Assembly: GCF_006539925.1 (NCBI RefSeq)
Contig: NZ_BJNY01000012.1
Location: 1 to 64,000, forward strand
Reading direction: 5' to 3'
DNA from: Glutamicibacter uratoxydans
GTDB lineage: Bacteria > Actinomycetota > Actinomycetes > Actinomycetales > Micrococcaceae
Length of the DNA: 64,000 nucleotides
Shown here one piece after another: positions 1 through 64,000 of the stretch (position 1 is its first letter; every line of letters starts with the position of its first letter). Under the pieces are notes generated by a model. It was not told the origin of the DNA. It did not search any database and saw only the letters and a list, made by a program, of their open reading frames with translations. The translations under genes and the position numbers were made by a program.

Positions 1-37
1 GGCGGCCGGCAACAGATATTGTCTGTTGCCGGCCGCC
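1..37. terminator. Perfect 16-bp stem-loop terminator downstream of the PBP gene
   Basis: Positions 1-16 are the exact reverse complement of 22-37, with the 5-nt loop TATTG. The PBP gene stops 23 nt away on the minus strand, so this is its likely terminator. The T-tract expected on that strand would lie outside the window. On the plus strand the stem is followed by GTTTTG, so it could also serve a gene to the left. Confidence 0.7.
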
Positions 38-59
38 GTTTTGCTACCTGGAAGGCTGG

Positions 60-1970
60 CTAGTTTGCAGCTTTGAGCATCGACTTGACCAGCGGCCCTG
101 CAGTTTGCGCTCCGCCATTACCGTCTTCGACAAAGGCCGCAATCGCAATGTCGCCCTGCGCGGCGATGGCCCAGGCGTGGGCATTGCGTTCGCTGTCATA
201 TTCCGCGGTGCCGCTCTTGCCGATGATCTTGCCCTCTCCTGTCCCCTTCAGGTCTTTCAGGGTTCCGTGGTCGATCACTTGGGCCATCATGCTTGCCAGC
301 TCGGTTGCCTCCTCCTTGGTCAGCTTCGATGCCGGGGCGGCCGGTGCCTTGGGTTCGGGGCTCAACACGAGCTTCGGAGACACGGTGTGCTGGGCTTGGA
401 CCGAGGCGGCAACGGTTGCCATCCCCAGAGGAGATGCCTGCACGACGCCTTGGCCGATCATATTTGCAGCCTGTTCCGTGCCGGTGGAATCCGTAGGAAC
501 CGAACCGAGCTGCGCGCCGGCGCCGGTGCCGTCTTCACCAGTAAGGCCTAGTGCGGCCGCAGCTTCGGCCAGCTTCTTTCCACCGATCTCTGCTCCCTGG
601 TTCAGGAACACGGTGTTGCAGGATTGCGCGATGGCCTCGGACAGCGGGATGGTTCCCAGTGCGCTGGTTGGGTAGCCGTCGTAGTTGCTGAAGGTGCGCC
701 CATCGATGGTCGTGGTGGCAGGGCACTGCACCTTGGTATTTGCGTTGTCCCCATTGCGGATCATGGCCAGGGCGCTGATGACCTTAAACGATGAGCCCGG
801 CGCATATTTGCCTTGAAGCGCGGTATTCAGCCCAGAGGACACCGGTCCGGAGGATGCCGCGAGCACTGCACCGTCCGAAGGCCGGATGACGACGATGGCA
901 GAGTTCGACTTGGCATCTTCCAAGAGGTCGTCTGCCGACTGCTGCAGTTTCTGGTCCAGTGTCAGCTGCACGTCTTTGCCGTCGGTTGGCTTGCTGGTAA
1001 ACAGTTCTTCCTGGGATTCCTTGTCGGCGTTGTACCGGGCGATGCTCACCCCGTCCTCACCGGACAGCGTGTCGTTGTAGGCGGCCTGCAGGCCCGAAAG
1101 CCCTACTTGGTCCCCCGCACGGATCTTGCCCTGCGACTTTTCAATGACTTCGGCGGTGGCCTCCCCCACCGAGCCCAGCAGCGGCCTGGCAAAATTGCGG
1201 CTTGGAGCCAGCGGAATCTCGTCCTTTTGGGCTACCGCTCCGGGAATCTTTGCGATCTGTTCGTCGGTGGCTTTGCGGGTGGAGTCATCGCGCAGCACGA
1301 TTGCCTGCACCCAGGCCTTGTCTCCGGCAGCCTCGACCTTGGCTACGTAGGCGTCAGGGTCGATTTCCACGAGCTTTGCCAACGCCTTGGCCGAGGACTT
1401 CCATTCCTCTTTGGAGGCGCGGGTCTTGTCGATGCCGACGTTCACTACCGGACGATCGGCAACAATGTTCTTGCCATCCCCGTCGGTGATGTTTCCCCGC
1501 GCTGCCGGTACAAAGCTGGCGGCGAGGAAATCTCCCTCAGCCAAATTCGGCGCGAGGATTGCCGGGCTGAAACGCAGCTGCCAGGTTTTTCCCTGGTCGT
1601 CGTATTCCCACACGGCCTTGGTCTGGTACTTGAAATCCTGGTCCGTGTCATCGACATCCATCACCGTATCGATGGTGGCGGTAGCTGTTTTGACACCATT
1701 TTGTTCCTGCTCGTCGACAGCCACCGACCCCAGGGAGCTCTTGCGGGCGATCCCGTCAAGCTTGCCGAATGCGGTCTTCACATTTTCTGCGGCCACCGCG
1801 GCGTCGGTGTCGGTAAAGCTCACCGCCGAAAAGTCGCCTGAGTTCAGGGCCGCCACCAAGGCATCGGCAGATCCCGTAGGATCTGCTGGTGCCGAGCTGC
1901 AGGCGCTGAGCGAGCCTGCGACGAGAGATGCAATGGATAGGGCGATGACTTTGCGACGAAGTGCTCTCAT
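60..1970 (-). CDS. Penicillin-binding protein, MecA-N/transpeptidase lipoprotein
   Basis: A 636-aa class B-type penicillin-binding protein that would cross-link peptidoglycan outside the membrane. The N-terminus is a lipoprotein signal with lipobox LSAC near residues 21-24. An NTF2-like/MecA N-terminal domain follows (about residues 30-150), then a dimerisation-type segment and a C-terminal transpeptidase domain. Transpeptidase motifs are all visible: SSFK (the SxxK nucleophile motif), SCN (SxN) and KSGTAE (KTG). The length fits the PBP2a/PBP3-like family. It is monocistronic in view, reading into the hairpin at 1-37. An intact active site means a working enzyme is likely. Whether it confers beta-lactam tolerance cannot be judged from sequence. 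Confidence 0.9.
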   Translation of the reverse strand: MRALRRKVIALSIASLVAGSLSACSSAPADPTGSADALVAALNSGDFSAVSFTDTDAAVAAENVKTAFGKLDGIARKSSLGSVAVDEQEQNGVKTATATIDTVMDVDDTDQDFKYQTKAVWEYDDQGKTWQLRFSPAILAPNLAEGDFLAASFVPAARGNITDGDGKNIVADRPVVNVGIDKTRASKEEWKSSAKALAKLVEIDPDAYVAKVEAAGDKAWVQAIVLRDDSTRKATDEQIAKIPGAVAQKDEIPLAPSRNFARPLLGSVGEATAEVIEKSQGKIRAGDQVGLSGLQAAYNDTLSGEDGVSIARYNADKESQEELFTSKPTDGKDVQLTLDQKLQQSADDLLEDAKSNSAIVVIRPSDGAVLAASSGPVSSGLNTALQGKYAPGSSFKVISALAMIRNGDNANTKVQCPATTTIDGRTFSNYDGYPTSALGTIPLSEAIAQSCNTVFLNQGAEIGGKKLAEAAAALGLTGEDGTGAGAQLGSVPTDSTGTEQAANMIGQGVVQASPLGMATVAASVQAQHTVSPKLVLSPEPKAPAAPASKLTKEEATELASMMAQVIDHGTLKDLKGTGEGKIIGKSGTAEYDSERNAHAWAIAAQGDIAIAAFVEDGNGGAQTAGPLVKSMLKAAN

Positions 1971-2017
1971 GGCGCCATTCTATTGGCCGGCTTCAAGAAC
2001 CGGCAATGACATGACGA

Positions 2018-2551
2018 TTAATCGAGTTCAAGGGTGTAGACGATGAGCAGAATATCGGTATTGGGCACATACCAGTCGCGCTCTTCCCTGCGCACGAATC
2101 CCATGGATTCATACAGGGCCCGAGCCGCTGTCCAGTCCTGCCCCGTCGTCAGCGAGACGGTGTGGACTCCGGGTTCGCGGCGTGCCCTGTCGATAGCAGC
2201 CTGCACCATGGCGCGTCCGGCTCCCGAACGCTGCACCGATGGATCCACACTGAGCATCCGGATCTCCAGCTCGCCCTCCAAGGCGATGTCCGCGTAGCCG
2301 TTGCCGAAGGTCACCAGCGTCATTGAGGCAATGGCCCGCCCGTCGCGGCGCGCTACATACACTTCGGCTTCTTGGGCCCGCGCATCGACCTTGCGCACAA
2401 ATTGCAGGTATTCGTGTTCCGGGTCGTCAAAGTGGCCCGCATGCAGGTAGGCGTCGACGGTGATGTCGCCTACGCGCTCGTAGTCAGCTTCGCTGGCCAG
2501 TTCGATGCGCAGCGCACCATCGGTGATTCGGAAGTGTTCATTCAGAGACAT
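2018..2551 (-). CDS. GNAT-family N-acetyltransferase
   Basis: A 177-aa protein with a single GNAT fold. The acetyl-CoA binding region reads SVDPSVQRSGAGRAMVQAA, matching the family's Q/RxxGxG/A loop, preceded by the typical beta-4 segment IRMLSVDP. The C-terminal ALYESMGFVRR is the usual last helix/strand. The substrate is unknown. It lies between the PBP gene and the ROK operon on the opposite strand to the latter. No clear ribosome binding site precedes the chosen ATG. Confidence 0.85.
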   Translation of the reverse strand: MSLNEHFRITDGALRIELASEADYERVGDITVDAYLHAGHFDDPEHEYLQFVRKVDARAQEAEVYVARRDGRAIASMTLVTFGNGYADIALEGELEIRMLSVDPSVQRSGAGRAMVQAAIDRARREPGVHTVSLTTGQDWTAARALYESMGFVRREERDWYVPNTDILLIVYTLELD

Positions 2552-2675
2552 AGTTTCTTAATTTTGCCACCTTCCCCGGCCGGCGAACGATCCTGTTTCC
2601 GCGCTGCTGAAGATGGGGCTTCCAAATCGTTACAGCCGAGCGCACCTAGGCTTTCAGTGACCCAAGGAACAGATT

Positions 2676-2694
2676 AGATTCCTAGTCAGATTCC
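2676..2694. promoter_or_regulatory. Repeated element upstream of ROK gene, shared with the SBP leader
   Basis: AGATTCC occurs twice, 12 bp apart, at 2676-2682 and 2688-2694. The internal 13-mer CCTAGTCAGATTC (2681-2693) recurs with one change as CCTAGTTAGATTC at 3991-4003, in front of the solute-binding protein gene. The shared placement ahead of both the regulator and the transporter suggests a common regulatory site. The binding protein is unknown. Confidence 0.35.
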
Positions 2695-2781
2695 ATTTAT
2701 CAAATCTTTACCCAATTTTCCGGCTTCCTATGGTAGCTCCACGGCCTGCGCATTTGGCGGAAACAGCACTTGCCAAATGTT

Positions 2782-2802
2782 TGTTAGTAAAGTTAACTAA
2801 CA
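2782..2802. promoter_or_regulatory. Inverted repeat operator just before the ROK start codon
   Basis: TGTTAGT at 2782-2788 is mirrored by ACTAACA at 2796-2802 around a 7-nt centre, ending 3 nt before the ATG. AT-rich dyads with TTAGT/ACTAA arms are typical ROK-family operators, so autorepression is the likely role. The dyad takes the place where a ribosome binding site would be, which hints at a leaderless or weakly translated mRNA. Confidence 0.55.
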
Positions 2803-2805
2803 GTC

Positions 2806-3957
2806 ATGACTTCCACCTCGGGCACCCGCAGAAGCATGACCCGGCGAACCGCTTCCCTGCCATCCCACGGCCGCGAACACAACCTCGCCCTCGTGCTGCA
2901 GCACCTCTACGCCCAGGGGCCCATGAGCCGGGCGGACCTGTCCCGCGCCAGCGGGCTGACCCGCGTGACCATTTCAGATCTGGTCACCGAATTGATGTCC
3001 CGCGGACATGTGATCGAGCTGGGCACCTCCAATGCCAGTCGCCCCGGCAAGCCGAGCATCCTGGTGGACATCAACCGCAAGGGCCTGCAGATCATCGGCG
3101 TCGACCTGGCAGACTCTGCGGTCATGCGCGCCGCGGTGATGGACCTGGACGGCAACGTGCTCACCCGCGTGGAACTTGAAACCAACGACGAAAAAGGCGA
3201 AGCCGCCACCGCCCAGGTCATCGACCTGACCGGGCAGGCAATTGCCGCAGCCACCGAACGCATCATCGGTATCGGCGTGGGCACCCCCGGCATCGTCAAC
3301 AACGACGGGCTGATCCTCACCGCGCCGAACTTCGGCTGGACCAATGTGGACCTGCACCGCGAAATCCATGAACGCTTCAGCCTTCCCACCCATGTGCTCA
3401 ACGACGCCGACGGCGCCGTCATGGGCGAGCACACCTTCGGCAACGGCAGCGCCCACATGATGCTGGTCAAGCTCGGCCGCGGCGTGGGCTGCGGAACCCT
3501 GGTCAACGGCGTGCGGGTGCGCGGCGCCAATGCCGCCTCCGGCGAACTGGGCCACGTCATCGTGGGCACCGACCAGGGCCCGTTGTGCATCTGCGGCAAG
3601 CACGGATGCTTGGAATCCTGGGTTTCCATCCCCTCCATCCGCCGGGCCCTGGCCCAGCGGCCCGAGGGCATCTCCCCGGAAGAACACCGCGCGAAGATCA
3701 TGCAGCAGGCCGCCGAGCGCCTGGGCATCGTGTTGGCACCCATTGTCTCGGTGCTGGACATCCAAGACCTGGTCATCGCCGGTCCTGCGCGCTTCGTCGA
3801 CGACCAGCTGCTCGCGGCGCTGCAGGAAACCATCACCGCACGCACCAATGCGTCACAACGCCCGAATTTCACGGTCCAGCTGTCCGAAAACCCGGATGAC
3901 ATCGTGCTGCGCGGTGCAGCCGTGAATGTGCTGTTCAACGAGCTGGGGGTGGCCTAA
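2806..3957 (+). CDS. ROK-family (NagC/XylR-like) transcriptional regulator
   Basis: A 383-aa regulator. An N-terminal winged helix-turn-helix (about residues 20-75, MSRADLSRASGLTRVTISD) is followed by a ROK sugar-binding/kinase-like domain. Visible ROK motifs are GIGVGTPGIV, LNDADGAVMGE, the GELGH loop and the structural zinc motif CICGKHGCLES. It heads a plus-strand operon with an ABC sugar importer, a GH3 hexosaminidase and NagB, so an amino sugar or its phosphate is the probable inducer. The ATG at 2806 sits directly behind a dyad and has no Shine-Dalgarno. An in-frame ATG at 2836 is an alternative start. The retained Asp in LNDAD means kinase activity cannot be excluded from sequence alone, but the HTH argues for a regulator. 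Confidence 0.88.
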   Translation: MTSTSGTRRSMTRRTASLPSHGREHNLALVLQHLYAQGPMSRADLSRASGLTRVTISDLVTELMSRGHVIELGTSNASRPGKPSILVDINRKGLQIIGVDLADSAVMRAAVMDLDGNVLTRVELETNDEKGEAATAQVIDLTGQAIAAATERIIGIGVGTPGIVNNDGLILTAPNFGWTNVDLHREIHERFSLPTHVLNDADGAVMGEHTFGNGSAHMMLVKLGRGVGCGTLVNGVRVRGANAASGELGHVIVGTDQGPLCICGKHGCLESWVSIPSIRRALAQRPEGISPEEHRAKIMQQAAERLGIVLAPIVSVLDIQDLVIAGPARFVDDQLLAALQETITARTNASQRPNFTVQLSENPDDIVLRGAAVNVLFNELGVA

Positions 3958-4037
3958 GCAATCAACCACCTTCCTTTGTTTCATTCAGAACCTAGTTAGA
4001 TTCACTCGCAACACCATTCCCGAAAGGAACCTTCGAC

Positions 4038-5405
4038 GTGAAGAAGAAGACAATGCTGTCTCTGGCCGCCACGGTGGCCGCCTCCGTTGCCTTGACCGCC
4101 TGCGGCGGTGGCTCGACTGCCCCTGCACAGACTTCTCCCACCGCCATGGACAAGGAAGCCAACGCCAGCAAGTCCATCACCCTGTGGCTGGCCGGCGGCG
4201 ACACCCCTGACGAGCTGCGCACCTACCTGAAGGACACCTTCAAGGAGAAGACCGGCGCCACCTTGAAGATCGAGGAACAGGGCTGGGGCGATCTGATCAC
4301 GAAGATGACCACCGCGCTGCCGGATGCCAACAACACCCCCGACGTTGTGGAAATGGGCAACACCCAGTCACCGACCTTCACCAACATCGGCGCTTTCCTT
4401 GACCTGAGCGACATGTTCGACGAGCTCGGCGGCGCGGACCTGATCCCTTCCTTCGTGGAGGCAGGCAGCGTTGACGGGGCCAAGTTCACCCTCCCCTACT
4501 ATGCGGGCTCCCGCTACATGTTCTTCCGCAAGGACCTGTGGAAGGAAGCAGGCGTCGAAGCGCCGAAGACCCTTGATGACTTCAACTCCGCAGTGAAGAC
4601 CATCACCGAGAAGAACCCGCGCGAAATCAAGAACTTCTCCGGCTTCTTCCTCGGCGGCCAGGACTGGCGCAACGGCGTCTCCTGGATCTACGCCAACGGC
4701 GGCGACCTGGCCAAGAAAGACGGCGACCAGTGGGTCTCCACCCTCTCCGATGAGAACACCCTCAAGGGCCTTGAGCAGCTGCAGGCCATCTACAAGGACG
4801 CTTCCAAGGCCCCTTCGGATGCCAAGGACGTCACCCCGTGGCTCTACATCAACGACGCCGACCAGATCCTGGACGAGGCGGGCAAGCCAACCGGCAAGAC
4901 TTCGCTGTCCGCTGCCACCATCATGGCTCCGAACTGGGCCCGCTGGTCCATCGGCGACATGAAGAAGGTCGACGGCAAGGACACCCGCGTCTGGAACGAC
5001 GACACCTTCGGCATCTTCGCCCTGCCGGGCAACGACGGCCAGCCGGCCCCAGTGCTGGCAGGCGGCTCGAACATCGGCATCTCCGCCAAGAGCCAAAACC
5101 CGGAACTGTCCAAGGAACTGCTGCGCATCATCTTCTCCGAGGAATACCAGAACATGCTGGGCAAGGCAGGCCTTGGCCCGGGCAACCTGAAGTACTCCTC
5201 CTCGCTGGGTGACGACCAGTTCGCCACCACCGCCATCGCGGCCATGAAGAACTCCAAGCTGACCCCTGCCGCACCGGGCTGGGCTGCAGTTGAGACCAAC
5301 CAGGTCCTGGAAGAATTCTTCGGCAAGATTGAATCGGCAACGGATCTGAAGGCCTTGGCGGCGGAATACGACGCCAAGATCACCCCGATGCTGAACCTGA
5401 AGTAG
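4038..5405 (+). CDS. Sugar ABC transporter substrate-binding lipoprotein
   Basis: A 455-aa family 1 extracellular solute-binding protein, anchored by a lipobox (LTAC, residues about 18-21) after a short signal sequence. It starts with GTG, preceded by GAAAGGAAC. The body has the usual features of carbohydrate receptors: an ITLWLAGG start strand, a GNTQSP segment and a C-terminal EEYQNMLGKAG hinge region. It is followed by two permease genes but no ATPase gene, so a shared MsiK-type ATPase elsewhere is expected, as is usual in Actinobacteria. The neighbours (hexosaminidase, NagB) suggest GlcNAc, chitobiose or a cell-wall disaccharide as ligand; that is inference. Confidence 0.88.
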   Translation: MKKKTMLSLAATVAASVALTACGGGSTAPAQTSPTAMDKEANASKSITLWLAGGDTPDELRTYLKDTFKEKTGATLKIEEQGWGDLITKMTTALPDANNTPDVVEMGNTQSPTFTNIGAFLDLSDMFDELGGADLIPSFVEAGSVDGAKFTLPYYAGSRYMFFRKDLWKEAGVEAPKTLDDFNSAVKTITEKNPREIKNFSGFFLGGQDWRNGVSWIYANGGDLAKKDGDQWVSTLSDENTLKGLEQLQAIYKDASKAPSDAKDVTPWLYINDADQILDEAGKPTGKTSLSAATIMAPNWARWSIGDMKKVDGKDTRVWNDDTFGIFALPGNDGQPAPVLAGGSNIGISAKSQNPELSKELLRIIFSEEYQNMLGKAGLGPGNLKYSSSLGDDQFATTAIAAMKNSKLTPAAPGWAAVETNQVLEEFFGKIESATDLKALAAEYDAKITPMLNLK

Positions 5406-5420
5406 TTCCCAGCAGGCAGC

Positions 5421-5463
5421 GCCAACGGTGGTCGAAGCGCACAGCGCTTCGGCCACCACTGGC
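5421..5463 (+). promoter_or_regulatory. Intercistronic hairpin between SBP and permease genes
   Basis: Left arm 5421-5439 and right arm 5445-5463 pair at 16 of 19 positions around a short loop. No T-tract follows. Such hairpins after receptor genes commonly stabilise the upstream message or partly terminate transcription, giving more receptor than permease. It lies in the only sizeable gap among the three transporter genes (105 nt). Confidence 0.5.
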
Positions 5464-5510
5464 GCCGCCGCCCAGCACCCCTGCACTGACACCCAGCAAG
5501 GAACCCCGTC

Positions 5511-6461
5511 ATGACCTCCCAGCTCTCCGCGCCGAAGAAGGCGAAGGACCGGGCGCAGCCGGCACCGGATGCGGCGCCCCAACGCCCCCGGTCGCGCGCC
5601 TGGCTGCTGATCCTGCCCACCATCGTGCTGCTCGTCCTTGCCCTGGGCTATCCGGTGGGCTGGCAGCTGGTGACCAGCTTCCAGGAATTCGGCCTGAAGC
5701 AGCAGTTCGGCCAGCCGCCGGAATTCGTAGGCTTTGACAACTACATCCAGCTGCTGAGCGACTCGAACTTCTGGGTGGTGCTGGGCCGCTCGCTGCTGTT
5801 CTGCCTGCTCGCCGCCGGATTCACCGTCATCTTCGGCTTCCTGCTGGCCTTGCTGATGAAGCAGGTGCACAAGTCCATCCGGCTGATCCTGCAGATCGCC
5901 CTGCTGCTGGCCTGGGCCATGCCGGTGGTCGCCTCGATGACCGTCTGGGTCTGGCTGGTTGACTGGCGCCGCGGCCTGCTGAACTGGCTGCTGGTGAAGC
6001 TCGGCGTGGATGCGCAGGGGCACAACTGGCTGGCCGACCCGGTGACCTTCTTCATCACCGCACTGGTCATCGTCGTCTGGGCTTCGGTGCCCTTCGTCGC
6101 GCTGAGCATCTACGCCGGCCTGACCCAGATCTCCGAGGAGATGCTGGAAGCCGCAGCCATGGACGGGGCCACCGGCTGGCAGCGCACCCGACTGATCATC
6201 CTGCCGGTGATCGCTCCGGTGCTCTCCATCGTGATGCTGCTGCAGCTGATCTGGGACCTGCGGGTCTTCACCCAGATCAAGCTCCTGCAGGACGCCGGAG
6301 GCGTCGCCAATGAAACCCACCTGTTGGGCACCTACATCTACCAGGCCGGCGTGGGATCGGGATCCTTCGGCGTCGCCAGTGCCGTGTCGGTGCTGATGCT
6401 GCTGATCACCGTCGCCATCAGCTGGTACTACGTCCGCTCCCTGATGAAGGAAGAGAACTGA
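5511..6461 (+). CDS. Sugar ABC transporter permease, MalF/UgpA type
   Basis: A 316-aa inner-membrane permease with a charged N-terminal tail and six predicted transmembrane helices starting near residue 35. The family's EAA loop appears as EEMLEAAAMDGATGWQRTR, which docks the cytoplasmic ATPase. It works with the next gene as a heterodimeric channel for the sugar delivered by the lipoprotein upstream. The stop codon overlaps the start of the second permease (TGATG), indicating translational coupling. Confidence 0.9.
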   Translation: MTSQLSAPKKAKDRAQPAPDAAPQRPRSRAWLLILPTIVLLVLALGYPVGWQLVTSFQEFGLKQQFGQPPEFVGFDNYIQLLSDSNFWVVLGRSLLFCLLAAGFTVIFGFLLALLMKQVHKSIRLILQIALLLAWAMPVVASMTVWVWLVDWRRGLLNWLLVKLGVDAQGHNWLADPVTFFITALVIVVWASVPFVALSIYAGLTQISEEMLEAAAMDGATGWQRTRLIILPVIAPVLSIVMLLQLIWDLRVFTQIKLLQDAGGVANETHLLGTYIYQAGVGSGSFGVASAVSVLMLLITVAISWYYVRSLMKEEN

Positions 6462-7297
6462 TGCGCACCAAGCTCGCCACATACTCCGCAGGAATCCTGG
6501 CACTGGCAGCGGCGGTGATCTGGGCCTTCCCGGTGTACTGGATGCTGAACTCCTCCCTGCTGCCGAACACCACCCTGCAGTCCACCACCCCGCATTTCCT
6601 CCCGCTGGGCGGATCCTTCGACAACTTCAAGGCGGTGCTGGCCGACGGCGGATTCGTGCGCGCCCTGGGCGTCTCGCTGACAGTCACCCTGGCCACCGTG
6701 CTGGTCTGCCTGGTGGTGGCATTCCTCGGCGCGCTGGCCATCAGCCGCTTCCGCTTCCGCGGACGCAAGTCATTCATCCTGGCGCTGCTGCTGATCCAGA
6801 TGCTGCCCGCCGAAGGCATGTTCATCGCCCAGTACAAGATGTTCTCCTCGCTGAACATGCTCAACTCGGTCATCGGCCTGACGGTGCTCTATGCCGCGGC
6901 CGTGGTGCCCTTCACCATCTGGATGCTGCGCGGCTTCGTCGCCGGCGTCCCGGTGGAACTGGAAGAGGCTGCCATGGTGGACGGGCTCTCCCGCACCCAG
7001 GCCTTCCTGCGCATCACCTTCCCGCTGCTGGCCCCGGGCCTGGTGGCCTCCGGAGTGTACGCCTTCCTGCAGGCCTGGAACGAGTTCACCGTGGCCTTGG
7101 TAGTCATGACCGAAGAGCAGTCCAAGACCCTGCCGCTGTGGCTGCGCTCCTTCATCCAAGCCTCCGCCACCCGCGAAACCGACTGGGGCATGGTCATGGC
7201 CGCCTCCACCCTGGTCGCAGTACCTGTCATCATTTTCTTCCTGCTGGTCCAGTCCCGGATGTCCTCCGGCCTGGTCGGCGGCGCCGTGAAGGGATAA
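6461..7297 (+). CDS. Sugar ABC transporter permease, MalG/UgpE type
   Basis: A 278-aa permease with six predicted transmembrane helices. The EAA motif reads ELEEAAMVDGLSRTQAF, the MalG-type signature. Its start codon overlaps the stop of the preceding permease by one base. It is followed after 3 nt by the GH3 enzyme gene, so importer and intracellular hydrolase are made together. Confidence 0.9.
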   Translation: MRTKLATYSAGILALAAAVIWAFPVYWMLNSSLLPNTTLQSTTPHFLPLGGSFDNFKAVLADGGFVRALGVSLTVTLATVLVCLVVAFLGALAISRFRFRGRKSFILALLLIQMLPAEGMFIAQYKMFSSLNMLNSVIGLTVLYAAAVVPFTIWMLRGFVAGVPVELEEAAMVDGLSRTQAFLRITFPLLAPGLVASGVYAFLQAWNEFTVALVVMTEEQSKTLPLWLRSFIQASATRETDWGMVMAASTLVAVPVIIFFLLVQSRMSSGLVGGAVKG

Positions 7298-7300
7298 TTT

Positions 7301-8716
7301 ATGGATACAACTGCCAACGACGCCGCCGTGCGCACCCTGGCCCGCCGCGTGCTGATGCCCGGCTTCATCGGCACCACCCTGCCTGACTGGGTGGCCGAAG
7401 AACTACGCGCAGGACTCGGCTCGCTGTGCATCTACGGCGGCAACATCCACGACAACCAGCAGCTGGCAGCCCTCATGGCCCAGGTGCGCGAAGCATCCCC
7501 CGAAGCCATCCTGGCCCTGGACGAGGAAGGCGGGGACGTCACCCGACTGCACTACCGCGACGGCTCCAACCAGCCGGGCAATGCGGTGCTCGGGCGGCTG
7601 GATGACCCGCAGCTGACCCGGGCCAGCGCCCGCGCCATCGCGCGGGAAATGCGCTCCTTCGGCTTCAACCTGAATCTGGCGCCGGATGCCGACGTGAACA
7701 CCAATGCCAAGAACCCGGTGATCGGCGTGCGCTCCTTCGGTATCAGCCCGCACAAGGTCGCCATGCACACCGCCGCCTTCACCGTGGGCCTGCAGGGTGA
7801 AATGGTCGCCGCCTGCGCCAAGCACTTCCCCGGCCACGGAGACACCTCCACCGATTCGCACCTGGCCCTTCCGGTGGTGGCGGTGGACCCCTTCACCCTG
7901 GCCGAGCGGGAGCTAGCCCCCTTCACCGCGGCCATCCAGACCGGCATCGCCGCGATCATGACCAGCCACATCATGGTCCCCGCCCTGGATCCTGAAAACC
8001 CCGCCACCTTCTCCAGCGCGATCCTCGGCGACTTGCTGCGCGGCGAGCTCGGCTTCGAGGGCGTCATCGTCACCGACGCACTGGACATGGCCGGAGCCAG
8101 CGCTGAAACCGGCATCCCGGTGGCCGCCGTGCGCGCCCTGCGCGCGGGAGCCGACCTGCTGTGTCTGGGCACCGACATGACCCGTGATGACTACGAACTG
8201 GTCATCGCCGCGATCATCCATGCGGTGCATGAGGGAACCCTGGACATTGAGCGGCTGCGCGACGCGGCCGAACGCACCACCGCGCTGGCCGTGCACTACC
8301 GCCTTGGCGACGAGGCCTGCGAACCGGTTCAGCTGGCGGTGGGCGATTGGGCCCGCGCCTTCGAAACTTCCGAAGCGCTGGAAGCCTGGAGCGCATCGAG
8401 CGCTCCGGTGCAGCTGGTCCAGGTGGACACCGACAGCAATATGGCAGTGGGGCGCGTGCCCTGGGGCTTTGCCAGCGTCGCCGACACGGTGCCTGCAGAC
8501 CAGGTCGATCCGCGGGCAAAGGTCCTGCTGGCGGCCCGGGCAGTGGACGAGGAGCATGCGGTGCACGAACTGGCCGCGCGCCTTCGCCGCAGCGGCCAGC
8601 AGGTGCTGGTGTGCAACTTCGGCTGGCCTGCTGACGGCGCGGACATCACCACCTACGGGGCCTCCCCGGTGCTTGCGCGCACGGTGCTTGAAATGTTGCA
8701 GGTGCCCACGGCATAA
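7301..8716 (+). CDS. nagZ: GH3 beta-N-acetylhexosaminidase, NagZ-like
   Basis: A 471-aa glycoside hydrolase family 3 enzyme without a signal peptide, so it acts in the cytoplasm on imported oligosaccharides. The NagZ-type signature KHFPGHGDTSTDSHLALP is intact, including the Asp-His pair of the catalytic loop (DSH). The probable nucleophile Asp is in VIVTDALDMAGA. The TIM-barrel takes up about residues 1-340. The extra C-terminal part resembles the second domain of longer actinobacterial homologues. The start is supported by GAAGGGA 7 nt upstream. It would release GlcNAc from chitobiose or muropeptide disaccharides. The symbol reflects family, not proven specificity. Confidence 0.85.
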   Translation: MDTTANDAAVRTLARRVLMPGFIGTTLPDWVAEELRAGLGSLCIYGGNIHDNQQLAALMAQVREASPEAILALDEEGGDVTRLHYRDGSNQPGNAVLGRLDDPQLTRASARAIAREMRSFGFNLNLAPDADVNTNAKNPVIGVRSFGISPHKVAMHTAAFTVGLQGEMVAACAKHFPGHGDTSTDSHLALPVVAVDPFTLAERELAPFTAAIQTGIAAIMTSHIMVPALDPENPATFSSAILGDLLRGELGFEGVIVTDALDMAGASAETGIPVAAVRALRAGADLLCLGTDMTRDDYELVIAAIIHAVHEGTLDIERLRDAAERTTALAVHYRLGDEACEPVQLAVGDWARAFETSEALEAWSASSAPVQLVQVDTDSNMAVGRVPWGFASVADTVPADQVDPRAKVLLAARAVDEEHAVHELAARLRRSGQQVLVCNFGWPADGADITTYGASPVLARTVLEMLQVPTA

Positions 8717-8832
8717 AGATGCCGCGGACGGACCTGCGCTGAAATAATAAATGGCAATAGCGCCAACGATGACGTTGCCTTCGACTCGCCGCCGCATCCC
8801 GCGGCGCAAACACTCTTGAAGATTGGAAACTC

Positions 8833-9639
8833 ATGCGCGTACTCATTGGCTCCAGCCCCGAAGAAGTTGCACGAATCGCCGCCGACAATGTCCTGGCCGG
8901 ACTGGCTGAACACGGCAACGGCGCCCAGCAGGTGCTGGGCCTGGCCACCGGCTCCTCCCCGCTGGGGCTGTACCGCGAGCTGGCAGTGGCCGCGGCTCAG
9001 GGCCGCGCCGACTTCTCCAGCACCCTGGGCTTCGCCCTGGATGAATACATCGGTATCCCCGACACCCACGAACAGTCCTACCGCCAGACCCTGGTCAACG
9101 AGGTCTGCAATGTCATCGGCCTGCCGGTCTCCGGGCTGAACGTGCCCAAGGGAACCGGGTCCACCGTGGCAGAGGTCCAGGCGTCGGCCGACGCCTACGA
9201 TGCGGCGATCAAGGCCGCCGGCGGCATCCAGGTGCAGATCCTGGGCATCGGCGCCAACGGCCATCTGGGTTTCAATGAGCCGGGCAGCGCCCTGACCAGC
9301 CGCACCCGCATCAAGCGCTTGGCTTCCAAGACCCGCCAGGACAATGCCCGCTTCTTCGACGGCATCGAGCATGTCCCCACCCACTGCGTCACCCAGGGCT
9401 TGGGAACCATCCTCGAAGCTGGTCGCCTGGTGCTGGTGGCCACCGGCGCGGGCAAGGCGGATGCCATTGCCGCCGCGGTGGAAGGCGCTCTGTCGGCATC
9501 CTGCCCGGGCTCGGTGCTGCAGCTGCACCGCGATGCAGTGGTGGTGCTTGACGAGGCTGCAGCGTCCAAGCTGGCCCAGCGCGAGTACTACGATGATGCC
9601 GCCGCAGGAATTACCGACGAAAATCTGGTCGTCGGCTAG
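8833..9639 (+). CDS. nagB: Glucosamine-6-phosphate deaminase
   Basis: A 268-aa NagB that converts glucosamine-6-phosphate to fructose-6-phosphate and ammonia. Diagnostic segments are LGFALDEYIGIP (catalytic Asp region) and GIGANGHLGFNEPGS, and the length matches the family. It follows the GH3 gene after 116 nt, which could hold an extra promoter. NagA, which would supply its substrate from GlcNAc-6-phosphate, and a GlcNAc kinase are not in this window. Confidence 0.93.
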   Translation: MRVLIGSSPEEVARIAADNVLAGLAEHGNGAQQVLGLATGSSPLGLYRELAVAAAQGRADFSSTLGFALDEYIGIPDTHEQSYRQTLVNEVCNVIGLPVSGLNVPKGTGSTVAEVQASADAYDAAIKAAGGIQVQILGIGANGHLGFNEPGSALTSRTRIKRLASKTRQDNARFFDGIEHVPTHCVTQGLGTILEAGRLVLVATGAGKADAIAAAVEGALSASCPGSVLQLHRDAVVVLDEAAASKLAQREYYDDAAAGITDENLVVG

Positions 9640-9648
9640 TCTCGCCTC

Positions 9649-10089
9649 ATGGCAGTGTATTTTGAGTGCGTTACCCGGACCGCGATGAGCGTCGAGCAGC
9701 TCTTTGAGAAGTCATTGAGCATTGACGCCCACACCGCTTCCATGGCGCATTCGGGTGAGAAGGCCATCGGCGGGGTCACCGCCGGCGGCATCACACTGGG
9801 AGAGCAGGTCACCTGGCGGGCACGGCACTTCGGCATCCCGTTCACCATGACCTCCAAAATCACTGCGCTTGATGCGCCGCGCTCTTTTACCGACCAGCAG
9901 CAGCGCGGGCCTTTCAAGTTCTTCCGCCACGAGCACGAATTCATCGCCGCGCGGGGCGAGACCATCATGGTGGACAGGATCCATTTCGAGGCCCCGCTGG
10001 GTCCGCTGGGCTGGATCGCCGAACGCCTGGTGCTTGGCTGGTATATGCCGAAGCTGATCCGCACCCGCAACGAGTTCCTCGTCTCCTAG
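9649..10089 (+). CDS. SRPBCC-family ligand-binding protein
   Basis: A 146-aa protein of the START/Bet v1-like SRPBCC fold. The pattern is an N-terminal strand YFECVTRTAMSVEQLFEKS, a central WRARHFGIPFTMTSKI and a final amphipathic helix. Proteins of this type bind small hydrophobic ligands, and no catalytic residues can be assigned. It starts 9 nt after nagB and is probably the last gene of that transcript. Its link to amino-sugar use is unclear. Confidence 0.7.
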   Translation: MAVYFECVTRTAMSVEQLFEKSLSIDAHTASMAHSGEKAIGGVTAGGITLGEQVTWRARHFGIPFTMTSKITALDAPRSFTDQQQRGPFKFFRHEHEFIAARGETIMVDRIHFEAPLGPLGWIAERLVLGWYMPKLIRTRNEFLVS

Positions 10090-10123
10090 GCAACAGAGCA
10101 TCTCCTAGCCGACAGCGGATTTC

Positions 10124-10585
10124 CTAGTCAACAACGGCACTGAGCAGGTGACGGCTCATTGCGCAGTTGGACGCATCCTCGGGTTTGCAGTTGGGCACCG
10201 AGGTGGTGGTCGCGACGGTAATGGTTGCAGCGTTGCCGCTAGTGCGCGGATCCAAAGGCAGCACAGCTTGATACGATCCGTCGGAATTCATCGGCGCGCT
10301 GGTCTCCAGCAGCTGGTTGAATTTCGAGTTTTCGACTTTCAAGGTGATGTCCACGGTGCCCGGGACGCTGGCAGGATCAAGGCAGTCAACCGGTCCTGCT
10401 TCGATGACTACTTCCTTGCCCATCTGGATTCCATTCTGGGCAAAGTTCGGCGATTGGTATTCGCACGCGACAGCCTTTGGCGTGCCTACCAGGCTGGTCG
10501 ACAGCAAGTAGCCTGCAGTGGCCACCGCCACCAGAACTGCGAGAATCATGCTGATGCGGGCAACAAAACTGGCGATCCGGTACAT
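10124..10585 (-). CDS. Membrane-anchored extracytoplasmic protein of unknown function
   Basis: A 153-aa protein with one N-terminal transmembrane helix (about residues 8-33, MILAVLVAVATAGYLL) followed by an exported domain with four cysteines (in ACEYQ, DCLD, NCKP, NCAM) that could form two disulfides. The ATG at 10585 was chosen over a TTG 27 nt upstream because GGGAGGG precedes it at good spacing. No known family was recognised. It is divergent from the PAP2-like gene. Confidence 0.65.
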   Translation of the reverse strand: MYRIASFVARISMILAVLVAVATAGYLLSTSLVGTPKAVACEYQSPNFAQNGIQMGKEVVIEAGPVDCLDPASVPGTVDITLKVENSKFNQLLETSAPMNSDGSYQAVLPLDPRTSGNAATITVATTTSVPNCKPEDASNCAMSRHLLSAVVD

Positions 10586-10601
10586 GTGTGCCCTCCCTAT
10601 T

Positions 10602-10616
10602 GGCTTTGCCAAAGCC
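10602..10616. repeat. 15-bp near-palindrome upstream of the anchored-protein gene
   Basis: GGCTTTGCCAAAGCC has 6-bp complementary arms around GCC. It lies 17 nt ahead of the start codon at 10585, where it could be an operator or fold in the mRNA leader close to the GGGAGGG ribosome binding site. Confidence 0.35.
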
Positions 10617-10798
10617 TATCGATGCCATCCCCGGAAGTCTCTGGGGATCGGGACACAAGCAGATAACAAAAACTTTCGGTCTGGACCTCGCTGCCACCCC
10701 GGACAGCCGACGCGTCAGTCAATCACTGGCTGATGCCTTGCCAAGCCAAACGGTAGGGTAGTGACCATTCGCCCCCACGAAAAGGTCTTCCACTGAAT

Positions 10799-11406
10799 AT
10801 GCTGCGCAATGAAACTCGGCCATCTAGCAATCTCGTGTTCCAGGCGGCTGTGGCCGCCTCCCATATTTTGACTCCCGTGGTGGTGGCAACCTTCTACATT
10901 GTCACCTCTCCCCTGCGCAATGCCTCGGTGTCGTGGTCGCAGGCCGCAGTTGCCGCGCTGTTCACCACGATCATTCCGTGGGGTATGCTGCTCTCGGCCA
11001 GGCTCCGAGGCGTGGTCAGCGACCTGCACGTGACCCAGCGGCAGCAGCGCCACTGGCTCTACGCTGTCACTGCCGGATCAATCATCGCCGGCCTGCTGGT
11101 CCTTCGCCTCATGAATTCCGGCGGTGCGATTTACAGCGAAGTCGGCTCCATCCTGCTGGGTCTGGCAGTGGTGGCGCTGATCAATATCTGGTGGAAAGTG
11201 TCAGTACATCTGGCCGTCGGGACTTTCGTGGCGCTCCAGTTCGGCGACGCCATCCCGGAGCTGTACCCGCTGATCATCTGCTTCATCGCGCTGCTGTCAT
11301 GGGCACGCATTAAAAGCAACGAACACACCGCTTCGCAGGTCTGCGGCGGCGTGTTCGTTGCTGTCTTGGTCTACTACGGCTCGATGGCTATTGCCGGCGG
11401 GCTGTC

Positions 11407-11410
<4 letters not shown>
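10799..11410 (+). CDS. PAP2-like integral membrane protein
   Basis: A 203-aa membrane protein with about six hydrophobic helices. The C-terminal part, WKVSVHLAVGTFVAL then SWARIKSNEHTASQVCGG, has the spacing of the PAP2 phosphatase motifs (KxSxH, then a WxR...HT..QV..G block). The first canonical motif (KxxxxxxRP) is not evident, so a PAP2-related protein of uncertain activity is the safest call. Its last 4 nt overlap the convergent phosphatase gene. Confidence 0.6.
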
Positions 11411-14513
<3,103 letters not shown>

Positions 14514-14529
14514 CTACAGTTCCCCTGTT

Positions 14530-15459
14530 TTATTCGCTGGTGTCAGGTTCCAGCACGTCGATGACGATCACCGCGATATTGTCCCTGCCGCCGGCTTCCA
14601 GGGCCGCGGAGGTCAGCACCTGGGCGGCCTGGTCGCGGTCCTTGTAGGTGACCAGGATGCTCTCGATGACTTCTTCGGTCAGTTCCCCGCTCAGCCCGTC
14701 CGAGCACAGCAGGTAGCGGTCGGAGATGCGCGGCTGCAGCACGGTGATGTCCGGCTGGCTTTCAGCGCCGGCCCCCAGCGCACGGGTGATCAGGTTGCGG
14801 TGCGGGTGGTTGCGCGCTTCCAGCTCGGTGATCTGGCCGGCGTCGACCATTTCCTGCACCGCCGAGTGGTCGCGGGTCAGCTGCTGCAGCGCCCCGTCGC
14901 GCAGCCGGTAGCCGCGCGAGTCCCCCACGTTGACCAGTGCCAGGCTCGGGACTTCTTCCACCACCGGCAGTTGGGCGGTGGCCGCTTTCAGGTCGCGGTG
15001 AGCCTGGAGCATTTCGGGGGTGATCTTGGCGATCACGTCGGTATTGCGTTCCAGGCTGAAGTTCTGGGTCCACGGCGGAATCGCCACCGGGGCGGTGACC
15101 GCATCGCGCCCCTTGCTGGTGGCCTTGATCATCACCAGCGCGCACAGGGTGGTGCCGCCGCGGGCTTCCAGGGCCTCGCGGATGCGGTCGTCGGCCAGCT
15201 GCACCTGGCGCTGCACGTCAGGGACTGCAGGAAGCTTGCGCACCGAAGTCTTGTTGGCGAAGGTGCACATTTCTTCCATAGTCTCCACCGCAAGCTGGCT
15301 GGCCACCTCGCCGGCTTCGTGCCCGCCCATGCCGTCGGCCACGGCGAAGATGATCTTGCTCATCAGGATCCGGTCCTGGTTGTCGGCGCGCTTGAGCCCG
15401 ACGTCCGTATACCCGGCCGCCGCAAGCTCGAAAGGGACCGGCTGCACCGATGCATTCAT
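14530..15459 (-). CDS. PP2C-family Ser/Thr phosphatase
   Basis: A 309-aa soluble PPM phosphatase with intact metal-binding motifs: RADNQDR near the N-terminus, FAVADGMGGHEAGE, VGDSRGYRLRDG and a C-terminal GGRDNIAVIVID. A longer-than-usual loop (residues about 95-145) separates the second and third motifs. The ATG at 15459 is chosen because it overlaps the cyclase stop (TGATG). It belongs to a PH-domain/cyclase/phosphatase operon and would dephosphorylate Ser/Thr kinase substrates; the partner kinase is not adjacent. Confidence 0.9.
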   Translation of the reverse strand: MNASVQPVPFELAAAGYTDVGLKRADNQDRILMSKIIFAVADGMGGHEAGEVASQLAVETMEEMCTFANKTSVRKLPAVPDVQRQVQLADDRIREALEARGGTTLCALVMIKATSKGRDAVTAPVAIPPWTQNFSLERNTDVIAKITPEMLQAHRDLKAATAQLPVVEEVPSLALVNVGDSRGYRLRDGALQQLTRDHSAVQEMVDAGQITELEARNHPHRNLITRALGAGAESQPDITVLQPRISDRYLLCSDGLSGELTEEVIESILVTYKDRDQAAQVLTSAALEAGGRDNIAVIVIDVLEPDTSE

Positions 15460-16670
15460 CAATCAATCACCAATCCCGCGCCAACGCCTGCTGAGAGTTC
15501 AAATGGCTGAATGTCTCCGAAACCTCGCACTGCGGTGATCTCTTGGGCGGTCAGCACGAACCGAGTATCGTTCTTCAGCGTATTGGCGGTCACCGCATCG
15601 GTCAATACCGTGCCCGGCTGCGCCAGCGAGGTCAGGCGGGCCGCCATGTTGACGGTTGGTCCATAAATATCGCCTAGTCGGGACAGCAGACGGCCCCACA
15701 CTACCGCACCTCGGGTCTGCGGCAGCATCTCGTCGGCCTCGAACTCCCGGGAGAGCGAAAGCGCGATCTGCGCACCTGCCTGGGGGGTCTCCGCCACATA
15801 GAGCACTTCGTCGCCGATAGTCTTGACCAGGCGGCCGCCGCCCACGGAGATGATCTCCGCGCTCTTGGATTCAAAGCGCTGCACCATCTGGGCCAGGGTG
15901 CGCTCGTTCATCCTGCGGGACAGGGAGGTATAGGAGACCAGGTCGGCGAAGCCCACCGCGCGGGCCAGCGGCAGCGGGGTGTCCCCGTCGCCTCCGCTGC
16001 CGTGGGTGTAGGCGGCGACGCCTGCCTCCGCGCGCAGCGCCATGCGGTGCACCGCCGAGTTCAACTGGCGGCGCCAGGAGTAGACCAGCAGGTCTTCGAT
16101 CTGCGGGATCAGGTCGGGCAGCATGTCGAAGAGCTTGCGGCGGGCCTGGCGGTCGGACATGTTCTGGTTCGCGATCATGTCTTCCACCAGCGCTTCGATC
16201 TGCCAGACCACCATGCGGTCGGTCATCTGGCCCACCGAGCGCATCAGCGAGATGGCAGTTTCCTCGGTGAGCTTGCCATCGCGCACCATGCCCACCATGG
16301 TGGCCAGCGCTTCCTCGTCGCGCTGGGTGAAGAATACTTCGTCGTCGCTCAGCTCCGGGAAGCCCATGGCGCGCCAGAGCTTGCGGGCGGAGTGCAGCGA
16401 CACGCCTGCCTGGGCGGCGACCTCGCGTCGGCGGAATTCGCGCTGGCCGCCGATAAGCCGGCGCTCCAGTGCTGCGACGGTGTCCCTGATTTCGTCAGGA
16501 GTGTGGGCAGGGATCTTCAGCGGAGATTCCATGGCCTGGGCCAGCTCGCGGATCGGATCCGCGGCTTCCGCCGCACTGGGTGCTGGCGCATGTTCGCGGG
16601 CTTGGTGGGCAGCGGCAGAGGCAGACTGCGGTGAGTCTGCTCGCGTCGAATTATTGTGCTCGGTGCTCAT
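15459..16670 (-). CDS. Class III adenylate cyclase with N-terminal regulatory domain
   Basis: A 403-aa cytoplasmic nucleotide cyclase. A low-complexity head (residues 1-45) leads into a helical regulatory domain (about 55-215) seen in actinobacterial cyclases. The catalytic domain follows (about 230-395). Catalytic residues are visible: the first metal Asp in GFADLVSYTSLS, the second in KTIGDEVLYV and the transition-state Asn/Arg in GPTVNMAARL. ATP rather than GTP use is presumed. Its start overlaps the PH gene stop (ATGA) and its stop overlaps the PP2C start. Confidence 0.87.
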   Translation of the reverse strand: MSTEHNNSTRADSPQSASAAAHQAREHAPAPSAAEAADPIRELAQAMESPLKIPAHTPDEIRDTVAALERRLIGGQREFRRREVAAQAGVSLHSARKLWRAMGFPELSDDEVFFTQRDEEALATMVGMVRDGKLTEETAISLMRSVGQMTDRMVVWQIEALVEDMIANQNMSDRQARRKLFDMLPDLIPQIEDLLVYSWRRQLNSAVHRMALRAEAGVAAYTHGSGGDGDTPLPLARAVGFADLVSYTSLSRRMNERTLAQMVQRFESKSAEIISVGGGRLVKTIGDEVLYVAETPQAGAQIALSLSREFEADEMLPQTRGAVVWGRLLSRLGDIYGPTVNMAARLTSLAQPGTVLTDAVTANTLKNDTRFVLTAQEITAVRGFGDIQPFELSAGVGAGLVID

Positions 16671-17215
16671 TGCCCCATGCCTTCACTGTTGGATGCCTCG
16701 GCTTGCGCCGGAATTCGTGCGTTGCGCAGGTTCGCCATCGATTCGATGGCCAGCGTTCTAAAGTAGGGAACCGACGGGATATGGGCCAGGCGCACGTAGC
16801 CGTGGCTCAAAACGATGTCCAGCGTTCCAGCCCGGGTCATCGAGTTCTGCTTCTTCGTATAGGCGATCAGGTCCCTGATCGTGAACAGCCCCACGGACTG
16901 CAGCTTGCCGGGATTCAGCGAAGAGCGGAAGAAGATGCGTTCGGTGGTCAGCACAATTCGGCTGCGCAGCCAGCGGACCCACGGCGCGACGCACCAGATC
17001 AGGACCAGCACCCCGTAGAGCACCAGCGTCACCACCTGCCACAGCCCGGCGTTCTGCGACAGCCAGGAGGACAGGTCGTTTCGGGAAAGGTAGCCAAGGA
17101 CAAAGGTGCACAAAACGGTCAGCAGCAAGAAGGCGGTCAGAGGCTGAAACAACACCCGGGAATGTTCGCGCGTGGAGATGATTACGCGCTCTTTTTCATG
17201 CAGCGGGACCTTCAT
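16667..17215 (-). CDS. Bacterial PH-domain membrane protein
   Basis: A 182-aa protein with a short cytoplasmic start, two transmembrane helices (about residues 25-80) and a C-terminal bacterial PH-like domain (YdbS/YdbT type; strands around RIVLTTERIFFRS and GTLDIVLSHGYVRLAHI). The ribosome binding site GAGGAAG precedes the ATG. It is the first gene of a coupled operon with adenylate cyclase and PP2C, suggesting a membrane-proximal input or scaffold, which is inference. Confidence 0.75.
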   Translation of the reverse strand: MKVPLHEKERVIISTREHSRVLFQPLTAFLLLTVLCTFVLGYLSRNDLSSWLSQNAGLWQVVTLVLYGVLVLIWCVAPWVRWLRSRIVLTTERIFFRSSLNPGKLQSVGLFTIRDLIAYTKKQNSMTRAGTLDIVLSHGYVRLAHIPSVPYFRTLAIESMANLRNARIPAQAEASNSEGMGQ

Positions 17216-17304
17216 CGTCGACTTCCTCGCCCCTCCTGCCCTGCTATGCCAATAAATATCCAGTCTTAACTAATACTAGTCCCGGTGCCAAAGCCGCCAA
17301 TATA

Positions 17305-18171
17305 TTAGGCGTACTTGCCGTCGGCGCGCCGTACGTGGTGTACGTCGCCGGCCAGCACCCGGTGGGTGGTCCCCTGGGCGTCGCGCACCAGCAGCGCGCC
17401 GTCGGCTTCCAAGGTCATTGCTACACCCTCAAGCTGGTTCCCATCTGGGAATTCAACGCGGACATCCACATTCAACGTGGCAAGTTCATCGCTGACCAGT
17501 TCGCTCAGCGGCTTACCGCCGAAGCCTTTCAGCCCTGCGGCGGCGTCGCCCGACACTTCGCGGAAAGCGTGATCGAGGGCGGTAAATGCCCGCAGGTAGT
17601 CGGCCAGCAGGGCGCTGCGCGACACCGAGGAGCCATGGGCGAGCTTCAGGGAGGTGGCGGTGTCGACAGGAATTTCGCTGCGGTCCTGGTCCACGTTCAT
17701 GCCGGTGCCCACGACCACGCCGAAGCCGGTGGGGGTGGCGACCAGCTGGGCGAGGATGCCGCAGATCTTCTTGTCCCCCGCCAGCACGTCATTGGGCCAC
17801 TTGATGCGGGCCGCCACGTCGGTCTGCTCGCGCACCGCCTTGCACCAGGCCAGGGCCGCAAGCATGGTGTACCAGGACAGCGACTCGGTGGGCATAGATG
17901 TTCCCGGCAGCGCCAGCACGCTGACGGTGAGCGCGGAACCCGCAGGAGTCTGCCAGGTGCGGCCCAGGCGCCCCTTGCCATGCTGCTGGAATTCGGTGAA
18001 ATACACGCTGCGGTCTGCGGCTTCGCCGCTCTGCGCAAGATTCGCCAGCTCGGTGTTGGTGGAATCGGAGGTCTCGCGGATGATGATCCTCCCAAGCCCC
18101 AACTCGGCGGCCAGCGCCGTGAATTCTTCAGGCTTCAGTGCCGCACGGGCATCGGTGTTCTGCGCATTCAT
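17305..18171 (-). CDS. birA: Biotin--[acetyl-CoA-carboxylase] ligase
   Basis: A 288-aa BirA that activates biotin as biotinyl-AMP and attaches it to the carrier lysine of biotin carboxylases. The catalytic core shows the biotin loop GKGRLGRTWQTPAGSAL and the KWPNDVL motif. No N-terminal HTH is present, so it is a monofunctional ligase and not a repressor. Its target is very likely the AccA carrier domain encoded at the other end of the window. It is divergent from the accD/accE pair, with an SDR gene between. Confidence 0.92.
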   Translation of the reverse strand: MNAQNTDARAALKPEEFTALAAELGLGRIIIRETSDSTNTELANLAQSGEAADRSVYFTEFQQHGKGRLGRTWQTPAGSALTVSVLALPGTSMPTESLSWYTMLAALAWCKAVREQTDVAARIKWPNDVLAGDKKICGILAQLVATPTGFGVVVGTGMNVDQDRSEIPVDTATSLKLAHGSSVSRSALLADYLRAFTALDHAFREVSGDAAAGLKGFGGKPLSELVSDELATLNVDVRVEFPDGNQLEGVAMTLEADGALLVRDAQGTTHRVLAGDVHHVRRADGKYA

Positions 18172-18211
18172 GCTTCCAGCCTATGACACCCCGATGCCCG
18201 GCACCGCTCCT

Positions 18212-19069
18212 TTAAAGGAAGATGTCTTCCACCAGCGGAATCTGCGGGTTGATCGAGTACTTTCCAAGGTCCTGCACGCCGGCCTGTTCAAGCACCTGGC
18301 CATCGGTGAAGAAGTTGCCGCTGAGCTTCTGCGGTGCGCTGGAGAGGATTGCCATGGCGGCGTCGGCGACGATGTCCGCGCTGCGCGCTCCCTGGATCAT
18401 CTTCATGCCCCCTGGCAAGTTGCGGATGGCGGCGGTGTCGATCAGGGTTTCGGGCCACAGGGAATTCACGCCGATGCCTTCGTCCTTCAGCTCTTCGGCC
18501 AGGCCCAGGGTGGTCATGGACATGCCGTACTTGGCCATGGTGTAGCCAAGGTGCATTCCGGCCCATTTGGGATCCAGGTTCAGCGGCGGCGACAGGGTCA
18601 GGATGTGGGCATGCTCGGACTTGCGCAGGTGCGGCAGCGCAGTCTTGGAGAGCAGGAAGGTTCCGCGCACGTTGATGTCCTGCATCAGGTCATAGCGCTT
18701 CATGTCCAGCGCGTCGGTCTTGGCCAGGTTGATGGCCGAGGCGTTGTTCACCACGATGTCGATGCCTCCGAAGGCTTCCACCGCGCTGTCGACGGCGCGC
18801 TGCACGTCGACGTCTTCGCGCACATCGCCCACCACTGCCGCCGCCTGGCCGCCGGCGGCGATGATCTGGTCCACCGCGGTGTGGATGGTTCCTTCGAGGG
18901 TTGGATGCGGGGTGTCAGTCTTGGACAGCAGCACGACATTGGCGCCTGCTTTGCCCGCTGCCGTGGCGATGGCCAGGCCGATGCCGCGGCTGCCGCCGCT
19001 CATGAGGATGGTGCGTCCGGCCAGACGCGATGCGTCCGGGGCGATGTGGTTGCGCAATTCAGAAGTCAT
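18212..19069 (-). CDS. SDR oxidoreductase, HSDL2-like
   Basis: A 285-aa NAD(P)-dependent short-chain dehydrogenase. The cofactor motif GGSRGIG, the NNAS motif and the catalytic YTMAKY (YxxxK) are present, with a preceding Ser in TLSPP. The LSPPLNL and LWPETLI segments match the hydroxysteroid dehydrogenase-like 2 subgroup, whose substrates are poorly known. It sits between birA and the acyl-CoA carboxylase genes, in keeping with a role in acyl or lipid metabolism (inference). Confidence 0.82.
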   Translation of the reverse strand: MTSELRNHIAPDASRLAGRTILMSGGSRGIGLAIATAAGKAGANVVLLSKTDTPHPTLEGTIHTAVDQIIAAGGQAAAVVGDVREDVDVQRAVDSAVEAFGGIDIVVNNASAINLAKTDALDMKRYDLMQDINVRGTFLLSKTALPHLRKSEHAHILTLSPPLNLDPKWAGMHLGYTMAKYGMSMTTLGLAEELKDEGIGVNSLWPETLIDTAAIRNLPGGMKMIQGARSADIVADAAMAILSSAPQKLSGNFFTDGQVLEQAGVQDLGKYSINPQIPLVEDIFL

Positions 19070-19264
19070 GTGACTCAGATTACTAGAAGCCGGTCAACTA
19101 AGCTACTCGTAAGTAACTTATTCTGGCGTGCGTCACCCTCAAAAAAGACGCATTTTGTATGGTTTCTACAAACGGACTAGCTGTTTTCCCAGTTAGACTG
19201 GCTTGGATGGCATTTTTCTTGTGTCATTCCTACACATAGACAACTATCCAAGGGAGTCGAAGGC

Positions 19265-20875
19265 ATGACGCAGGGCCGCACCGAGGCAGAGCAGCAGATC
19301 GACCTGTCCACCACCGCCGGCAAGCTGGCTGAGTTCCGCCGCCGCCAGAAGCTCTCCGAAGCGCCCAGCGGCCAAGCAGCGATTGAGAAGCAGCATGCCC
19401 GCGGCAAGCACACCGCCCGCGAACGCATCGACATGCTCATGGACGAAGGCTCGTTCGTGGAATTCGACGCCCTGGCCGTGCACCGCTCCTCCGCCTTCGG
19501 CATGGAAAAGAAGAAGCCGATCGGCGACGGCCTGGTCTCCGGCTACGGCACCGTGGACGGACGCCTCGTCGCCGTCTACTCCCAGGATTTCACCGTCTAC
19601 GGCGGCTCACTCTCCCAGGTCAACGGCGAGAAGATCGTCAAGGTCCAGGAGTTCGCCCTGCGCAACGGCTGCCCAGTGGTGGGCATTCTCGACGGCGGCG
19701 GCGCCCGCATCCAGGAGGGCGTGGCATCCCTGGCCATGTTCGCCGATATCTTCCGCAACAACGTCCATGCCTCGGGCGTCGTCCCGCAGATCTCCCTGAT
19801 CATGGGCCCGAGCGCCGGCGGCGCCGCCTACTCCCCTGCGCTGACCGACTACGTGATCATGGTCGACAAGACCAGCCACATGTTCATCACCGGCCCGGAT
19901 GTCATCAAGACCGTCACCGGCGAAGAAATCGACATGGAAACCCTGGGCGGCGCACGCCAGCACAACACCAACACCGGCACCGCCACCTACTTGGCCGCCG
20001 ACGAGGAAGACGCGGTGGAGTTCTGCAAGGACCTGCTCGATTTCCTTCCTTCCTCCAACCTGACCGACGCGCTGACCGCGGAGTTCGACGAAGAGCTGGA
20101 GATCACCGATGAGGATCTGGAACTCGACACCCTGATCCCGGATTCTGCCAACCAGCCCTATGACATGCGCGCAGTCATCGAATCCATCGTGGATGACGAG
20201 CACTTCTTCGAATTGCAGGCGCTGTACGCACCGAACGTGCTGATCGGCTACGCCCGCATCGAAGGCCGCACCGTGGGCATCGTCGCCAACCAGCCGATGC
20301 AGTTCGCCGGCACCCTAGACATCGCCGCCTCGGAGAAGGCCGCACGCTTTGTACGCAACTGCGACGCCTTCAACATCCCGATCGTGACCCTGGTCGACGT
20401 GCCGGGCTTCCTACCGGGCAAGGACCAGGAGTTCCAGGGCATCATCCGCCGCGGCGCCAAGCTGCTCTACGCCTACGCCGAGGCCACCGTGCCGAAGCTG
20501 ACTGTCATCACCCGCAAGGCCTACGGCGGAGCCTACATTGTGATGGGCTCCAAGAAGCTCGGCGCCGACCTGAACCTTGCCTGGCCTACCGCGCAGATCG
20601 GCGTGATGGGCGCACAGGGCGCAGTGAACATCCTCTACCGCCGCGACCTGGCAGCCATCGAGGCTGAGGGCGGCGACGTCGAAGCACGCCGCAAGCAGAT
20701 CATCGAGGACTACGAGGCAGAACTGCTCAACCCGTACCAGGCGGCGGAGCTCGGCTACGTCGACGCGGTCATCGCCCCGAGCGACACCCGCCTTCAGCTG
20801 GTGCGAGGCCTGCGCGCCCTGCGCGACAAGCACGCGACGCTGCCTCCAAAGAAGCACGGCAACATTCCGCTGTAA
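19265..20875 (+). CDS. accD: Acyl-CoA carboxylase beta (carboxyltransferase) subunit
   Basis: A 536-aa carboxyltransferase of the AccD/PccB type that moves CO2 from carboxybiotin to acetyl- or propionyl-CoA. The N- and C-terminal crotonase-like halves are complete, with [20 protein letters not shown] and a matching second-half [12 protein letters not shown]; these glycine pairs form the oxyanion holes. It opens a two-gene operon with the epsilon subunit. Acyl specificity (acetyl versus propionyl) cannot be fixed by reading, so the symbol marks the role only. Confidence 0.92.
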
Positions 20876-20921
20876 GCGCGGTTCCCGTCATTCTTTCCAT
20901 CCACGTTCAAGGAGTACCGCC

Positions 20922-21143
20922 ATGGATCAGCTAGCAGCATCCACCGATGCGGCGCAGATCTGCATCACCAAAGGCAATCCAACCGCCGAGGAACTGGCGG
21001 CAGTGACAGCGCTGCTGACTGCCATGGGCAATGCCCGCAGCAATGAGCAGGAGCAGGCAGCGCCGCCGAAGCGGATGACGCTGCTGCGCCGCCGCCGTGC
21101 GCTGACCACCCCGCGCCTGTCGTGGAATTTGGGACGCCGCTAG
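20922..21143 (+). CDS. accE: Acyl-CoA carboxylase epsilon subunit
   Basis: A 73-aa protein with the short conserved ITKGNPTAEELAAVTALL motif of actinobacterial AccE/PccE subunits, followed by a basic tail. These small subunits stabilise the alpha/beta complex. It lies 46 nt after accD with AAGGAG before the ATG and is followed by a strong terminator. A biotin carboxylase subunit is not next to it but 37 kb further on. Confidence 0.85.
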   Translation: MDQLAASTDAAQICITKGNPTAEELAAVTALLTAMGNARSNEQEQAAPPKRMTLLRRRRALTTPRLSWNLGRR

Positions 21144-21157
21144 GCCGCCGAGTTCTA

Positions 21158-21212
21158 GAAACTGGCCGGTGCGCCCACTTCGAAATGAAGTGGACGCACC
21201 GGCCAGTTTTTT
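21158..21212 (+). terminator. Rho-independent terminator after accE
   Basis: A long stem (about 22 bp with one internal C/A mismatch, arms at about 21159-21181 and 21187-21210) encloses a short loop and ends in TTTTTT. The stem's 5' flank is A-rich, so it can work on both strands. It would originally have separated accE from the convergent FHA gene, before the AT-rich segment arrived. Confidence 0.88.
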
Positions 21213-21220
21213 GCCAAGCG

Positions 21221-21250
21221 CTAGATCTGCGACAGGTCCTGATCCAGCAT
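21221..21250. repeat. Left copy of 30-nt direct repeat bounding the insertion (att-like)
   Basis: This stretch is identical to 25733-25762 at 29 of 30 positions. Read on the minus strand it encodes MLDQDLSQI and a TAG stop, exactly the C-terminus of the FHA gene at the other boundary. The single difference is synonymous (GAT versus GAC). It is best read as the displaced original 3' end of that gene, left behind when the intervening segment inserted. Confidence 0.8.
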
Positions 21251-21295
21251 CATGAGGCGGCTGGCAGAATGTCAGTGTTTTGGATCGTTATAGGT

Positions 21296-23785
21296 TCAGA
21301 CTCTGTTGTGAGAAACTGGGCTGCTCTGGGTAATAGCGCGGACAGTGAGCCAGGAAACTATAGCGCACAGCCCACAGAGTACAAGTGCCGTAAGGATAAT
21401 CAACAGCCATGGAAGCTCGAATGGAACCTGTGGTACTACGTAGCTGCCAATCACCATCGGAATTACCCCGGCAGCGGTTCCAACAAGCGCTGCAGTCACA
21501 GAAAGTACCAGGATCTGGCGCACAAGTACTCGACTGATCCATTGCGATGGAACACCATGTTGGCTGAGGGTATGTATCCATTTCCGCATTCCGGCAATCT
21601 GTCCGCGCGTGGCCAAGCTGGCAATGCTGACGGAAATGATGATGAGCATTGAGCTGATTCCCAGCAGTGCGGCATCGGGAATGACCGGAGGGTGTTCATA
21701 ATGCACCCCAGCTTGCTCTGGATTGATCCCGGCGTGAGTCAATTCTCGAAGGACTTCCTGCGAATCTTTCTCGGCCAGGTCTGTATAGACAAGGCTGGCC
21801 TTAAGCTGTGGCAAGGAAAGCTGTTCGGCAGTGGCTCTACTGACGAAACCAGCGGTGAATACGAACCATGGTGCTGGCTCTACCTCGGCAATGACGGCGG
21901 GGATGGTGCCATAGGTTTTATTACTGTTCACAGAGTCCTTGAGCGAGATGCTGTCGGGATCTGTGAGCGCTTCAGGATTAACCGTGATAAGGCCGCCACT
22001 AGTAAATGTTGCTTTTTCAATGTCGGTGAGTGGACGTTGGAACAGCCTTTCGAGGTCCTCGACGTCTTCGACTGCGAAGGTAACTCCATAGTCATTAGCG
22101 GAAGTCACATAGGATTCATCTCCTTTCGGCTTTTGATTCTTCGCTGTGACCAATAGTGTGCTCCACAGTTGTACCGGCTGCTGCTGAGCCAGTGCCGGCA
22201 CTTTCTCGGCCGCTTCGATGACTTCCGGGGATACCTGGTAAGACGGTGCTCCGTCGTTATCGAGAGTCAGCTGGCCTACGGGCGCAGTAATTGACAGTTT
22301 GGCTTCTTCGGCCGCGACAGCGCTGTTAACTGATGTCACCACACCCGCAGTGAGGCCGATGCCGATGGCAATGACTGCGAAGAATACGCTGGCCTGTCCT
22401 GAGTGTTTCTTGATGAGGTTGCGGGTCAGGATTGTGGATAGCTGATGCTGTGGCAGAGCATCACCGAGGAGGCGTGGCACTTCTGGTGCGGCAAGAAGCA
22501 GAATTCCCATTGCCAAACACACTGTTTGCAATATGTTCCACGAAGTGCGGGATGACAGCATCCAATAGATAGTCATTCCCAGTAGCGCGATCAGGGCTAT
22601 GCGGCGGTATGTCGCCCACTTATTTGATCTAGAAATATTGGCTTGTCGTGATGATTTTTTGGTGCGTGGCAGCGCACGCAAGGCGATGCTCCAGGCGCCG
22701 GCTACTATACCCAGCACCATGCCTACAGCTAATGCTGTGAATCCTGAAGTTGGAATCGCTATCGTCGGCATTGGCGCAGCGAACGTTCCAGCACCGGCAA
22801 CAGCAATGCCAAGCCCTGCCGCAGTTCCTGCCATCGCACCGGACCCGGAGCCGAGAAAACACCAGAGGGCGATGGGAGTTAGTGGTGCGCTCAGGGAGAG
22901 CCTTGATGCAGCTCCATTGCGAACTAAATTGGAGATAGCCGGTACGATGCGTCGATGTTGGGACAAGAACGTCAGAACAGCTGCGAAGGGGATAATCACC
23001 AAACTCGGAACCCAGAAGAGGATCGGTGATCGGTCAATCCATGGTCGCGGAAGCAGATTGATGACAACGTTCTCGGTCATGAGAAATTCAGCGTCAGAAG
23101 TCATCTCGTAGTTAGCTGCGGTAGCTGCCTCGGTAACGGATTTCTTGAAGTCGTCAAGATTATCCAGAGTTGGCAGGAGGACTTCGACTTTGCCATAGAC
23201 CCCAGTCAACGACGCGTCATTGGTGGGGTGCATCGTTGCCCAGGTGCCAGGGGCCGCTAACAGGAAGGTTCCGCCATATGCTTTGTCGCGTCCGGTACCC
23301 ACAATGGTGGCTTCGGCTTTGCCCAATAATTGCAGTGATCGCCCAATTTCGGGAGTACGGGCAGTATTGCCAATGACGAGTACCTCACCAGGGCGGGTGG
23401 GCCAACGGCCATTGTCCAGGACATAGGATTCGCCCATTGGGCCACCCCACTCAGCTTCGTAATAGGTCAGTCCATCATCTACCAAGCCGATGACTGGCAT
23501 GTCGGGGGCCATAAGGCCGACTGTTGCTGTGGTATCTGCTTTTCTGATGTCGTCGATGAACGTATTAGTGCCTGGGTCTCCCAACGGTACTGTGACTGGT
23601 GGCCGGTAGCTTGCGTCAAATCCATGGAGCCTGTATTCTACAGCGTGCTTTGGTGCGAGAACTTGGCTTCCAAAGAAGCTACTTACGGCCAAGACGAAGA
23701 ATGCTGCGGCGAAGCTCGGCAATGCACTGCGTAGTCGTGGGGTGGTGCGGGCAAATCGGCGGGCGAACCTCAGATACAGGTTCAT
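21296..23785 (-). CDS. FtsX-like ABC transporter permease
   Basis: An 829-aa membrane protein with a first transmembrane helix (residues about 18-40), a large extracytoplasmic domain (about 41-255) and a three-helix FtsX module. A central hydrophobic pair and a second extracytoplasmic domain with a second FtsX module at the C-terminus follow. This double-module layout is typical of MacB/LolE-like or peptide-related exporters that transmit force rather than import. The ATG at 23785 overlaps the ATPase stop (ATGA) and is preferred over a longer frame that would run into the ATPase gene. No substrate can be assigned; the small peptide gene upstream is a candidate. Confidence 0.85.
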   Translation of the reverse strand: MNLYLRFARRFARTTPRLRSALPSFAAAFFVLAVSSFFGSQVLAPKHAVEYRLHGFDASYRPPVTVPLGDPGTNTFIDDIRKADTTATVGLMAPDMPVIGLVDDGLTYYEAEWGGPMGESYVLDNGRWPTRPGEVLVIGNTARTPEIGRSLQLLGKAEATIVGTGRDKAYGGTFLLAAPGTWATMHPTNDASLTGVYGKVEVLLPTLDNLDDFKKSVTEAATAANYEMTSDAEFLMTENVVINLLPRPWIDRSPILFWVPSLVIIPFAAVLTFLSQHRRIVPAISNLVRNGAASRLSLSAPLTPIALWCFLGSGSGAMAGTAAGLGIAVAGAGTFAAPMPTIAIPTSGFTALAVGMVLGIVAGAWSIALRALPRTKKSSRQANISRSNKWATYRRIALIALLGMTIYWMLSSRTSWNILQTVCLAMGILLLAAPEVPRLLGDALPQHQLSTILTRNLIKKHSGQASVFFAVIAIGIGLTAGVVTSVNSAVAAEEAKLSITAPVGQLTLDNDGAPSYQVSPEVIEAAEKVPALAQQQPVQLWSTLLVTAKNQKPKGDESYVTSANDYGVTFAVEDVEDLERLFQRPLTDIEKATFTSGGLITVNPEALTDPDSISLKDSVNSNKTYGTIPAVIAEVEPAPWFVFTAGFVSRATAEQLSLPQLKASLVYTDLAEKDSQEVLRELTHAGINPEQAGVHYEHPPVIPDAALLGISSMLIIISVSIASLATRGQIAGMRKWIHTLSQHGVPSQWISRVLVRQILVLSVTAALVGTAAGVIPMVIGSYVVPQVPFELPWLLIILTALVLCGLCAIVSWLTVRAITQSSPVSHNRV

Positions 23786-24474
23786 GAGGCGGATCCTGCC
23801 GGTACAAGTAGCGAGCCGTCGCGCACTTCCAGAACACGTGTGGCGTATTTGCGGCATTCGGGGTCATGGGACGCGACGATAACAAGTACGCCGCTGGCAG
23901 CAATTTCTGACAAGATTTCGTACACGGTTTGTGCGCTGCGGGAATCTAGCGAGCCAGTTGGCTCGTCGGCAAGAAGAATCTTTCTGTTGCCGATCAATGC
24001 ACGGGCGATGCCAACTCGTTGCCGTTGCCCTCCTGACATTTGATGAGGGAATCGTTTGGCAAGATCGGCAAGGCCAACTCGGTCAAGCTCGTGCAGGGCG
24101 GCAGTAAGTGCAACGTCTAAGGGCGTTTCGTCAACTTCCAGTGGTAGGGCTACATTTTCGACGGCGGTGAATTCGTCGATGAGCGCGTCATCTTGGTGCA
24201 CCATTCCAACGACAGTGCGTCGGAGCTTGGTTTTATTCTCTTGGCTCATTGTTCCAAGATCGTTTCCGGCGACGGTGATTTCTCCTGACGATGGTTCGAC
24301 GAGTCCGGCGAGCAGGTTCAGGATGGTGGTTTTTCCTGAGCCGCTTGCGCCATGAAGGCAAATGAATTCTCCTTCTTGAGCTGTGAAATCAATGGAGTCG
24401 ACAGCGACAACTGTTTCGGCTTCACTGGTATAGATTCTGCTGACGCCTTGGATGCGAATCTGCGTCGTCTCCAT
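23782..24474 (-). CDS. ABC transporter ATP-binding protein, MacB/LolD type
   Basis: A 230-aa ATPase with Walker A GASGSGKTT, Q-loop, signature MSGGQRQRVGIARAL, Walker B ILLADEPTG and the switch His in VIVASHD. The ATG at 24474 is chosen because AAAGGA lies 8 nt before it; the frame is open 57 nt further upstream. It overlaps the permease start. Low G+C and codon use differ from surrounding genes, in line with acquisition by transfer. Confidence 0.92.
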   Translation of the reverse strand: METTQIRIQGVSRIYTSEAETVVAVDSIDFTAQEGEFICLHGASGSGKTTILNLLAGLVEPSSGEITVAGNDLGTMSQENKTKLRRTVVGMVHQDDALIDEFTAVENVALPLEVDETPLDVALTAALHELDRVGLADLAKRFPHQMSGGQRQRVGIARALIGNRKILLADEPTGSLDSRSAQTVYEILSEIAASGVLVIVASHDPECRKYATRVLEVRDGSLLVPAGSAS

Positions 24475-24678
24475 TGATTTAATCCTTTGCTCTTGATTTT
24501 CGATGATCTGGCAGCCGTTCTTAGTTTTCATTGAGGAGTCTTGGTATTCGTCGTAGTACGAAATTCTTGCCCTACAGGGCCCGGGGACAATACGATCTTT
24601 CCCGCGTCCTCATACTTCTTTTGCTAGTCAGTTTTTGTGAACTCTGGAGAAGTATGCGCATAAATCTGCCACGTCTTT
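24475..24678. other. Gap between peptide gene and ABC ATPase gene
   Basis: These 204 nt separate the small peptide gene from the ATPase gene. Only short imperfect inverted repeats were seen (for example GCCCT/AGGGC near 24570), with no convincing terminator. Read-through from the peptide gene into the transporter genes is therefore possible. Confidence 0.4.
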
Positions 24679-24876
24679 TTATTCGCCACAGACTTCCTTG
24701 AGTCGAATCCAAAAGCCACTGCGTTCCTCAATGACAGTGAATTTGCCCTGCGTTGCCATACAGAAACTCATGTAGTTCGCATTTTGTTGGCTCGGTGATG
24801 CATGAGCTCCAGCATCCACGATGGCTATCACGAGGTCCGTTGATTCTATTGCAGATGATGCTAATTTTCTTTTCAC
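24679..24876 (-). CDS. Small peptide of unknown function, candidate secreted peptide
   Basis: A 65-aa frame beginning GTG-AAA-AGA with GAAGGGA 6 nt upstream, the best ribosome binding site in the AT-rich block. The product has a KRK start, a hydrophobic stretch LVIAIVDAGAHA (residues 15-26) that could be cleaved after AHA, and a tail with two cysteines (C39 and C63) about 24 residues apart. It lies upstream of the ABC ATPase and FtsX permease genes on the same strand, so a peptide/transporter module is plausible. Glu11 and Asp14 make the region a poor classical signal peptide. No known bacteriocin family was recognised. Confidence 0.45.
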   Translation of the reverse strand: MKRKLASSAIESTDLVIAIVDAGAHASPSQQNANYMSFCMATQGKFTVIEERSGFWIRLKEVCGE

Positions 24877-24939
24877 CGCTCGTCCCTTCCAGAAGGGATT
24901 TTTGGCCCCAATAAAATTCGTTCCGCTCTTGCAGATAAG

Positions 24940-24983
24940 AAGTATTTTTATCAGCTTTAGGGAAAAGCATCAAGAGATGTCAA
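24940..24983 (-). promoter_or_regulatory. Candidate promoter for the small peptide gene
   Basis: On the minus strand TTGACA (24983-24978) and an overlapping alternative TTGATG (24973-24968) precede TAAAAA (24950-24945). TTGATG to TAAAAA gives a 17-nt spacer. The start codon is about 70 nt downstream. AT-rich surroundings make chance matches likely. Confidence 0.3.
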
Positions 24984-25732
24984 AATCAACAACCTGCACG
25001 CGATTTGAAATCTTCATATTCGTAATAAGAGATTCGATTCACGAAATCTATTGCATTTTCCGCCTAAGCTCCACTCTGGACACGAGGAGCATAGATAATG
25101 TTGGTTTTCAGAGTGATATTGAATTGGAAATTGGAAGTCGCCAAAGAAGATGTTCCGGTTCGCAACTAATAGATTCCACGGGTTATCAAGTTGTATCCCA
25201 AGCGCCTCATCGGGCGGTCAGCAGCAAGTCAGGCCGAGTGGTTCTTCTCGTGCTCCGCATTAACGGCATGAATAGATTTCAGCCGAATTAAACTTTCGCG
25301 AAGTTGAGCATGTTACGCATAGCTAACAGAACTTTGAACATGCTGTTATCTCGGTGCCGCATAGTTTTCGCAGTTCACGTTGAGATCTATGCCCGACTTC
25401 GCAGCAACTGACTGGTGCAAGGCAGACACGAACTCAAAGTTCTGCACTCTTTAGAGCTTGATGGCAGCACTCACCCGTCGCAACTTTCAACGATTCGAAC
25501 AGTAGAGTGGAGCATATGTCGTTTCAGCCATGTGGCTACTACAACGGAAAATTAAGGCACTTCTGGTGCGCCGGCTTTCCATGCAAAATTACTCGGATCC
25601 GAGTTATGCCCTTCGATACTTGTCTCCAAAAATTGCGGGTACCGAAACATTCAGAGACATCACATCATGTAAGTTCGTTGAGAGCAGACCATCCGTCAAG
25701 TAATGCCTGGATAAACGTTTGCTCTCCATGTA
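24984..25732. other. AT-rich region without a supported gene
   Basis: About 750 nt of low-G+C DNA between the peptide-gene promoter and the right repeat. Two plus-strand frames overlap it (24821-25291 and 25507-25782), but neither has a ribosome binding site, recognisable domains or neighbourly orientation, and the first runs antisense over the peptide gene. No tRNA, inverted repeats of note or transposase remnant was recognised. It may hold decayed sequence or a non-coding RNA; nothing can be asserted. Confidence 0.5.
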
Positions 25733-25762
25733 CTAGATCTGCGACAGGTCCTGGTCCAGCAT
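25733..25762. repeat. Right copy of 30-nt direct repeat (3' end of FHA gene)
   Basis: This copy forms the last nine codons and stop of the FHA gene and matches 21221-21250 at 29/30 positions. Retention of an intact reading frame at this side is what a gene-3'-end integration would give. Confidence 0.8.
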
Positions 25763-26446
25763 CGGCAGATCCGCGCGCGTGACCAGGTGCGAGCTCACGG
25801 CATGTTCCACAAGCCTGGCTTTGCGATTGCTGGCCAGCTTGCCCGGGCCGCCACGCAGGCCAGCGATGCCGTTCTTGTCCAGCTTGTCGCAGACGTTGTC
25901 CAACTTGCGATTGAACTTGGTGATCCCCCAGCCAAGCCGTTCAGCCGCGGCGGCGCTGGACGGGATGGCGCTGAGCCCGGTGCCATCACGGCGCAGCATC
26001 GGTTCGGCCAATGCCACCACCAAGGCACGCTGACTCTCCGTGAGCAGCACCGGCCCTATGGTCGTGGCCCCGTCAGGGTCAGCAACAAACTGTTCTTGGC
26101 GGAACGCCGGCTGGGAGATGTGGATGGCAAATTCATAGGTGGTCGGCCCGGCGGTGAAGACCACCGAGGTGCGGCTGAACACCAGCGGAATGCGCCCGCC
26201 GGGCGACAGCCAGGCCTGCAGGCCTCCAGTCCTGTCGGCAATGGTCGCCGTCAGCCGGGCCCCGACGTTGGCAAGCCACCACAGTCCCTCATGTCGCGAA
26301 ACAGTGAGGAACTGGCGGTGCAGGTACGGGTTGTCGTCGATGTCCAGATCCCCTTCACGGCCTACCGTGAAAACCTGCACTTCATTCACGGGGAAGAACT
26401 CCCCGCAGTATTCAATTTTCGCTACATCCGGCATCTGCTCGCTCAT
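25733..26446 (-). CDS. FHA-like domain protein with C-terminal helical domain
   Basis: A 237-aa cytoplasmic protein. The N-terminal half has an FHA-like core (FTVGREGDLDIDDNPYLHRQF) but a degenerate remainder, so phosphothreonine binding is uncertain. The C-terminal half (about 135-230) is a helical, winged-helix-like domain found with actinobacterial FHA proteins (LTESQRALVVALAEPMLRR). The ATG at 26446 follows GGGTGG; a GTG at 26455 is an alternative start. It is the last gene of the kinase cluster, 24 nt after the kinase. Its final 30 nt are duplicated at 21221. Confidence 0.75.
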   Translation of the reverse strand: MSEQMPDVAKIEYCGEFFPVNEVQVFTVGREGDLDIDDNPYLHRQFLTVSRHEGLWWLANVGARLTATIADRTGGLQAWLSPGGRIPLVFSRTSVVFTAGPTTYEFAIHISQPAFRQEQFVADPDGATTIGPVLLTESQRALVVALAEPMLRRDGTGLSAIPSSAAAAERLGWGITKFNRKLDNVCDKLDKNGIAGLRGGPGKLASNRKARLVEHAVSSHLVTRADLPMLDQDLSQI

Positions 26447-26470
26447 CTCTGCCACCCGTTCTCACTCATC

Positions 26471-28009
26471 TCAGCTCTTCGCACAGTAACTCGCCGCCGC
26501 AGAGACATCTCCCGTGGCCTTGACGACCTTGACCTCAATGCAGGTCTCCGAACCGGCCTTGGGCACGCTCACCGAGTTTTCCTTGGTGCGCTTGAGCTCA
26601 CCGGTCTTGGTGGCAGTCACCGTGGCCCACTGGTAGAAGTCCCCGTCATCAGGATCCGGATTCTTCCAGCTGAACTTGACGGTGTCGCCGTTGACCGCCG
26701 AGCTGAACTTCTCCACGGGTTTCACACCCGCCCCAAGCAATGCATCTGCAGGCGTATCCGAAGCGATCACCGGGCCCTTGGGCGTCGCTTCCTCTTCGGG
26801 AGCGCCAAAGACATTCACCGCCACGGCAATCGCAACGATCACACAGATCGCGGCAATGGCCAGGCCCAGAATCTTTGGAAGCGGCTTGCGGACCACCGGA
26901 ACCACCGGTTCCCGCTCCTGTTCCTCAGGGTTGGGAACTTCCTGGTCATCACGCAACGGCGCCCGGAAACGCTGCTTCACAGGTTCTTCCACCTGTTCTG
27001 GCGGCGCCTCAACCGAGGCGCGCTGCCCCGGAACCCGGGAGATCAGCGGCTCTCCTCCCAGCGGCAGCTGGGCATCGTCAATGGACACGACTCGGCGCAC
27101 CCTGGTGGCCTCGCCCCCGAAATCCTGGGTGTCTTCGCCGCTAAGCTCTTCAAGAATCTCGAATGGCGTGACCGACAGTCCCAGATCAGCCTGGATCCGC
27201 TGCAGCGACTTGGCCAGCTGGGCCGCGGAGGCAAAGCGGTTTTCCGGGTCTTTGGCCATCGAGACGGCGAGCGCCTGGTTCAGTGCCTCGGGGACATCGG
27301 GGCGGTCCAGATTGACCAGCGGCTCATCCAGGATCCGCTGGATTAGCGTGGGCTGCGAATTGTCCTGTCCGGGCCGCACGAATGGCGAATGCCCGGCCAG
27401 GACCGTGTAGAGGGTGGCTCCCAGCGAGTAGACGTCCATTGACACGCTGGCCTGGTGTCCTGAGATGAAGGCCTCCGGCGCCGACCATGGAACCGACAAC
27501 CCCATCACGTCCGAGCCCTGGGCCCCGGAGATGCCGAAGTCGGTGAGCGCCGGACGGTTGTAGTCGGTGGTCAGCACGTTGGCGGGCTTGATATCGCGGT
27601 GGATGATGCCAGCTTGGTGCGCCGTTTGCACCGCGGAGCACAGCTGGACGCCCAGGGCGAGCACCTCGGCGACGCTCAGCACGTTCTTGCGGTAGCGCGC
27701 ATCAAGGCCGGGCCGCGAGCAGTACTCCATGGCCAGGTAGGAGCGGGAGTCTTCGGTGATCTCCGCCTGGTAGATGGTGACGATATAGGGGTGGGTGGAC
27801 AAAGATGCCATGAGGTTGGCTTCGGCTTCGAAGCGTTCCCTCGCGTCTTTGACGCCCATGTCTGCCAGCAGAACCTTCACCGCAACGTTGCGGCGGGGCC
27901 GGTGCTGCTCATAGAGGAAGACGTCTGAAAATCCGCCGGAGCCCAGTGGCTTGACGTAATTGAACCCGTCGATCACCGGCGCCGGAGCGGGCGGACGGTG
28001 AGAGCTCAC
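26471..28009 (-). CDS. Transmembrane Ser/Thr protein kinase (PknB/Pkb2-like)
   Basis: A 512-aa Hanks-type kinase. The kinase domain spans about residues 12-275: G-loop LGSGGFSDVF, VAVKVL lysine, catalytic loop HRDIKPANVL, TDFGISG and an APEA motif. A proline- and acid-rich juxtamembrane linker, one transmembrane helix (about 375-397) and a short extracellular domain with two Cys follow. PASTA repeats are absent, so it is not the usual PknB muropeptide sensor. GTG start overlaps the upstream FHA gene stop (GTGA). Partner phosphatase and FHA proteins are encoded in the same operon. Confidence 0.93.
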   Translation of the reverse strand: MSSHRPPAPAPVIDGFNYVKPLGSGGFSDVFLYEQHRPRRNVAVKVLLADMGVKDARERFEAEANLMASLSTHPYIVTIYQAEITEDSRSYLAMEYCSRPGLDARYRKNVLSVAEVLALGVQLCSAVQTAHQAGIIHRDIKPANVLTTDYNRPALTDFGISGAQGSDVMGLSVPWSAPEAFISGHQASVSMDVYSLGATLYTVLAGHSPFVRPGQDNSQPTLIQRILDEPLVNLDRPDVPEALNQALAVSMAKDPENRFASAAQLAKSLQRIQADLGLSVTPFEILEELSGEDTQDFGGEATRVRRVVSIDDAQLPLGGEPLISRVPGQRASVEAPPEQVEEPVKQRFRAPLRDDQEVPNPEEQEREPVVPVVRKPLPKILGLAIAAICVIVAIAVAVNVFGAPEEEATPKGPVIASDTPADALLGAGVKPVEKFSSAVNGDTVKFSWKNPDPDDGDFYQWATVTATKTGELKRTKENSVSVPKAGSETCIEVKVVKATGDVSAAASYCAKS

Positions 28010-29670
28010 GGCAGGTCCTTAAAGCTGAGGGTTACCCCGTCGCCCAGGTCTGCAACGTCGCCGCTGAGCAGCAGTACTGCCTCCTTGGTGCCCAGGCGGC
28101 GCGGGGACTGCCCCTCGCGCAGCAGCACGGTGCCGTTGGTGGCGCCGAGGTCCACCAGTTCAACATGCCACCCATCGATCTTCACCTGTACGTGGGACCG
28201 GGAAATATCGTTGTTGGGGCTGAGCACCTTCATCAGCTTCGGTTCAGAGGCACCGGCTGGCCCCTTGTAAACAGGCTGGCGTCCGATGATCACCGAACGG
28301 GTCAGCAGGTGGGTGGAGCCCGGGCCGGAGGACTGTTCGGTGACGAACATGCGGCCCATGGATGGCTGGCGCACCCTGGTGGCCTGCCCGCTGAGCTTCA
28401 CATGGCAGGTGCGGCAGCTGGTGGATTCGGGAGGGTTGGGGTGTCCCCCGCTGCAGACTCTAGCAAGGATCATCTGGTGCGAGGAGATGGTGCTCATTTC
28501 CGGTTCTGCGGCAGGCTGTGCCGGCGCAGAGGCTCGGCTGCGCAGCGAGGTGCTGTAGACGGTGTCCTCGTTGTCCACTTCTTCATTCTCAGGCAGCACG
28601 GAAACCTTGGAGGCGCGGGCCTTGATGATGGTATCCGCGTTGTCGGGTTCTTCCGTCTGGTATTGGGTGCTCGGATCGTCGCGCTTGCCCAGCAGGATGC
28701 TGGCCAGCGAGACTTCCTCGGAAATTCCCGAGCTTTCTTCTGCCTCGGGATCCATGGTGTCCGCGTCGTCTGCCGCGGCCGCAGGGACCTTCTTGCTGCC
28801 CTGCTGCTGGCGTGCAGAGTCGGCGTTCGGTTCCAGATTGGCTGAAGTTCGCTTCATTGCCACTGTGGCGAGCTCATTGGCCGCTGGAGCCGCGGCCTCC
28901 GGCTTCTTGGCATCTGGCGCAGGCGCTGTTGGCGTTTCGGATGAAACCGCCTTCTTCTGCACTGCCGGTGCTGACGGTTCTTGGGCAGGCGTTGCAGAGG
29001 CCTTGGGGGCAGCTGAAGTGGCAGGTGCGGCTGCTGCTGCCGTCTCCTGCTTCTTCGGCTCGGCGGCGCGCTTGCCTGCCGGCTTTACTGCGAGCTGGGT
29101 TTCTTCGGGCTCAGCCTCGCTGGCTGCGTCTGCAGCCCGCCGTCCGCGTGCATCCTCTACCGCTTCGTCTATCACTTTCTGAGCCTCGGCCGAAATTTTG
29201 CCGGCCGCGGCTGTTTGCTCGGATCCGAATGACAGCTTGCTGGCGAGCACCATGCCTTCGGTGATGTGCAGTACCGGGCCGGCGGCTGCTTCTGCCTGCA
29301 CTGCTCCGGAATCCAACGACCACGCCGAAGTCTCCGAGCAGCGCTGCTCGGTCCAGGTGGCAATCCCCGAAGCACTGATTTGGTGGGAGCCGCGTTCATC
29401 GGTGTAGTTGAACTGCACTGCTCCGCGGACCATGACGTGGGGTGCCTTGGCGCGGCTGACCATGGCGAAGTCCGGCATGGCGGTAATTTTCATGCCCACG
29501 GTGCCAAGCAGCGCGGACAGCAGCGTTTCGAGGTCTTCGGTGCCGTCCATGGCGTCCCAAAGGCTCTTGACGGTATCGGCGGCGGTGTCCGGCGGCAGCA
29601 CCACCACATGATTGGCTGAGACCAGTGCGTACCAGTCGCCGGGAAGGTAGCGAAGGGTGTTCATTGTCAT
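28006..29670 (-). CDS. FHA-domain protein with zinc-ribbon-like motif
   Basis: A 554-aa protein. The N-terminal region (about 1-160) is a conserved domain of unknown function, followed by a long Ala/Pro/Glu/Lys-rich linker (about 170-400). A four-Cys motif (CSGGHP ... CRTCHVK) and a canonical FHA domain (about 455-554; IIGRQPVYKG, SRSHVQVKIDGW, DLGATNGTVLLREG) complete it. Thr-rich segments with TDTI/EDTVY-type acidic sites in the linker are candidate kinase targets. It overlaps its neighbours by 4 nt at both ends. Confidence 0.85.
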   Translation of the reverse strand: MTMNTLRYLPGDWYALVSANHVVVLPPDTAADTVKSLWDAMDGTEDLETLLSALLGTVGMKITAMPDFAMVSRAKAPHVMVRGAVQFNYTDERGSHQISASGIATWTEQRCSETSAWSLDSGAVQAEAAAGPVLHITEGMVLASKLSFGSEQTAAAGKISAEAQKVIDEAVEDARGRRAADAASEAEPEETQLAVKPAGKRAAEPKKQETAAAAAPATSAAPKASATPAQEPSAPAVQKKAVSSETPTAPAPDAKKPEAAAPAANELATVAMKRTSANLEPNADSARQQQGSKKVPAAAADDADTMDPEAEESSGISEEVSLASILLGKRDDPSTQYQTEEPDNADTIIKARASKVSVLPENEEVDNEDTVYSTSLRSRASAPAQPAAEPEMSTISSHQMILARVCSGGHPNPPESTSCRTCHVKLSGQATRVRQPSMGRMFVTEQSSGPGSTHLLTRSVIIGRQPVYKGPAGASEPKLMKVLSPNNDISRSHVQVKIDGWHVELVDLGATNGTVLLREGQSPRRLGTKEAVLLLSGDVADLGDGVTLSFKDLP

Positions 29671-30476
29671 TCCTCTATCTTGATCTCAAGCTGTTCACGC
29701 GGAACTGTAATCTCTACATCCAATGGCTCGTCAATTTCAGTGCTTGCCACATCCGCAACAATCACGCTTACATTATCGCGCCCGCCATGGGCTAATGCAC
29801 AGAGCACCAGCTCATCGGCTGCTTGCTGCGGGTCGAGGAAGCGGCGCAGGATCTCCTGGATCTGCTCGTCTCCCAGTTCGCTGCTCAATCCGTCCGAGCA
29901 GACCAGCAGCCTGTCGGTCGAGTCGATGGGCAGCATCCAAAAATCCGGGCGGCTGTCTGCCCTCATCCCCAATGCCCTGGTGACGACATTGCGCTTGGGA
30001 TAGGTGGCGGCTTCCGCTGTGGTGAGCTCGCCGCGGTCCAGCAGCTCCTGCACCTCTGAATGGTCGATGCTGATCTGCTCCAACACCCCTCCGCTCAGCC
30101 GGTAGGTGCGCGAGTCTCCAATGTTGAACACCAGCCATTGGGCAGTGGAGGCCGAGCTGACAACTGCGGCTCCTGTCAGCGTCGTTCCGGCGCGGGCCGA
30201 ACCTGCCTCGATGATCGCCTGGTCCGCCTCGGTGAGCAGCTGGTCCATGGACTGTGCGGTAAATTCGCCGCCGGTCCTGGCGTAGCCTTCCGCCACGACC
30301 TTCAAGCACAGCGAGCTGGCGACTTCACCGGCTTCATGCCCGCCCATGCCATCGGCCACGGCAACCAGCGAGTCAAGGGCCAGCATGCTGTCTTCGTTCA
30401 GCACCCTGCGCAGCCCCTTGTCGGTGGCGCAGCCGAATTTCAGCGTGGGGATGACCCCGGTGGGAAACACGCTCAC
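29667..30476 (-). CDS. PP2C-family Ser/Thr phosphatase (PrpC-like)
   Basis: A 269-aa PPM phosphatase with intact motifs: RRVLNEDS, AVADGMGGHEAGE, NIGDSRTYRLSGG and GGRDNVSVIV. The GTG at 30476 is chosen because it overlaps the RDD-FHA stop (GTGA). It would reverse phosphorylation by the kinase two genes downstream. It is about 40 residues shorter than the second PP2C of the window and lacks that protein's central loop. Confidence 0.9.
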   Translation of the reverse strand: MSVFPTGVIPTLKFGCATDKGLRRVLNEDSMLALDSLVAVADGMGGHEAGEVASSLCLKVVAEGYARTGGEFTAQSMDQLLTEADQAIIEAGSARAGTTLTGAAVVSSASTAQWLVFNIGDSRTYRLSGGVLEQISIDHSEVQELLDRGELTTAEAATYPKRNVVTRALGMRADSRPDFWMLPIDSTDRLLVCSDGLSSELGDEQIQEILRRFLDPQQAADELVLCALAHGGRDNVSVIVADVASTEIDEPLDVEITVPREQLEIKIEE

Positions 30477-32020
30477 GAATTGCTGACCTTGAAATAGCGT
30501 TCGCCAAAGTGCACGATGCTGCCGAAAACCGCGGCGGCAGGGGTGCCGGCCTCCAGCTTCCGCTCCGCACCGTCGGCATTCGAAATATAAGTGCCGTTGG
30601 CAGAGCCCTGGTCGGTGACCCAAACGCCCTGCGGGCCTGCGGCCACCAGGAGGTGGGTTTTGGACACGGTGCGCTGCGGGTCGTCCACGACCAGCAGTTC
30701 GGCCACGTCCATGCCTTCGGCTGGCTGCGGGTTGCGGCCGATCAGCGCGCTTTCCTCCACGAGGATATCCGCCCCGTCGTCAAAGAGCAGGTGCACTTCA
30801 ACGTCAGCAGCAGGACGCAGCCTGGTCTCGCCCCCGTCCATGTCCGGATCGTACGTTGCAGGCTGAACAATTTCCGGCGCGGCGGCTGGCTGCTCCTTTG
30901 GTGGTGCGGCCGGTGCCTGAGCGGCGCTCGGCTCTTTGGCCGCCACTGGTTGTGAGGCTGCCTTTGGCTGGGCCTTTGGCTTGGCATCTTCCTTGGACGC
31001 AGCAGAGGCAGCAGCCGCGGCCGCTACTGGCGCCGCTTTTGCCGGGGCCTTGGCGGCAGCTGGTTTAGGGGCGGCCTTAGCCGCCGGCTTGGCAGCTGGC
31101 TTTGCCGGAGCCTTGGCTGGTGCAGCCGCCGCAGGTTTGGCTTCAGCCTTCGGCGCTGGTTCCGGCTTCTTCGCTCCGGGCACCGAGCTGATGACCTCTG
31201 GCTGGTCCGAGTCGGCGGCCGGCTTCTTCGCCTCAGGCTTGGCTGCAGGCTTAGCAGCCCCGTTCTTTGCCGCCGGAGCCTTGGCGGATGGAGTCTTGGC
31301 GGCTGGCTTCTTGGCTGGCGCAGGCTTGTTGGCGGCGGCAGGCTTCTTCGCCGCCGGAGCGGAATCCTTCGGCGCGGACTTGGCCTCTGCCTGGGAGGCA
31401 ATGTGGGTGCCCAGCGGCAGGATCATGCTGTGGGCCGCGTCCACATCGTGCTCCACTTCCACGTCGCCGTCCTTGAACTCGCGGCGTCCATTGGTGGCGG
31501 GAGGCGCAAAGGAGCTCGGCCCGTCGCTGCCGCCGGATACCAGCGGATTGCGCCCTGCCTTGATGTCGAACACCAGGGTGCCCGCCACCTTGTCATGCCA
31601 GCCCTGGCGCTTGCCGTTCTTGTCGAATTCATTGGAGGCAGCCATCAGGGCGGAGCCGATGATCGGGATGACCCCCGCCAAGCCGATCAGCAGCCGGCGC
31701 ACGATCGCGCCCTTCCACTTGGGAGCTTGGCCTTCCATGTCGGTGGTGCGGATCTTCATCACCACATTGCCCAGGGTCTTGCCCGAGGTGGCCTCCCACC
31801 ACCACAGGAACAAGGTGTAGCCGAGGCTCACGGCCAGCAGCACCAGGTTCATGGCCATCATCTGGCCGATGATCTCCGGCGCCACGGTCGCCTGGACCGC
31901 CTTGCCCATGACCCGCGGCATGAACACCAGCCAGAGGATGAACAGCGGCAGCCCGTCGATCAGCCACGACAATACGCGCTGCGCGGTGCTGGCATCCACG
32001 AGTTTGAGTTGTGCGGCCAT
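30473..32020 (-). CDS. RDD membrane domain and FHA domain fusion protein
   Basis: A 515-aa protein. The N-terminal RDD domain (about residues 5-160) has three hydrophobic segments and a GKTLGNVVMKIR motif. A low-complexity Ala/Lys/Pro linker (about 210-395) leads to a C-terminal FHA domain (ALIGRNPQPAEG, SKTHLLV, DQGSANGTYISN). The linker is cytoplasmic if the FHA domain is, and could tether phosphoprotein partners near the membrane. It starts 2 nt after the transglutaminase-like gene. Confidence 0.85.
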   Translation of the reverse strand: MAAQLKLVDASTAQRVLSWLIDGLPLFILWLVFMPRVMGKAVQATVAPEIIGQMMAMNLVLLAVSLGYTLFLWWWEATSGKTLGNVVMKIRTTDMEGQAPKWKGAIVRRLLIGLAGVIPIIGSALMAASNEFDKNGKRQGWHDKVAGTLVFDIKAGRNPLVSGGSDGPSSFAPPATNGRREFKDGDVEVEHDVDAAHSMILPLGTHIASQAEAKSAPKDSAPAAKKPAAANKPAPAKKPAAKTPSAKAPAAKNGAAKPAAKPEAKKPAADSDQPEVISSVPGAKKPEPAPKAEAKPAAAAPAKAPAKPAAKPAAKAAPKPAAAKAPAKAAPVAAAAAASAASKEDAKPKAQPKAASQPVAAKEPSAAQAPAAPPKEQPAAAPEIVQPATYDPDMDGGETRLRPAADVEVHLLFDDGADILVEESALIGRNPQPAEGMDVAELLVVDDPQRTVSKTHLLVAAGPQGVWVTDQGSANGTYISNADGAERKLEAGTPAAAVFGSIVHFGERYFKVSNS

Positions 32021-32022
32021 CG

Positions 32023-34386
32023 CTAGTCCCCTGCCTGTTCGGTGTTCTTCGTGAGTTTGATGTTGTCCATGAACTTGGGATTCAGGTTGACCCTGCCCAG
32101 CAGTTCGTGGACCAGCGAGCGCGGTGAATACTTGGCGCGCAGCTTCTGCCAGGTGCCCATCTTCTCCCCCATCGCCGTGGACTGCCGTTGGACTTCTTCC
32201 CAGTATTCCTTGACTTCAGCCTCGGTGGGCTGCCGGGCTGAGAAGTTCGCCTCGTCGGCCCTGCGCGCCAGCGCATGGGCCTGCTCGTCCAGGGAGCTGA
32301 ATCCGGCGGCAAGCAGCGCCGCGTTCTCCCGGCGCGTGGCCCCCGCCTGGGTCATCACCCGGTGGTCGGTGGCTGCGCTGAGCAGCTCCTGCCAGCCGCC
32401 GTCGATCCGCTGCGAGGTGCTGCCGGAGGTTGCGCGCTTGGTGCGCCGCCGCTTCTTCAGCAGCGCGATCAGCAGGAACGGGGCCAACAGCACCAGGATG
32501 GACCCCAGGGCAATGGCAATGACCAGAATGATCTGCCCGTACTGGGCAATGAGGTTCTGCGGCTGCTCCTGCAGGGCCTGCGGATCCGGCGCCGTCTGCG
32601 GAGGCAGGTCCGGCACCTTCTGCGCTGGCGGAGGCGGCTGCAGCACCTGCGGCTGCGGCACGGCCTTGGGCTCCTTCTCCGGAGGGGTGGGCTCGTCGTT
32701 CTTGGTGGGCGTCGGATTGAACGGCACCCAGCCCAGGCCCTCGTAGTTGATCTCGACCCAGGCGTGCACGTCGGCGCCGGTGATCGCCACCGGCTGGGCA
32801 GGGTTGTACTGCCGCGGGTAGAAGCCCATCACCACGCGGGCGGGGATGCCCTGCTCGCGGGCCATGAGCACCATGGCGGCGGCGAACTGCTCGTCGTCGC
32901 CGATCATCTCCTTGGCCGAGAGCAGGCTGGTGATGCGCCCGGCGCCGTGCCCGGACAGCGACTGCGGTTCGCCTTCGGTGCCGTGGGAGAGGAAGCCGCC
33001 GGTGGACAGCGCTGTTTCCAGGCTGCGGATGCGATTCAGGTCTCCCTTGGAGGCGCCGATGAAGTCCACCGCCTTGGTGCCTGCCATGGGCGGCACATTG
33101 GCCAGCTTGGGCATGCGCAGCCCGCCGAGCTTGGCGTCGGAAAGCTCCTGGTCCCCCGGTGCCAGCGGGAACTGCACGTTCATCGAATAGCTGTCCCCCT
33201 GCTGCAGGCCCTGGGAGCTGAGCATGGTCTCCGCATCGGGGCTGTAGAACAGCGAACGGGCCAGCTCATCGCTGCGCGGGCCGCCCAGGTCGATGGATTC
33301 GAGCTTGCCGCCGCCGGGCACCCACACCCCGGAATAGCCGTCAACGGTGATCTGCAGCTTGCCCTCCGGGCGTTGGGCCTCGGAGGAGCCGGAGCGGATC
33401 TGCGTGGAGTCGCCCACCGGCGAGTAGCTGCCGCTGGATTCGGGATCCACGGTGAAGACCATGCCGTTGTAGGAGTCCAGCGCCGCCAGCCGGATGCGCT
33501 GGCCCTCGGGCAGGCCCTGCACGGTGAACAGCGTGGACTTGCTCATGGTCTTCACGTACTTGCGGAAGTCGGTCAGCGGGCTGGGATAGTCGTAGAGGTC
33601 CACCGGGGGCTCGAGCACATCTCGCAGCACCTGGCGCGGGCTGTTGGGGCTGAGCAGCGGGGTGGCCGCGGCGGTCAGCCCGCCGGCGCCCAGCAGCACC
33701 GCGGTGCCCAGCGCCACCCGGCGCAGCAGCAGCTCGCGGCTGCCCTTGGCTTCTTCGCTTCCGCGTTCCAGCACATCGCCGCCGGCGGGCAGCTGGCGGC
33801 CGATGTGCCGGCGCCAGGCCAGCCAGCCGATGAGCAGAGCAATGAACACCACCGAACGGGCGATGGGCAGCGGCACATTGCGGGTGCCGAAGATGATGCC
33901 GACCACGAACATCGCCAGCACGGGTATCACCGTGTAGTAGGCGCTGCGCAGATGCCAGGCGGCTAGCCCCGCCAGCAGCGAGGACAGCAGCGTGGAGAGG
34001 AAGGCGACGATCAGCACGCCGCCAAAGGAGCCCACCGGCGGGGCGACCGTGAGCATGTCCTTCCAGGACAGCACGACGCCGCTAAGCAGGGTGCGCAGCG
34101 ATTCCAGGTTGGGCAGCACAAAGTAGCTTGCCTCGCGCGGGACCGCCAGCGGGGTGCCCAGCACCAGGTACACCAGTGCGAAGGCTCCGGCGGTCTGCCA
34201 GGTTCCCCAGCGGAAGTACACATTGGCCCAGGCCAGGCCCAGGCCCGCGATGATGCCGCCCAGCGAGGCGAGCAGGAAGCTGGTGCTGCCGCCATAGGCG
34301 TCCCAGAGGCCGAACGCCCCCAGGGCCAGGGCGGCGCCCAGCACCGCCGCGTCGACGCCGTAGCGCCACAGTGGAAGTTTCTTCAT
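32023..34386 (-). CDS. TgpA-like (DUF3488/transglutaminase-fold) membrane protein, catalytic residues lost
   Basis: A 787-aa protein with a DUF3488 multi-helix N-terminus (about residues 1-240), a large extracytoplasmic transglutaminase-like region (about 250-570), a Pro/Gln-rich stretch, one C-terminal transmembrane helix (about 615-645) and a cytoplasmic DUF4129-like tail. The fold's triad should be Cys-His-Asp. The usual G-x-C-E-Q-F reads GDDEQF, so Asp498 replaces Cys, and the Asp of the WVPFDPTP motif is Asn557. His541 is kept (ADVHAW). A non-enzymatic role is therefore likely. The ATG at 34386 overlaps the DUF58 stop (TGATG). Confidence 0.85.
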   Translation of the reverse strand: MKKLPLWRYGVDAAVLGAALALGAFGLWDAYGGSTSFLLASLGGIIAGLGLAWANVYFRWGTWQTAGAFALVYLVLGTPLAVPREASYFVLPNLESLRTLLSGVVLSWKDMLTVAPPVGSFGGVLIVAFLSTLLSSLLAGLAAWHLRSAYYTVIPVLAMFVVGIIFGTRNVPLPIARSVVFIALLIGWLAWRRHIGRQLPAGGDVLERGSEEAKGSRELLLRRVALGTAVLLGAGGLTAAATPLLSPNSPRQVLRDVLEPPVDLYDYPSPLTDFRKYVKTMSKSTLFTVQGLPEGQRIRLAALDSYNGMVFTVDPESSGSYSPVGDSTQIRSGSSEAQRPEGKLQITVDGYSGVWVPGGGKLESIDLGGPRSDELARSLFYSPDAETMLSSQGLQQGDSYSMNVQFPLAPGDQELSDAKLGGLRMPKLANVPPMAGTKAVDFIGASKGDLNRIRSLETALSTGGFLSHGTEGEPQSLSGHGAGRITSLLSAKEMIGDDEQFAAAMVLMAREQGIPARVVMGFYPRQYNPAQPVAITGADVHAWVEINYEGLGWVPFNPTPTKNDEPTPPEKEPKAVPQPQVLQPPPPAQKVPDLPPQTAPDPQALQEQPQNLIAQYGQIILVIAIALGSILVLLAPFLLIALLKKRRRTKRATSGSTSQRIDGGWQELLSAATDHRVMTQAGATRRENAALLAAGFSSLDEQAHALARRADEANFSARQPTEAEVKEYWEEVQRQSTAMGEKMGTWQKLRAKYSPRSLVHELLGRVNLNPKFMDNIKLTKNTEQAGD

Positions 34387-35720
34387 CAAGCCACCGCCCG
34401 GCGCAGCATCAGGCCCAGCTCGTCGAGCTGGCCCAGGGTCAAAACATTCAATTCGCCGATCCGCGCCTGGGCAGGCTGCAGGCCCACCCCGCAGCGGATC
34501 GCGATGGCGCGCACGCCGAAGGGCACATGCTTGGATGCTTCGCGCAGCGCGCGGGCGGTGGTGCCGGCGCCGGTGACCAGGAACATCACCGAGACTCCCG
34601 GCACCGCGTCCACGGTGCTGCGCACCACGTCGGTCAGCGTGCGGCGCCCGGAGGCGCCTGCCAGCCGGGTCAGCCCGTCCATCATGTCGCGCCCACTGGC
34701 GGTGCGCACCGGCCCGGACTGCGTCATGATTTCCAGTTTGCGCTGGTCCAGGGCCGCCTGCAGGCCGATGGAGGCGGCCACTGACACTGCCAGCTCGAAG
34801 TCTTCCTCGCCCAGCGCCGCCGAGTATTCGTCGAGGTTGGTGGTCAGCGCCACCGCAAGGTGGGAGCGGCGGGTCTGCTCGAATTGGCGCACCATCAAGT
34901 CCCCGGTGCGCGCACTGGACTTCCAGTGGATGTGCCGCCGGTCATCGCCCGGCACATAGTCGCGCAGGGCGTGGAAGGACACATCGGAGCTGGACAGCTC
35001 CCTGGTGGGCATGCCTTCAAGGTCGCGGATGAATCCTGCCGAGGAGCCGTCGAGAACTGTGGTCTTCGGGTGGACGAACAGCTCGTAGTTCCCGGTCCAC
35101 TTCACCTGGCGGCGCAGCAGCGCAAAGGGGTCCTGGCGCACCGAGCGCACCGGGCCCACCTGCAGCACCTGGCGGCGGTGGGTGGGGATGGTGAACAGGT
35201 CTTCATAGTCTTTGCCTGCTGAAAGCTGCGGGATGCGGAACTGGGCCACGCCGGCTCCCACGGGCAGCTCCATGACCACCGCGGCAGAGGTGCTCTTGGC
35301 CTGGTTGAGGACTTTCAGCGCGCCGACCGCCCGCTGGCCCACTGCCACGCGGGTGCGATTCAGGTCCAGTTCCACCTTGTAGTCGTGGCTGCCCAGCACG
35401 AAGGCCACGGCGATCAGCAGCAGCAAGGTGGCCATGAACGCGCCCATCAGCGCCTCCTGCCAGCCGAACGCGGCGCCGAGGATCCACAGCAGCACCGCGG
35501 TGCCTGCCACCACGAAGCCCAGGGCGGAGACGACCGAGCTGACCGGCTCGAGGTAGCGCTGGGCCAGGGCCCGGGCGGCGCGCAGCCATGGGGTGCACAG
35601 CTGGCGCACCAGGGCGAAGACCTCGCCGGCCAGGGTGGCGGAAACCTTGGCCGCCCCGGCCAGGGACGCCGCTGGGTTCTTCGCGTCGTGTTGTTTGGAC
35701 CGTCTGCCGCGTCGGCTCAT
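34386..35720 (-). CDS. DUF58-domain protein
   Basis: A 444-aa protein with a basic N-terminus, two transmembrane helices (about 65-115) and a beta-rich region. The DUF58/vWA-like core (residues about 240-330) includes the signature FHALRDYVPGDDRRHIHWKSSARTG. DUF58 proteins are regularly encoded beside MoxR ATPases and transglutaminase-like proteins and are thought to assemble or mature partners. Both ends overlap neighbouring genes (ATGA with the MoxR stop; TGATG with TgpA). Confidence 0.9.
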   Translation of the reverse strand: MSRRGRRSKQHDAKNPAASLAGAAKVSATLAGEVFALVRQLCTPWLRAARALAQRYLEPVSSVVSALGFVVAGTAVLLWILGAAFGWQEALMGAFMATLLLLIAVAFVLGSHDYKVELDLNRTRVAVGQRAVGALKVLNQAKSTSAAVVMELPVGAGVAQFRIPQLSAGKDYEDLFTIPTHRRQVLQVGPVRSVRQDPFALLRRQVKWTGNYELFVHPKTTVLDGSSAGFIRDLEGMPTRELSSSDVSFHALRDYVPGDDRRHIHWKSSARTGDLMVRQFEQTRRSHLAVALTTNLDEYSAALGEEDFELAVSVAASIGLQAALDQRKLEIMTQSGPVRTASGRDMMDGLTRLAGASGRRTLTDVVRSTVDAVPGVSVMFLVTGAGTTARALREASKHVPFGVRAIAIRCGVGLQPAQARIGELNVLTLGQLDELGLMLRRAVA

Positions 35721-36745
35721 CGAGAGCTGTCCTCTGCCAGCTCGTCCTGCGTGGTGCTGCCGCGGCGGGTCGGTGCGGCGGTGGCGCGCAGCACCGCGTC
35801 GATGACCGCGGCGGCGGTGGCGCCGCTGAATTCTGCCTCTGGGTCAAGCACCAGGCGGTGGCTGAACACGTGCTGGGCCAGTTCCTTCACGTCGTCGGGC
35901 AGCACGTAGTTGCGGCCCTGGGAGGCGGCCCAGACCTTGGCTGCGCGCACCATGGCCAGCGCGCCGCGCACGGAGACGCCCAGGCGGGTTTCCGGGGCTT
36001 CGCGGGTCGCTTCGCACAGCGCGGCAACATAGTCCAGCACCGCGTCGTCCACGTGGACGCTGGCGGCCAGGTCTGCCATTTCGGCGATGGCCTCGGTGGT
36101 GATCACCGGGGAGAGCGCGGCGGAGCGGTCGCGCAGGGCGCTGCCGCCCAGCAGCTGCACGGTGGCCTCGCGGTCCGGGTAGCCGATGGAGGTCTTGATC
36201 AGGAAGCGGTCAAGCTGCGCCTCGGGCAGCCGGTAGGTGCCTGCCTGCTCGATGGGGTTCTGGGTGGCGATGACCATGAACGGGCGCGGCTGGGTGTAGG
36301 TGGCGCCGTCCACGGTGACCTGGCCTTCTTCCATGACTTCCAGCAGCGCTGACTGGGTCTTGGGCGAGGCGCGGTTAATTTCATCGGCCAGCACCAGGTT
36401 GGCGAAGATCGGCCCGTGGTGGAACTCGAACTCCTGGGTGCGCTGGTCGTAGATGGTGATGCCGGTGACATCCGAGGGCAGCAGGTCGGGGGTGAACTGG
36501 ATGCGCGAGTGGCTGCCCTTCACGGTGGCCGCCAGGGAGCGGGCGAGCATGGTCTTGCCGGTGCCGGGGGCGTCCTCCAGCAGCACGTGGCCCTCGGCCA
36601 GCAGCGCGGTGAGCACCAGTTCGATGGTCTGGGTTTTGCCCAGCACCGATTTGCCCACGTTGGCAACCAGCTTGGCGAAGGTTTCCTGGTACCACTGCGC
36701 CTGCTCGGTGCTCATGCTCATGTAGTTCTGCTCCTCATTGTTCAT
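35717..36745 (-). CDS. MoxR-family AAA+ ATPase
   Basis: A 342-aa AAA+ ATPase. Walker A is APGTGKTMLARS, Walker B is LVLADEINRASP, and sensor 1 lies in VIATQNPIEQAGTYRLPEAQLDRF, the typical MoxR block. MoxR proteins act as chaperone-like remodellers, often with vWA/DUF58 partners such as the next gene. The start at 36745 has TAGGAG at 9 nt; an internal ATG (residue 9) after GAGGAG is an alternative. It starts 12 nt after the Fn3 gene. Confidence 0.93.
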   Translation of the reverse strand: MNNEEQNYMSMSTEQAQWYQETFAKLVANVGKSVLGKTQTIELVLTALLAEGHVLLEDAPGTGKTMLARSLAATVKGSHSRIQFTPDLLPSDVTGITIYDQRTQEFEFHHGPIFANLVLADEINRASPKTQSALLEVMEEGQVTVDGATYTQPRPFMVIATQNPIEQAGTYRLPEAQLDRFLIKTSIGYPDREATVQLLGGSALRDRSAALSPVITTEAIAEMADLAASVHVDDAVLDYVAALCEATREAPETRLGVSVRGALAMVRAAKVWAASQGRNYVLPDDVKELAQHVFSHRLVLDPEAEFSGATAAAVIDAVLRATAAPTRRGSTTQDELAEDSSR

Positions 36746-36757
36746 TGTCTTGTTCTC

Positions 36758-39700
36758 CTACCAGCTCACGCGGTTCGAGTCGGTGCCGTCCACGGTGACC
36801 CACACCGGCATGGCGTAGCCGGACTGGTTCTCGCAGGTGGGGATTGTGTGCCCGTTGCCGTTTCGGTCGGTAGAGATCGGACGGTTGTAGACGTCCTGGA
36901 AGGATCCCGGGTTCTGGTTGTGGCAGCGCACCTGGTAGGTGGTGTTCGGTTTGAAGTTCTTGATCGTCACGTCGTACTGGTAGCAGTTCGATGTGCCGCA
37001 GTACTTGGTGCTGTACGGGCCGCGCTTCAGGATCACCTTGCGCGCAGGCTTCGGCTTGGAGGTCGCGGTGGCGCTCCAGGTGCGCGTCTGCCCCTGGGCG
37101 TCGGTGGCGGTGATGCTCAGCGTGCGCGATGCCGAATAGCCGATGCCGCCCACCGATTCGCTGCCGTCGTTGGCGGTGCCGGCTCCGTTGATGCTCACCG
37201 CATAGGCGATCGACCGTCCGTTGTCGGCGCCAGCATTCGCATTCCAGCTGAAGGACACCGCTTGGTCGCCGCCGCTGGCGGTGATGTTCGCGTTGTCTCG
37301 CAGCGGCCCGTAGGGGCTCATGGAATTGCTGGCGGCGCTCGGCTCTGCAGGTCCGGCGGCGTTGAGCGCGCGCACCCTGAAGGTGTGCGCGGTGCCGTTG
37401 GCTCCGGCGGCAATGGCAGAGCCCGGGCCGCCGAAGGAGGTCCAGGCCCCGCCGTCGGCGGAGTACTGGAAGCCGGTGATCTTCGAGCCGTTGGCTGCCG
37501 GGGCGGTGAAATCCAGCTGGATCATCGTGTCGGCGCCGGTGGCTTTGGCGTTCACCGCCCCGACGGCCTTGGGCCGCCCATAGGGGGTGACAGCCGCCGA
37601 ATTGGCGCTGTATTCCGAGGTGCCCACGCGGTTCACCGCGGCGATGCGGAAGGTGTAGGAGCCTGAGGTGCTCAGCCCGGTGACCGACTGGGTAGTCTGG
37701 TTGGCTGCGATGCCGCCGATGCTGCGCACCTCGGATCCGCCCTGGTAGACCTTGAGCACGTAGCTGGAGATCGCCGCGCCATTGGCTCCCGGCGCCTTCC
37801 AGGCCACGTTGACCACGCCGCCGTCCACCGCCGAGTCCTTGCGGACGGCGGTCGGGGCCGAAGGCTTGAAAGGCTTGCCCGCAGGGGTGACAGCCGCCGA
37901 GTAGGCACTGAACACCGAAGGCTTGGAAGCCTTGTTCACGGCGCGCACGCGGGCCTGGTAGGCGGTGCCGTTCTTCAGTCCCTCCCAGGTGTAGGAGGTG
38001 CCGGTGATGCCGGTGACCTGGCTGACCCCGTTGGCCGGGGCCGGCGAGATCTCCAGCGTGTAGCTCTGGATGGCCGAGCCGCGGCTGACCGGTGCGGTCC
38101 AGTTGAACGTGGCCTTGGTGTCCCCGTCCTTGCCCGACGGCGCTGCCGGCTGCTCCGGCTCCACATCCGGGCGCGCCTCCGCGGAGGCCGGCGAGGCCGG
38201 GGATTCACCGATCTCGTTGAACGCGGTCACCGTGAAGGTGTAGGTGATGTCGTTCTTCAGCCCGGTGATGGTGCAGGTGGTGGTCTTGCAATCCTGCGCC
38301 ACGCCGTTGCTCTGGTCGCGCACCATGTACTTGGTGATGTCTGCGCCGTTGTTTGACGGCGCATCCCAAGACAGCACCGCCTGGCTGTCGCCGGTGGACT
38401 GGATGCGCGGCAGGCCCGGCGCATCCGGGGCGCCCTTGACGTTCAGGGTGATGGTGCCCGCCACATTGCGCGCGGGATCCTTGGTGACATCCCCGATCAG
38501 GTATTCAACGTTCATCTTGCCCACGAACCCCTCCTTGGGGGTCACCGCCACCTGGCCGTCGGCGATCTGCGCGGTGCCGGAATCGGCCTCCAGCGGGCGC
38601 ACGCTGATGATGGTCAGCGGGCCTTCCTCCTCATAGGGGTTGAAGTCGTTGGCCAGCACGTCGACCACTTCGGTCTTGTTGTTGGCCGCCTGCGGCACCT
38701 CGTCAGTCACGGCGACCGGCAGCTCCCGGGTGGAGCCAGTGACAGTCACATACATCGTGGCCTTGACCGGCGAGTTCACCCCGTCGGAGACCGAAACCCC
38801 GACCGTGCCGCTGGTGCCCTTGGCGGTTTCTGGCCCGGCGGACAGCTCAAGCACCGAACTCTCGACGATCTTTGCATCGACGCCGGGCACCTGGTTCTCC
38901 TCGAGGTTGAACTTCAGCTTGGCGACGTCTTCCTTGTTCTGGTCATTGGCGGCCTGGCGCAGGTCGAGGCGCGCGGCATCGCCGCCCTGCTCCACCTTCA
39001 AGGTGTTGTTTTCAAGGGTGGGCGGGAAGTTCTCCGGGTCCGGGCGCTCCTCAGGAGTCGGGGATTCCTCGACCGGCTGCTCTTCAGGAGTCTGCTCTTC
39101 CTTGGTCTCTTCCGGCTTCTGGGATTCCTTCTCTTCCTTGGGCTTCTCGCTGGCCGAATCGGACTTCTTCTCGTCCTTCTTCGGCTCAGCGCTGTCCTCG
39201 TCCTTCTTCTCCTTCTTCTTGCGGTCCTCCGGGGCGCCGTCGTCATTGGCATTGCGCGGCTGGTTCTGCGGCTGCTGGTTGGTGGACGGGGCCACGTTGA
39301 TCGGAATGGTCAGGATGGAGGTCAGGCCCTCGGGGTCATCCGGCCCCTTGCCGTCGGTGGCTTCAAAGGTCACAGCGCCCATGCCGTCGAAGTCGGCCGG
39401 TGCGGTGTAGCGCAGCTGCGTGGCAGACTGCACCAGCTTGCCGTCGGAGACCGGCATGGAGCTGACCGAATCTTCGGTGGCCAAGCGCGGGGTGTGCCCG
39501 TCGCGGACCAGCACCAGGTCCTTGAGGTTCAGCTCCAGGCTCTCCCCTGCCTTGGCCTGCAGGTTCAGGTTGCTGCGCAGGATCGGGCGCGCGCCTTCCA
39601 GTCCCGGCACGTGAATGAACGCGGTGGAGTCCAGGCCGTCCTGATCGGTGATCGTGTAGGCGATGACCTGCGGATCATCCACCGGGGTCACCGAAATCCC

Positions 39701-42700
39701 GGATTCGGTAATGCGCGCGGTCTGCGGGGAATCGGGCAGCGACAGGTTCAGCTCGGTGGTGGCGCCGTCCGGGTCCTCGTCGTTGTAGAGCACATCCACC
39801 GACACCTCGTCATTGGACAGCACATCCTCCAGGGTGACCCTGTCATCGCGCGCAATCGGCGCCAGCAGCGGGGCGTTCGGGTTGGAAACCACCGTCACGG
39901 TGCCCTTGCCGATGCCGCCGCGGCCGTCGGAGATCGAATAGCGCACCGAGGTGCTGCCCGAGCCTTCAGGGCTGGTGAGCATGACCCGGCCGTCCACCAC
40001 CGAGACATTGGCGCCGTTGCGGCTTTCCACGTCCTTCATTAGCGCCACCGGGTCCCCGTCGGGGTCGGTGTCATTGTTCAGCACGTCTACCGCCACCGGG
40101 CGCTCGGGGCGCACGGTGACCATGTCGTTGACCGCCACCGGCGGGTTGTTGGACTGCGCCAGCGGGGCAATGCCGATCTTGGCGATGCCCGTGGCGCGGG
40201 CGCCCAGGCGGTCCTCGACCACATAGGTGAACTGGTCGGTGCCGCTGGCCTGGTGGCTGGCGGTGTACTCGATGGTGTCGCCCTTGATGTTCGCCACGCC
40301 CTGGCGCGGGGCGTCGCCCAGCTGCACCAGGGTCACCGAGTCGCCCTCGGGGTCGATGCCGTCCAGCGGCACCTGCACCGTGGCGGTGGAGCCGGCGAAG
40401 ATGCGCCCGGAGACGGGCTCCGGGTTGGGTGGAGAATTCTTCTCCAGGTCTGATTCATCCTTGGCGGCAGGCTGCACATTGAAGGTCACCTGGGCGCTGG
40501 ATTCCTGGTTGTCCGGGCCCAGCACCGTGTAGACCGCAGAGACCTGGCGCGGCTTGCCGTTGAAGTTTCCGGCCCGGAAGCGGATTTCGTCATCCGCCAC
40601 GGAGATCAGCGAGCCTTCGCCGAGCTTGTCGGTTTCCTCCAGCTTGGAGCTCAGCTTCATCGGCGCGCCGTTGGGGTGTACATCGTTGTCAAGCACCTTG
40701 ACAGTGGTCACGTCCCCCTCTCGCACGTTGACCGTGTCAGGGTTCGCCTGCGGCGGGTCCATCCGCGGCGGGGCCGGGATCGGGATCACGCGGATCTCTC
40801 CGGTGGCCGATTCCCGGCCGTTGGAGATCGTGTAGTTGATGGTGCTCGGGGTGGTTACGCCGCGCACATCGGTGATGCGGACAAAGGAGTTGCGCTCCAC
40901 GCTTACGGAGAACTGCTTGTCCGCGCCGTCGGTGGCGCCGGTGACGACCAGCACCCCGCCGGTGGCATCGGTATCATTGCCCAGCACGTCCACCAGCACA
41001 TTGCCGCCGGCCGGCAACTGGGCGATGTCCCGCACGGCCACCGGCTTGGTGTTCTCATCCTTGGGCTGGCGCACGTCGATGCGCACCAGGCCCGGCGCGC
41101 TGGCAGGCCCGTTGGTTGCAAGGTATTCGGTGTAGAAGGTGCCCGGGCGCTCGCCGGTGATAGTGACGCGGCCGGACTGGTTGTTGGCCTTCAGCTCCAG
41201 CCCGGCGACGTCGTCGATGCCCGCAAGGCGCAGGCCGTCACCGGAGGGGTCGGTGTCATTGTCCAGCGGTTCAAAGCTGGTGGCCTCGCCGACCTGCGCC
41301 ACCACATGGTCGGTGGCGGTCACCGGCTTAACGGTGGAGTTCGCGGAGACCTCCACGATGATCCGGCCCTTGGTGCTTTCGCGCCCGTCGGAGACCTGGA
41401 TGGCCACTTCCTTCTGGCCCAGCTGCTTGCCGTCGTCCTGGAAGATCAGGGTGCCGTCGGGGCGCACGCGGATGGTGTCATCGCCCTTGGAGGTGCCGCC
41501 GAGCAGCTGCAGGTCATCGCCCTCGGGGTCGACCCAGTCCGGGATCAGGTTCTTGCTGACCGACTCGCCCTTCTGCACGTGCAGCGTGGTGATGCGCTTC
41601 TGCTCCGGGGCCTTGTTGGTTTCTTCATTGACCACCTTCAGGTTCACCGTGGCAAGGTCCATGCCGCCGCGGCCGTCCTCGGTGACGTAGCTGAAGCTTG
41701 CCGAGCCCTTGGCGTCCTCCGACACCGCGATCTGGAACCCGGTGCCGTCGTAGACCGGGCTGATGTCTCCCAAGCTGGGGTTGGATCCCTCGATTTTCGC
41801 CGTCAGCAGGTCGCCGTCCGGGTCAACGTCGTTGAAGAGCACCGGCAGCACGGTGGTGCGGCCTGGGCGGATGGAGAAGGTGTCGTCCTCCGCGATGGGC
41901 TCCTGGTTTTCCTCGGTGCGCTCGGGCAGCTCGATCGCGTCGGTGATCTCCTTGGTTTCTTCTTCCTCGGACTCTCCTTCGCCGGCAGGCGGCTCCAGGT
42001 CAGCCCAGTTGGAGACGATTTCCATGCCTTCGTTGGTCAGCCACACCTGGCCGGACTGGATGTCGTTGAGCACCACGACGTCGCGGTTGACGCGGAAGAC
42101 CAGCTCTGCCTGGGCCGCCATTTCCGGCACGCGCACCGACTGGTTCTGCAGCAGGTCGTCGCAGGAGCGCAGGTATTCGCCGCTGGTCTGCCAGGCGGCG
42201 TAGGTGCAGGATCCCACGCGCACCGGCTGGATGGGGGTGCCGGCGGTCTTCACCTGGTCATAGGCGATGTCTTTGCCCTTGAGCGAGGCCTTGACCAGGG
42301 TCTGCTCGGTGGAGATGGCCACCGCGTCGGATTCCGGGCCCGGAGCCTGGATCTTGGCATTGGCGCTTGACTGGATTTGGCTGGTGGTTCCGTCAGAGGT
42401 CGCCACAGTGCCGGTGGAGGCCTCGAAGACCACCGCGGTGTGGCCCACGGCGCTCAGCTGGGGGTCCTTCATCTTGTCCAGGCCGTCGATCTGGCGGGGT
42501 TCGCCGTCGACCGGGTAGCCGTCGTCGTCGAGGGTGAAGCTTTGCACGGTGTTGGCACTGTAGTCCACCGCCCAGATGGTGTCATCGGCGCCGACCACGG
42601 CGTCAACCTTGCCGGATGCTTCCAGCAGCGGCTCGTTGCCATCGGAGTCGAATTCCGAGATGTGTTCAAGGTCTGTGGCCTGGACCTTGCCGTTTTTGGA

Positions 42701-43105
42701 ATCGGTGACGGCAACGACGTTGGTTCCGAAGGAGAAGGTGGCGTTGGCGGGCAGCTTGTTGTCTCCGGCGAATTGCACCATCGCGGGGTCGATGGTGGTG
42801 ACGGTTGCCTGTTCGAGGTTGCGCACCAGGATGTTCTCGCCGTTTTGGGCCAGGTCGTAGTTGGCCAGCGGGGTGACCACGCCGCCGTCGAGGGTGCGGG
42901 ACTGGTAGTTCACGTGGCCGATTTTGCCTTCAGCCTTGTTGACCACCCACACGCCGCCGTCGTTGAGATCGACGTCGGCGGTCTCGAAGCCGGGATAGAA
43001 GATTGCTCCGGAGACGGCGAGCGCCGCTACTACCGGAATCGCGGTTGCCTTGAAGCCGGTGCTTTTAAGTAGTCCCAAGAAGCCGGTACGCTCAGAGTTC
43101 CCCAT
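36758..43105 (-). CDS. Giant Ig-like/fibronectin type III surface protein
   Basis: A 2115-aa membrane-anchored extracellular protein. A short basic tail and one transmembrane helix (about residues 19-41) are followed by a propeller-like region (45-390) and tandem cadherin/Ig-like repeats (about 400-1280). Those repeats carry acidic loops of the NDxDPDGD type (for example NDVDPDGD, NDTDPSGD, NNDTDPDGD), which probably bind calcium. A highly charged Lys/Glu linker (1288-1362) and further Ig-like repeats lead to about five Fn3 domains (1560-2010), and a four-Cys C-terminal domain. It opens the MoxR/DUF58/kinase cluster. In bifidobacteria the fn3 member of the analogous cluster is proposed to bind host proteins; here the ligand is unknown. 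Confidence 0.88.
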   Translation of the reverse strand: MGNSERTGFLGLLKSTGFKATAIPVVAALAVSGAIFYPGFETADVDLNDGGVWVVNKAEGKIGHVNYQSRTLDGGVVTPLANYDLAQNGENILVRNLEQATVTTIDPAMVQFAGDNKLPANATFSFGTNVVAVTDSKNGKVQATDLEHISEFDSDGNEPLLEASGKVDAVVGADDTIWAVDYSANTVQSFTLDDDGYPVDGEPRQIDGLDKMKDPQLSAVGHTAVVFEASTGTVATSDGTTSQIQSSANAKIQAPGPESDAVAISTEQTLVKASLKGKDIAYDQVKTAGTPIQPVRVGSCTYAAWQTSGEYLRSCDDLLQNQSVRVPEMAAQAELVFRVNRDVVVLNDIQSGQVWLTNEGMEIVSNWADLEPPAGEGESEEEETKEITDAIELPERTEENQEPIAEDDTFSIRPGRTTVLPVLFNDVDPDGDLLTAKIEGSNPSLGDISPVYDGTGFQIAVSEDAKGSASFSYVTEDGRGGMDLATVNLKVVNEETNKAPEQKRITTLHVQKGESVSKNLIPDWVDPEGDDLQLLGGTSKGDDTIRVRPDGTLIFQDDGKQLGQKEVAIQVSDGRESTKGRIIVEVSANSTVKPVTATDHVVAQVGEATSFEPLDNDTDPSGDGLRLAGIDDVAGLELKANNQSGRVTITGERPGTFYTEYLATNGPASAPGLVRIDVRQPKDENTKPVAVRDIAQLPAGGNVLVDVLGNDTDATGGVLVVTGATDGADKQFSVSVERNSFVRITDVRGVTTPSTINYTISNGRESATGEIRVIPIPAPPRMDPPQANPDTVNVREGDVTTVKVLDNDVHPNGAPMKLSSKLEETDKLGEGSLISVADDEIRFRAGNFNGKPRQVSAVYTVLGPDNQESSAQVTFNVQPAAKDESDLEKNSPPNPEPVSGRIFAGSTATVQVPLDGIDPEGDSVTLVQLGDAPRQGVANIKGDTIEYTASHQASGTDQFTYVVEDRLGARATGIAKIGIAPLAQSNNPPVAVNDMVTVRPERPVAVDVLNNDTDPDGDPVALMKDVESRNGANVSVVDGRVMLTSPEGSGSTSVRYSISDGRGGIGKGTVTVVSNPNAPLLAPIARDDRVTLEDVLSNDEVSVDVLYNDEDPDGATTELNLSLPDSPQTARITESGISVTPVDDPQVIAYTITDQDGLDSTAFIHVPGLEGARPILRSNLNLQAKAGESLELNLKDLVLVRDGHTPRLATEDSVSSMPVSDGKLVQSATQLRYTAPADFDGMGAVTFEATDGKGPDDPEGLTSILTIPINVAPSTNQQPQNQPRNANDDGAPEDRKKKEKKDEDSAEPKKDEKKSDSASEKPKEEKESQKPEETKEEQTPEEQPVEESPTPEERPDPENFPPTLENNTLKVEQGGDAARLDLRQAANDQNKEDVAKLKFNLEENQVPGVDAKIVESSVLELSAGPETAKGTSGTVGVSVSDGVNSPVKATMYVTVTGSTRELPVAVTDEVPQAANNKTEVVDVLANDFNPYEEEGPLTIISVRPLEADSGTAQIADGQVAVTPKEGFVGKMNVEYLIGDVTKDPARNVAGTITLNVKGAPDAPGLPRIQSTGDSQAVLSWDAPSNNGADITKYMVRDQSNGVAQDCKTTTCTITGLKNDITYTFTVTAFNEIGESPASPASAEARPDVEPEQPAAPSGKDGDTKATFNWTAPVSRGSAIQSYTLEISPAPANGVSQVTGITGTSYTWEGLKNGTAYQARVRAVNKASKPSVFSAYSAAVTPAGKPFKPSAPTAVRKDSAVDGGVVNVAWKAPGANGAAISSYVLKVYQGGSEVRSIGGIAANQTTQSVTGLSTSGSYTFRIAAVNRVGTSEYSANSAAVTPYGRPKAVGAVNAKATGADTMIQLDFTAPAANGSKITGFQYSADGGAWTSFGGPGSAIAAGANGTAHTFRVRALNAAGPAEPSAASNSMSPYGPLRDNANITASGGDQAVSFSWNANAGADNGRSIAYAVSINGAGTANDGSESVGGIGYSASRTLSITATDAQGQTRTWSATATSKPKPARKVILKRGPYSTKYCGTSNCYQYDVTIKNFKPNTTYQVRCHNQNPGSFQDVYNRPISTDRNGNGHTIPTCENQSGYAMPVWVTVDGTDSNRVSW

Positions 43106-43317
43106 GTGCCGTGTCCCTTAAGGTGTTGATTTTTTGCCTGCCTAGATCACCAAAAATGCCGATCAAGACGCAGGAAATCCACCTCTATTCTACTGAAAGG
43201 ATAAAACCTTCTCCATGGAGAGGACTACCCATCCTGCATTGGGGGTTTCATCATCGGTTTTTAATCTTTCGGCCGCGTCATATTCAACGTTCCGACGGCA
43301 TCCGCCATTTGGTGAAC
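43106..43317. other. Leader region of the Fn3 operon
   Basis: These 212 nt separate RidA from the Fn3 gene, both on the minus strand. No T-tailed hairpin was seen, so partial read-through from ridA is possible. Several AT-rich patches could hold the cluster promoter, but no pair of -35/-10 boxes stands out. Confidence 0.4.
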
Positions 43318-43728
43318 TTACCTGGCCGCACCGCTGGCGGCCGACAGATCCACCACCGCATCAATTTGTACCTTGGCTCCCAGGGGCAGGGAGGCTGCTG
43401 CGATCGTTGTACGTGCTGGATATGGTTCGTGGAAATACTGCGCATAGACGTCATTGATCGCCTCGAAATCTTCGTAGTCAACGAGGTAGATGGTTGTCTT
43501 CACGATGTCTGAGAAGTCCAGGCCGACTTCGCCAAGCAGTGTTGTCAGATTTTCCAGCATCGCGGTGCACTGCTGCGCTGCGCCGTCTGCCACAAGCCGT
43601 CCGTGCTGCGGGTCCTGCCCGATGATTCCCGCGGTAAATCCGAGCCCCGAGCGCGCTGCAAAATGAGAAAACGGTGCCTTTGAGGCAAAGAGCTTCTGGC
43701 TGAAATGGTGCTGGGCGGCGTGATCCAC
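43318..43728 (-). CDS. RidA-family enamine/imine deaminase
   Basis: A 136-aa YjgF/YER057c/UK114-family protein that hydrolyses reactive enamines and imines made by PLP enzymes. The substrate-binding Arg is in YPARTTIAAASLPLG and the family's VDLS...A ending is present. The GTG start has AGAGGAA close upstream. No PLP-enzyme gene is adjacent. Confidence 0.85.
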   Translation of the reverse strand: MDHAAQHHFSQKLFASKAPFSHFAARSGLGFTAGIIGQDPQHGRLVADGAAQQCTAMLENLTTLLGEVGLDFSDIVKTTIYLVDYEDFEAINDVYAQYFHEPYPARTTIAAASLPLGAKVQIDAVVDLSAASGAAR

Positions 43729-43898
43729 GAGTTCCTCTGATTTGTCTGCGAGTCAAATGTCGAGCATAGAAGGAAACTCCGTCACGCACCTTGTAGCGGC
43801 GAACATGTTTCTGCTTTTTCGATGTATTGTGAAGCAATCTGGTTAACAGAAGCCGCAAAGTCTTCAACAAATCTTTCAGATCATTTAGTGTTAGCTAC

Positions 43899-45566
43899 AT
43901 GACATCTTCTGCCACACAGCGTGAACCGTCACGCATCGACGAGATTGCCGAAGCATTCTTCTCGAAAACTCTTGAGATCAACCCCGAATTCGGCGTTTCG
44001 CTCGGAATCCCCGGATACGAGTCGGGCTACTCCGACTACTCCCCTGCCGGCTCTACCGTACAGATTAATCTGCTGCGTGAAACCCTTGCCCTCCTGGAGC
44101 AGGCTGCACCCGTCGACGCCATCGACGAGGTGACCCTGGATGCCATGACCGAACGCCTCGGACTGGATCTGGAGATCCTGCTCACCGGCCGCACCGAGCT
44201 GAACAATATCGCCAGCCCAGCCCAGGGCATCCGCGCGATCATCGATTTGATGCCGCAGGAAACCTCCGCCGACTACGGTTTCATCGCCGCCCGCCTGGCC
44301 AACATCCCGGCGGCAATCGACGGGTACATCGCCTCGCTGCGCGACTCTGCGTCGAAGTCTCTGGTTGCCGCCCGCCGCCAGGTGCAGATCGTCACCACCC
44401 AGTCCAAGGACTACGGCAAGGACGGCGGCTTCTTCGACCAGCTGGCCGAAGCCGGCACCGCGGTTGACGCATCGCTTGAATCGGCGCTGGCCTCCGGAAC
44501 AGAAGCAGCGAAGCAGGCCTACCTGAAGCTGGCCGACTTCCTGGAAAACGAGCTGCTGGACCAGGCTCCAGAAGTTGATGCCGTGGGACGCGAGTACTAC
44601 TCGTTGATGTCCCGCCAGTTCCTCGGGGCCACGGTGGACCTTGAGGAAACCTATGCCTGGGGCGTCGCAGAACTCGACGCGATCATCGCCGAGCAGGAGC
44701 GCACCGCTCAGCTGATCAAGCCCGGCGCCACCATCGAGGAAGCCAAGCAGATCCTGAATCAGGATCCTGCCCGCAAGCTCGACGGCACGGATGCACTCAA
44801 GGCATGGATGCAGGAGAAGGCCGACAAGGCAATCGCCGATCTGAGCGGCGTGCACTTCGACATCCCAGCGCCGATGGACCGCATCGAGTGCATGATTGCC
44901 CCGACCCAGGACGGCGGCATCTACTACACCGGCCCGTCCGAAGACTTCAGCCGTCCGGGGCGCATGTGGTGGTCGGTTCCACCTGGAGAAGACCAGTTCA
45001 CCACCTGGGCCGAGCTGACCACCGTGTACCACGAGGGCGTCCCGGGACACCACCTGCAGGTGGCCACCGCGCAGCTGCAGGCAGATACGCTCAACAGCTG
45101 GCGCCGCATGGCCTGCTGGGTTTCAGGCCACGGCGAGGGCTGGGCCCTGTATTCCGAGCGCCTCATGCACTCGCTGGGCTACCTTGCAGATCCGGGAGAC
45201 TACATGGGCATGCTCGATGCGCAGCGGATGCGCGCGGCCCGCGTGGTCTTCGACATCGGCGTGCACCTGTCCCTGCCGGTGCCGGAGCAGTGGGGCACCG
45301 GCACCTGGAATTCTGAGAATGGCTACGACTTCTTGAAGAAGAATCTGGACATTTCCGAGGGCCAGCTGGACTTCGAGTACACCCGCTACCTCGGCTGGCC
45401 GGGACAGGCTCCCGCCTACAAGGTGGGCCAGCGGCTCTGGGAGCAGATCCGCGACACGCTGGAAGCCGAGCAGGGCGAGCAGTTCTCGCTCAAGGACTTC
45501 CACACCAAGGCGCTGCAGCTGGGTTCGGTCGGCCTTGACACGCTCAAGCGCGCGCTAGTCAAGTAG
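43899..45566 (+). CDS. DUF885-family putative metallohydrolase
   Basis: A 555-aa cytoplasmic DUF885 protein. The putative zinc site HEGVPGHHLQVA lies near residue 385, and a downstream GHGEGWALYSERL motif supplies the glutamate ligand typical of gluzincin-like peptidases. No signal peptide is seen. The likely activity is peptidase, unproven. It is monocistronic, closed by the terminator at 45584. Confidence 0.83.
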   Translation: MTSSATQREPSRIDEIAEAFFSKTLEINPEFGVSLGIPGYESGYSDYSPAGSTVQINLLRETLALLEQAAPVDAIDEVTLDAMTERLGLDLEILLTGRTELNNIASPAQGIRAIIDLMPQETSADYGFIAARLANIPAAIDGYIASLRDSASKSLVAARRQVQIVTTQSKDYGKDGGFFDQLAEAGTAVDASLESALASGTEAAKQAYLKLADFLENELLDQAPEVDAVGREYYSLMSRQFLGATVDLEETYAWGVAELDAIIAEQERTAQLIKPGATIEEAKQILNQDPARKLDGTDALKAWMQEKADKAIADLSGVHFDIPAPMDRIECMIAPTQDGGIYYTGPSEDFSRPGRMWWSVPPGEDQFTTWAELTTVYHEGVPGHHLQVATAQLQADTLNSWRRMACWVSGHGEGWALYSERLMHSLGYLADPGDYMGMLDAQRMRAARVVFDIGVHLSLPVPEQWGTGTWNSENGYDFLKKNLDISEGQLDFEYTRYLGWPGQAPAYKVGQRLWEQIRDTLEAEQGEQFSLKDFHTKALQLGSVGLDTLKRALVK

Positions 45567-45583
45567 CGCCAGCCTCCGCACGC

Positions 45584-45630
45584 AAAAACTGGCGGGTTCT
45601 AAACTTTTACGTTTGAAACCCGCCAGTTTT
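45584..45630. terminator. Bidirectional terminator between DUF885 and VOC genes
   Basis: A 14-bp perfect stem (45585-45598 with 45617-45630) starts with AAAAA and ends with TTTT, so it can terminate both convergent genes. The loop is 18 nt and AT-rich. Confidence 0.88.
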
Positions 45631-45644
45631 CGTTGTTTGGGCTG

Positions 45645-46034
45645 TTAGCCCTTGTAGCTGGAAATCTGAATCAGATTGCCGCAGGTATCGTCAAAGGTCG
45701 CGATGTCCACCATTCCTGCATCCATGGGCTCCTGGGTGAATTTCACGCCCAGCGCTGACAGGCGTTCGAACTCCGCTTGAACGTCGTCGACGGCAAACGA
45801 GGTGACAGGGATCCCGTCAGCCATCAGGGCGGCACGGTACGGGCCGACCGCGGGGTGGTCCGAGGGTTCCAGCAACACCTCGGTGCCGTTTTCATCTTCT
45901 GTGGAAACCAAGGTCAGCCATCGGTATTCTCCAACGGGAATGCTGTGCTTGACTTTGAATCCCAGCACCTCGGTGTAGAACTTTTCAGCTTTATCCTGGT
46001 CGTCAACGAAGACGCTGGTTACGTATACGCGCAT
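45645..46034 (-). CDS. VOC-superfamily (glyoxalase-like) protein
   Basis: A 129-aa single-unit vicinal oxygen chelate protein (two beta-alpha-beta-beta-beta modules). It begins RVYVTSVFVDDQDKAEKFYTEVLGF and ends with a FDDTCGNLIQISSY strand, the Glu/Gln metal-ligand position being occupied by Gln. Such proteins include lyases, dioxygenases and resistance proteins; no specific activity is assignable. Confidence 0.8.
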   Translation of the reverse strand: MRVYVTSVFVDDQDKAEKFYTEVLGFKVKHSIPVGEYRWLTLVSTEDENGTEVLLEPSDHPAVGPYRAALMADGIPVTSFAVDDVQAEFERLSALGVKFTQEPMDAGMVDIATFDDTCGNLIQISSYKG

Positions 46035-46256
46035 TGATCCATCCTTGCTTCGGGCAGCTTGCGAGCCGCCGTGGTGGCACCGTGCCCGTTGGACACCGAC
46101 TCACCCACAAGGCTACTGGCACTGACCTACAGAACCCGTCCGTGTCAAAAAATTTCAGAGCAAGGCTGAGCGAGCAGGTCGGCAAGAACTCAAAAATTTA
46201 CCGCAAAACAGATTTTTTCTATTGTTTAACGATAGGTTTAATGTGACGCTTGCACC

Positions 46257-46796
46257 ATGAGCACCCTCCTCAACTACACAGTGCGCGTCTTGCTAATGGC
46301 CATGATCAGCGTGGGCCTGCTGGCCCAAACGGTGATCGTGCCGATGTTTGTTTCAGAAGTCATCCTGCAGTTTCCGCAGATGCAGCCACGCGCAGGTTGG
46401 TACACAGCAGTCATTGTCCTCGGCATTGCCGGAGCGCAGGCCGCGCTGGTTTGCCTGATTGCCCTTCTGAGCAGAATTGAACGGGGAATCATCTTCCACC
46501 CCACATCACTGCGCTGGAGCACCGCCACTGCCGCTTTTGTCGGCCTATCGACCGTCTGCGTCGCAGCCCTAGGCTGGCACCTGCTCATCGTCTCAGGTAT
46601 GGGCGGCCCAGGTGTTGCCTTCACCGCCTTGAGCGCAACGCTCATTGGAGCATCTTGTTGCTCGCTCATGCTGATCGGGCGGCAGCTTCTGAACAAGTCG
46701 ATCCACCTTGACCAGCAACAGAACATGGAAGCGTCCTGGCCAACAGGACTCACAAGACATCCGGCTCCACGGCTTAACCACAACCAGGCCGGATAG
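46257..46796 (+). CDS. DUF2975-like integral membrane protein
   Basis: A 179-aa protein with four hydrophobic helices and a short polar C-terminal tail, resembling DUF2975 proteins. That family is normally followed by a small XRE-type regulator; none is present here. No Shine-Dalgarno precedes the ATG. Confidence 0.55.
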   Translation: MSTLLNYTVRVLLMAMISVGLLAQTVIVPMFVSEVILQFPQMQPRAGWYTAVIVLGIAGAQAALVCLIALLSRIERGIIFHPTSLRWSTATAAFVGLSTVCVAALGWHLLIVSGMGGPGVAFTALSATLIGASCCSLMLIGRQLLNKSIHLDQQQNMEASWPTGLTRHPAPRLNHNQAG

Positions 46797-47002
46797 TCCA
46801 AACGCCCGCACTACGCGCTTGCCCTACAGCGCTGTCACATTATGGTCACAGAGTGCAACTATTTGAAACAAACCTTGATTTTTCAGGAATTTTTCCTTGT
46901 TGAAGCTTAAATCAAGTGTCTCATGGCACAATTATTGCGATTCTGTAATGTTGCGTAACACCAACTACATCGGCTGAAGTTCAGTGCTTTACGGTGGAAC
47001 GC
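46797..47002. promoter_or_regulatory. Symporter leader with a TetR-site-like half
   Basis: This AT-rich leader contains CACAGAGTGCAA (46847-46858), matching the spacer and right half of the dyad upstream of the TetR gene at 48546-48560 and part of its left half (12 of 15 positions over 46844-46858). An 8-bp inverted repeat, CTTGATTT and AAATCAAG, brackets 46873-46915. No clear promoter boxes are asserted. Confidence 0.3.
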
Positions 47003-48376
47003 ATGTCTAACTCCGCACCTTCATCCAAACTCCCCCGTTGGGTTACAAGCTTTGGTCCGCAAATCATTGCGTCGCTCATCCTCGGCCTGATCCTCGGCCT
47101 TGTTGCCAAGTACACCGGCAGCACCGCCGAAGCGCCCAACGCCCTGGGTGAAACCCTGTCGATCATCGGCTCCAGCTATGTTTCGCTTCTGCGCGCAGCT
47201 GTCATCCCGCTGATTTTCTTCGCGGTAGTTGCTTCTATTGCCAACCTGTCAAAGGTCACCAACGCCGCCCGCTTGGCATGGCAGACCCTGCTGTGGTTCG
47301 CGATCACCGCACTGATTTCCGTCACCATCGGCATGGTGCTCGGCCTGGTCTTCCAGCCAGGTGCCAACACCGGGCAGGATATGCCGGCTGAGTACTCGGG
47401 CCGCACCGGCGATTGGCTGGCATTCCTTACCGGATTGATCCCGGAAAACTTCTTGGGCCTGGCCGCCAACACCAAGGTCGTCGAAGGCGCAGCCAGCACC
47501 TCGATCAGCTTCAACGTCCTGCAGATCCTGGTGATCGCCATTGCCGTAGGCATTGCAGCACTGAAGGTCGGCAAGGCCGCTGAGCCGTTCTTGAACTTCT
47601 CGGCATCGATCCTTGCAATCATTCAGAAGGTGCTGTGGTGGATCATCCGCATTGCGCCAATCGGCACCGTCGGCTTGATCGGCAACGCAGTTGCCACCTA
47701 CGGCTGGGACACCATCGGTGCCCTGGGCAAGTTCACCGTCGCCATCTACGTCGGCTTGGCCCTGGTGCTGTTCGCCCTGTACCCAGTCTTGGTCCGCGCC
47801 CACGGCCTGTCCGTCAAGCAGTACTTCTCCGGCGTGTGGCCTGCAGTGCAGCTGGCCTTCGTTTCCCGTTCCTCGATCGGCACCCTGCCACTGACCCAGC
47901 GCGTCACCGAACGCAACCTCGGTGTGCCATCGGGCTACGCTTCCTTCGCAGTGCCGCTGGGCGCCACCACCAAGATGGACGGCTGCGCAGCGATCTACCC
48001 GGCAATCTCGGCAATCTTTGTCGCACAGTTCTTCAATATCGACCTGTCGCTGACCGATTACCTGCTGATCGCCATGGTTTCGGTCCTCGGCTCCGCGGCC
48101 ACCGCGGGCACCACCGGCGCCATCGTGATGCTGACCCTGACCCTGTCGACCTTGGGTCTGCCGCTGGCAGGCGTCGGCCTGCTGCTGGCAGTCGACCCGA
48201 TCCTGGACATGGGCCGCACCGCGGTGAACGTTGCCGGACAGGCGCTGATCCCGACCATCGTCGCCAAGCGCGAAGGCATCTTGGATCTGGACCTGTACAA
48301 CGCAGACCGCAATGGCAATCCTTTCGCCCAGGAAGAGGCCGAAGAGTCCCAGATCTTGGAGTCATCCAAGGCCTAG
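47003..48376 (+). CDS. Dicarboxylate/amino acid:cation symporter (DAACS family)
   Basis: A 457-aa glutamate-transporter-like protein with eight transmembrane helices and two re-entrant hairpins. HP1 reads SRSSIGTLPLTQR. The substrate Arg in DMGRTAVNVAGQ (residue 405) points to acidic substrates such as glutamate, aspartate or C4-dicarboxylates. Two sodium-site positions differ from archaeal GltPh: the TM7 NMDGT motif is KMDGC (Lys324), and the Asp ending NVTGD is Gln413. ATG 47003 is chosen because GGTGGA precedes it; a GTG at 46994 in frame lacks one. A strong terminator follows. Confidence 0.88.
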   Translation: MSNSAPSSKLPRWVTSFGPQIIASLILGLILGLVAKYTGSTAEAPNALGETLSIIGSSYVSLLRAAVIPLIFFAVVASIANLSKVTNAARLAWQTLLWFAITALISVTIGMVLGLVFQPGANTGQDMPAEYSGRTGDWLAFLTGLIPENFLGLAANTKVVEGAASTSISFNVLQILVIAIAVGIAALKVGKAAEPFLNFSASILAIIQKVLWWIIRIAPIGTVGLIGNAVATYGWDTIGALGKFTVAIYVGLALVLFALYPVLVRAHGLSVKQYFSGVWPAVQLAFVSRSSIGTLPLTQRVTERNLGVPSGYASFAVPLGATTKMDGCAAIYPAISAIFVAQFFNIDLSLTDYLLIAMVSVLGSAATAGTTGAIVMLTLTLSTLGLPLAGVGLLLAVDPILDMGRTAVNVAGQALIPTIVAKREGILDLDLYNADRNGNPFAQEEAEESQILESSKA

Positions 48377-48394
48377 GCTCTAGCACGTGAGCAC

Positions 48395-48443
48395 CAGCTG
48401 GATCCGGTGAACAGAATTTCTGTTCACCGGATCCAGCTGTTTT
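48395..48443 (+). terminator. Terminator after the symporter gene
   Basis: A perfect 21-bp stem (48395-48415 with 48419-48439) with a 3-nt loop, followed by TTTTAA. It is one of the strongest hairpins of the window. Confidence 0.9.
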
Positions 48444-48545
48444 AAGCCGCCATTGCGCAGAAAGAACACGATGCGCCGATTCATCAAGCAGGGGAAGGGA
48501 AGCCCACCAGAAAATGACGTCCCAAGCTGTGAATAGACCCAGATT

Positions 48546-48577
48546 TTGCACAGAGTGCAACTTTGCACGTAGTGTAA
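48546..48577. promoter_or_regulatory. Tandem dyad operators ahead of the TetR gene
   Basis: Two 15-bp dyads share the plan TTGCAC-N3-GTGCAA. The first (48546-48560) is perfect and the second (48563-48577, TTGCAC-GTA-GTGTAA) has one mismatch. Their centres are 17 bp apart. The second ends 4 nt before the GTG start, so both must overlap the promoter. This is the expected arrangement for TetR autorepression and control of the MMPL gene. Confidence 0.65.
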
Positions 48578-48581
48578 GTAT

Positions 48582-49253
48582 GTGACTACTCAAAGCATGG
48601 GCACGCGTCGCGAGAAAAACAAGCAGGCAACCAGGGAAGCAATCCTGAATGCCGTCTCGCAGCTGCTCCACGACGGACACGGCGCGGCGCTGACCGCTAC
48701 CCAGATCGCGGACGCAGCCGGGATTTCCCGACGCACCCTTTTCAACTATTTCCCCACGGTGGATGCCATCATCTCCTACCCGCTGCACCGGGTGCTGGAG
48801 ACCATGGTCGACTCCATCAGCGAGCTGACCGATTCCATGCCGCTCATGGATGCCATCGTGGTGGCGTTGAAGTCAGACGAGGTGGCAGACCTGCTCGGAC
48901 GGGTAGCTCTCTTCGGGGCCCTGCTGACCAAGGACTCCCCCAGCGGATGCTATCCGTCGAATATGGACGAATGGCAGAAGGCCACCTCCGACGTCGTCGA
49001 AAAGCTGGCGCGCCGCTCTCCGAATGCCGACGGCTTCGCCATCCGCGTTTTCACCCATGCGCTGCTCGGCGCAGGCCAGGCGGCCTTCGATGAATGGATT
49101 GAACGCCTCCCGGCATTGGGCAAAGTCTCCAACGACATCACCGATGCCCAGATCGCAGAATTTCACACGCTGATCAACCAAGCCATGAGCACCCTTGATC
49201 AAGGGCTTTCTGCCTTGCCACTATCCCCTTCGCAACACACCAAGGAAGACTGA
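48582..49253 (+). CDS. TetR-family transcriptional regulator
   Basis: A 223-aa regulator with an N-terminal HTH (about residues 15-60; ATQIADAAGISRRTLFNYFPT) and a helical ligand-binding domain. The GTG start has no ribosome binding site and follows the operator closely, suggesting a leaderless mRNA; an ATG five codons downstream is an alternative. It is 3 nt before the MMPL transporter gene, so it most likely represses its own export operon in response to a lipophilic or toxic ligand. Confidence 0.88.
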   Translation: MTTQSMGTRREKNKQATREAILNAVSQLLHDGHGAALTATQIADAAGISRRTLFNYFPTVDAIISYPLHRVLETMVDSISELTDSMPLMDAIVVALKSDEVADLLGRVALFGALLTKDSPSGCYPSNMDEWQKATSDVVEKLARRSPNADGFAIRVFTHALLGAGQAAFDEWIERLPALGKVSNDITDAQIAEFHTLINQAMSTLDQGLSALPLSPSQHTKED

Positions 49254-49256
49254 CCC

Positions 49257-52200
49257 ATGGCTTCTCTGCTCTACCGTCTGGCGCGCTGGGCCCACCGGCA
49301 CCACTACCGCATCATTGCGATGTGGCTGGCGGCCTTCATCTTCATCGGAATCTCGGCGAGCCTGTTCATGGGCCAGCTGTCCAACACTTTCACCATTCCC
49401 GGCACCGAAACCCAGCGCACGCTGGACCGGCTCAAGCAGGAGATCCCCGACCTGGCCGGCGGCTCGGGATCCATTGTGTTCCATGAAAGCTCCAACAAGC
49501 CGCTGAACGACGCCCAGAAGCAGTCCATCAACGATTCCTTGGAGCAGTTGAAGCTCAACCCGGCGGTCGTCGACGCCATGAGCCCCTTTGAACTGCAAAA
49601 GCAGCTCGATGAAGCGCAGCCTGAATTGGACAAGGCCGAACAGAAGCTCGTTGACGGCCAGGATGAAATCAACGACGGCAAGAAGCAGATCGAAGACGGC
49701 AAAAAGCAGCTAGAGGAAGGCAAGCAGGGCATTGCCGACGGCTGGAAGGAATACAACGAAGGCCAGGACAAGATCACTGCCGGCGAACCCCAGATCGCCA
49801 TTGCCGAGCAGCAGCTGGCCACCGGGCGCAGCGAACTGGCAAGCTCCAAAGCGCAGCTGACCAGTGGCCAGGCACAGCTGGATCAGGGCCAGAAGAAGTA
49901 CGACCAGGGCCTGAAGAAATACAAGGCGGGCCTGGCGCAATACGAGTCGGGGCTGGCCCAGTTCAAGGCCGGTGAAAAGAAGCTCAATGACGCCCAGGCC
50001 AAGCTGGATGCGGGCGAAAAGCAGTACACCTCCGGCATGGACAAGATCCTCCAGGGCAAGTCCCGCTCCGAGATGGACGCGCAGCTGAGCAGCGGCAAAA
50101 AGGACGCCGAGGCAGGGCTGGAGACCGCTAAGGACGGACTGGCCGCCGCCAACTCCGGCATCAAGCAGGCCGATGCAGCCATTGCCGGCTTGAACACCCA
50201 GATCTCGCAGACCCAGAAGTTGCTCGACCAAGCCACCGCAGATGGCAATGAAGCAGACATCGCCAAGTACACCGCCACCCTGGCAGGACTGAAATCCGGT
50301 CTGGAAACCGCCACTTCGCAGCGCGAGCAGGCAGTGGCAGGCGCTTCCCAAGCCCAGTCAGGCATCGACCAGGCCAACGGCGCGCTGAACCAGATCGCCC
50401 AGGCCCAGGCCGGGCTGGCCCAGCTCGATACTGCCCGCGCCAAGCTGGATTCGGGCAAGGCCGAAGCGCAGCAGGGCAAGAAGGAACTTGAAAAGAACCG
50501 CGCCAAGCTGGTCACCGCCAAGACCGATCTGACCGCCGCCAAGACCCAGCTGGATTCTGGCAAGAAGGAGCTTGACGCCAATCGAGCCAAGCTCAACGAG
50601 GGCTGGGCCCAGTGGCGCGCAGGCAAGGCCAAGCTGGATGCCGGCCAGAAGGAATTCGACGCCAAGAAGGCCGAGTTCGAGGCGGGCAAGGCCAAGCTGG
50701 CCGACGCCAAGAAGCAGCTGGAAGCCGGCGAAAAGACCATCAAGGACAAGACCGCCCAGCTGGAACAGGCCGAGAAGGACCTGGCCAAGGGCGAGAAGAA
50801 GCTTGATTCCGGACGCGCCGAGCTCGAATTCGCCTCACGACAGGTCAACGCCAGCAACGGCATGCGCTTCATCTCCGAGGACGGCAGCACCGCGGTCGCC
50901 CAGGTTTCCTTCAAGGGACAGACCGACGCGCTGACCAGCGAAGAACGCGAGATGATCACCGCCATCGCCGCCGGCCCGCAGGCCAACGGCGTCGAGGTGC
51001 TCTTCTCCAAGGAGATCCTGCAGGACATGTCCCAGGTCTTCGGCACCTCTGAGATCATCGGCGTGGTCATCGCAGCGGTGGTGCTGCTGGTTATGCTCGG
51101 CACCCTGGTCGCCGCCGGGCTGCCGCTGCTGCTGGCAATCCTCGGCGTCGGCGCCGGCGTGGGCACCACTATGGCCTTCTCCTCGATGATTTCCATGGCA
51201 TCGATCACCCCTGCGCTGGCTCTCATGCTGGGCCTGGCGGTGGGCATCGACTATGCCCTGTTCATCATCCACCGGCACCGGTCCCAGCTGCTGGGCGGAA
51301 TGGAAGTGGGCGAATCCATTGCCCGCGCGGTGGGAACCAGCGGCAACGCGGTGGTCTTCGCCGGCCTGACGGTGATCATTGCGCTGGCGGCCCTGGCGGT
51401 TCCGGGACTTCCGTTCCTCTCGATCCTGGGCTTCTCCGCGGCCTTCACGGTGCTGTGCTCGGTGCTGCTGAACATCACCCTGCTGCCCGCCCTGCTGTCC
51501 CTGGCCGGCACCCGGCTGGTGTCCAAGCGGGCCTTCCGCAAGGCCGCCGAGCAGGCCGAACACCCGGTGATCAAGGAGCCGGTCTCCGCCCGCTGGGTCC
51601 GTCTGGTGACCAAGGTGGCGATCCCTGCAGCGCTGGTGGTGATCGCGCTGCTCGGAGCCATCGCCCTGCCGGCTGCCCAGATGCGCACCGCCCTGCCCGA
51701 CGGCAGTGCGGAACCCGCGGACTCCCAGGCCTTCCAGGCCTTCGAGCAGACCAGCGACAAGTTCGGCGCAGGCTACAACGGCCCGCTGCTGGTGCTGGCA
51801 GACCTGCCCGCGGGGCTGTCCCAGCGGGATGCTGATTCCATGGCCCTGGATGTCGCAGACACCCTGCGCGACTATGACGGGGTGGTCGCGGCCATCCCGG
51901 TGACCATGACCGATGACAGGACCCTGTCAGCCATCCAGGTGATCCCCACCGACGGCCCGTCCTCGGCGGCCACCGAGGCGCTGGTGCACGAGCTGCGCGA
52001 TGACCGGGCAAAGATCCACGACGCCACCGGCGCAGAAATTGCCGTCACCGGCCAGGTTGCGGCGCAGATCGACGTGTCGGAAAAGGTCACCGAGGCGCTG
52101 GTGCCGTACCTGAGCATCGTGGTCGGCCTGTCGCTGATCCTGCTGCTGTTGGTCTTCCGCTCCATCGTGGTGCCGTTCCTTGCCACCGGCGGATTCCTGC

Positions 52201-52763
52201 TCTCGCTGCTGGCTGCCTTCGGCGCCACCACCGCGGTGTACCAGTTCGGCTGGATGGGCAATGTCTTCGACGTGAACGTGCCGGGTCCGCTGCTCAGCTT
52301 CCTGCCGATCCTGCTCACCGGCATCCTGTTCGGCCTGGCCATGGACTACCAGGTCTTCCTGGTCTCGGCGATGCGCGAACGCTACGCGCACGGCGAGCCG
52401 GCCAAGGATGCTGTCCGCTCGGGCTTCTCCATGGCCGCCCCGGTGGTCACCGCAGCGGCGCTGATCATGATCTCGGTATTCGCCGGCTTCGTGTTCTCGC
52501 ATCTGTCGATGATCCGCCCGCTGGGCTTCGCCCTGGCCTTCGGCGTGCTCTTCGACGCCTTCGTGGTGCGCATGACGCTGATCCCGGCGCTCATGCACCT
52601 GCTGGGCGACAAGGCCTGGTACCTGCCGAAGTGGCTGGACAAGATCCTTCCGGACGTGGACGTCGAGGGCTCCAAGCTCAACGAGCTGCTGGATGCCGAA
52701 GAATCGTACGATGGCTATGAAGACGGCAACGACGCAAGCACCAAGGAGAATGTCGCAGTATGA
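49257..52763 (+). CDS. MMPL-family RND transporter with long periplasmic-type coiled coil
   Basis: A 1168-aa exporter. The first helix (residues about 18-40) is followed by a very long coiled-coil insert (about 110-530) made of 7-residue units with Gly or Ala at a fixed position (for example KKYDQGL, KKYKAGL, AQYESGL). A membrane block of five helices (about 600-790), a second porter loop and a final block (about 940-1125) complete the RND layout, with the family's GIDYALFIIHRHR and AMDYQVFLVSAMRER motifs. The insert resembles the YhgE/Pip type. The substrate is unknown; lipids, drugs or cell-wall precursors are usual. The maf start overlaps its stop (ATGA). Confidence 0.9.
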   Translation: MASLLYRLARWAHRHHYRIIAMWLAAFIFIGISASLFMGQLSNTFTIPGTETQRTLDRLKQEIPDLAGGSGSIVFHESSNKPLNDAQKQSINDSLEQLKLNPAVVDAMSPFELQKQLDEAQPELDKAEQKLVDGQDEINDGKKQIEDGKKQLEEGKQGIADGWKEYNEGQDKITAGEPQIAIAEQQLATGRSELASSKAQLTSGQAQLDQGQKKYDQGLKKYKAGLAQYESGLAQFKAGEKKLNDAQAKLDAGEKQYTSGMDKILQGKSRSEMDAQLSSGKKDAEAGLETAKDGLAAANSGIKQADAAIAGLNTQISQTQKLLDQATADGNEADIAKYTATLAGLKSGLETATSQREQAVAGASQAQSGIDQANGALNQIAQAQAGLAQLDTARAKLDSGKAEAQQGKKELEKNRAKLVTAKTDLTAAKTQLDSGKKELDANRAKLNEGWAQWRAGKAKLDAGQKEFDAKKAEFEAGKAKLADAKKQLEAGEKTIKDKTAQLEQAEKDLAKGEKKLDSGRAELEFASRQVNASNGMRFISEDGSTAVAQVSFKGQTDALTSEEREMITAIAAGPQANGVEVLFSKEILQDMSQVFGTSEIIGVVIAAVVLLVMLGTLVAAGLPLLLAILGVGAGVGTTMAFSSMISMASITPALALMLGLAVGIDYALFIIHRHRSQLLGGMEVGESIARAVGTSGNAVVFAGLTVIIALAALAVPGLPFLSILGFSAAFTVLCSVLLNITLLPALLSLAGTRLVSKRAFRKAAEQAEHPVIKEPVSARWVRLVTKVAIPAALVVIALLGAIALPAAQMRTALPDGSAEPADSQAFQAFEQTSDKFGAGYNGPLLVLADLPAGLSQRDADSMALDVADTLRDYDGVVAAIPVTMTDDRTLSAIQVIPTDGPSSAATEALVHELRDDRAKIHDATGAEIAVTGQVAAQIDVSEKVTEALVPYLSIVVGLSLILLLLVFRSIVVPFLATGGFLLSLLAAFGATTAVYQFGWMGNVFDVNVPGPLLSFLPILLTGILFGLAMDYQVFLVSAMRERYAHGEPAKDAVRSGFSMAAPVVTAAALIMISVFAGFVFSHLSMIRPLGFALAFGVLFDAFVVRMTLIPALMHLLGDKAWYLPKWLDKILPDVDVEGSKLNELLDAEESYDGYEDGNDASTKENVAV

Positions 52764-53401
52764 GTGAATCAACCACAGCGCCGGCCCGGCTGCTGCTCGC
52801 TTCCGCGTCCTGGGGCCGCAAAAAAGTCTTGAGCGATGCCGGATTAGCTTTCGAAACCCAGGTTTCGAATGTCGACGAGGATGCGGTCCTCGCACAGGCA
52901 GAGGCCGAGCACGGCCCGCAGACTCCTGCGCAGACCGCGCTGCTGCTGGCCAAGTCCAAGGCCCTCGCCGTGGCGGCGTCGGATCATCCGGCAGGCACCC
53001 TGGTGCTGGGCTGCGATTCGGTCTTCGAACTGGACGGTGTGGCCTACGGCAAGCCGCACACCCCGGAGGTGGCCCGCGAACGCTGGCGGCAGCTGAGCGG
53101 AGCCACCGGCGTGCTGCACTCCGGGCACTGGCTGGTCGACACCGCAGATCCTGCCTCGGCGCGGGGCAGAGTTTCCTCCACCGTCGTCCGCTTCCACAAG
53201 GTCTCGGATGCTGAAATTGAAGCCTACGTGGCCAGCGGCGAGCCGCTGCCCTGCGCCGGAGCGTTCACCATCGACGGGCTGGCCGCCGCCTTCATTGAAT
53301 CGATCGAGGGCAACTTCCAAAACGTCGTCGGACTGGACGTTTCGGTCCTGCGCAGCCTGCTGGCCCAGGCCGGCGTGCAGATCATCGACCTGTGGAAGTA
53401 G
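52760..53401 (+). CDS. maf: Maf-family nucleotide pyrophosphatase
   Basis: A 213-aa nucleoside triphosphate pyrophosphatase that removes non-canonical nucleotides or blocks septation when overexpressed in other bacteria. The Maf start motif is LLLASASWGRKKVL, with VDEDAV and the catalytic Asp in LGCDSVFELDG. In many Actinobacteria maf lies beside acyl-CoA carboxylase genes; here it is coupled instead to an MMPL transporter (ATGA overlap). Confidence 0.88.
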   Translation: MSESTTAPARLLLASASWGRKKVLSDAGLAFETQVSNVDEDAVLAQAEAEHGPQTPAQTALLLAKSKALAVAASDHPAGTLVLGCDSVFELDGVAYGKPHTPEVARERWRQLSGATGVLHSGHWLVDTADPASARGRVSSTVVRFHKVSDAEIEAYVASGEPLPCAGAFTIDGLAAAFIESIEGNFQNVVGLDVSVLRSLLAQAGVQIIDLWK

Positions 53402-53404
53402 CGG

Positions 53405-53430
53405 GCCTGCGGGGCCGCGGCCCCGCAGGC
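53405..53430 (+). terminator. 26-bp perfect GC palindrome after maf
   Basis: The 26 nt from 53405 are self-complementary with no loop and are followed by a second small stem, TACCT-ccagc-AGGTA (53431-53445), but no T-tract. It starts 4 nt after the maf stop. It could stop or stabilise the TetR-MMPL-maf transcript; a factor-dependent or inefficient terminator is the reasonable reading. Confidence 0.5.
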
Positions 53431-53491
53431 TACCTCCAGCAGGTAGAATTACTAGTGCTTTCCCGTTTCACAGTTTGAAGGTATTACCGTT

Positions 53492-53947
53492 TTGAGCGCC
53501 TCACGACGATTCACCCTGCCGGCGGTAGCCGCCGCCGCGGCGCTGGTCTTGACCAGCTGCGGCAGCGACTCGGGCTTTGAATCATCCACCCCCGAAGACA
53601 CCGTGTACTGCGTCGATAAGAACAATGTTGTCGTCGACGAAGCCCAGTGCAACGACGACCATCCGTCCACCACGCACCACAGCGGAGTGGGCACCGCGTT
53701 GATGTTCTTCATGATCGGGCGCTTTGCCGGCGGCCTGCGCCCCGGCACCCAGCTGGATCCCTCGCAGTCCACCCAGCGCTTCCGCTCAAATGACACCGCA
53801 GCCCGCGCCAAGGCAGGACTCTCCGGCACCGTGCGCAACGGCTATTCGGCGTCCACCGGCAAGCCTGCCGGATTCGGCTCCAGCTCCAAGCAGCGCAGCG
53901 GCAGCGGCCACTCGGGCGGCTTCGGCGGCGGACACTCCGGAGGCTAG
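53492..53947 (+). CDS. Lipoprotein paired with glutathionylspermidine-synthase-like gene
   Basis: A 151-aa lipoprotein (lipobox LTSC near residues 20-23) with a small DUF1190-like core containing two Cys (VYCVD, AQCND). A hydrophobic stretch follows, then a Gly/Ser/His-rich C-terminal tail. It starts at TTG. DUF1190-like proteins (E. coli YgiB/YjfM) are encoded beside GSP-synthase-like proteins, as here, with the partner 6 nt downstream. Function is unknown. Confidence 0.6.
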   Translation: MSASRRFTLPAVAAAAALVLTSCGSDSGFESSTPEDTVYCVDKNNVVVDEAQCNDDHPSTTHHSGVGTALMFFMIGRFAGGLRPGTQLDPSQSTQRFRSNDTAARAKAGLSGTVRNGYSASTGKPAGFGSSSKQRSGSGHSGGFGGGHSGG

Positions 53948-53953
53948 GGATTT

Positions 53954-55252
53954 ATGCAGCGCAAGATGACCACAGCCCGCCCGGACTACCTGGCGAAGGT
54001 CAATGCCTCAGGGCTGGTCTATACCCATGAGGATCTGGACAGCACCTCTCCCGAGCTCTACCGCTACTGGCGGGACGACGCCTACTACGAGCTGACTCCC
54101 AAGGAGATCGAGGTGCTGCACAAGGCCTCGACCACCGTGTTCTCCATGCTGGAAGAAGCCGGAGACTACCTGCTCTCCCCTGCCGGGTCCGCCGATCTGG
54201 CGCGCTTCGGCATCCCCTACCGCGCCATGCGCTCCATTATTGAAAGCTGGAACGAGGAGCCTGCCTGCGGATCGGTCTATGGGCGCTTCGACTTCCGCTT
54301 CGGCGGGCTGCGGCACCCGGAGCCGGATCAGCGCATCCCCAAGCTCTACGAATTCAACGCAGACACCCCCACTTCGCTGGTTGAGTCGCTGGTGCAGTGG
54401 GAATGGTTCGAGGACAACCGGCGCCTCGGCGCCACCCAGTGGACCAACATGTATGAAGACCTCGTTGCGGCCTGGCAGCGCAACCTGGGGCTGATCTCCC
54501 GCAAGATCGGCAGCGTGCCCACCGTCTACTTCGCCTGCAGCGCCTTGGATTTGTCCCACGAGGACGAAATGAACACCCTAGTGCTGCGCGATACCTGCGC
54601 GGCGGCGGGCTATCCGACCGAAACGATCTATATCGAGAACCTGTGGGTGGACGGCGACGGCCGCTACCGCGCCGGCGAAAACGGCCCGCTGATCCAGGTC
54701 ATCTTCAAGCTGTACCCATGGGAGCACATGGTGCACACCGAGCATGCAGACGACCTGTTCAACGACATGCTCGACTCTGGCTTCAACGGAGCGCCATATC
54801 AGGGCGGAACCATCTGGATCGAGCCACCCTACAAGATGCTCTGGAGCACCAAGGCAATCCTGCCCGTGCTGTGGAAGCTCTTCGGCAGCGACCCAGAGCG
54901 CTCGCAGTACCTGCTGCCTGCATGGTTCGAAGACCAGACGCCGGACTACCTGAAGCGCTTGGGCTATGTGCGCAAGCCGCTGCTGAGCCGTGAAGGAGCA
55001 GACATCACGCTGCACCAGTCCAACGGCGAGCGCACCATGGGCGAGGTCCAAGGCTACGGCGAAGAGGGATTCATCCTCCAGGAGCTGGCGCTTCCGCCGG
55101 TCTTCCACCGCGATGACGAGAACAAGGACGTCAGCACGGTGCTGGGTGTGTGGATGATTGACGGCGAACCTTCAGGGCTTGCCATCCGTGAAAGCGACGG
55201 CCCGATCACTGACAACTTCGCCAACTTCATTCCCCACGTCGTCACCCACTAG
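53954..55252 (+). CDS. Glutathionylspermidine synthase-family ATP-grasp protein
   Basis: A 432-aa protein of the C-terminal (synthetase) domain family of glutathionylspermidine synthase. Conserved segments are GRFDFRFGG, YEFNADTPTSLVES, WEWFED and the ATP-grasp closing block with EPPYKMLWSTKAILPVL. It lacks the amidase domain. Because Actinobacteria generally use mycothiol rather than glutathione, the true amide-forming substrate pair is unlikely to be glutathione and spermidine; that is inference. A GGAGG lies upstream. It is followed by a shift to lower G+C. Confidence 0.85.
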   Translation: MQRKMTTARPDYLAKVNASGLVYTHEDLDSTSPELYRYWRDDAYYELTPKEIEVLHKASTTVFSMLEEAGDYLLSPAGSADLARFGIPYRAMRSIIESWNEEPACGSVYGRFDFRFGGLRHPEPDQRIPKLYEFNADTPTSLVESLVQWEWFEDNRRLGATQWTNMYEDLVAAWQRNLGLISRKIGSVPTVYFACSALDLSHEDEMNTLVLRDTCAAAGYPTETIYIENLWVDGDGRYRAGENGPLIQVIFKLYPWEHMVHTEHADDLFNDMLDSGFNGAPYQGGTIWIEPPYKMLWSTKAILPVLWKLFGSDPERSQYLLPAWFEDQTPDYLKRLGYVRKPLLSREGADITLHQSNGERTMGEVQGYGEEGFILQELALPPVFHRDDENKDVSTVLGVWMIDGEPSGLAIRESDGPITDNFANFIPHVVTH

Positions 55253-55332
55253 TCGAGCATCTCTCTCGTCACAGGCAGCCAGCCTCAACTCTTGTTTGAG
55301 AATTTCGTACAGATATGTGAAAGGGCCTTGCC

Positions 55333-55743
55333 GTGCTAATTGATGTCAAGGCGTTGCTGGACCTCGTGGCGACCGAAGTTTTCGATTCCCGATTCTCGGT
55401 AGAAAAAGCTGGTTCCAATGATCCAACTGCACCTTATGCAATCCAGGTGAGTTCTCATTTTGATATCGAGCGATCCGTCCGCATCCGCGTCAGCTACGAG
55501 TGGATGGATATCGACATCCTTGATTTCGGAGTCGGGGCCATACTTTTCAACGACGACCTTGATGAAACGAAAGCAATCGATATTCGGCGCATTTGCCGGG
55601 TGGCTCATTCCTATTTGAGCGGCAAGGCGCACATAGAAACTCGGCGCCGTTTTTGGAAGGGTTCCACGACCACAGTGATGATTGATGAGGACCGAATGCA
55701 GTGGCAGCTGGGACGCCACTCATGCCATGTGCCCTATCCATGA
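55333..55743 (+). CDS. Hypothetical protein of unknown function
   Basis: A 136-aa acidic protein with no signal peptide or transmembrane segment and no recognised domain. The GTG start has AAAGGG at 7 nt. G+C is lower than in neighbouring core genes and homologues may be rare, in keeping with accessory DNA. A -35/-10 like pair (TTGTTT, TATGTG, 16-nt spacer) lies just upstream at about 55294-55321. Confidence 0.5.
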   Translation: MLIDVKALLDLVATEVFDSRFSVEKAGSNDPTAPYAIQVSSHFDIERSVRIRVSYEWMDIDILDFGVGAILFNDDLDETKAIDIRRICRVAHSYLSGKAHIETRRRFWKGSTTTVMIDEDRMQWQLGRHSCHVPYP

Positions 55744-55822
55744 CTTTGCCTAGCAGCCAGCACCCATTGCTTCCTTAAGTCCGGGCGGTCCACCCGGGAA
55801 GCTCGTGGCTGTGCATTGCTGA

Positions 55823-55993
55823 TTAGTCCACCATGGCGCGCAGCCGCATTCGACGGGTGGAGCAGATGCTGCACCGCTGGTAGAGCACTTCTCCTTCCGA
55901 GGTCCAGTGCCGTGATTCAATGCCCCAGTCATGGCTGCAGAGGTCGGTATGGATGGTGATTTCAGGCTGTTTAGCCTTTGCTGTGTTGGTCAT
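55823..55993 (-). CDS. Small zinc-ribbon-like protein
   Basis: A 56-aa protein with C-x-H in the first third (LCSHDW) and C-x2-C later (YQRCSICST), plus the pattern ESRHWTSEGEVLYQRC that recurs in short actinobacterial zinc-ribbon proteins. The ATG at 55993 is preferred over a frame opening at 56029, which would overlap the divergent gene. Its start is 25 nt from that gene's start, so the two promoters must overlap. Confidence 0.6.
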   Translation of the reverse strand: MTNTAKAKQPEITIHTDLCSHDWGIESRHWTSEGEVLYQRCSICSTRRMRLRAMVD

Positions 55994-56018
55994 GAGTTCA
56001 GCATGATGTAATGTCCTT

Positions 56019-56534
56019 ATGCAACTCAACCCTTACGGCGAATATGCTGTCCTCCTAGCCGCATCTTTGGCCAACGACTGGCCCTCGGACAGAAGCGGCA
56101 TCGAAGAACGCACCCGCGACGTCGGCATGACAATGCCTTTTCCAGACCTGCCATCAGACCACGCCCAGGTTCGTGCAGTCATCGACGATTGGCTCGCAGT
56201 TGTCGATGCACCGTCCGACCCGCAGCGTGCCTTGTTGCTCAACGTCCAGTTGGCTACGGCCGCCGCCTACCCGCGGCTGGTCGACCACGACAATGAGGGA
56301 TGGCATCTGCACTACCGGGACGACGGACAGAGCATGCCCCAAGTGTTGAGGTCGGTGATCTGCACAGGAACCGCACTGCATCTGACGACTCGCGGCATGC
56401 ATCGGCTGCACCGCTGCGAAGCGGATCCATGCGTCAATGTCGTTGTCGACATCACGAGAAACGGGCGCCAAAAATATTGTTCGGTCCGCTGTGCGAATCG
56501 TGCTGCGGTGCGCCGCCACAGAACGCGTGGCTAA
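56019..56534 (+). CDS. ABATE/CGNR zinc-finger protein
   Basis: A 171-aa putative stress-related regulator. The N-terminal ABATE-like domain is followed by a C-terminal CGNR-type zinc finger: HRCEADPC, then RQKYCSVRCANRAAVRRHR. The usual CGNR tetrad is CANR here. It is divergent from the zinc-ribbon gene. No Shine-Dalgarno is present, suggesting a leaderless start. Confidence 0.75.
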   Translation: MQLNPYGEYAVLLAASLANDWPSDRSGIEERTRDVGMTMPFPDLPSDHAQVRAVIDDWLAVVDAPSDPQRALLLNVQLATAAAYPRLVDHDNEGWHLHYRDDGQSMPQVLRSVICTGTALHLTTRGMHRLHRCEADPCVNVVVDITRNGRQKYCSVRCANRAAVRRHRTRG

Positions 56535-56576
56535 GTCTGCCGTGAACGAATAATCATGCCCACAGCGGCCGGGCGC

Positions 56577-57017
56577 CTATGAATCACCAACGAAGATGTT
56601 TTCGTGGATTTGCTTCCAGCCTTCTGCCTCGTAGTCGCTGATCCGCGCATCGTTGCGGACCAGCGCCATCTTATGACCGGGGAGCTCTACTCCGACAAGG
56701 AATGGGGCGCCTGTCACTCCCCCACAGCCGCCTCCACCAAATTCGTCAGCCGCGTTCTGGTCGAAAACAAACAAGCAAGCCATCTTTTGGTCGGAAGAAG
56801 TCAAAACATAATAATCTGTACCCTCGTTTGATATCAGAAAGCGCGACGTATTGATATCCATCCCTGTATCGTCCAGCTGCGTCGGATCTCCTGGCCACCG
56901 ATCTGCCTCTTGGGCTTCTCTATCCAAGGCAGGGATTCCGGTGGCGCTGGTACACCCGGAAAGCAATAATGCTGAAACTCCAATTACTGCCGATGCACCC
57001 AGAAAATGTGCTTTCAC
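56577..57017 (-). CDS. Putative lipoprotein of unknown function
   Basis: A 146-aa protein with a lipoprotein signal (LSGC near residues 19-22). The exported domain has two Cys, one in a Gly-rich FGGGGCGGVTG loop. No family was recognised. The gene is low in G+C relative to its surroundings. Confidence 0.6.
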   Translation of the reverse strand: MKAHFLGASAVIGVSALLLSGCTSATGIPALDREAQEADRWPGDPTQLDDTGMDINTSRFLISNEGTDYYVLTSSDQKMACLFVFDQNAADEFGGGGCGGVTGAPFLVGVELPGHKMALVRNDARISDYEAEGWKQIHENIFVGDS

Positions 57018-57133
57018 CAGACATCCTCCTCAACTCAAGTTGAGCCGAGCCTATCTGACGAAATGCAGATATTCCTCAGTTTCGAAAAACCGAGTCGATA
57101 ACGTTATCCAAGCACGCTTTCCCTGCCGGCTTT

Positions 57134-57598
57134 CTAGGCACTTTGCTGCGCAAACTCCAGCGCTTGAAGCGCCGATGCCAGCAACGATTCATCTCCGCCG
57201 GTACGCAGATTGACGCTTCGCTGGAAATCTTCAATAGCCTCATTTCGGTTGCCCAATACGAGGTGAACCTTGCCGCGATGCTGGACCATGAACGCTTCGC
57301 TTCGCGTGCCCTGTGCCAGCTTCACCAGCTTGTTGTACTCCGCCAAGGCTTCGTCGGCTCTCCCAAGATCCCGCAGGCAATCGGCGCTCAAAGCGCGCAC
57401 TCGAAGGGTTTGCTCTTCCCTACTTAGCATCCGAAGTGCCCGAGCGGGATCTCCCAGCCATAACGCCTCGATCGCCAGCGCCAATGGGTCGTCTTTCATG
57501 CCCTCGCGAAAGAGCCCGACATCAGTAATGCGGGGACGAAGGTCTTTCCCGCTCAGAATCCATCCTGGGCCCGCAGCGACATCGTGAATTATTGGCAT
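57134..57598 (-). CDS. Tetratricopeptide-repeat-like protein
   Basis: A 154-aa cytoplasmic protein with about two to three TPR-like helical pairs (DPARALRMLSREE, LGRADEALAEYNKLV, LGNRNEAIEDFQRSV). TPRs mediate protein contacts; partners are unknown. It is divergent from accA, with a shared gap of about 200 nt. Confidence 0.6.
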   Translation of the reverse strand: MPIIHDVAAGPGWILSGKDLRPRITDVGLFREGMKDDPLALAIEALWLGDPARALRMLSREEQTLRVRALSADCLRDLGRADEALAEYNKLVKLAQGTRSEAFMVQHRGKVHLVLGNRNEAIEDFQRSVNLRTGGDESLLASALQALEFAQQSA

Positions 57599-57796
57599 AC
57601 ACCGATCCTAGGCAGGCAAACCGAGCCCAGCAGAAGTTTACGGAGGCACTCGCACTCCACCGGGAAGATACTTTTGTAGGAAACCTCCAAAATTTTACGG
57701 CTAACACCCCAGTTTGAGCGGTTAACTACATATAGTTCCCACAAAAACGATAGGCTCCTAGGTGAGAAACTCTAATTTTTGAAGACAAGGTCAACG

Positions 57797-59587
57797 ATGA
57801 ATCCATTGACGAAGGTGCTGATCGCCAACCGTGGCGAAATTGCTGTGCGCATTATTCGCGCCGCCCGCGACGAAGGGATCGAGTCGGTTGCGGTCTACGC
57901 AGACTCCGACCGCGATGCCCTGCACGTCCGCTTGGCTGATGAAGCCTATGCACTGGGCGGCACCACCGCAGCAGAATCGTACCTTCGCATTGAGAAGATC
58001 CTGGATGCCGCAGAGCGCTCCGGCGCCGACGCCATCCACCCGGGCTACGGCTTCCTCTCCGAGAACGCCGAATTTGCGCAGGCTGTCATCGATGCGGGCC
58101 TGACCTGGATCGGCCCTTCCCCTGAGGCCATCGACAAGCTGGGCGACAAGGTCAAGGCCCGCCACATTGCAGAGAAGGTCGGCGCTCCTCTGGTTCCTGG
58201 CACCAAGGATCCCGTGGCTTCGGCCGAAGAGGTCTACGCCTTCGCCGACGAGCACGGCCTGCCGCTGGCCATCAAGGCCGCCTACGGCGGCGGCGGACGA
58301 GGCATCAAGGTCGTCCGCAACCGCGAAGAGATCGGCGAACTCTACGAGTCCGCAGTGCGCGAAGCGGTAGCGGCCTTCGGCCGTGGCGAATGCTTCATCG
58401 AGCGCTTCCTTGATGCGCCGCGCCATGTGGAAACCCAGTGCCTGGCAGACACCCACGGCAACGTGGTCGTCGTCTCCACCCGCGACTGCTCGCTGCAGCG
58501 CCGCAACCAGAAGCTCGTCGAAGAGGCGCCAGCTCCATACTTGAGCGAAGAGCAGGTTGCCCGGCTCTACGAGTCCTCCAAGGCCATCCTGCGCGAAGCA
58601 CAGTACAACGGCGCGGGCACCTGCGAGTTCCTTGTCGGGCAGGACGGCGTCATCTCCTTCCTCGAAGTCAACACCCGCTTGCAGGTTGAGCACCCGGTAT
58701 CGGAAGAAATCTCCGGCCTAGACCTGGTCCGCGAGCAGTTCCGCATCGCCCGCGGCGAAGAGCTGGGCTACGAGGATCCAGCACTGCGCGGCCACTCCTT
58801 CGAATTCCGCATCAACGGTGAGGATGCAGGCCGAGGCTTCATGCCAACTCCGGGCACCATCTCCAAGATGAACCTGCCTTCGGGTCCCGGCGTCCGCGTC
58901 GACTCGGGCATCGAGCAGGGCGAAAGCGTCTCCGGCAATTTCGACTCGATGATCGCCAAGCTGATCGTGACCGGCCCAACCCGACAGATTGCCGCCGCTC
59001 GCGCACGCCGCGCCCTGGAAGAGTTCCAGATCGAAGGCATGGCCACCGTGCTGCCATTCCACCGCGCAGTGATGAGCGACCCGGCCTTCGTTCCGGCAGA
59101 AGGGCCGTTCCGGGTCCACACCCGCTGGATCGAGACCGAATTCGACACCTTCATCGCGCCTCACCCGTTCCCAACCGAGCAGGCCGAGGAAGAAGACAAC
59201 GAGCGCACATCCGTCACCGTAGAGGTTGGCGGCAAGCGCTTGGAAGTCACCCTTCCTGCATCACTGGGTTCAGTGTCTTCGAACCACAGTGCCGACAAGG
59301 CAGGCGCTGCAGCCAAGAAGAAGCGCAAGCCGGGCCGCAAGGCCGCTGGAGCCGCCGGCGGCAACTCCGCTGAGCTGCGCTCCCCGATGCAGGGCACCAT
59401 CGTGAAGGTTGCCGTGGAGAATGGCGCCGAGGTAGCCGAGGGCGACTTGATCGTGGTCCTCGAAGCCATGAAAATGGAACAGCCGATCACCGCCCACCGC
59501 GACGGCGTAGTCTCCGGCCTGGAAGTCACCCCAGGCGAGACCCTCTCGTCTGGCGCTGTGATCGCAACCATCGATGATGCGAAGTAA
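57797..59587 (+). CDS. accA: Acyl-CoA carboxylase alpha subunit (biotin carboxylase + BCCP)
   Basis: A 596-aa fusion. The N-terminal biotin carboxylase has an ATP-grasp core ([34 protein letters not shown]). A linker and a C-terminal biotinyl carrier domain follow, with the modified lysine in EAMKMEQP about 30 residues before the end. The Lys-rich stretch KKKRKPGRK precedes the carrier. The ATG at 57797 follows AAGG at 6 nt; a TTG 18 nt upstream is in frame but less likely. BirA at 17.3 kb should biotinylate it. AccD and AccE are 37 kb away. The symbol marks the role as actinobacterial alpha subunit, not E. coli AccA. Confidence 0.93.
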
Positions 59588-59609
59588 GCGCTAGCAGCTG
59601 CACATCACG

Positions 59610-59653
59610 GCAACGGGGTTCTGCTCAATTGAGCAGAACCCCGTTGCTGTTTT
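59610..59653 (+). terminator. Terminator after accA
   Basis: A 17-bp perfect stem (59610-59626 with 59631-59647) around AATT, followed by TGTTTT. The whole element is nearly a single palindrome. Confidence 0.88.
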
Positions 59654-59987
59654 CCGCAGTCACGACTGGGCTCGGTACTTGTCGTGATCTCTAATCCGTC
59701 AAAACTTTTTTGAATGTCAGCCACCAGCAGCCAGCCATGCCACGGCCAGGACGTTATCGCTGTGCATCAGGTTTCTTTGAAGCAGTGGAAGGCATGTTTG
59801 AGATGAAGTGAGCCGTTCAGTCGTGAAATCTGATTGGTCAACAATGCGTCCCCACGAACCTGGTGAAACACTCTCCTCAGCGTAATTACAGGTTGTGTTC
59901 TCGGTAACCTATGGGACAGACAGACAAGCACAATCCATTGAATGAGTCAGGAAGTCGCAGATATCAGTTCGTAATTCACATATTTTC
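59654..59987. other. Gap without a supported gene
   Basis: About 330 nt with mixed base composition between the accA terminator and a small membrane protein gene. No frame with a ribosome binding site, tRNA-like fold or strong repeat was seen. The part near 59846-59930 has no obvious coding meaning. Confidence 0.5.
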
Positions 59988-60392
59988 TCAACGATGCCTC
60001 TGCTGATAAATCGCAATAGCAGCTCGTCTGGAAGCAACGCCGGTTTGCGCCGCACCCATTGCCCAGATCGCTAAAACTGCAAGCAGCGCAACAACGACTA
60101 TGGCGAATTGGCTTACTGCCAGCTGAGCGATTTCCAGCTCGCCGACTGCAAGAAGAATACTCACCATTACAGCGATAGCGGCAACACTTAGTGGCATAAA
60201 AAGGGAGAACGCTCTCGCACTTCCTTCCTTGAATTCAGCTGAAGCCAAGAGCCGTTCTACGGCACCGTCCATGGGGCTTTCCCCAAGCCCTTGGAGATGC
60301 TGATTCACGGCGTAAACCTGTCTTTCAGTAAAGCGTTCCGGCCTGGGTTTCCTGATTCTTCCCAGCAAGAGGGTGCCTTTCTGGCTGTTCAC
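59988..60392 (-). CDS. Hypothetical two-helix membrane protein
   Basis: A 134-aa protein with a basic cytoplasmic N-terminal half (residues 1-60) and two transmembrane helices (about 65-85 and 95-115). No family was recognised. Ribosome binding site AAGGA-like sequence precedes the ATG. Confidence 0.5.
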   Translation of the reverse strand: MNSQKGTLLLGRIRKPRPERFTERQVYAVNQHLQGLGESPMDGAVERLLASAEFKEGSARAFSLFMPLSVAAIAVMVSILLAVGELEIAQLAVSQFAIVVVALLAVLAIWAMGAAQTGVASRRAAIAIYQQRHR

Positions 60393-60469
60393 TGTCGGAT
60401 TTTCCTTCAGGGACTAATACCTTCGTTCGCAGTCCCAAGTCACTTTAAGTGCTGGTTTCAGCCAGCTCA

Positions 60470-60961
60470 CTACTCAATGCCAATGCTTGAAAGAAGCTCG
60501 TTGACTACTTGAGTCTTTGATTGGGTGTATGCGTCCCAGTTCTCAGTCGATCCAGCGGCTTCTCTTTTGATCGACAAGTACTTGGCACGTGCACTGGCAC
60601 TTTCGCGCAGGAGATCGCGAAATGCGATTCGACGAGTCCACCGTCGGGAGTCGATCTGGACGATGTGAATGATGCTTTGCCGATTCTGTCTGGAAGGCAA
60701 ACTTAACCAGCAATGGTCTGGGAAGTTTCCTTCGAGATCATACCCATGTGCTTTGAGTTCTTGGGCAAGCAGTTGAATCCGTTGCGGTTCAACGCCAATA
60801 AGAATGTCAACGACATCCTTAGCCGGCATCTGCGGTACCGATGTTGAGCCTATATGCTCCAGTTTTGCTTCGCCGACGAGCGGCACCAGTTCCGTGATTT
60901 CCCTCTGCGCGCGCTCACGCCATTGTTCCCATTGACTTTCATGAAGAATCACCTTGTCCAT
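60470..60961 (-). CDS. GrpB/UPF0157 nucleotidyltransferase-like protein
   Basis: A 163-aa GrpB-family protein. The family start motif EHIGSTSVPQMPAKDVVDILIGV is complete, with the Gly-Ser/Asp-x-Asp geometry of the nucleotidyltransferase superfamily. Function in cells is unknown. Confidence 0.85.
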   Translation of the reverse strand: MDKVILHESQWEQWRERAQREITELVPLVGEAKLEHIGSTSVPQMPAKDVVDILIGVEPQRIQLLAQELKAHGYDLEGNFPDHCWLSLPSRQNRQSIIHIVQIDSRRWTRRIAFRDLLRESASARAKYLSIKREAAGSTENWDAYTQSKTQVVNELLSSIGIE

Positions 60962-61075
60962 GTTTCAACACTAGCCACTCAGACAACCCACCTTCGGCTT
61001 CATGTCCTTTTGACTCCATAAAAGAATAGTGGTCATCCCGCAGTCCAATTTCTGTTTTGCTTGGCACAGCCAGCC

Positions 61076-61105
61076 TTGCACAGTATCTGCCGCTGCCTCT
61101 ATAGA
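61076..61105 (+). promoter_or_regulatory. Promoter with likely leaderless transcript
   Basis: TTGCAC (61076-61081) and TATAGA (61100-61105) are 18 nt apart. The -10 box ends 8 nt before the ATG at 61114, so transcription would begin at or next to the start codon. Confidence 0.5.
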
Positions 61106-61113
61106 CTCAACCC

Positions 61114-61611
61114 ATGCGCTACGTTTTGATTCTTTCCGGTACGGCGATCATCATCGCCTACAGCCTGTACGGCATGTTCGTGATCAATGACTTCGCGGTG
61201 GCCGCCGCCAGTGGCGTCCCCATTGAAACTGCCATCGCAGAACTGAGGGCTGCCGGTCAGAACTACAGCAAATTGGACGGATTTGGGTTTGCGGCGATAG
61301 GCGTACTTCTGGCTGTGGCATGGAGCCTGCTGGCAATTCTGGGCCGCAAGAATTACCGAGGGCATACGCTGCTGCTGTTCTGGGCTGGAATTCTCTTCTT
61401 GGGAGCGCCGGCTTATTTCTTTGCGGCGTTCGGTAATCTTAATTCCGTCGGCGACACCTTCTACGACTGGTATCCCGATGCAGCCTTCGAGTATGAATGG
61501 CCGATGTATCTGGCAAGCGCCCTCGCCTTGCTCCCCGCAGCCGGTGCAACCATTGCCGCCCTGCTCCACAAGCGGGATCCTCAGGTTCCCCCGGCAGCGG
61601 CTACTGCTTAG
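61114..61611 (+). CDS. Hypothetical four-helix membrane protein
   Basis: A 165-aa membrane protein with four hydrophobic segments (about residues 2-24, 60-82, 90-110 and 133-153). No family was recognised. It overlaps the convergent Rossmann-fold gene by 11 nt at the 3' ends. Confidence 0.6.
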   Translation: MRYVLILSGTAIIIAYSLYGMFVINDFAVAAASGVPIETAIAELRAAGQNYSKLDGFGFAAIGVLLAVAWSLLAILGRKNYRGHTLLLFWAGILFLGAPAYFFAAFGNLNSVGDTFYDWYPDAAFEYEWPMYLASALALLPAAGATIAALLHKRDPQVPPAAATA

Positions 61612-62341
61612 CTAGCCAATCCGTATAGGTTTCTGCTGCCAGCCGCGCGTTTGAATCCGGAAGGATTCCCCCTTCCCGCATGGCCTTGCCCATAGCTCCC
61701 GGCAAAGGGACTTCTACGATCTTCGGCGACTGCCCCTGCTTAGCCAGATACTGCGCAAAGAGATCCGGCATCCATTCTTCCTGCGGACCCGCAAGATCCT
61801 GGACAATTCCCGCCGCAGGCTGCCCGGCCAATTGCGCCAACGCTTGCGCAACTTCGCTTCCAGCTACCGGTTGCAGGCGCATCTTCGGAGCCACCTGGAT
61901 CGGCCCGGCAGACAAGCGTCCGATATTCTGGCCGACGAACTCATGGAACTGGGTAGTCCGCAGCAGGGTGTAGCCGCCGGGCAGCACTCGCAGCATCCGT
62001 TCTTGCACCGCCTTGCCGGCGTAGTATCCGGAGTCGATGGCCGCGGCGCCGACGATGGAAAGCGCAACATGGTTCTGTACCCCGATTTCCCGTCCGACAA
62101 TGAGCAGGTTCGCTGTCGACTGGCTGAAATACTTCATCGAACTCGACACGCTGGTGGTTGAGGAGCCAGAGACGTCAATGACTGCCTGGCAGTCGACCAG
62201 CCATTGGCGCACGGAGTTCTCATTGGTCAGGTCGCAGCCCGCAGACCGGGACAAGATCAGCGCCTCATGCCCTGCGTCCTCCACCGCCTGGACAACCTGT
62301 TTTCCAATCACTCCGGTTCCGCCTGCAACTGCGATGCGCAC
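61601..62341 (-). CDS. Atypical SDR / NmrA-like NAD(P)-binding protein
   Basis: A 246-aa Rossmann-fold protein with GGTGVIG at the start and an extended NAD(P)-binding layout. It lacks a clear YxxxK active site (the relevant region reads SGYYAGKAVQE, which keeps Y and K in a different context). It could be a sugar-nucleotide or quinone-related reductase or a redox sensor. Confidence 0.75.
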   Translation of the reverse strand: MRIAVAGGTGVIGKQVVQAVEDAGHEALILSRSAGCDLTNENSVRQWLVDCQAVIDVSGSSTTSVSSSMKYFSQSTANLLIVGREIGVQNHVALSIVGAAAIDSGYYAGKAVQERMLRVLPGGYTLLRTTQFHEFVGQNIGRLSAGPIQVAPKMRLQPVAGSEVAQALAQLAGQPAAGIVQDLAGPQEEWMPDLFAQYLAKQGQSPKIVEVPLPGAMGKAMREGGILPDSNARLAAETYTDWLAKQ

Positions 62342-62527
62342 TGCGCTGCCCTCCCCTTGAATCCATGGCCGTGTCTAGTGCCAATGCTTGCACGTTCGCA
62401 CGCGCCAGGTAAGGGCTCGCCCGTGTCTTCACCGCGGGTTTTCAGGATCTGCCAACGGTACATGCCTATCCCTTGCCGAACCAGTGGCTTAGGCTGGCGT
62501 GAGAAGCGCACACACAAGGAGGCATGA

Positions 62528-63325
62528 ATGCTGCAGATTGATCTGACCGGAAAAACCGCTATCGTCACTGGATCTACAGCCGGCATCGGATTTGCCATCG
62601 CCAGCAATCTGGCCGATGCAGGGGCCACTGTCATCATCAATGGACGTTCGGAGGGCAGCGTCGGCAAGGCAGTTGACGCGATGCTGGCAGAAACACCGAA
62701 GCGAAAGCTCCACGGCATCGCAGCGGACGTCACGACCGCCGAGGGCGCAGCGGCACTGGTTGAACAGGCCGGAGCCGTGGACATCCTCGTCAACAACCTC
62801 GGGATCTTCGGGGCCGCCGAGCCATTGGAAATCAGCGACGATCAGTGGCTGCGCTACTTTGAGGTCAATGTGCTCTCAGCAGTGCGCCTGACCCGGCTGC
62901 TTCTGCCCGGTATGCAGGAGCGCGGCTGGGGCCGCATCTTGAATATCGCCAGCGACTCAGCCACGGTGATCCCGGCAGAGATGATCCACTACGGAGTTTC
63001 CAAGACCGCACTGCTGGGCGTTTCGCGCGGTTTCGCCAAGGCAGCCGCGGGCACCGGCGTCACCGTCAATTCAGTCATTGCTGGCCCCACCCATACCCCT
63101 GGCGTCGAAGACTTCGTCTATCAGCTGGTCAGCAAGGACCTGCCATGGGAGCAGGCGCAGCGCGAGTTCATGAAGCTGCACCGCCCGCAGTCGCTTATCC
63201 AGCGCCTGATCGAACCGGTGGAGATTGCCAACATGGTCGCCTATCTTGCCTCGGACCTAGCCTCTGCAACCACCGGCGGCGCACTGCGCGTCGACGGCGG
63301 CTACGTAGATTCCATCCTTCCCTAG
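62528..63325 (+). CDS. SDR-family oxidoreductase
   Basis: A 265-aa classical SDR with TGSTAGIG, NNLG, the Ser in IASDSA and the YGVSK catalytic motif. It resembles 3-oxoacyl-ACP reductase-like or hydroxy-acid dehydrogenases; the substrate is unassigned. AAGGAGG is placed well for the ATG at 62528; an out-of-frame ATG 4 nt earlier (ATGAATG) should not be used. Confidence 0.87.
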   Translation: MLQIDLTGKTAIVTGSTAGIGFAIASNLADAGATVIINGRSEGSVGKAVDAMLAETPKRKLHGIAADVTTAEGAAALVEQAGAVDILVNNLGIFGAAEPLEISDDQWLRYFEVNVLSAVRLTRLLLPGMQERGWGRILNIASDSATVIPAEMIHYGVSKTALLGVSRGFAKAAAGTGVTVNSVIAGPTHTPGVEDFVYQLVSKDLPWEQAQREFMKLHRPQSLIQRLIEPVEIANMVAYLASDLASATTGGALRVDGGYVDSILP

Positions 63326-63332
63326 CACGCAG

Positions 63333-63384
63333 AAAACAGCGATGGCCGTGCTCCCCTTGCCAGAGGTGCACGGCCATCGCTGTT
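63333..63384. terminator. Bidirectional terminator between SDR and MFS genes
   Basis: A perfect 17-bp stem (63335-63351 with 63368-63384) around a 16-nt loop. AAAA before it gives a T-run for the minus-strand MFS gene; on the plus strand only TT follows. Confidence 0.85.
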
Positions 63385-63405
63385 ATCGAGCAGTACTTCG
63401 ATCAG

Positions 63406-64000
63406 CTAGTCGACGAAGTTCTCAAGATCTACATCGCTGGTGTCGCGGGTCAGGAACAGGGCCACCAAGGTCAACACCGCTGCGACGGCCAGGTAGATGC
63501 CGACGCCCAGGGTGTTGCCGCCGCCGGCGTTCCAGAGCGCAATGGCCACGAAGGAAGCTGGCGCCGCGCCGATGACCGATGACAGGTTGTAGGCCACGGC
63601 AGAACCGGTGTAGCGGACATTGGACGGGAAGAGCTCTGGCAGGTAGGCGGCCATCGGGCCGAAGGTCAGGCCCATGAGCGTGAAGCCCACAATCAGGCCG
63701 ACCATGGCGGCTGCTTGGCCCGGGCCGAAGAACAAGGTCCAGGTGGCGCCGAAGACCAAGATGCCGGCAGTGACCCAGATCAGGAACTTGCGGCGTCCGA
63801 ACTTTTCAGCCAACGGGCCGGAGACCACGGTGAAGATGCCGAAGAAGACAACGCCGATGATCAGCATGGTCAAGAAGACCGGGCGGTCGATGCCCAGGCC
63901 CGGGACGAACGCCGCCGCGTCGAAGGCCTTGCCCTTGGCTTCTGCCGCCGCACGGGCTACCTCCGCAGAGGCTGGCGCGGTTCCGTAGGTCAGGGTGAAG
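63406..64000 (-). CDS. MFS transporter, metabolite:proton symporter (MHS) type, partial
   Basis: The last 198 residues of a major facilitator transporter; the N-terminus lies beyond the window. Helices 8-12 are visible, with the EKFGRRKFLIW loop and GFTLMGLTFGPMAAYLPELFPSNVRYTGSAVAYNLSSVIG, the conserved block of the MHS/shikimate-like family. Substrates of that family are organic acids, shikimate or betaines; none can be assigned. Confidence 0.82.
   Translation of the reverse strand, partial: FTLTYGTAPASAEVARAAAEAKGKAFDAAAFVPGLGIDRPVFLTMLIIGVVFFGIFTVVSGPLAEKFGRRKFLIWVTAGILVFGATWTLFFGPGQAAAMVGLIVGFTLMGLTFGPMAAYLPELFPSNVRYTGSAVAYNLSSVIGAAPASFVAIALWNAGGGNTLGVGIYLAVAAVLTLVALFLTRDTSDVDLENFVD

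Follow-up and report, generated by a model that had tools for sequence, protein, structure and literature searches.

A low-G+C insertion flanked by a 31-nt direct repeat of a gene's 3' end in Glutamicibacter uratoxydans

Between the convergent genes accE and one encoding an FHA-like protein, the 64-kb stretch of Glutamicibacter uratoxydans DNA analysed here (the window) carries about 4.5 kb that stand out by their low G+C content and are bordered on both sides by the last bases of the FHA gene. The locus raises the question of how this DNA came to lie there. A first-pass annotation, made from the sequence alone, had proposed site-specific integration into the 3' end of a protein-coding gene, with restoration of the reading frame by the incoming element. 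We examined the boundary repeat, the contents of the segment, the corresponding locus in related genomes, and possible sources of a recombinase.

The recurrence of the last 30 nt of the FHA gene 4.5 kb away, with one synonymous change, was found to be real, but the repeat is 31 nt long (21221-21251 and 25733-25763, 30/31 bases identical). Its sole mismatch is an A/G difference that is synonymous in the FHA frame (GAT/GAC, both Asp) and divides the repeat into exact blocks of 21 and 9 bp. Every other exact direct repeat in the 64-kb window is shorter than the 21-bp block; in 60 simulated windows (first-order Markov) the longest exact direct repeat did not exceed 19 bp and averaged 15.7. No third copy reaching 21/31 was detected on either strand of the window, and the 3.79-Mb genome contains no further copies of the 30-mer at up to 3 mismatches. 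The gene-proximal, attR-like copy (25733-25763, minus strand) consists of the FHA gene's last codons and stop, and finishes exactly at the last base of the stop codon; the reading frame is thus restored, as had been proposed. The distal, attL-like copy on the accE side (21221-21251, minus strand) carries this stop codon on its outer side and reads ...LDQDLSQI-stop on the minus strand. A 31-nt repeat at both edges of a low-G+C stretch is far beyond chance, and exceeds the length of the target duplications that transposases ordinarily make. Misassembly at the repeat was thought unlikely because its exact blocks are so short (just 21 and 9 bp), a judgement made from the assembled sequence.

The segment between the two copies (21252-25732, 4481 bp) has a G+C content of 51.7%, compared with 64.3% in the 10 kb of left flank and 65.7% in the 10 kb of right flank, which bears out the strong drop reported earlier. 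Among 202 other windows of 4481 bp, the lowest value was 56.7%. Inside the segment, G+C is 54.0% in the part encoding an ABC/FtsX transporter and 45.6% in a gene-poor stretch at 24532-25732. Third-position G+C, measured on mechanically defined ORFs, is 0.52-0.55 in both genes of the insert; in the neighbouring long ORFs it is 0.88 (accD), 0.79 (FHA), 0.78 (kinase) and 0.73 (second FHA).

The same locus was compared in 17 congeneric genomes besides the window's own, all species-level representatives and none of the same species. The FHA gene is present in 6 of them and missing in 11. In five of the six (G011, G013, G014, G015 and G016), FHA and accE are convergent neighbours with 79-93 bp between their stop codons, versus 77 bp in the window once the insert is subtracted. 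By eye, the spacers in these congeners look hairpin-like; in the window, a hairpin (inverted repeat I1, 21159-21209) would likewise lie between the convergent accE and FHA genes in the empty arrangement. The sixth genome, G007, has a different stretch of about 2.5 kb in the gap, which we take to hold an acetyltransferase-like gene and small lipoprotein-like genes. No boundary repeat like that of the window was found around this cargo, and the idea that it is another element using this site was therefore rejected. Thus, the expectation that relatives would carry other cargo at this place is borne out by G007 as far as the gap is concerned, but a shared attachment site was not confirmed. Similarly, segment-free relatives do have accE, a short spacer and the FHA gene side by side, as predicted, but the 30-mer is not conserved in them: at the position of the 31-mer, the FHA ends of the six congeners have 11-13/31 matches, with unrelated tails. 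The tail is acidic in all six, and reads QDLSQI in the window.

The remaining 11 congeners have accD-accE, with no FHA or kinase match after it in the approximately 10 kb examined. In 9 of these 11, the first ORF of more than 500 aa after accE is, by eye, a relative of the window's 555-aa protein (43899-45566); in L087 and L088 a relative of this protein lies about 2 kb further on (query, L094 protein). The permease encoded in the insert was found in none of the 17 congeners, every candidate being scored. Because the empty arrangement occurs in five of the six FHA-bearing congeners and the permease in none of the 17, the comparison indicates that the insert is an acquisition, in agreement with the initial reading.

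The gene whose 3' end is duplicated (25733-26455, minus strand) encodes a 240-aa protein with a helical C-terminal half. This protein gave no family match in Pfam, NCBIfam or PHROGs. A model built from a 5-sequence alignment reached moderate confidence (mean pLDDT 70, pTM 0.51), and its best PDB match was the FHA-1 domain of M. tuberculosis Rv1747 (E 1.6e-3, probability 1.00; none at E <=0.001). The protein is predicted on this basis to be FHA-like in fold. Its gene clusters with those of a Ser/Thr kinase and a second FHA protein, the latter with a Pfam FHA match, and of a further protein which we recognise, presumably, as a PP2C phosphatase. The cluster spans 25.7-43.1 kb in the window and is patchy, being present in 7 of 18 genomes, the window's included. 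Glutamicibacter nicotianae and Arthrobacter sp. MYb214 are among the FHA protein records returned (2 of 4).

The insert contains two recognisable genes. The first encodes an 829-aa permease of FtsX/MacB type (21296-23785, minus strand), weakly matched by the FtsX model PF02687 (6.2e-5; 23.5 bits, under the 25.5 cut-off). The second encodes a 249-aa ABC ATPase of LolD/MacB type (23782-24531, minus strand; PF00005, 2.4e-34). This ATPase also matches LolD, FtsE, MacB and L_ocin_972 models, every score being under the model's cut-off; for TIGR03608, the ABC protein of lactococcin-972-type bacteriocin export, it reaches 171.2 bits against a cut-off of 254.85.

The gene-poor stretch (24532-25732) has no recognisable gene. 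As DNA, it matched one phage (two records) over 39 nt (E 0.008) and 4 of 394 other genomes of the family over 26 nt (at most two or three candidates scored per genome), and had no match in plasmids. A doubtful 65-aa ORF (24679-24876, minus strand) has a GTG start with AAGGGA 6 nt upstream, and occupies the position where relatives encode a secreted peptide. It has no family match, could not be aligned to I36 peptides (hhalign probability 0.1) and was rejected as a gene for an I36-type secreted peptide; moreover, its ribosome-site region folds by eye into a small hairpin. For these two reasons, we do not claim it as a gene. An automatic scan for promoter-like sites (1 versus 3.8 expected) and terminator-like sites (8 versus 4.5 expected) was uninformative, and RNA families gave no match in the donor search.

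Relatives of the permease, 24-28% identical, were found in 5 of 394 other family genomes, 1 of 395 others in the phylum sample and 1 of 296 others in the order sample, counts in which weak relatives may have been missed as scoring was limited to two or three candidates in each genome; the phylum and order searches used a stricter E limit than the family search. The permease was not found in plasmids; in viral contigs, none of 8 pattern matches was confirmed by tblastn. PDB sequences gave no match. In L060-L062, the relatives adjoin ABC ATPase genes within I36-peptide/ABC/FtsX clusters, where identity to the window's proteins is 42-50% for the ATPases and 24-25% for the permeases and, as in the window, the ATPase directly precedes the permease. 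The clusters of L060-L063 start with a gene for a secreted I36-family peptide just before the ATPase, whereas none is recognisable in the insert: no I36 match was found upstream of the ATPase in any of the six frames of the gene-poor stretch. The I36 Pfam match is above the cut-off in L061, L062 and L063 and just under it in L060 (20.5 vs 21.1 bits), and L059 has an I36-like fragment by eye. From the I36 peptide genes adjoining the ATPases of these relatives, we infer that the transporter probably serves peptide export or protection from a peptide.

The first-pass annotation had also stated that no recombinase is present. Indeed, searches for recombinase and relaxase families (Pfam, NCBIfam, PHROGs) with the two insert genes, the tail ORFs and the six frames of the tail gave nothing convincing. 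A recombinase remnant in the 1.2-kb tail was considered and rejected: the six-frame Pfam scan, with X at stops, returned only ResT-TelK (E 0.21), taken as chance, and PHROGs gave no match to four tail ORFs. The ATPase matches phrog_296, 'DNA transposition protein' (2.7e-5), which we attribute to a P-loop cross-match. Terminal inverted repeats and a transposase, as in a transposon with target-site duplication, were likewise not found: apart from this cross-match there is no transposase match, and the inner ends of the insert (450 and 432 bp compared) have no exact 9-mer in common, direct or inverted.

Beyond the insert, two recombinase families were searched. PF00239 (resolvase) has no match in the whole genome at E 0.1. 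PF00589 (integrase family) has none on the window's contig and five in the genome, one of them a fragment. No site similar to the repeat occurs in the stretches examined around these five matches, where the best resemblance is 18-20/31. In a sample of 394 other genomes of the family, the 30-mer is also absent at up to 3 mismatches, and viral contigs contain no exact copy of it. The suggestion that it might turn up next to integrases thus found no support. Attachment sites of tyrosine recombinases are imperfect inverted repeats around a short crossover region, and the target is usually, though not strictly, conserved across hosts. The left copy of the repeat has 8/10 arms around 9 nt, a symmetry score reached by 102 of 2000 shuffles; the score of the right copy was reached by 1188 of 2000. 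Conservation across hosts is not seen at this site in the six congeners that have the gene.

On balance, and with slightly better than even confidence, we read the segment as an integrase-less remnant of an integrated element, similar to a cis-mobilizable element (CIME). On this reading, a short sequence of an integrative element would have recombined with the last 31 bases of the FHA gene, so that both junctions received a 31-nt copy and the FHA frame was restored. The recombinase that we suppose to have made the repeat would later have been lost; an ABC-FtsX pair, probably for peptide export or peptide resistance, and roughly 1.2 kb of gene-poor DNA would be what is left. Site-specific integration at the 3' end would account for the repeat, for the coincidence of its end with the stop codon and for the restoration of the gene; on these points the findings agree with the mechanism first proposed, which stays a candidate. 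Set against it are the failure to find a recombinase or a remnant of one, the lack of any other occurrence of the site in the genomes and viral contigs searched, the resident integrase-family loci included, its lack of conservation in the six congeners and the weak core symmetry.

The same observations leave room for a mechanism that requires no site-specific enzyme. The end of FHA may have suffered a staggered double-strand break; fill-in, with end joining of a foreign fragment, would then have given a 31-bp target duplication. We regard this capture during break repair as the main rival, less probable but with a real share of the probability. It agrees with the failure to find a recombinase in the insert and with a site that is unconserved and found nowhere else; the gap between accE and FHA also tolerates other DNA, as seen in G007, where the 2.5 kb have no matching repeat. 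However, random fill-in would rarely place the end of the repeat exactly at the last base of a stop codon, as is the case here (1-2%, an estimate rather than a computed value), and target duplications of 31 bp are unusual for end joining.

A clearly lower probability is given to import assisted by homology, the donor being another strain whose DNA already had the cargo attached to the 3' end of FHA. A crossover within FHA and an illegitimate one near accE would then account for the second, partial copy of the gene's end. None of the six congeners with the gene has a similar FHA tail, so the tail may itself have been imported, and the flanking FHA/kinase cluster is patchy. Yet the hairpin spacer and the accE side are intact, with a gap of the expected size, and a precise 31-nt copy at the far end requires a further coincidence.

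It is improbable, in our estimate, that an unfamiliar integrase or element family in Glutamicibacter uses the FHA 3' end and rewrites the C-terminal tail on integrating. QDLSQI would then be element-borne, left from an earlier round in which it replaced an acidic tail, and insertion would tune the kinase/phosphatase cluster. Finally, the view that the segment is ancestral and was lost in relatives, its repeat being due to chance or to a tandem copy of FHA, can be set aside as very improbable: although the comparison covers species-level representatives only, none of the 17 congeners keeps the permease, G+C is low, a 21-bp exact repeat was never reached in simulations, and the 3 kb surrounding the left copy contain no match to the FHA protein, which has a single one in the genome.

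To return to the integrase-less remnant, the feature is most likely ordinary in kind, a decayed integrative remnant; what is unusual is its site, which seems restricted to this lineage. Should the repeat prove to be an attachment site, the locus would be a case of integration at the end of a variable regulator gene, one missing from 11 of 17 congeners, and would identify the gap between accE and FHA as a spot at which cargo enters Glutamicibacter genomes. One more small integrase-less remnant would thereby join those outside streptococci, of which few, to our knowledge, have been described. The value would lie mainly in the cataloguing of mobile elements. No prior description of the locus was found in the titles and abstract openings of open-licence PMC literature.

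Two known systems invite comparison. PAISt of Streptomyces turgidiscabies is likewise an actinobacterial island integrated at the 3' end of bacA, a protein-coding gene, but in the sections cited it is described as large, modular and transferable, and it recombines site-specifically at an 8-bp palindrome (PMC4057263); the window's segment has 4.5 kb, a 31-nt repeat and no recombinase in sight. CIMEs are closer. In the cited sections they are decayed remnants of ICEs or IMEs, described in Streptococcus, with att-like flanks and cargo and without recombination genes (PMC7563491, PMC5704250); classical ones measure 1.2-13 kb and lie in composite islands at the 3' ends of rpmG, rpsI, fda and rplL (PMC7563491). 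The present segment differs in several respects. Its host is an actinobacterium and its site is a non-conserved gene tail, whereas the Streptococcus sites named in those sections are the 3' ends of rpmG, rpsI, fda, rplL and tRNA-Lys; no functional relative, tandem ICE/IME or integrase of the same specificity was found for it. We do not claim membership, the segment's descent from an ICE or IME being only putative. In anatomy, however, the segment fits a CIME and may work like one: no recombination or mobilization genes were found among the families searched, the direct repeats at both edges are candidate att sites, and the small cargo between them sits at the 3' end of a gene that has been restored.

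In the congener G007, the gap between accE and the FHA gene holds a stretch of about 2.5 kb (L026:12424-14958), different from the insert of the window, indicating that DNA was taken up at this convergent gap more than once. Inspected by eye, this stretch displayed small lipoprotein-like genes. The FHA / kinase / phosphatase cluster that adjoins accE (window 25733-43105) is patchily distributed in the Glutamicibacter group: it was found in 7 of the 18 genomes, including that of the window, and in 11 accE is followed by other genes without the cluster.

Elsewhere in the window's genome, a decayed tyrosine-integrase fragment (L065, G000:C10:68408-68662), with two stops and a score below the cut-off, was detected near a tRNA-Arg gene. 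This fragment is likely another element remnant.

A search of open-licence papers for I36 combined with ABC transporter and bacteriocin gave no match. The grouping of a secreted I36-family peptide with an ABC ATPase and an FtsX-type permease recurs in a few actinobacterial genomes, where such clusters were located at L060:5124-8659, L061:856-4380, L062:4938-8479 and L063:10807-14348.
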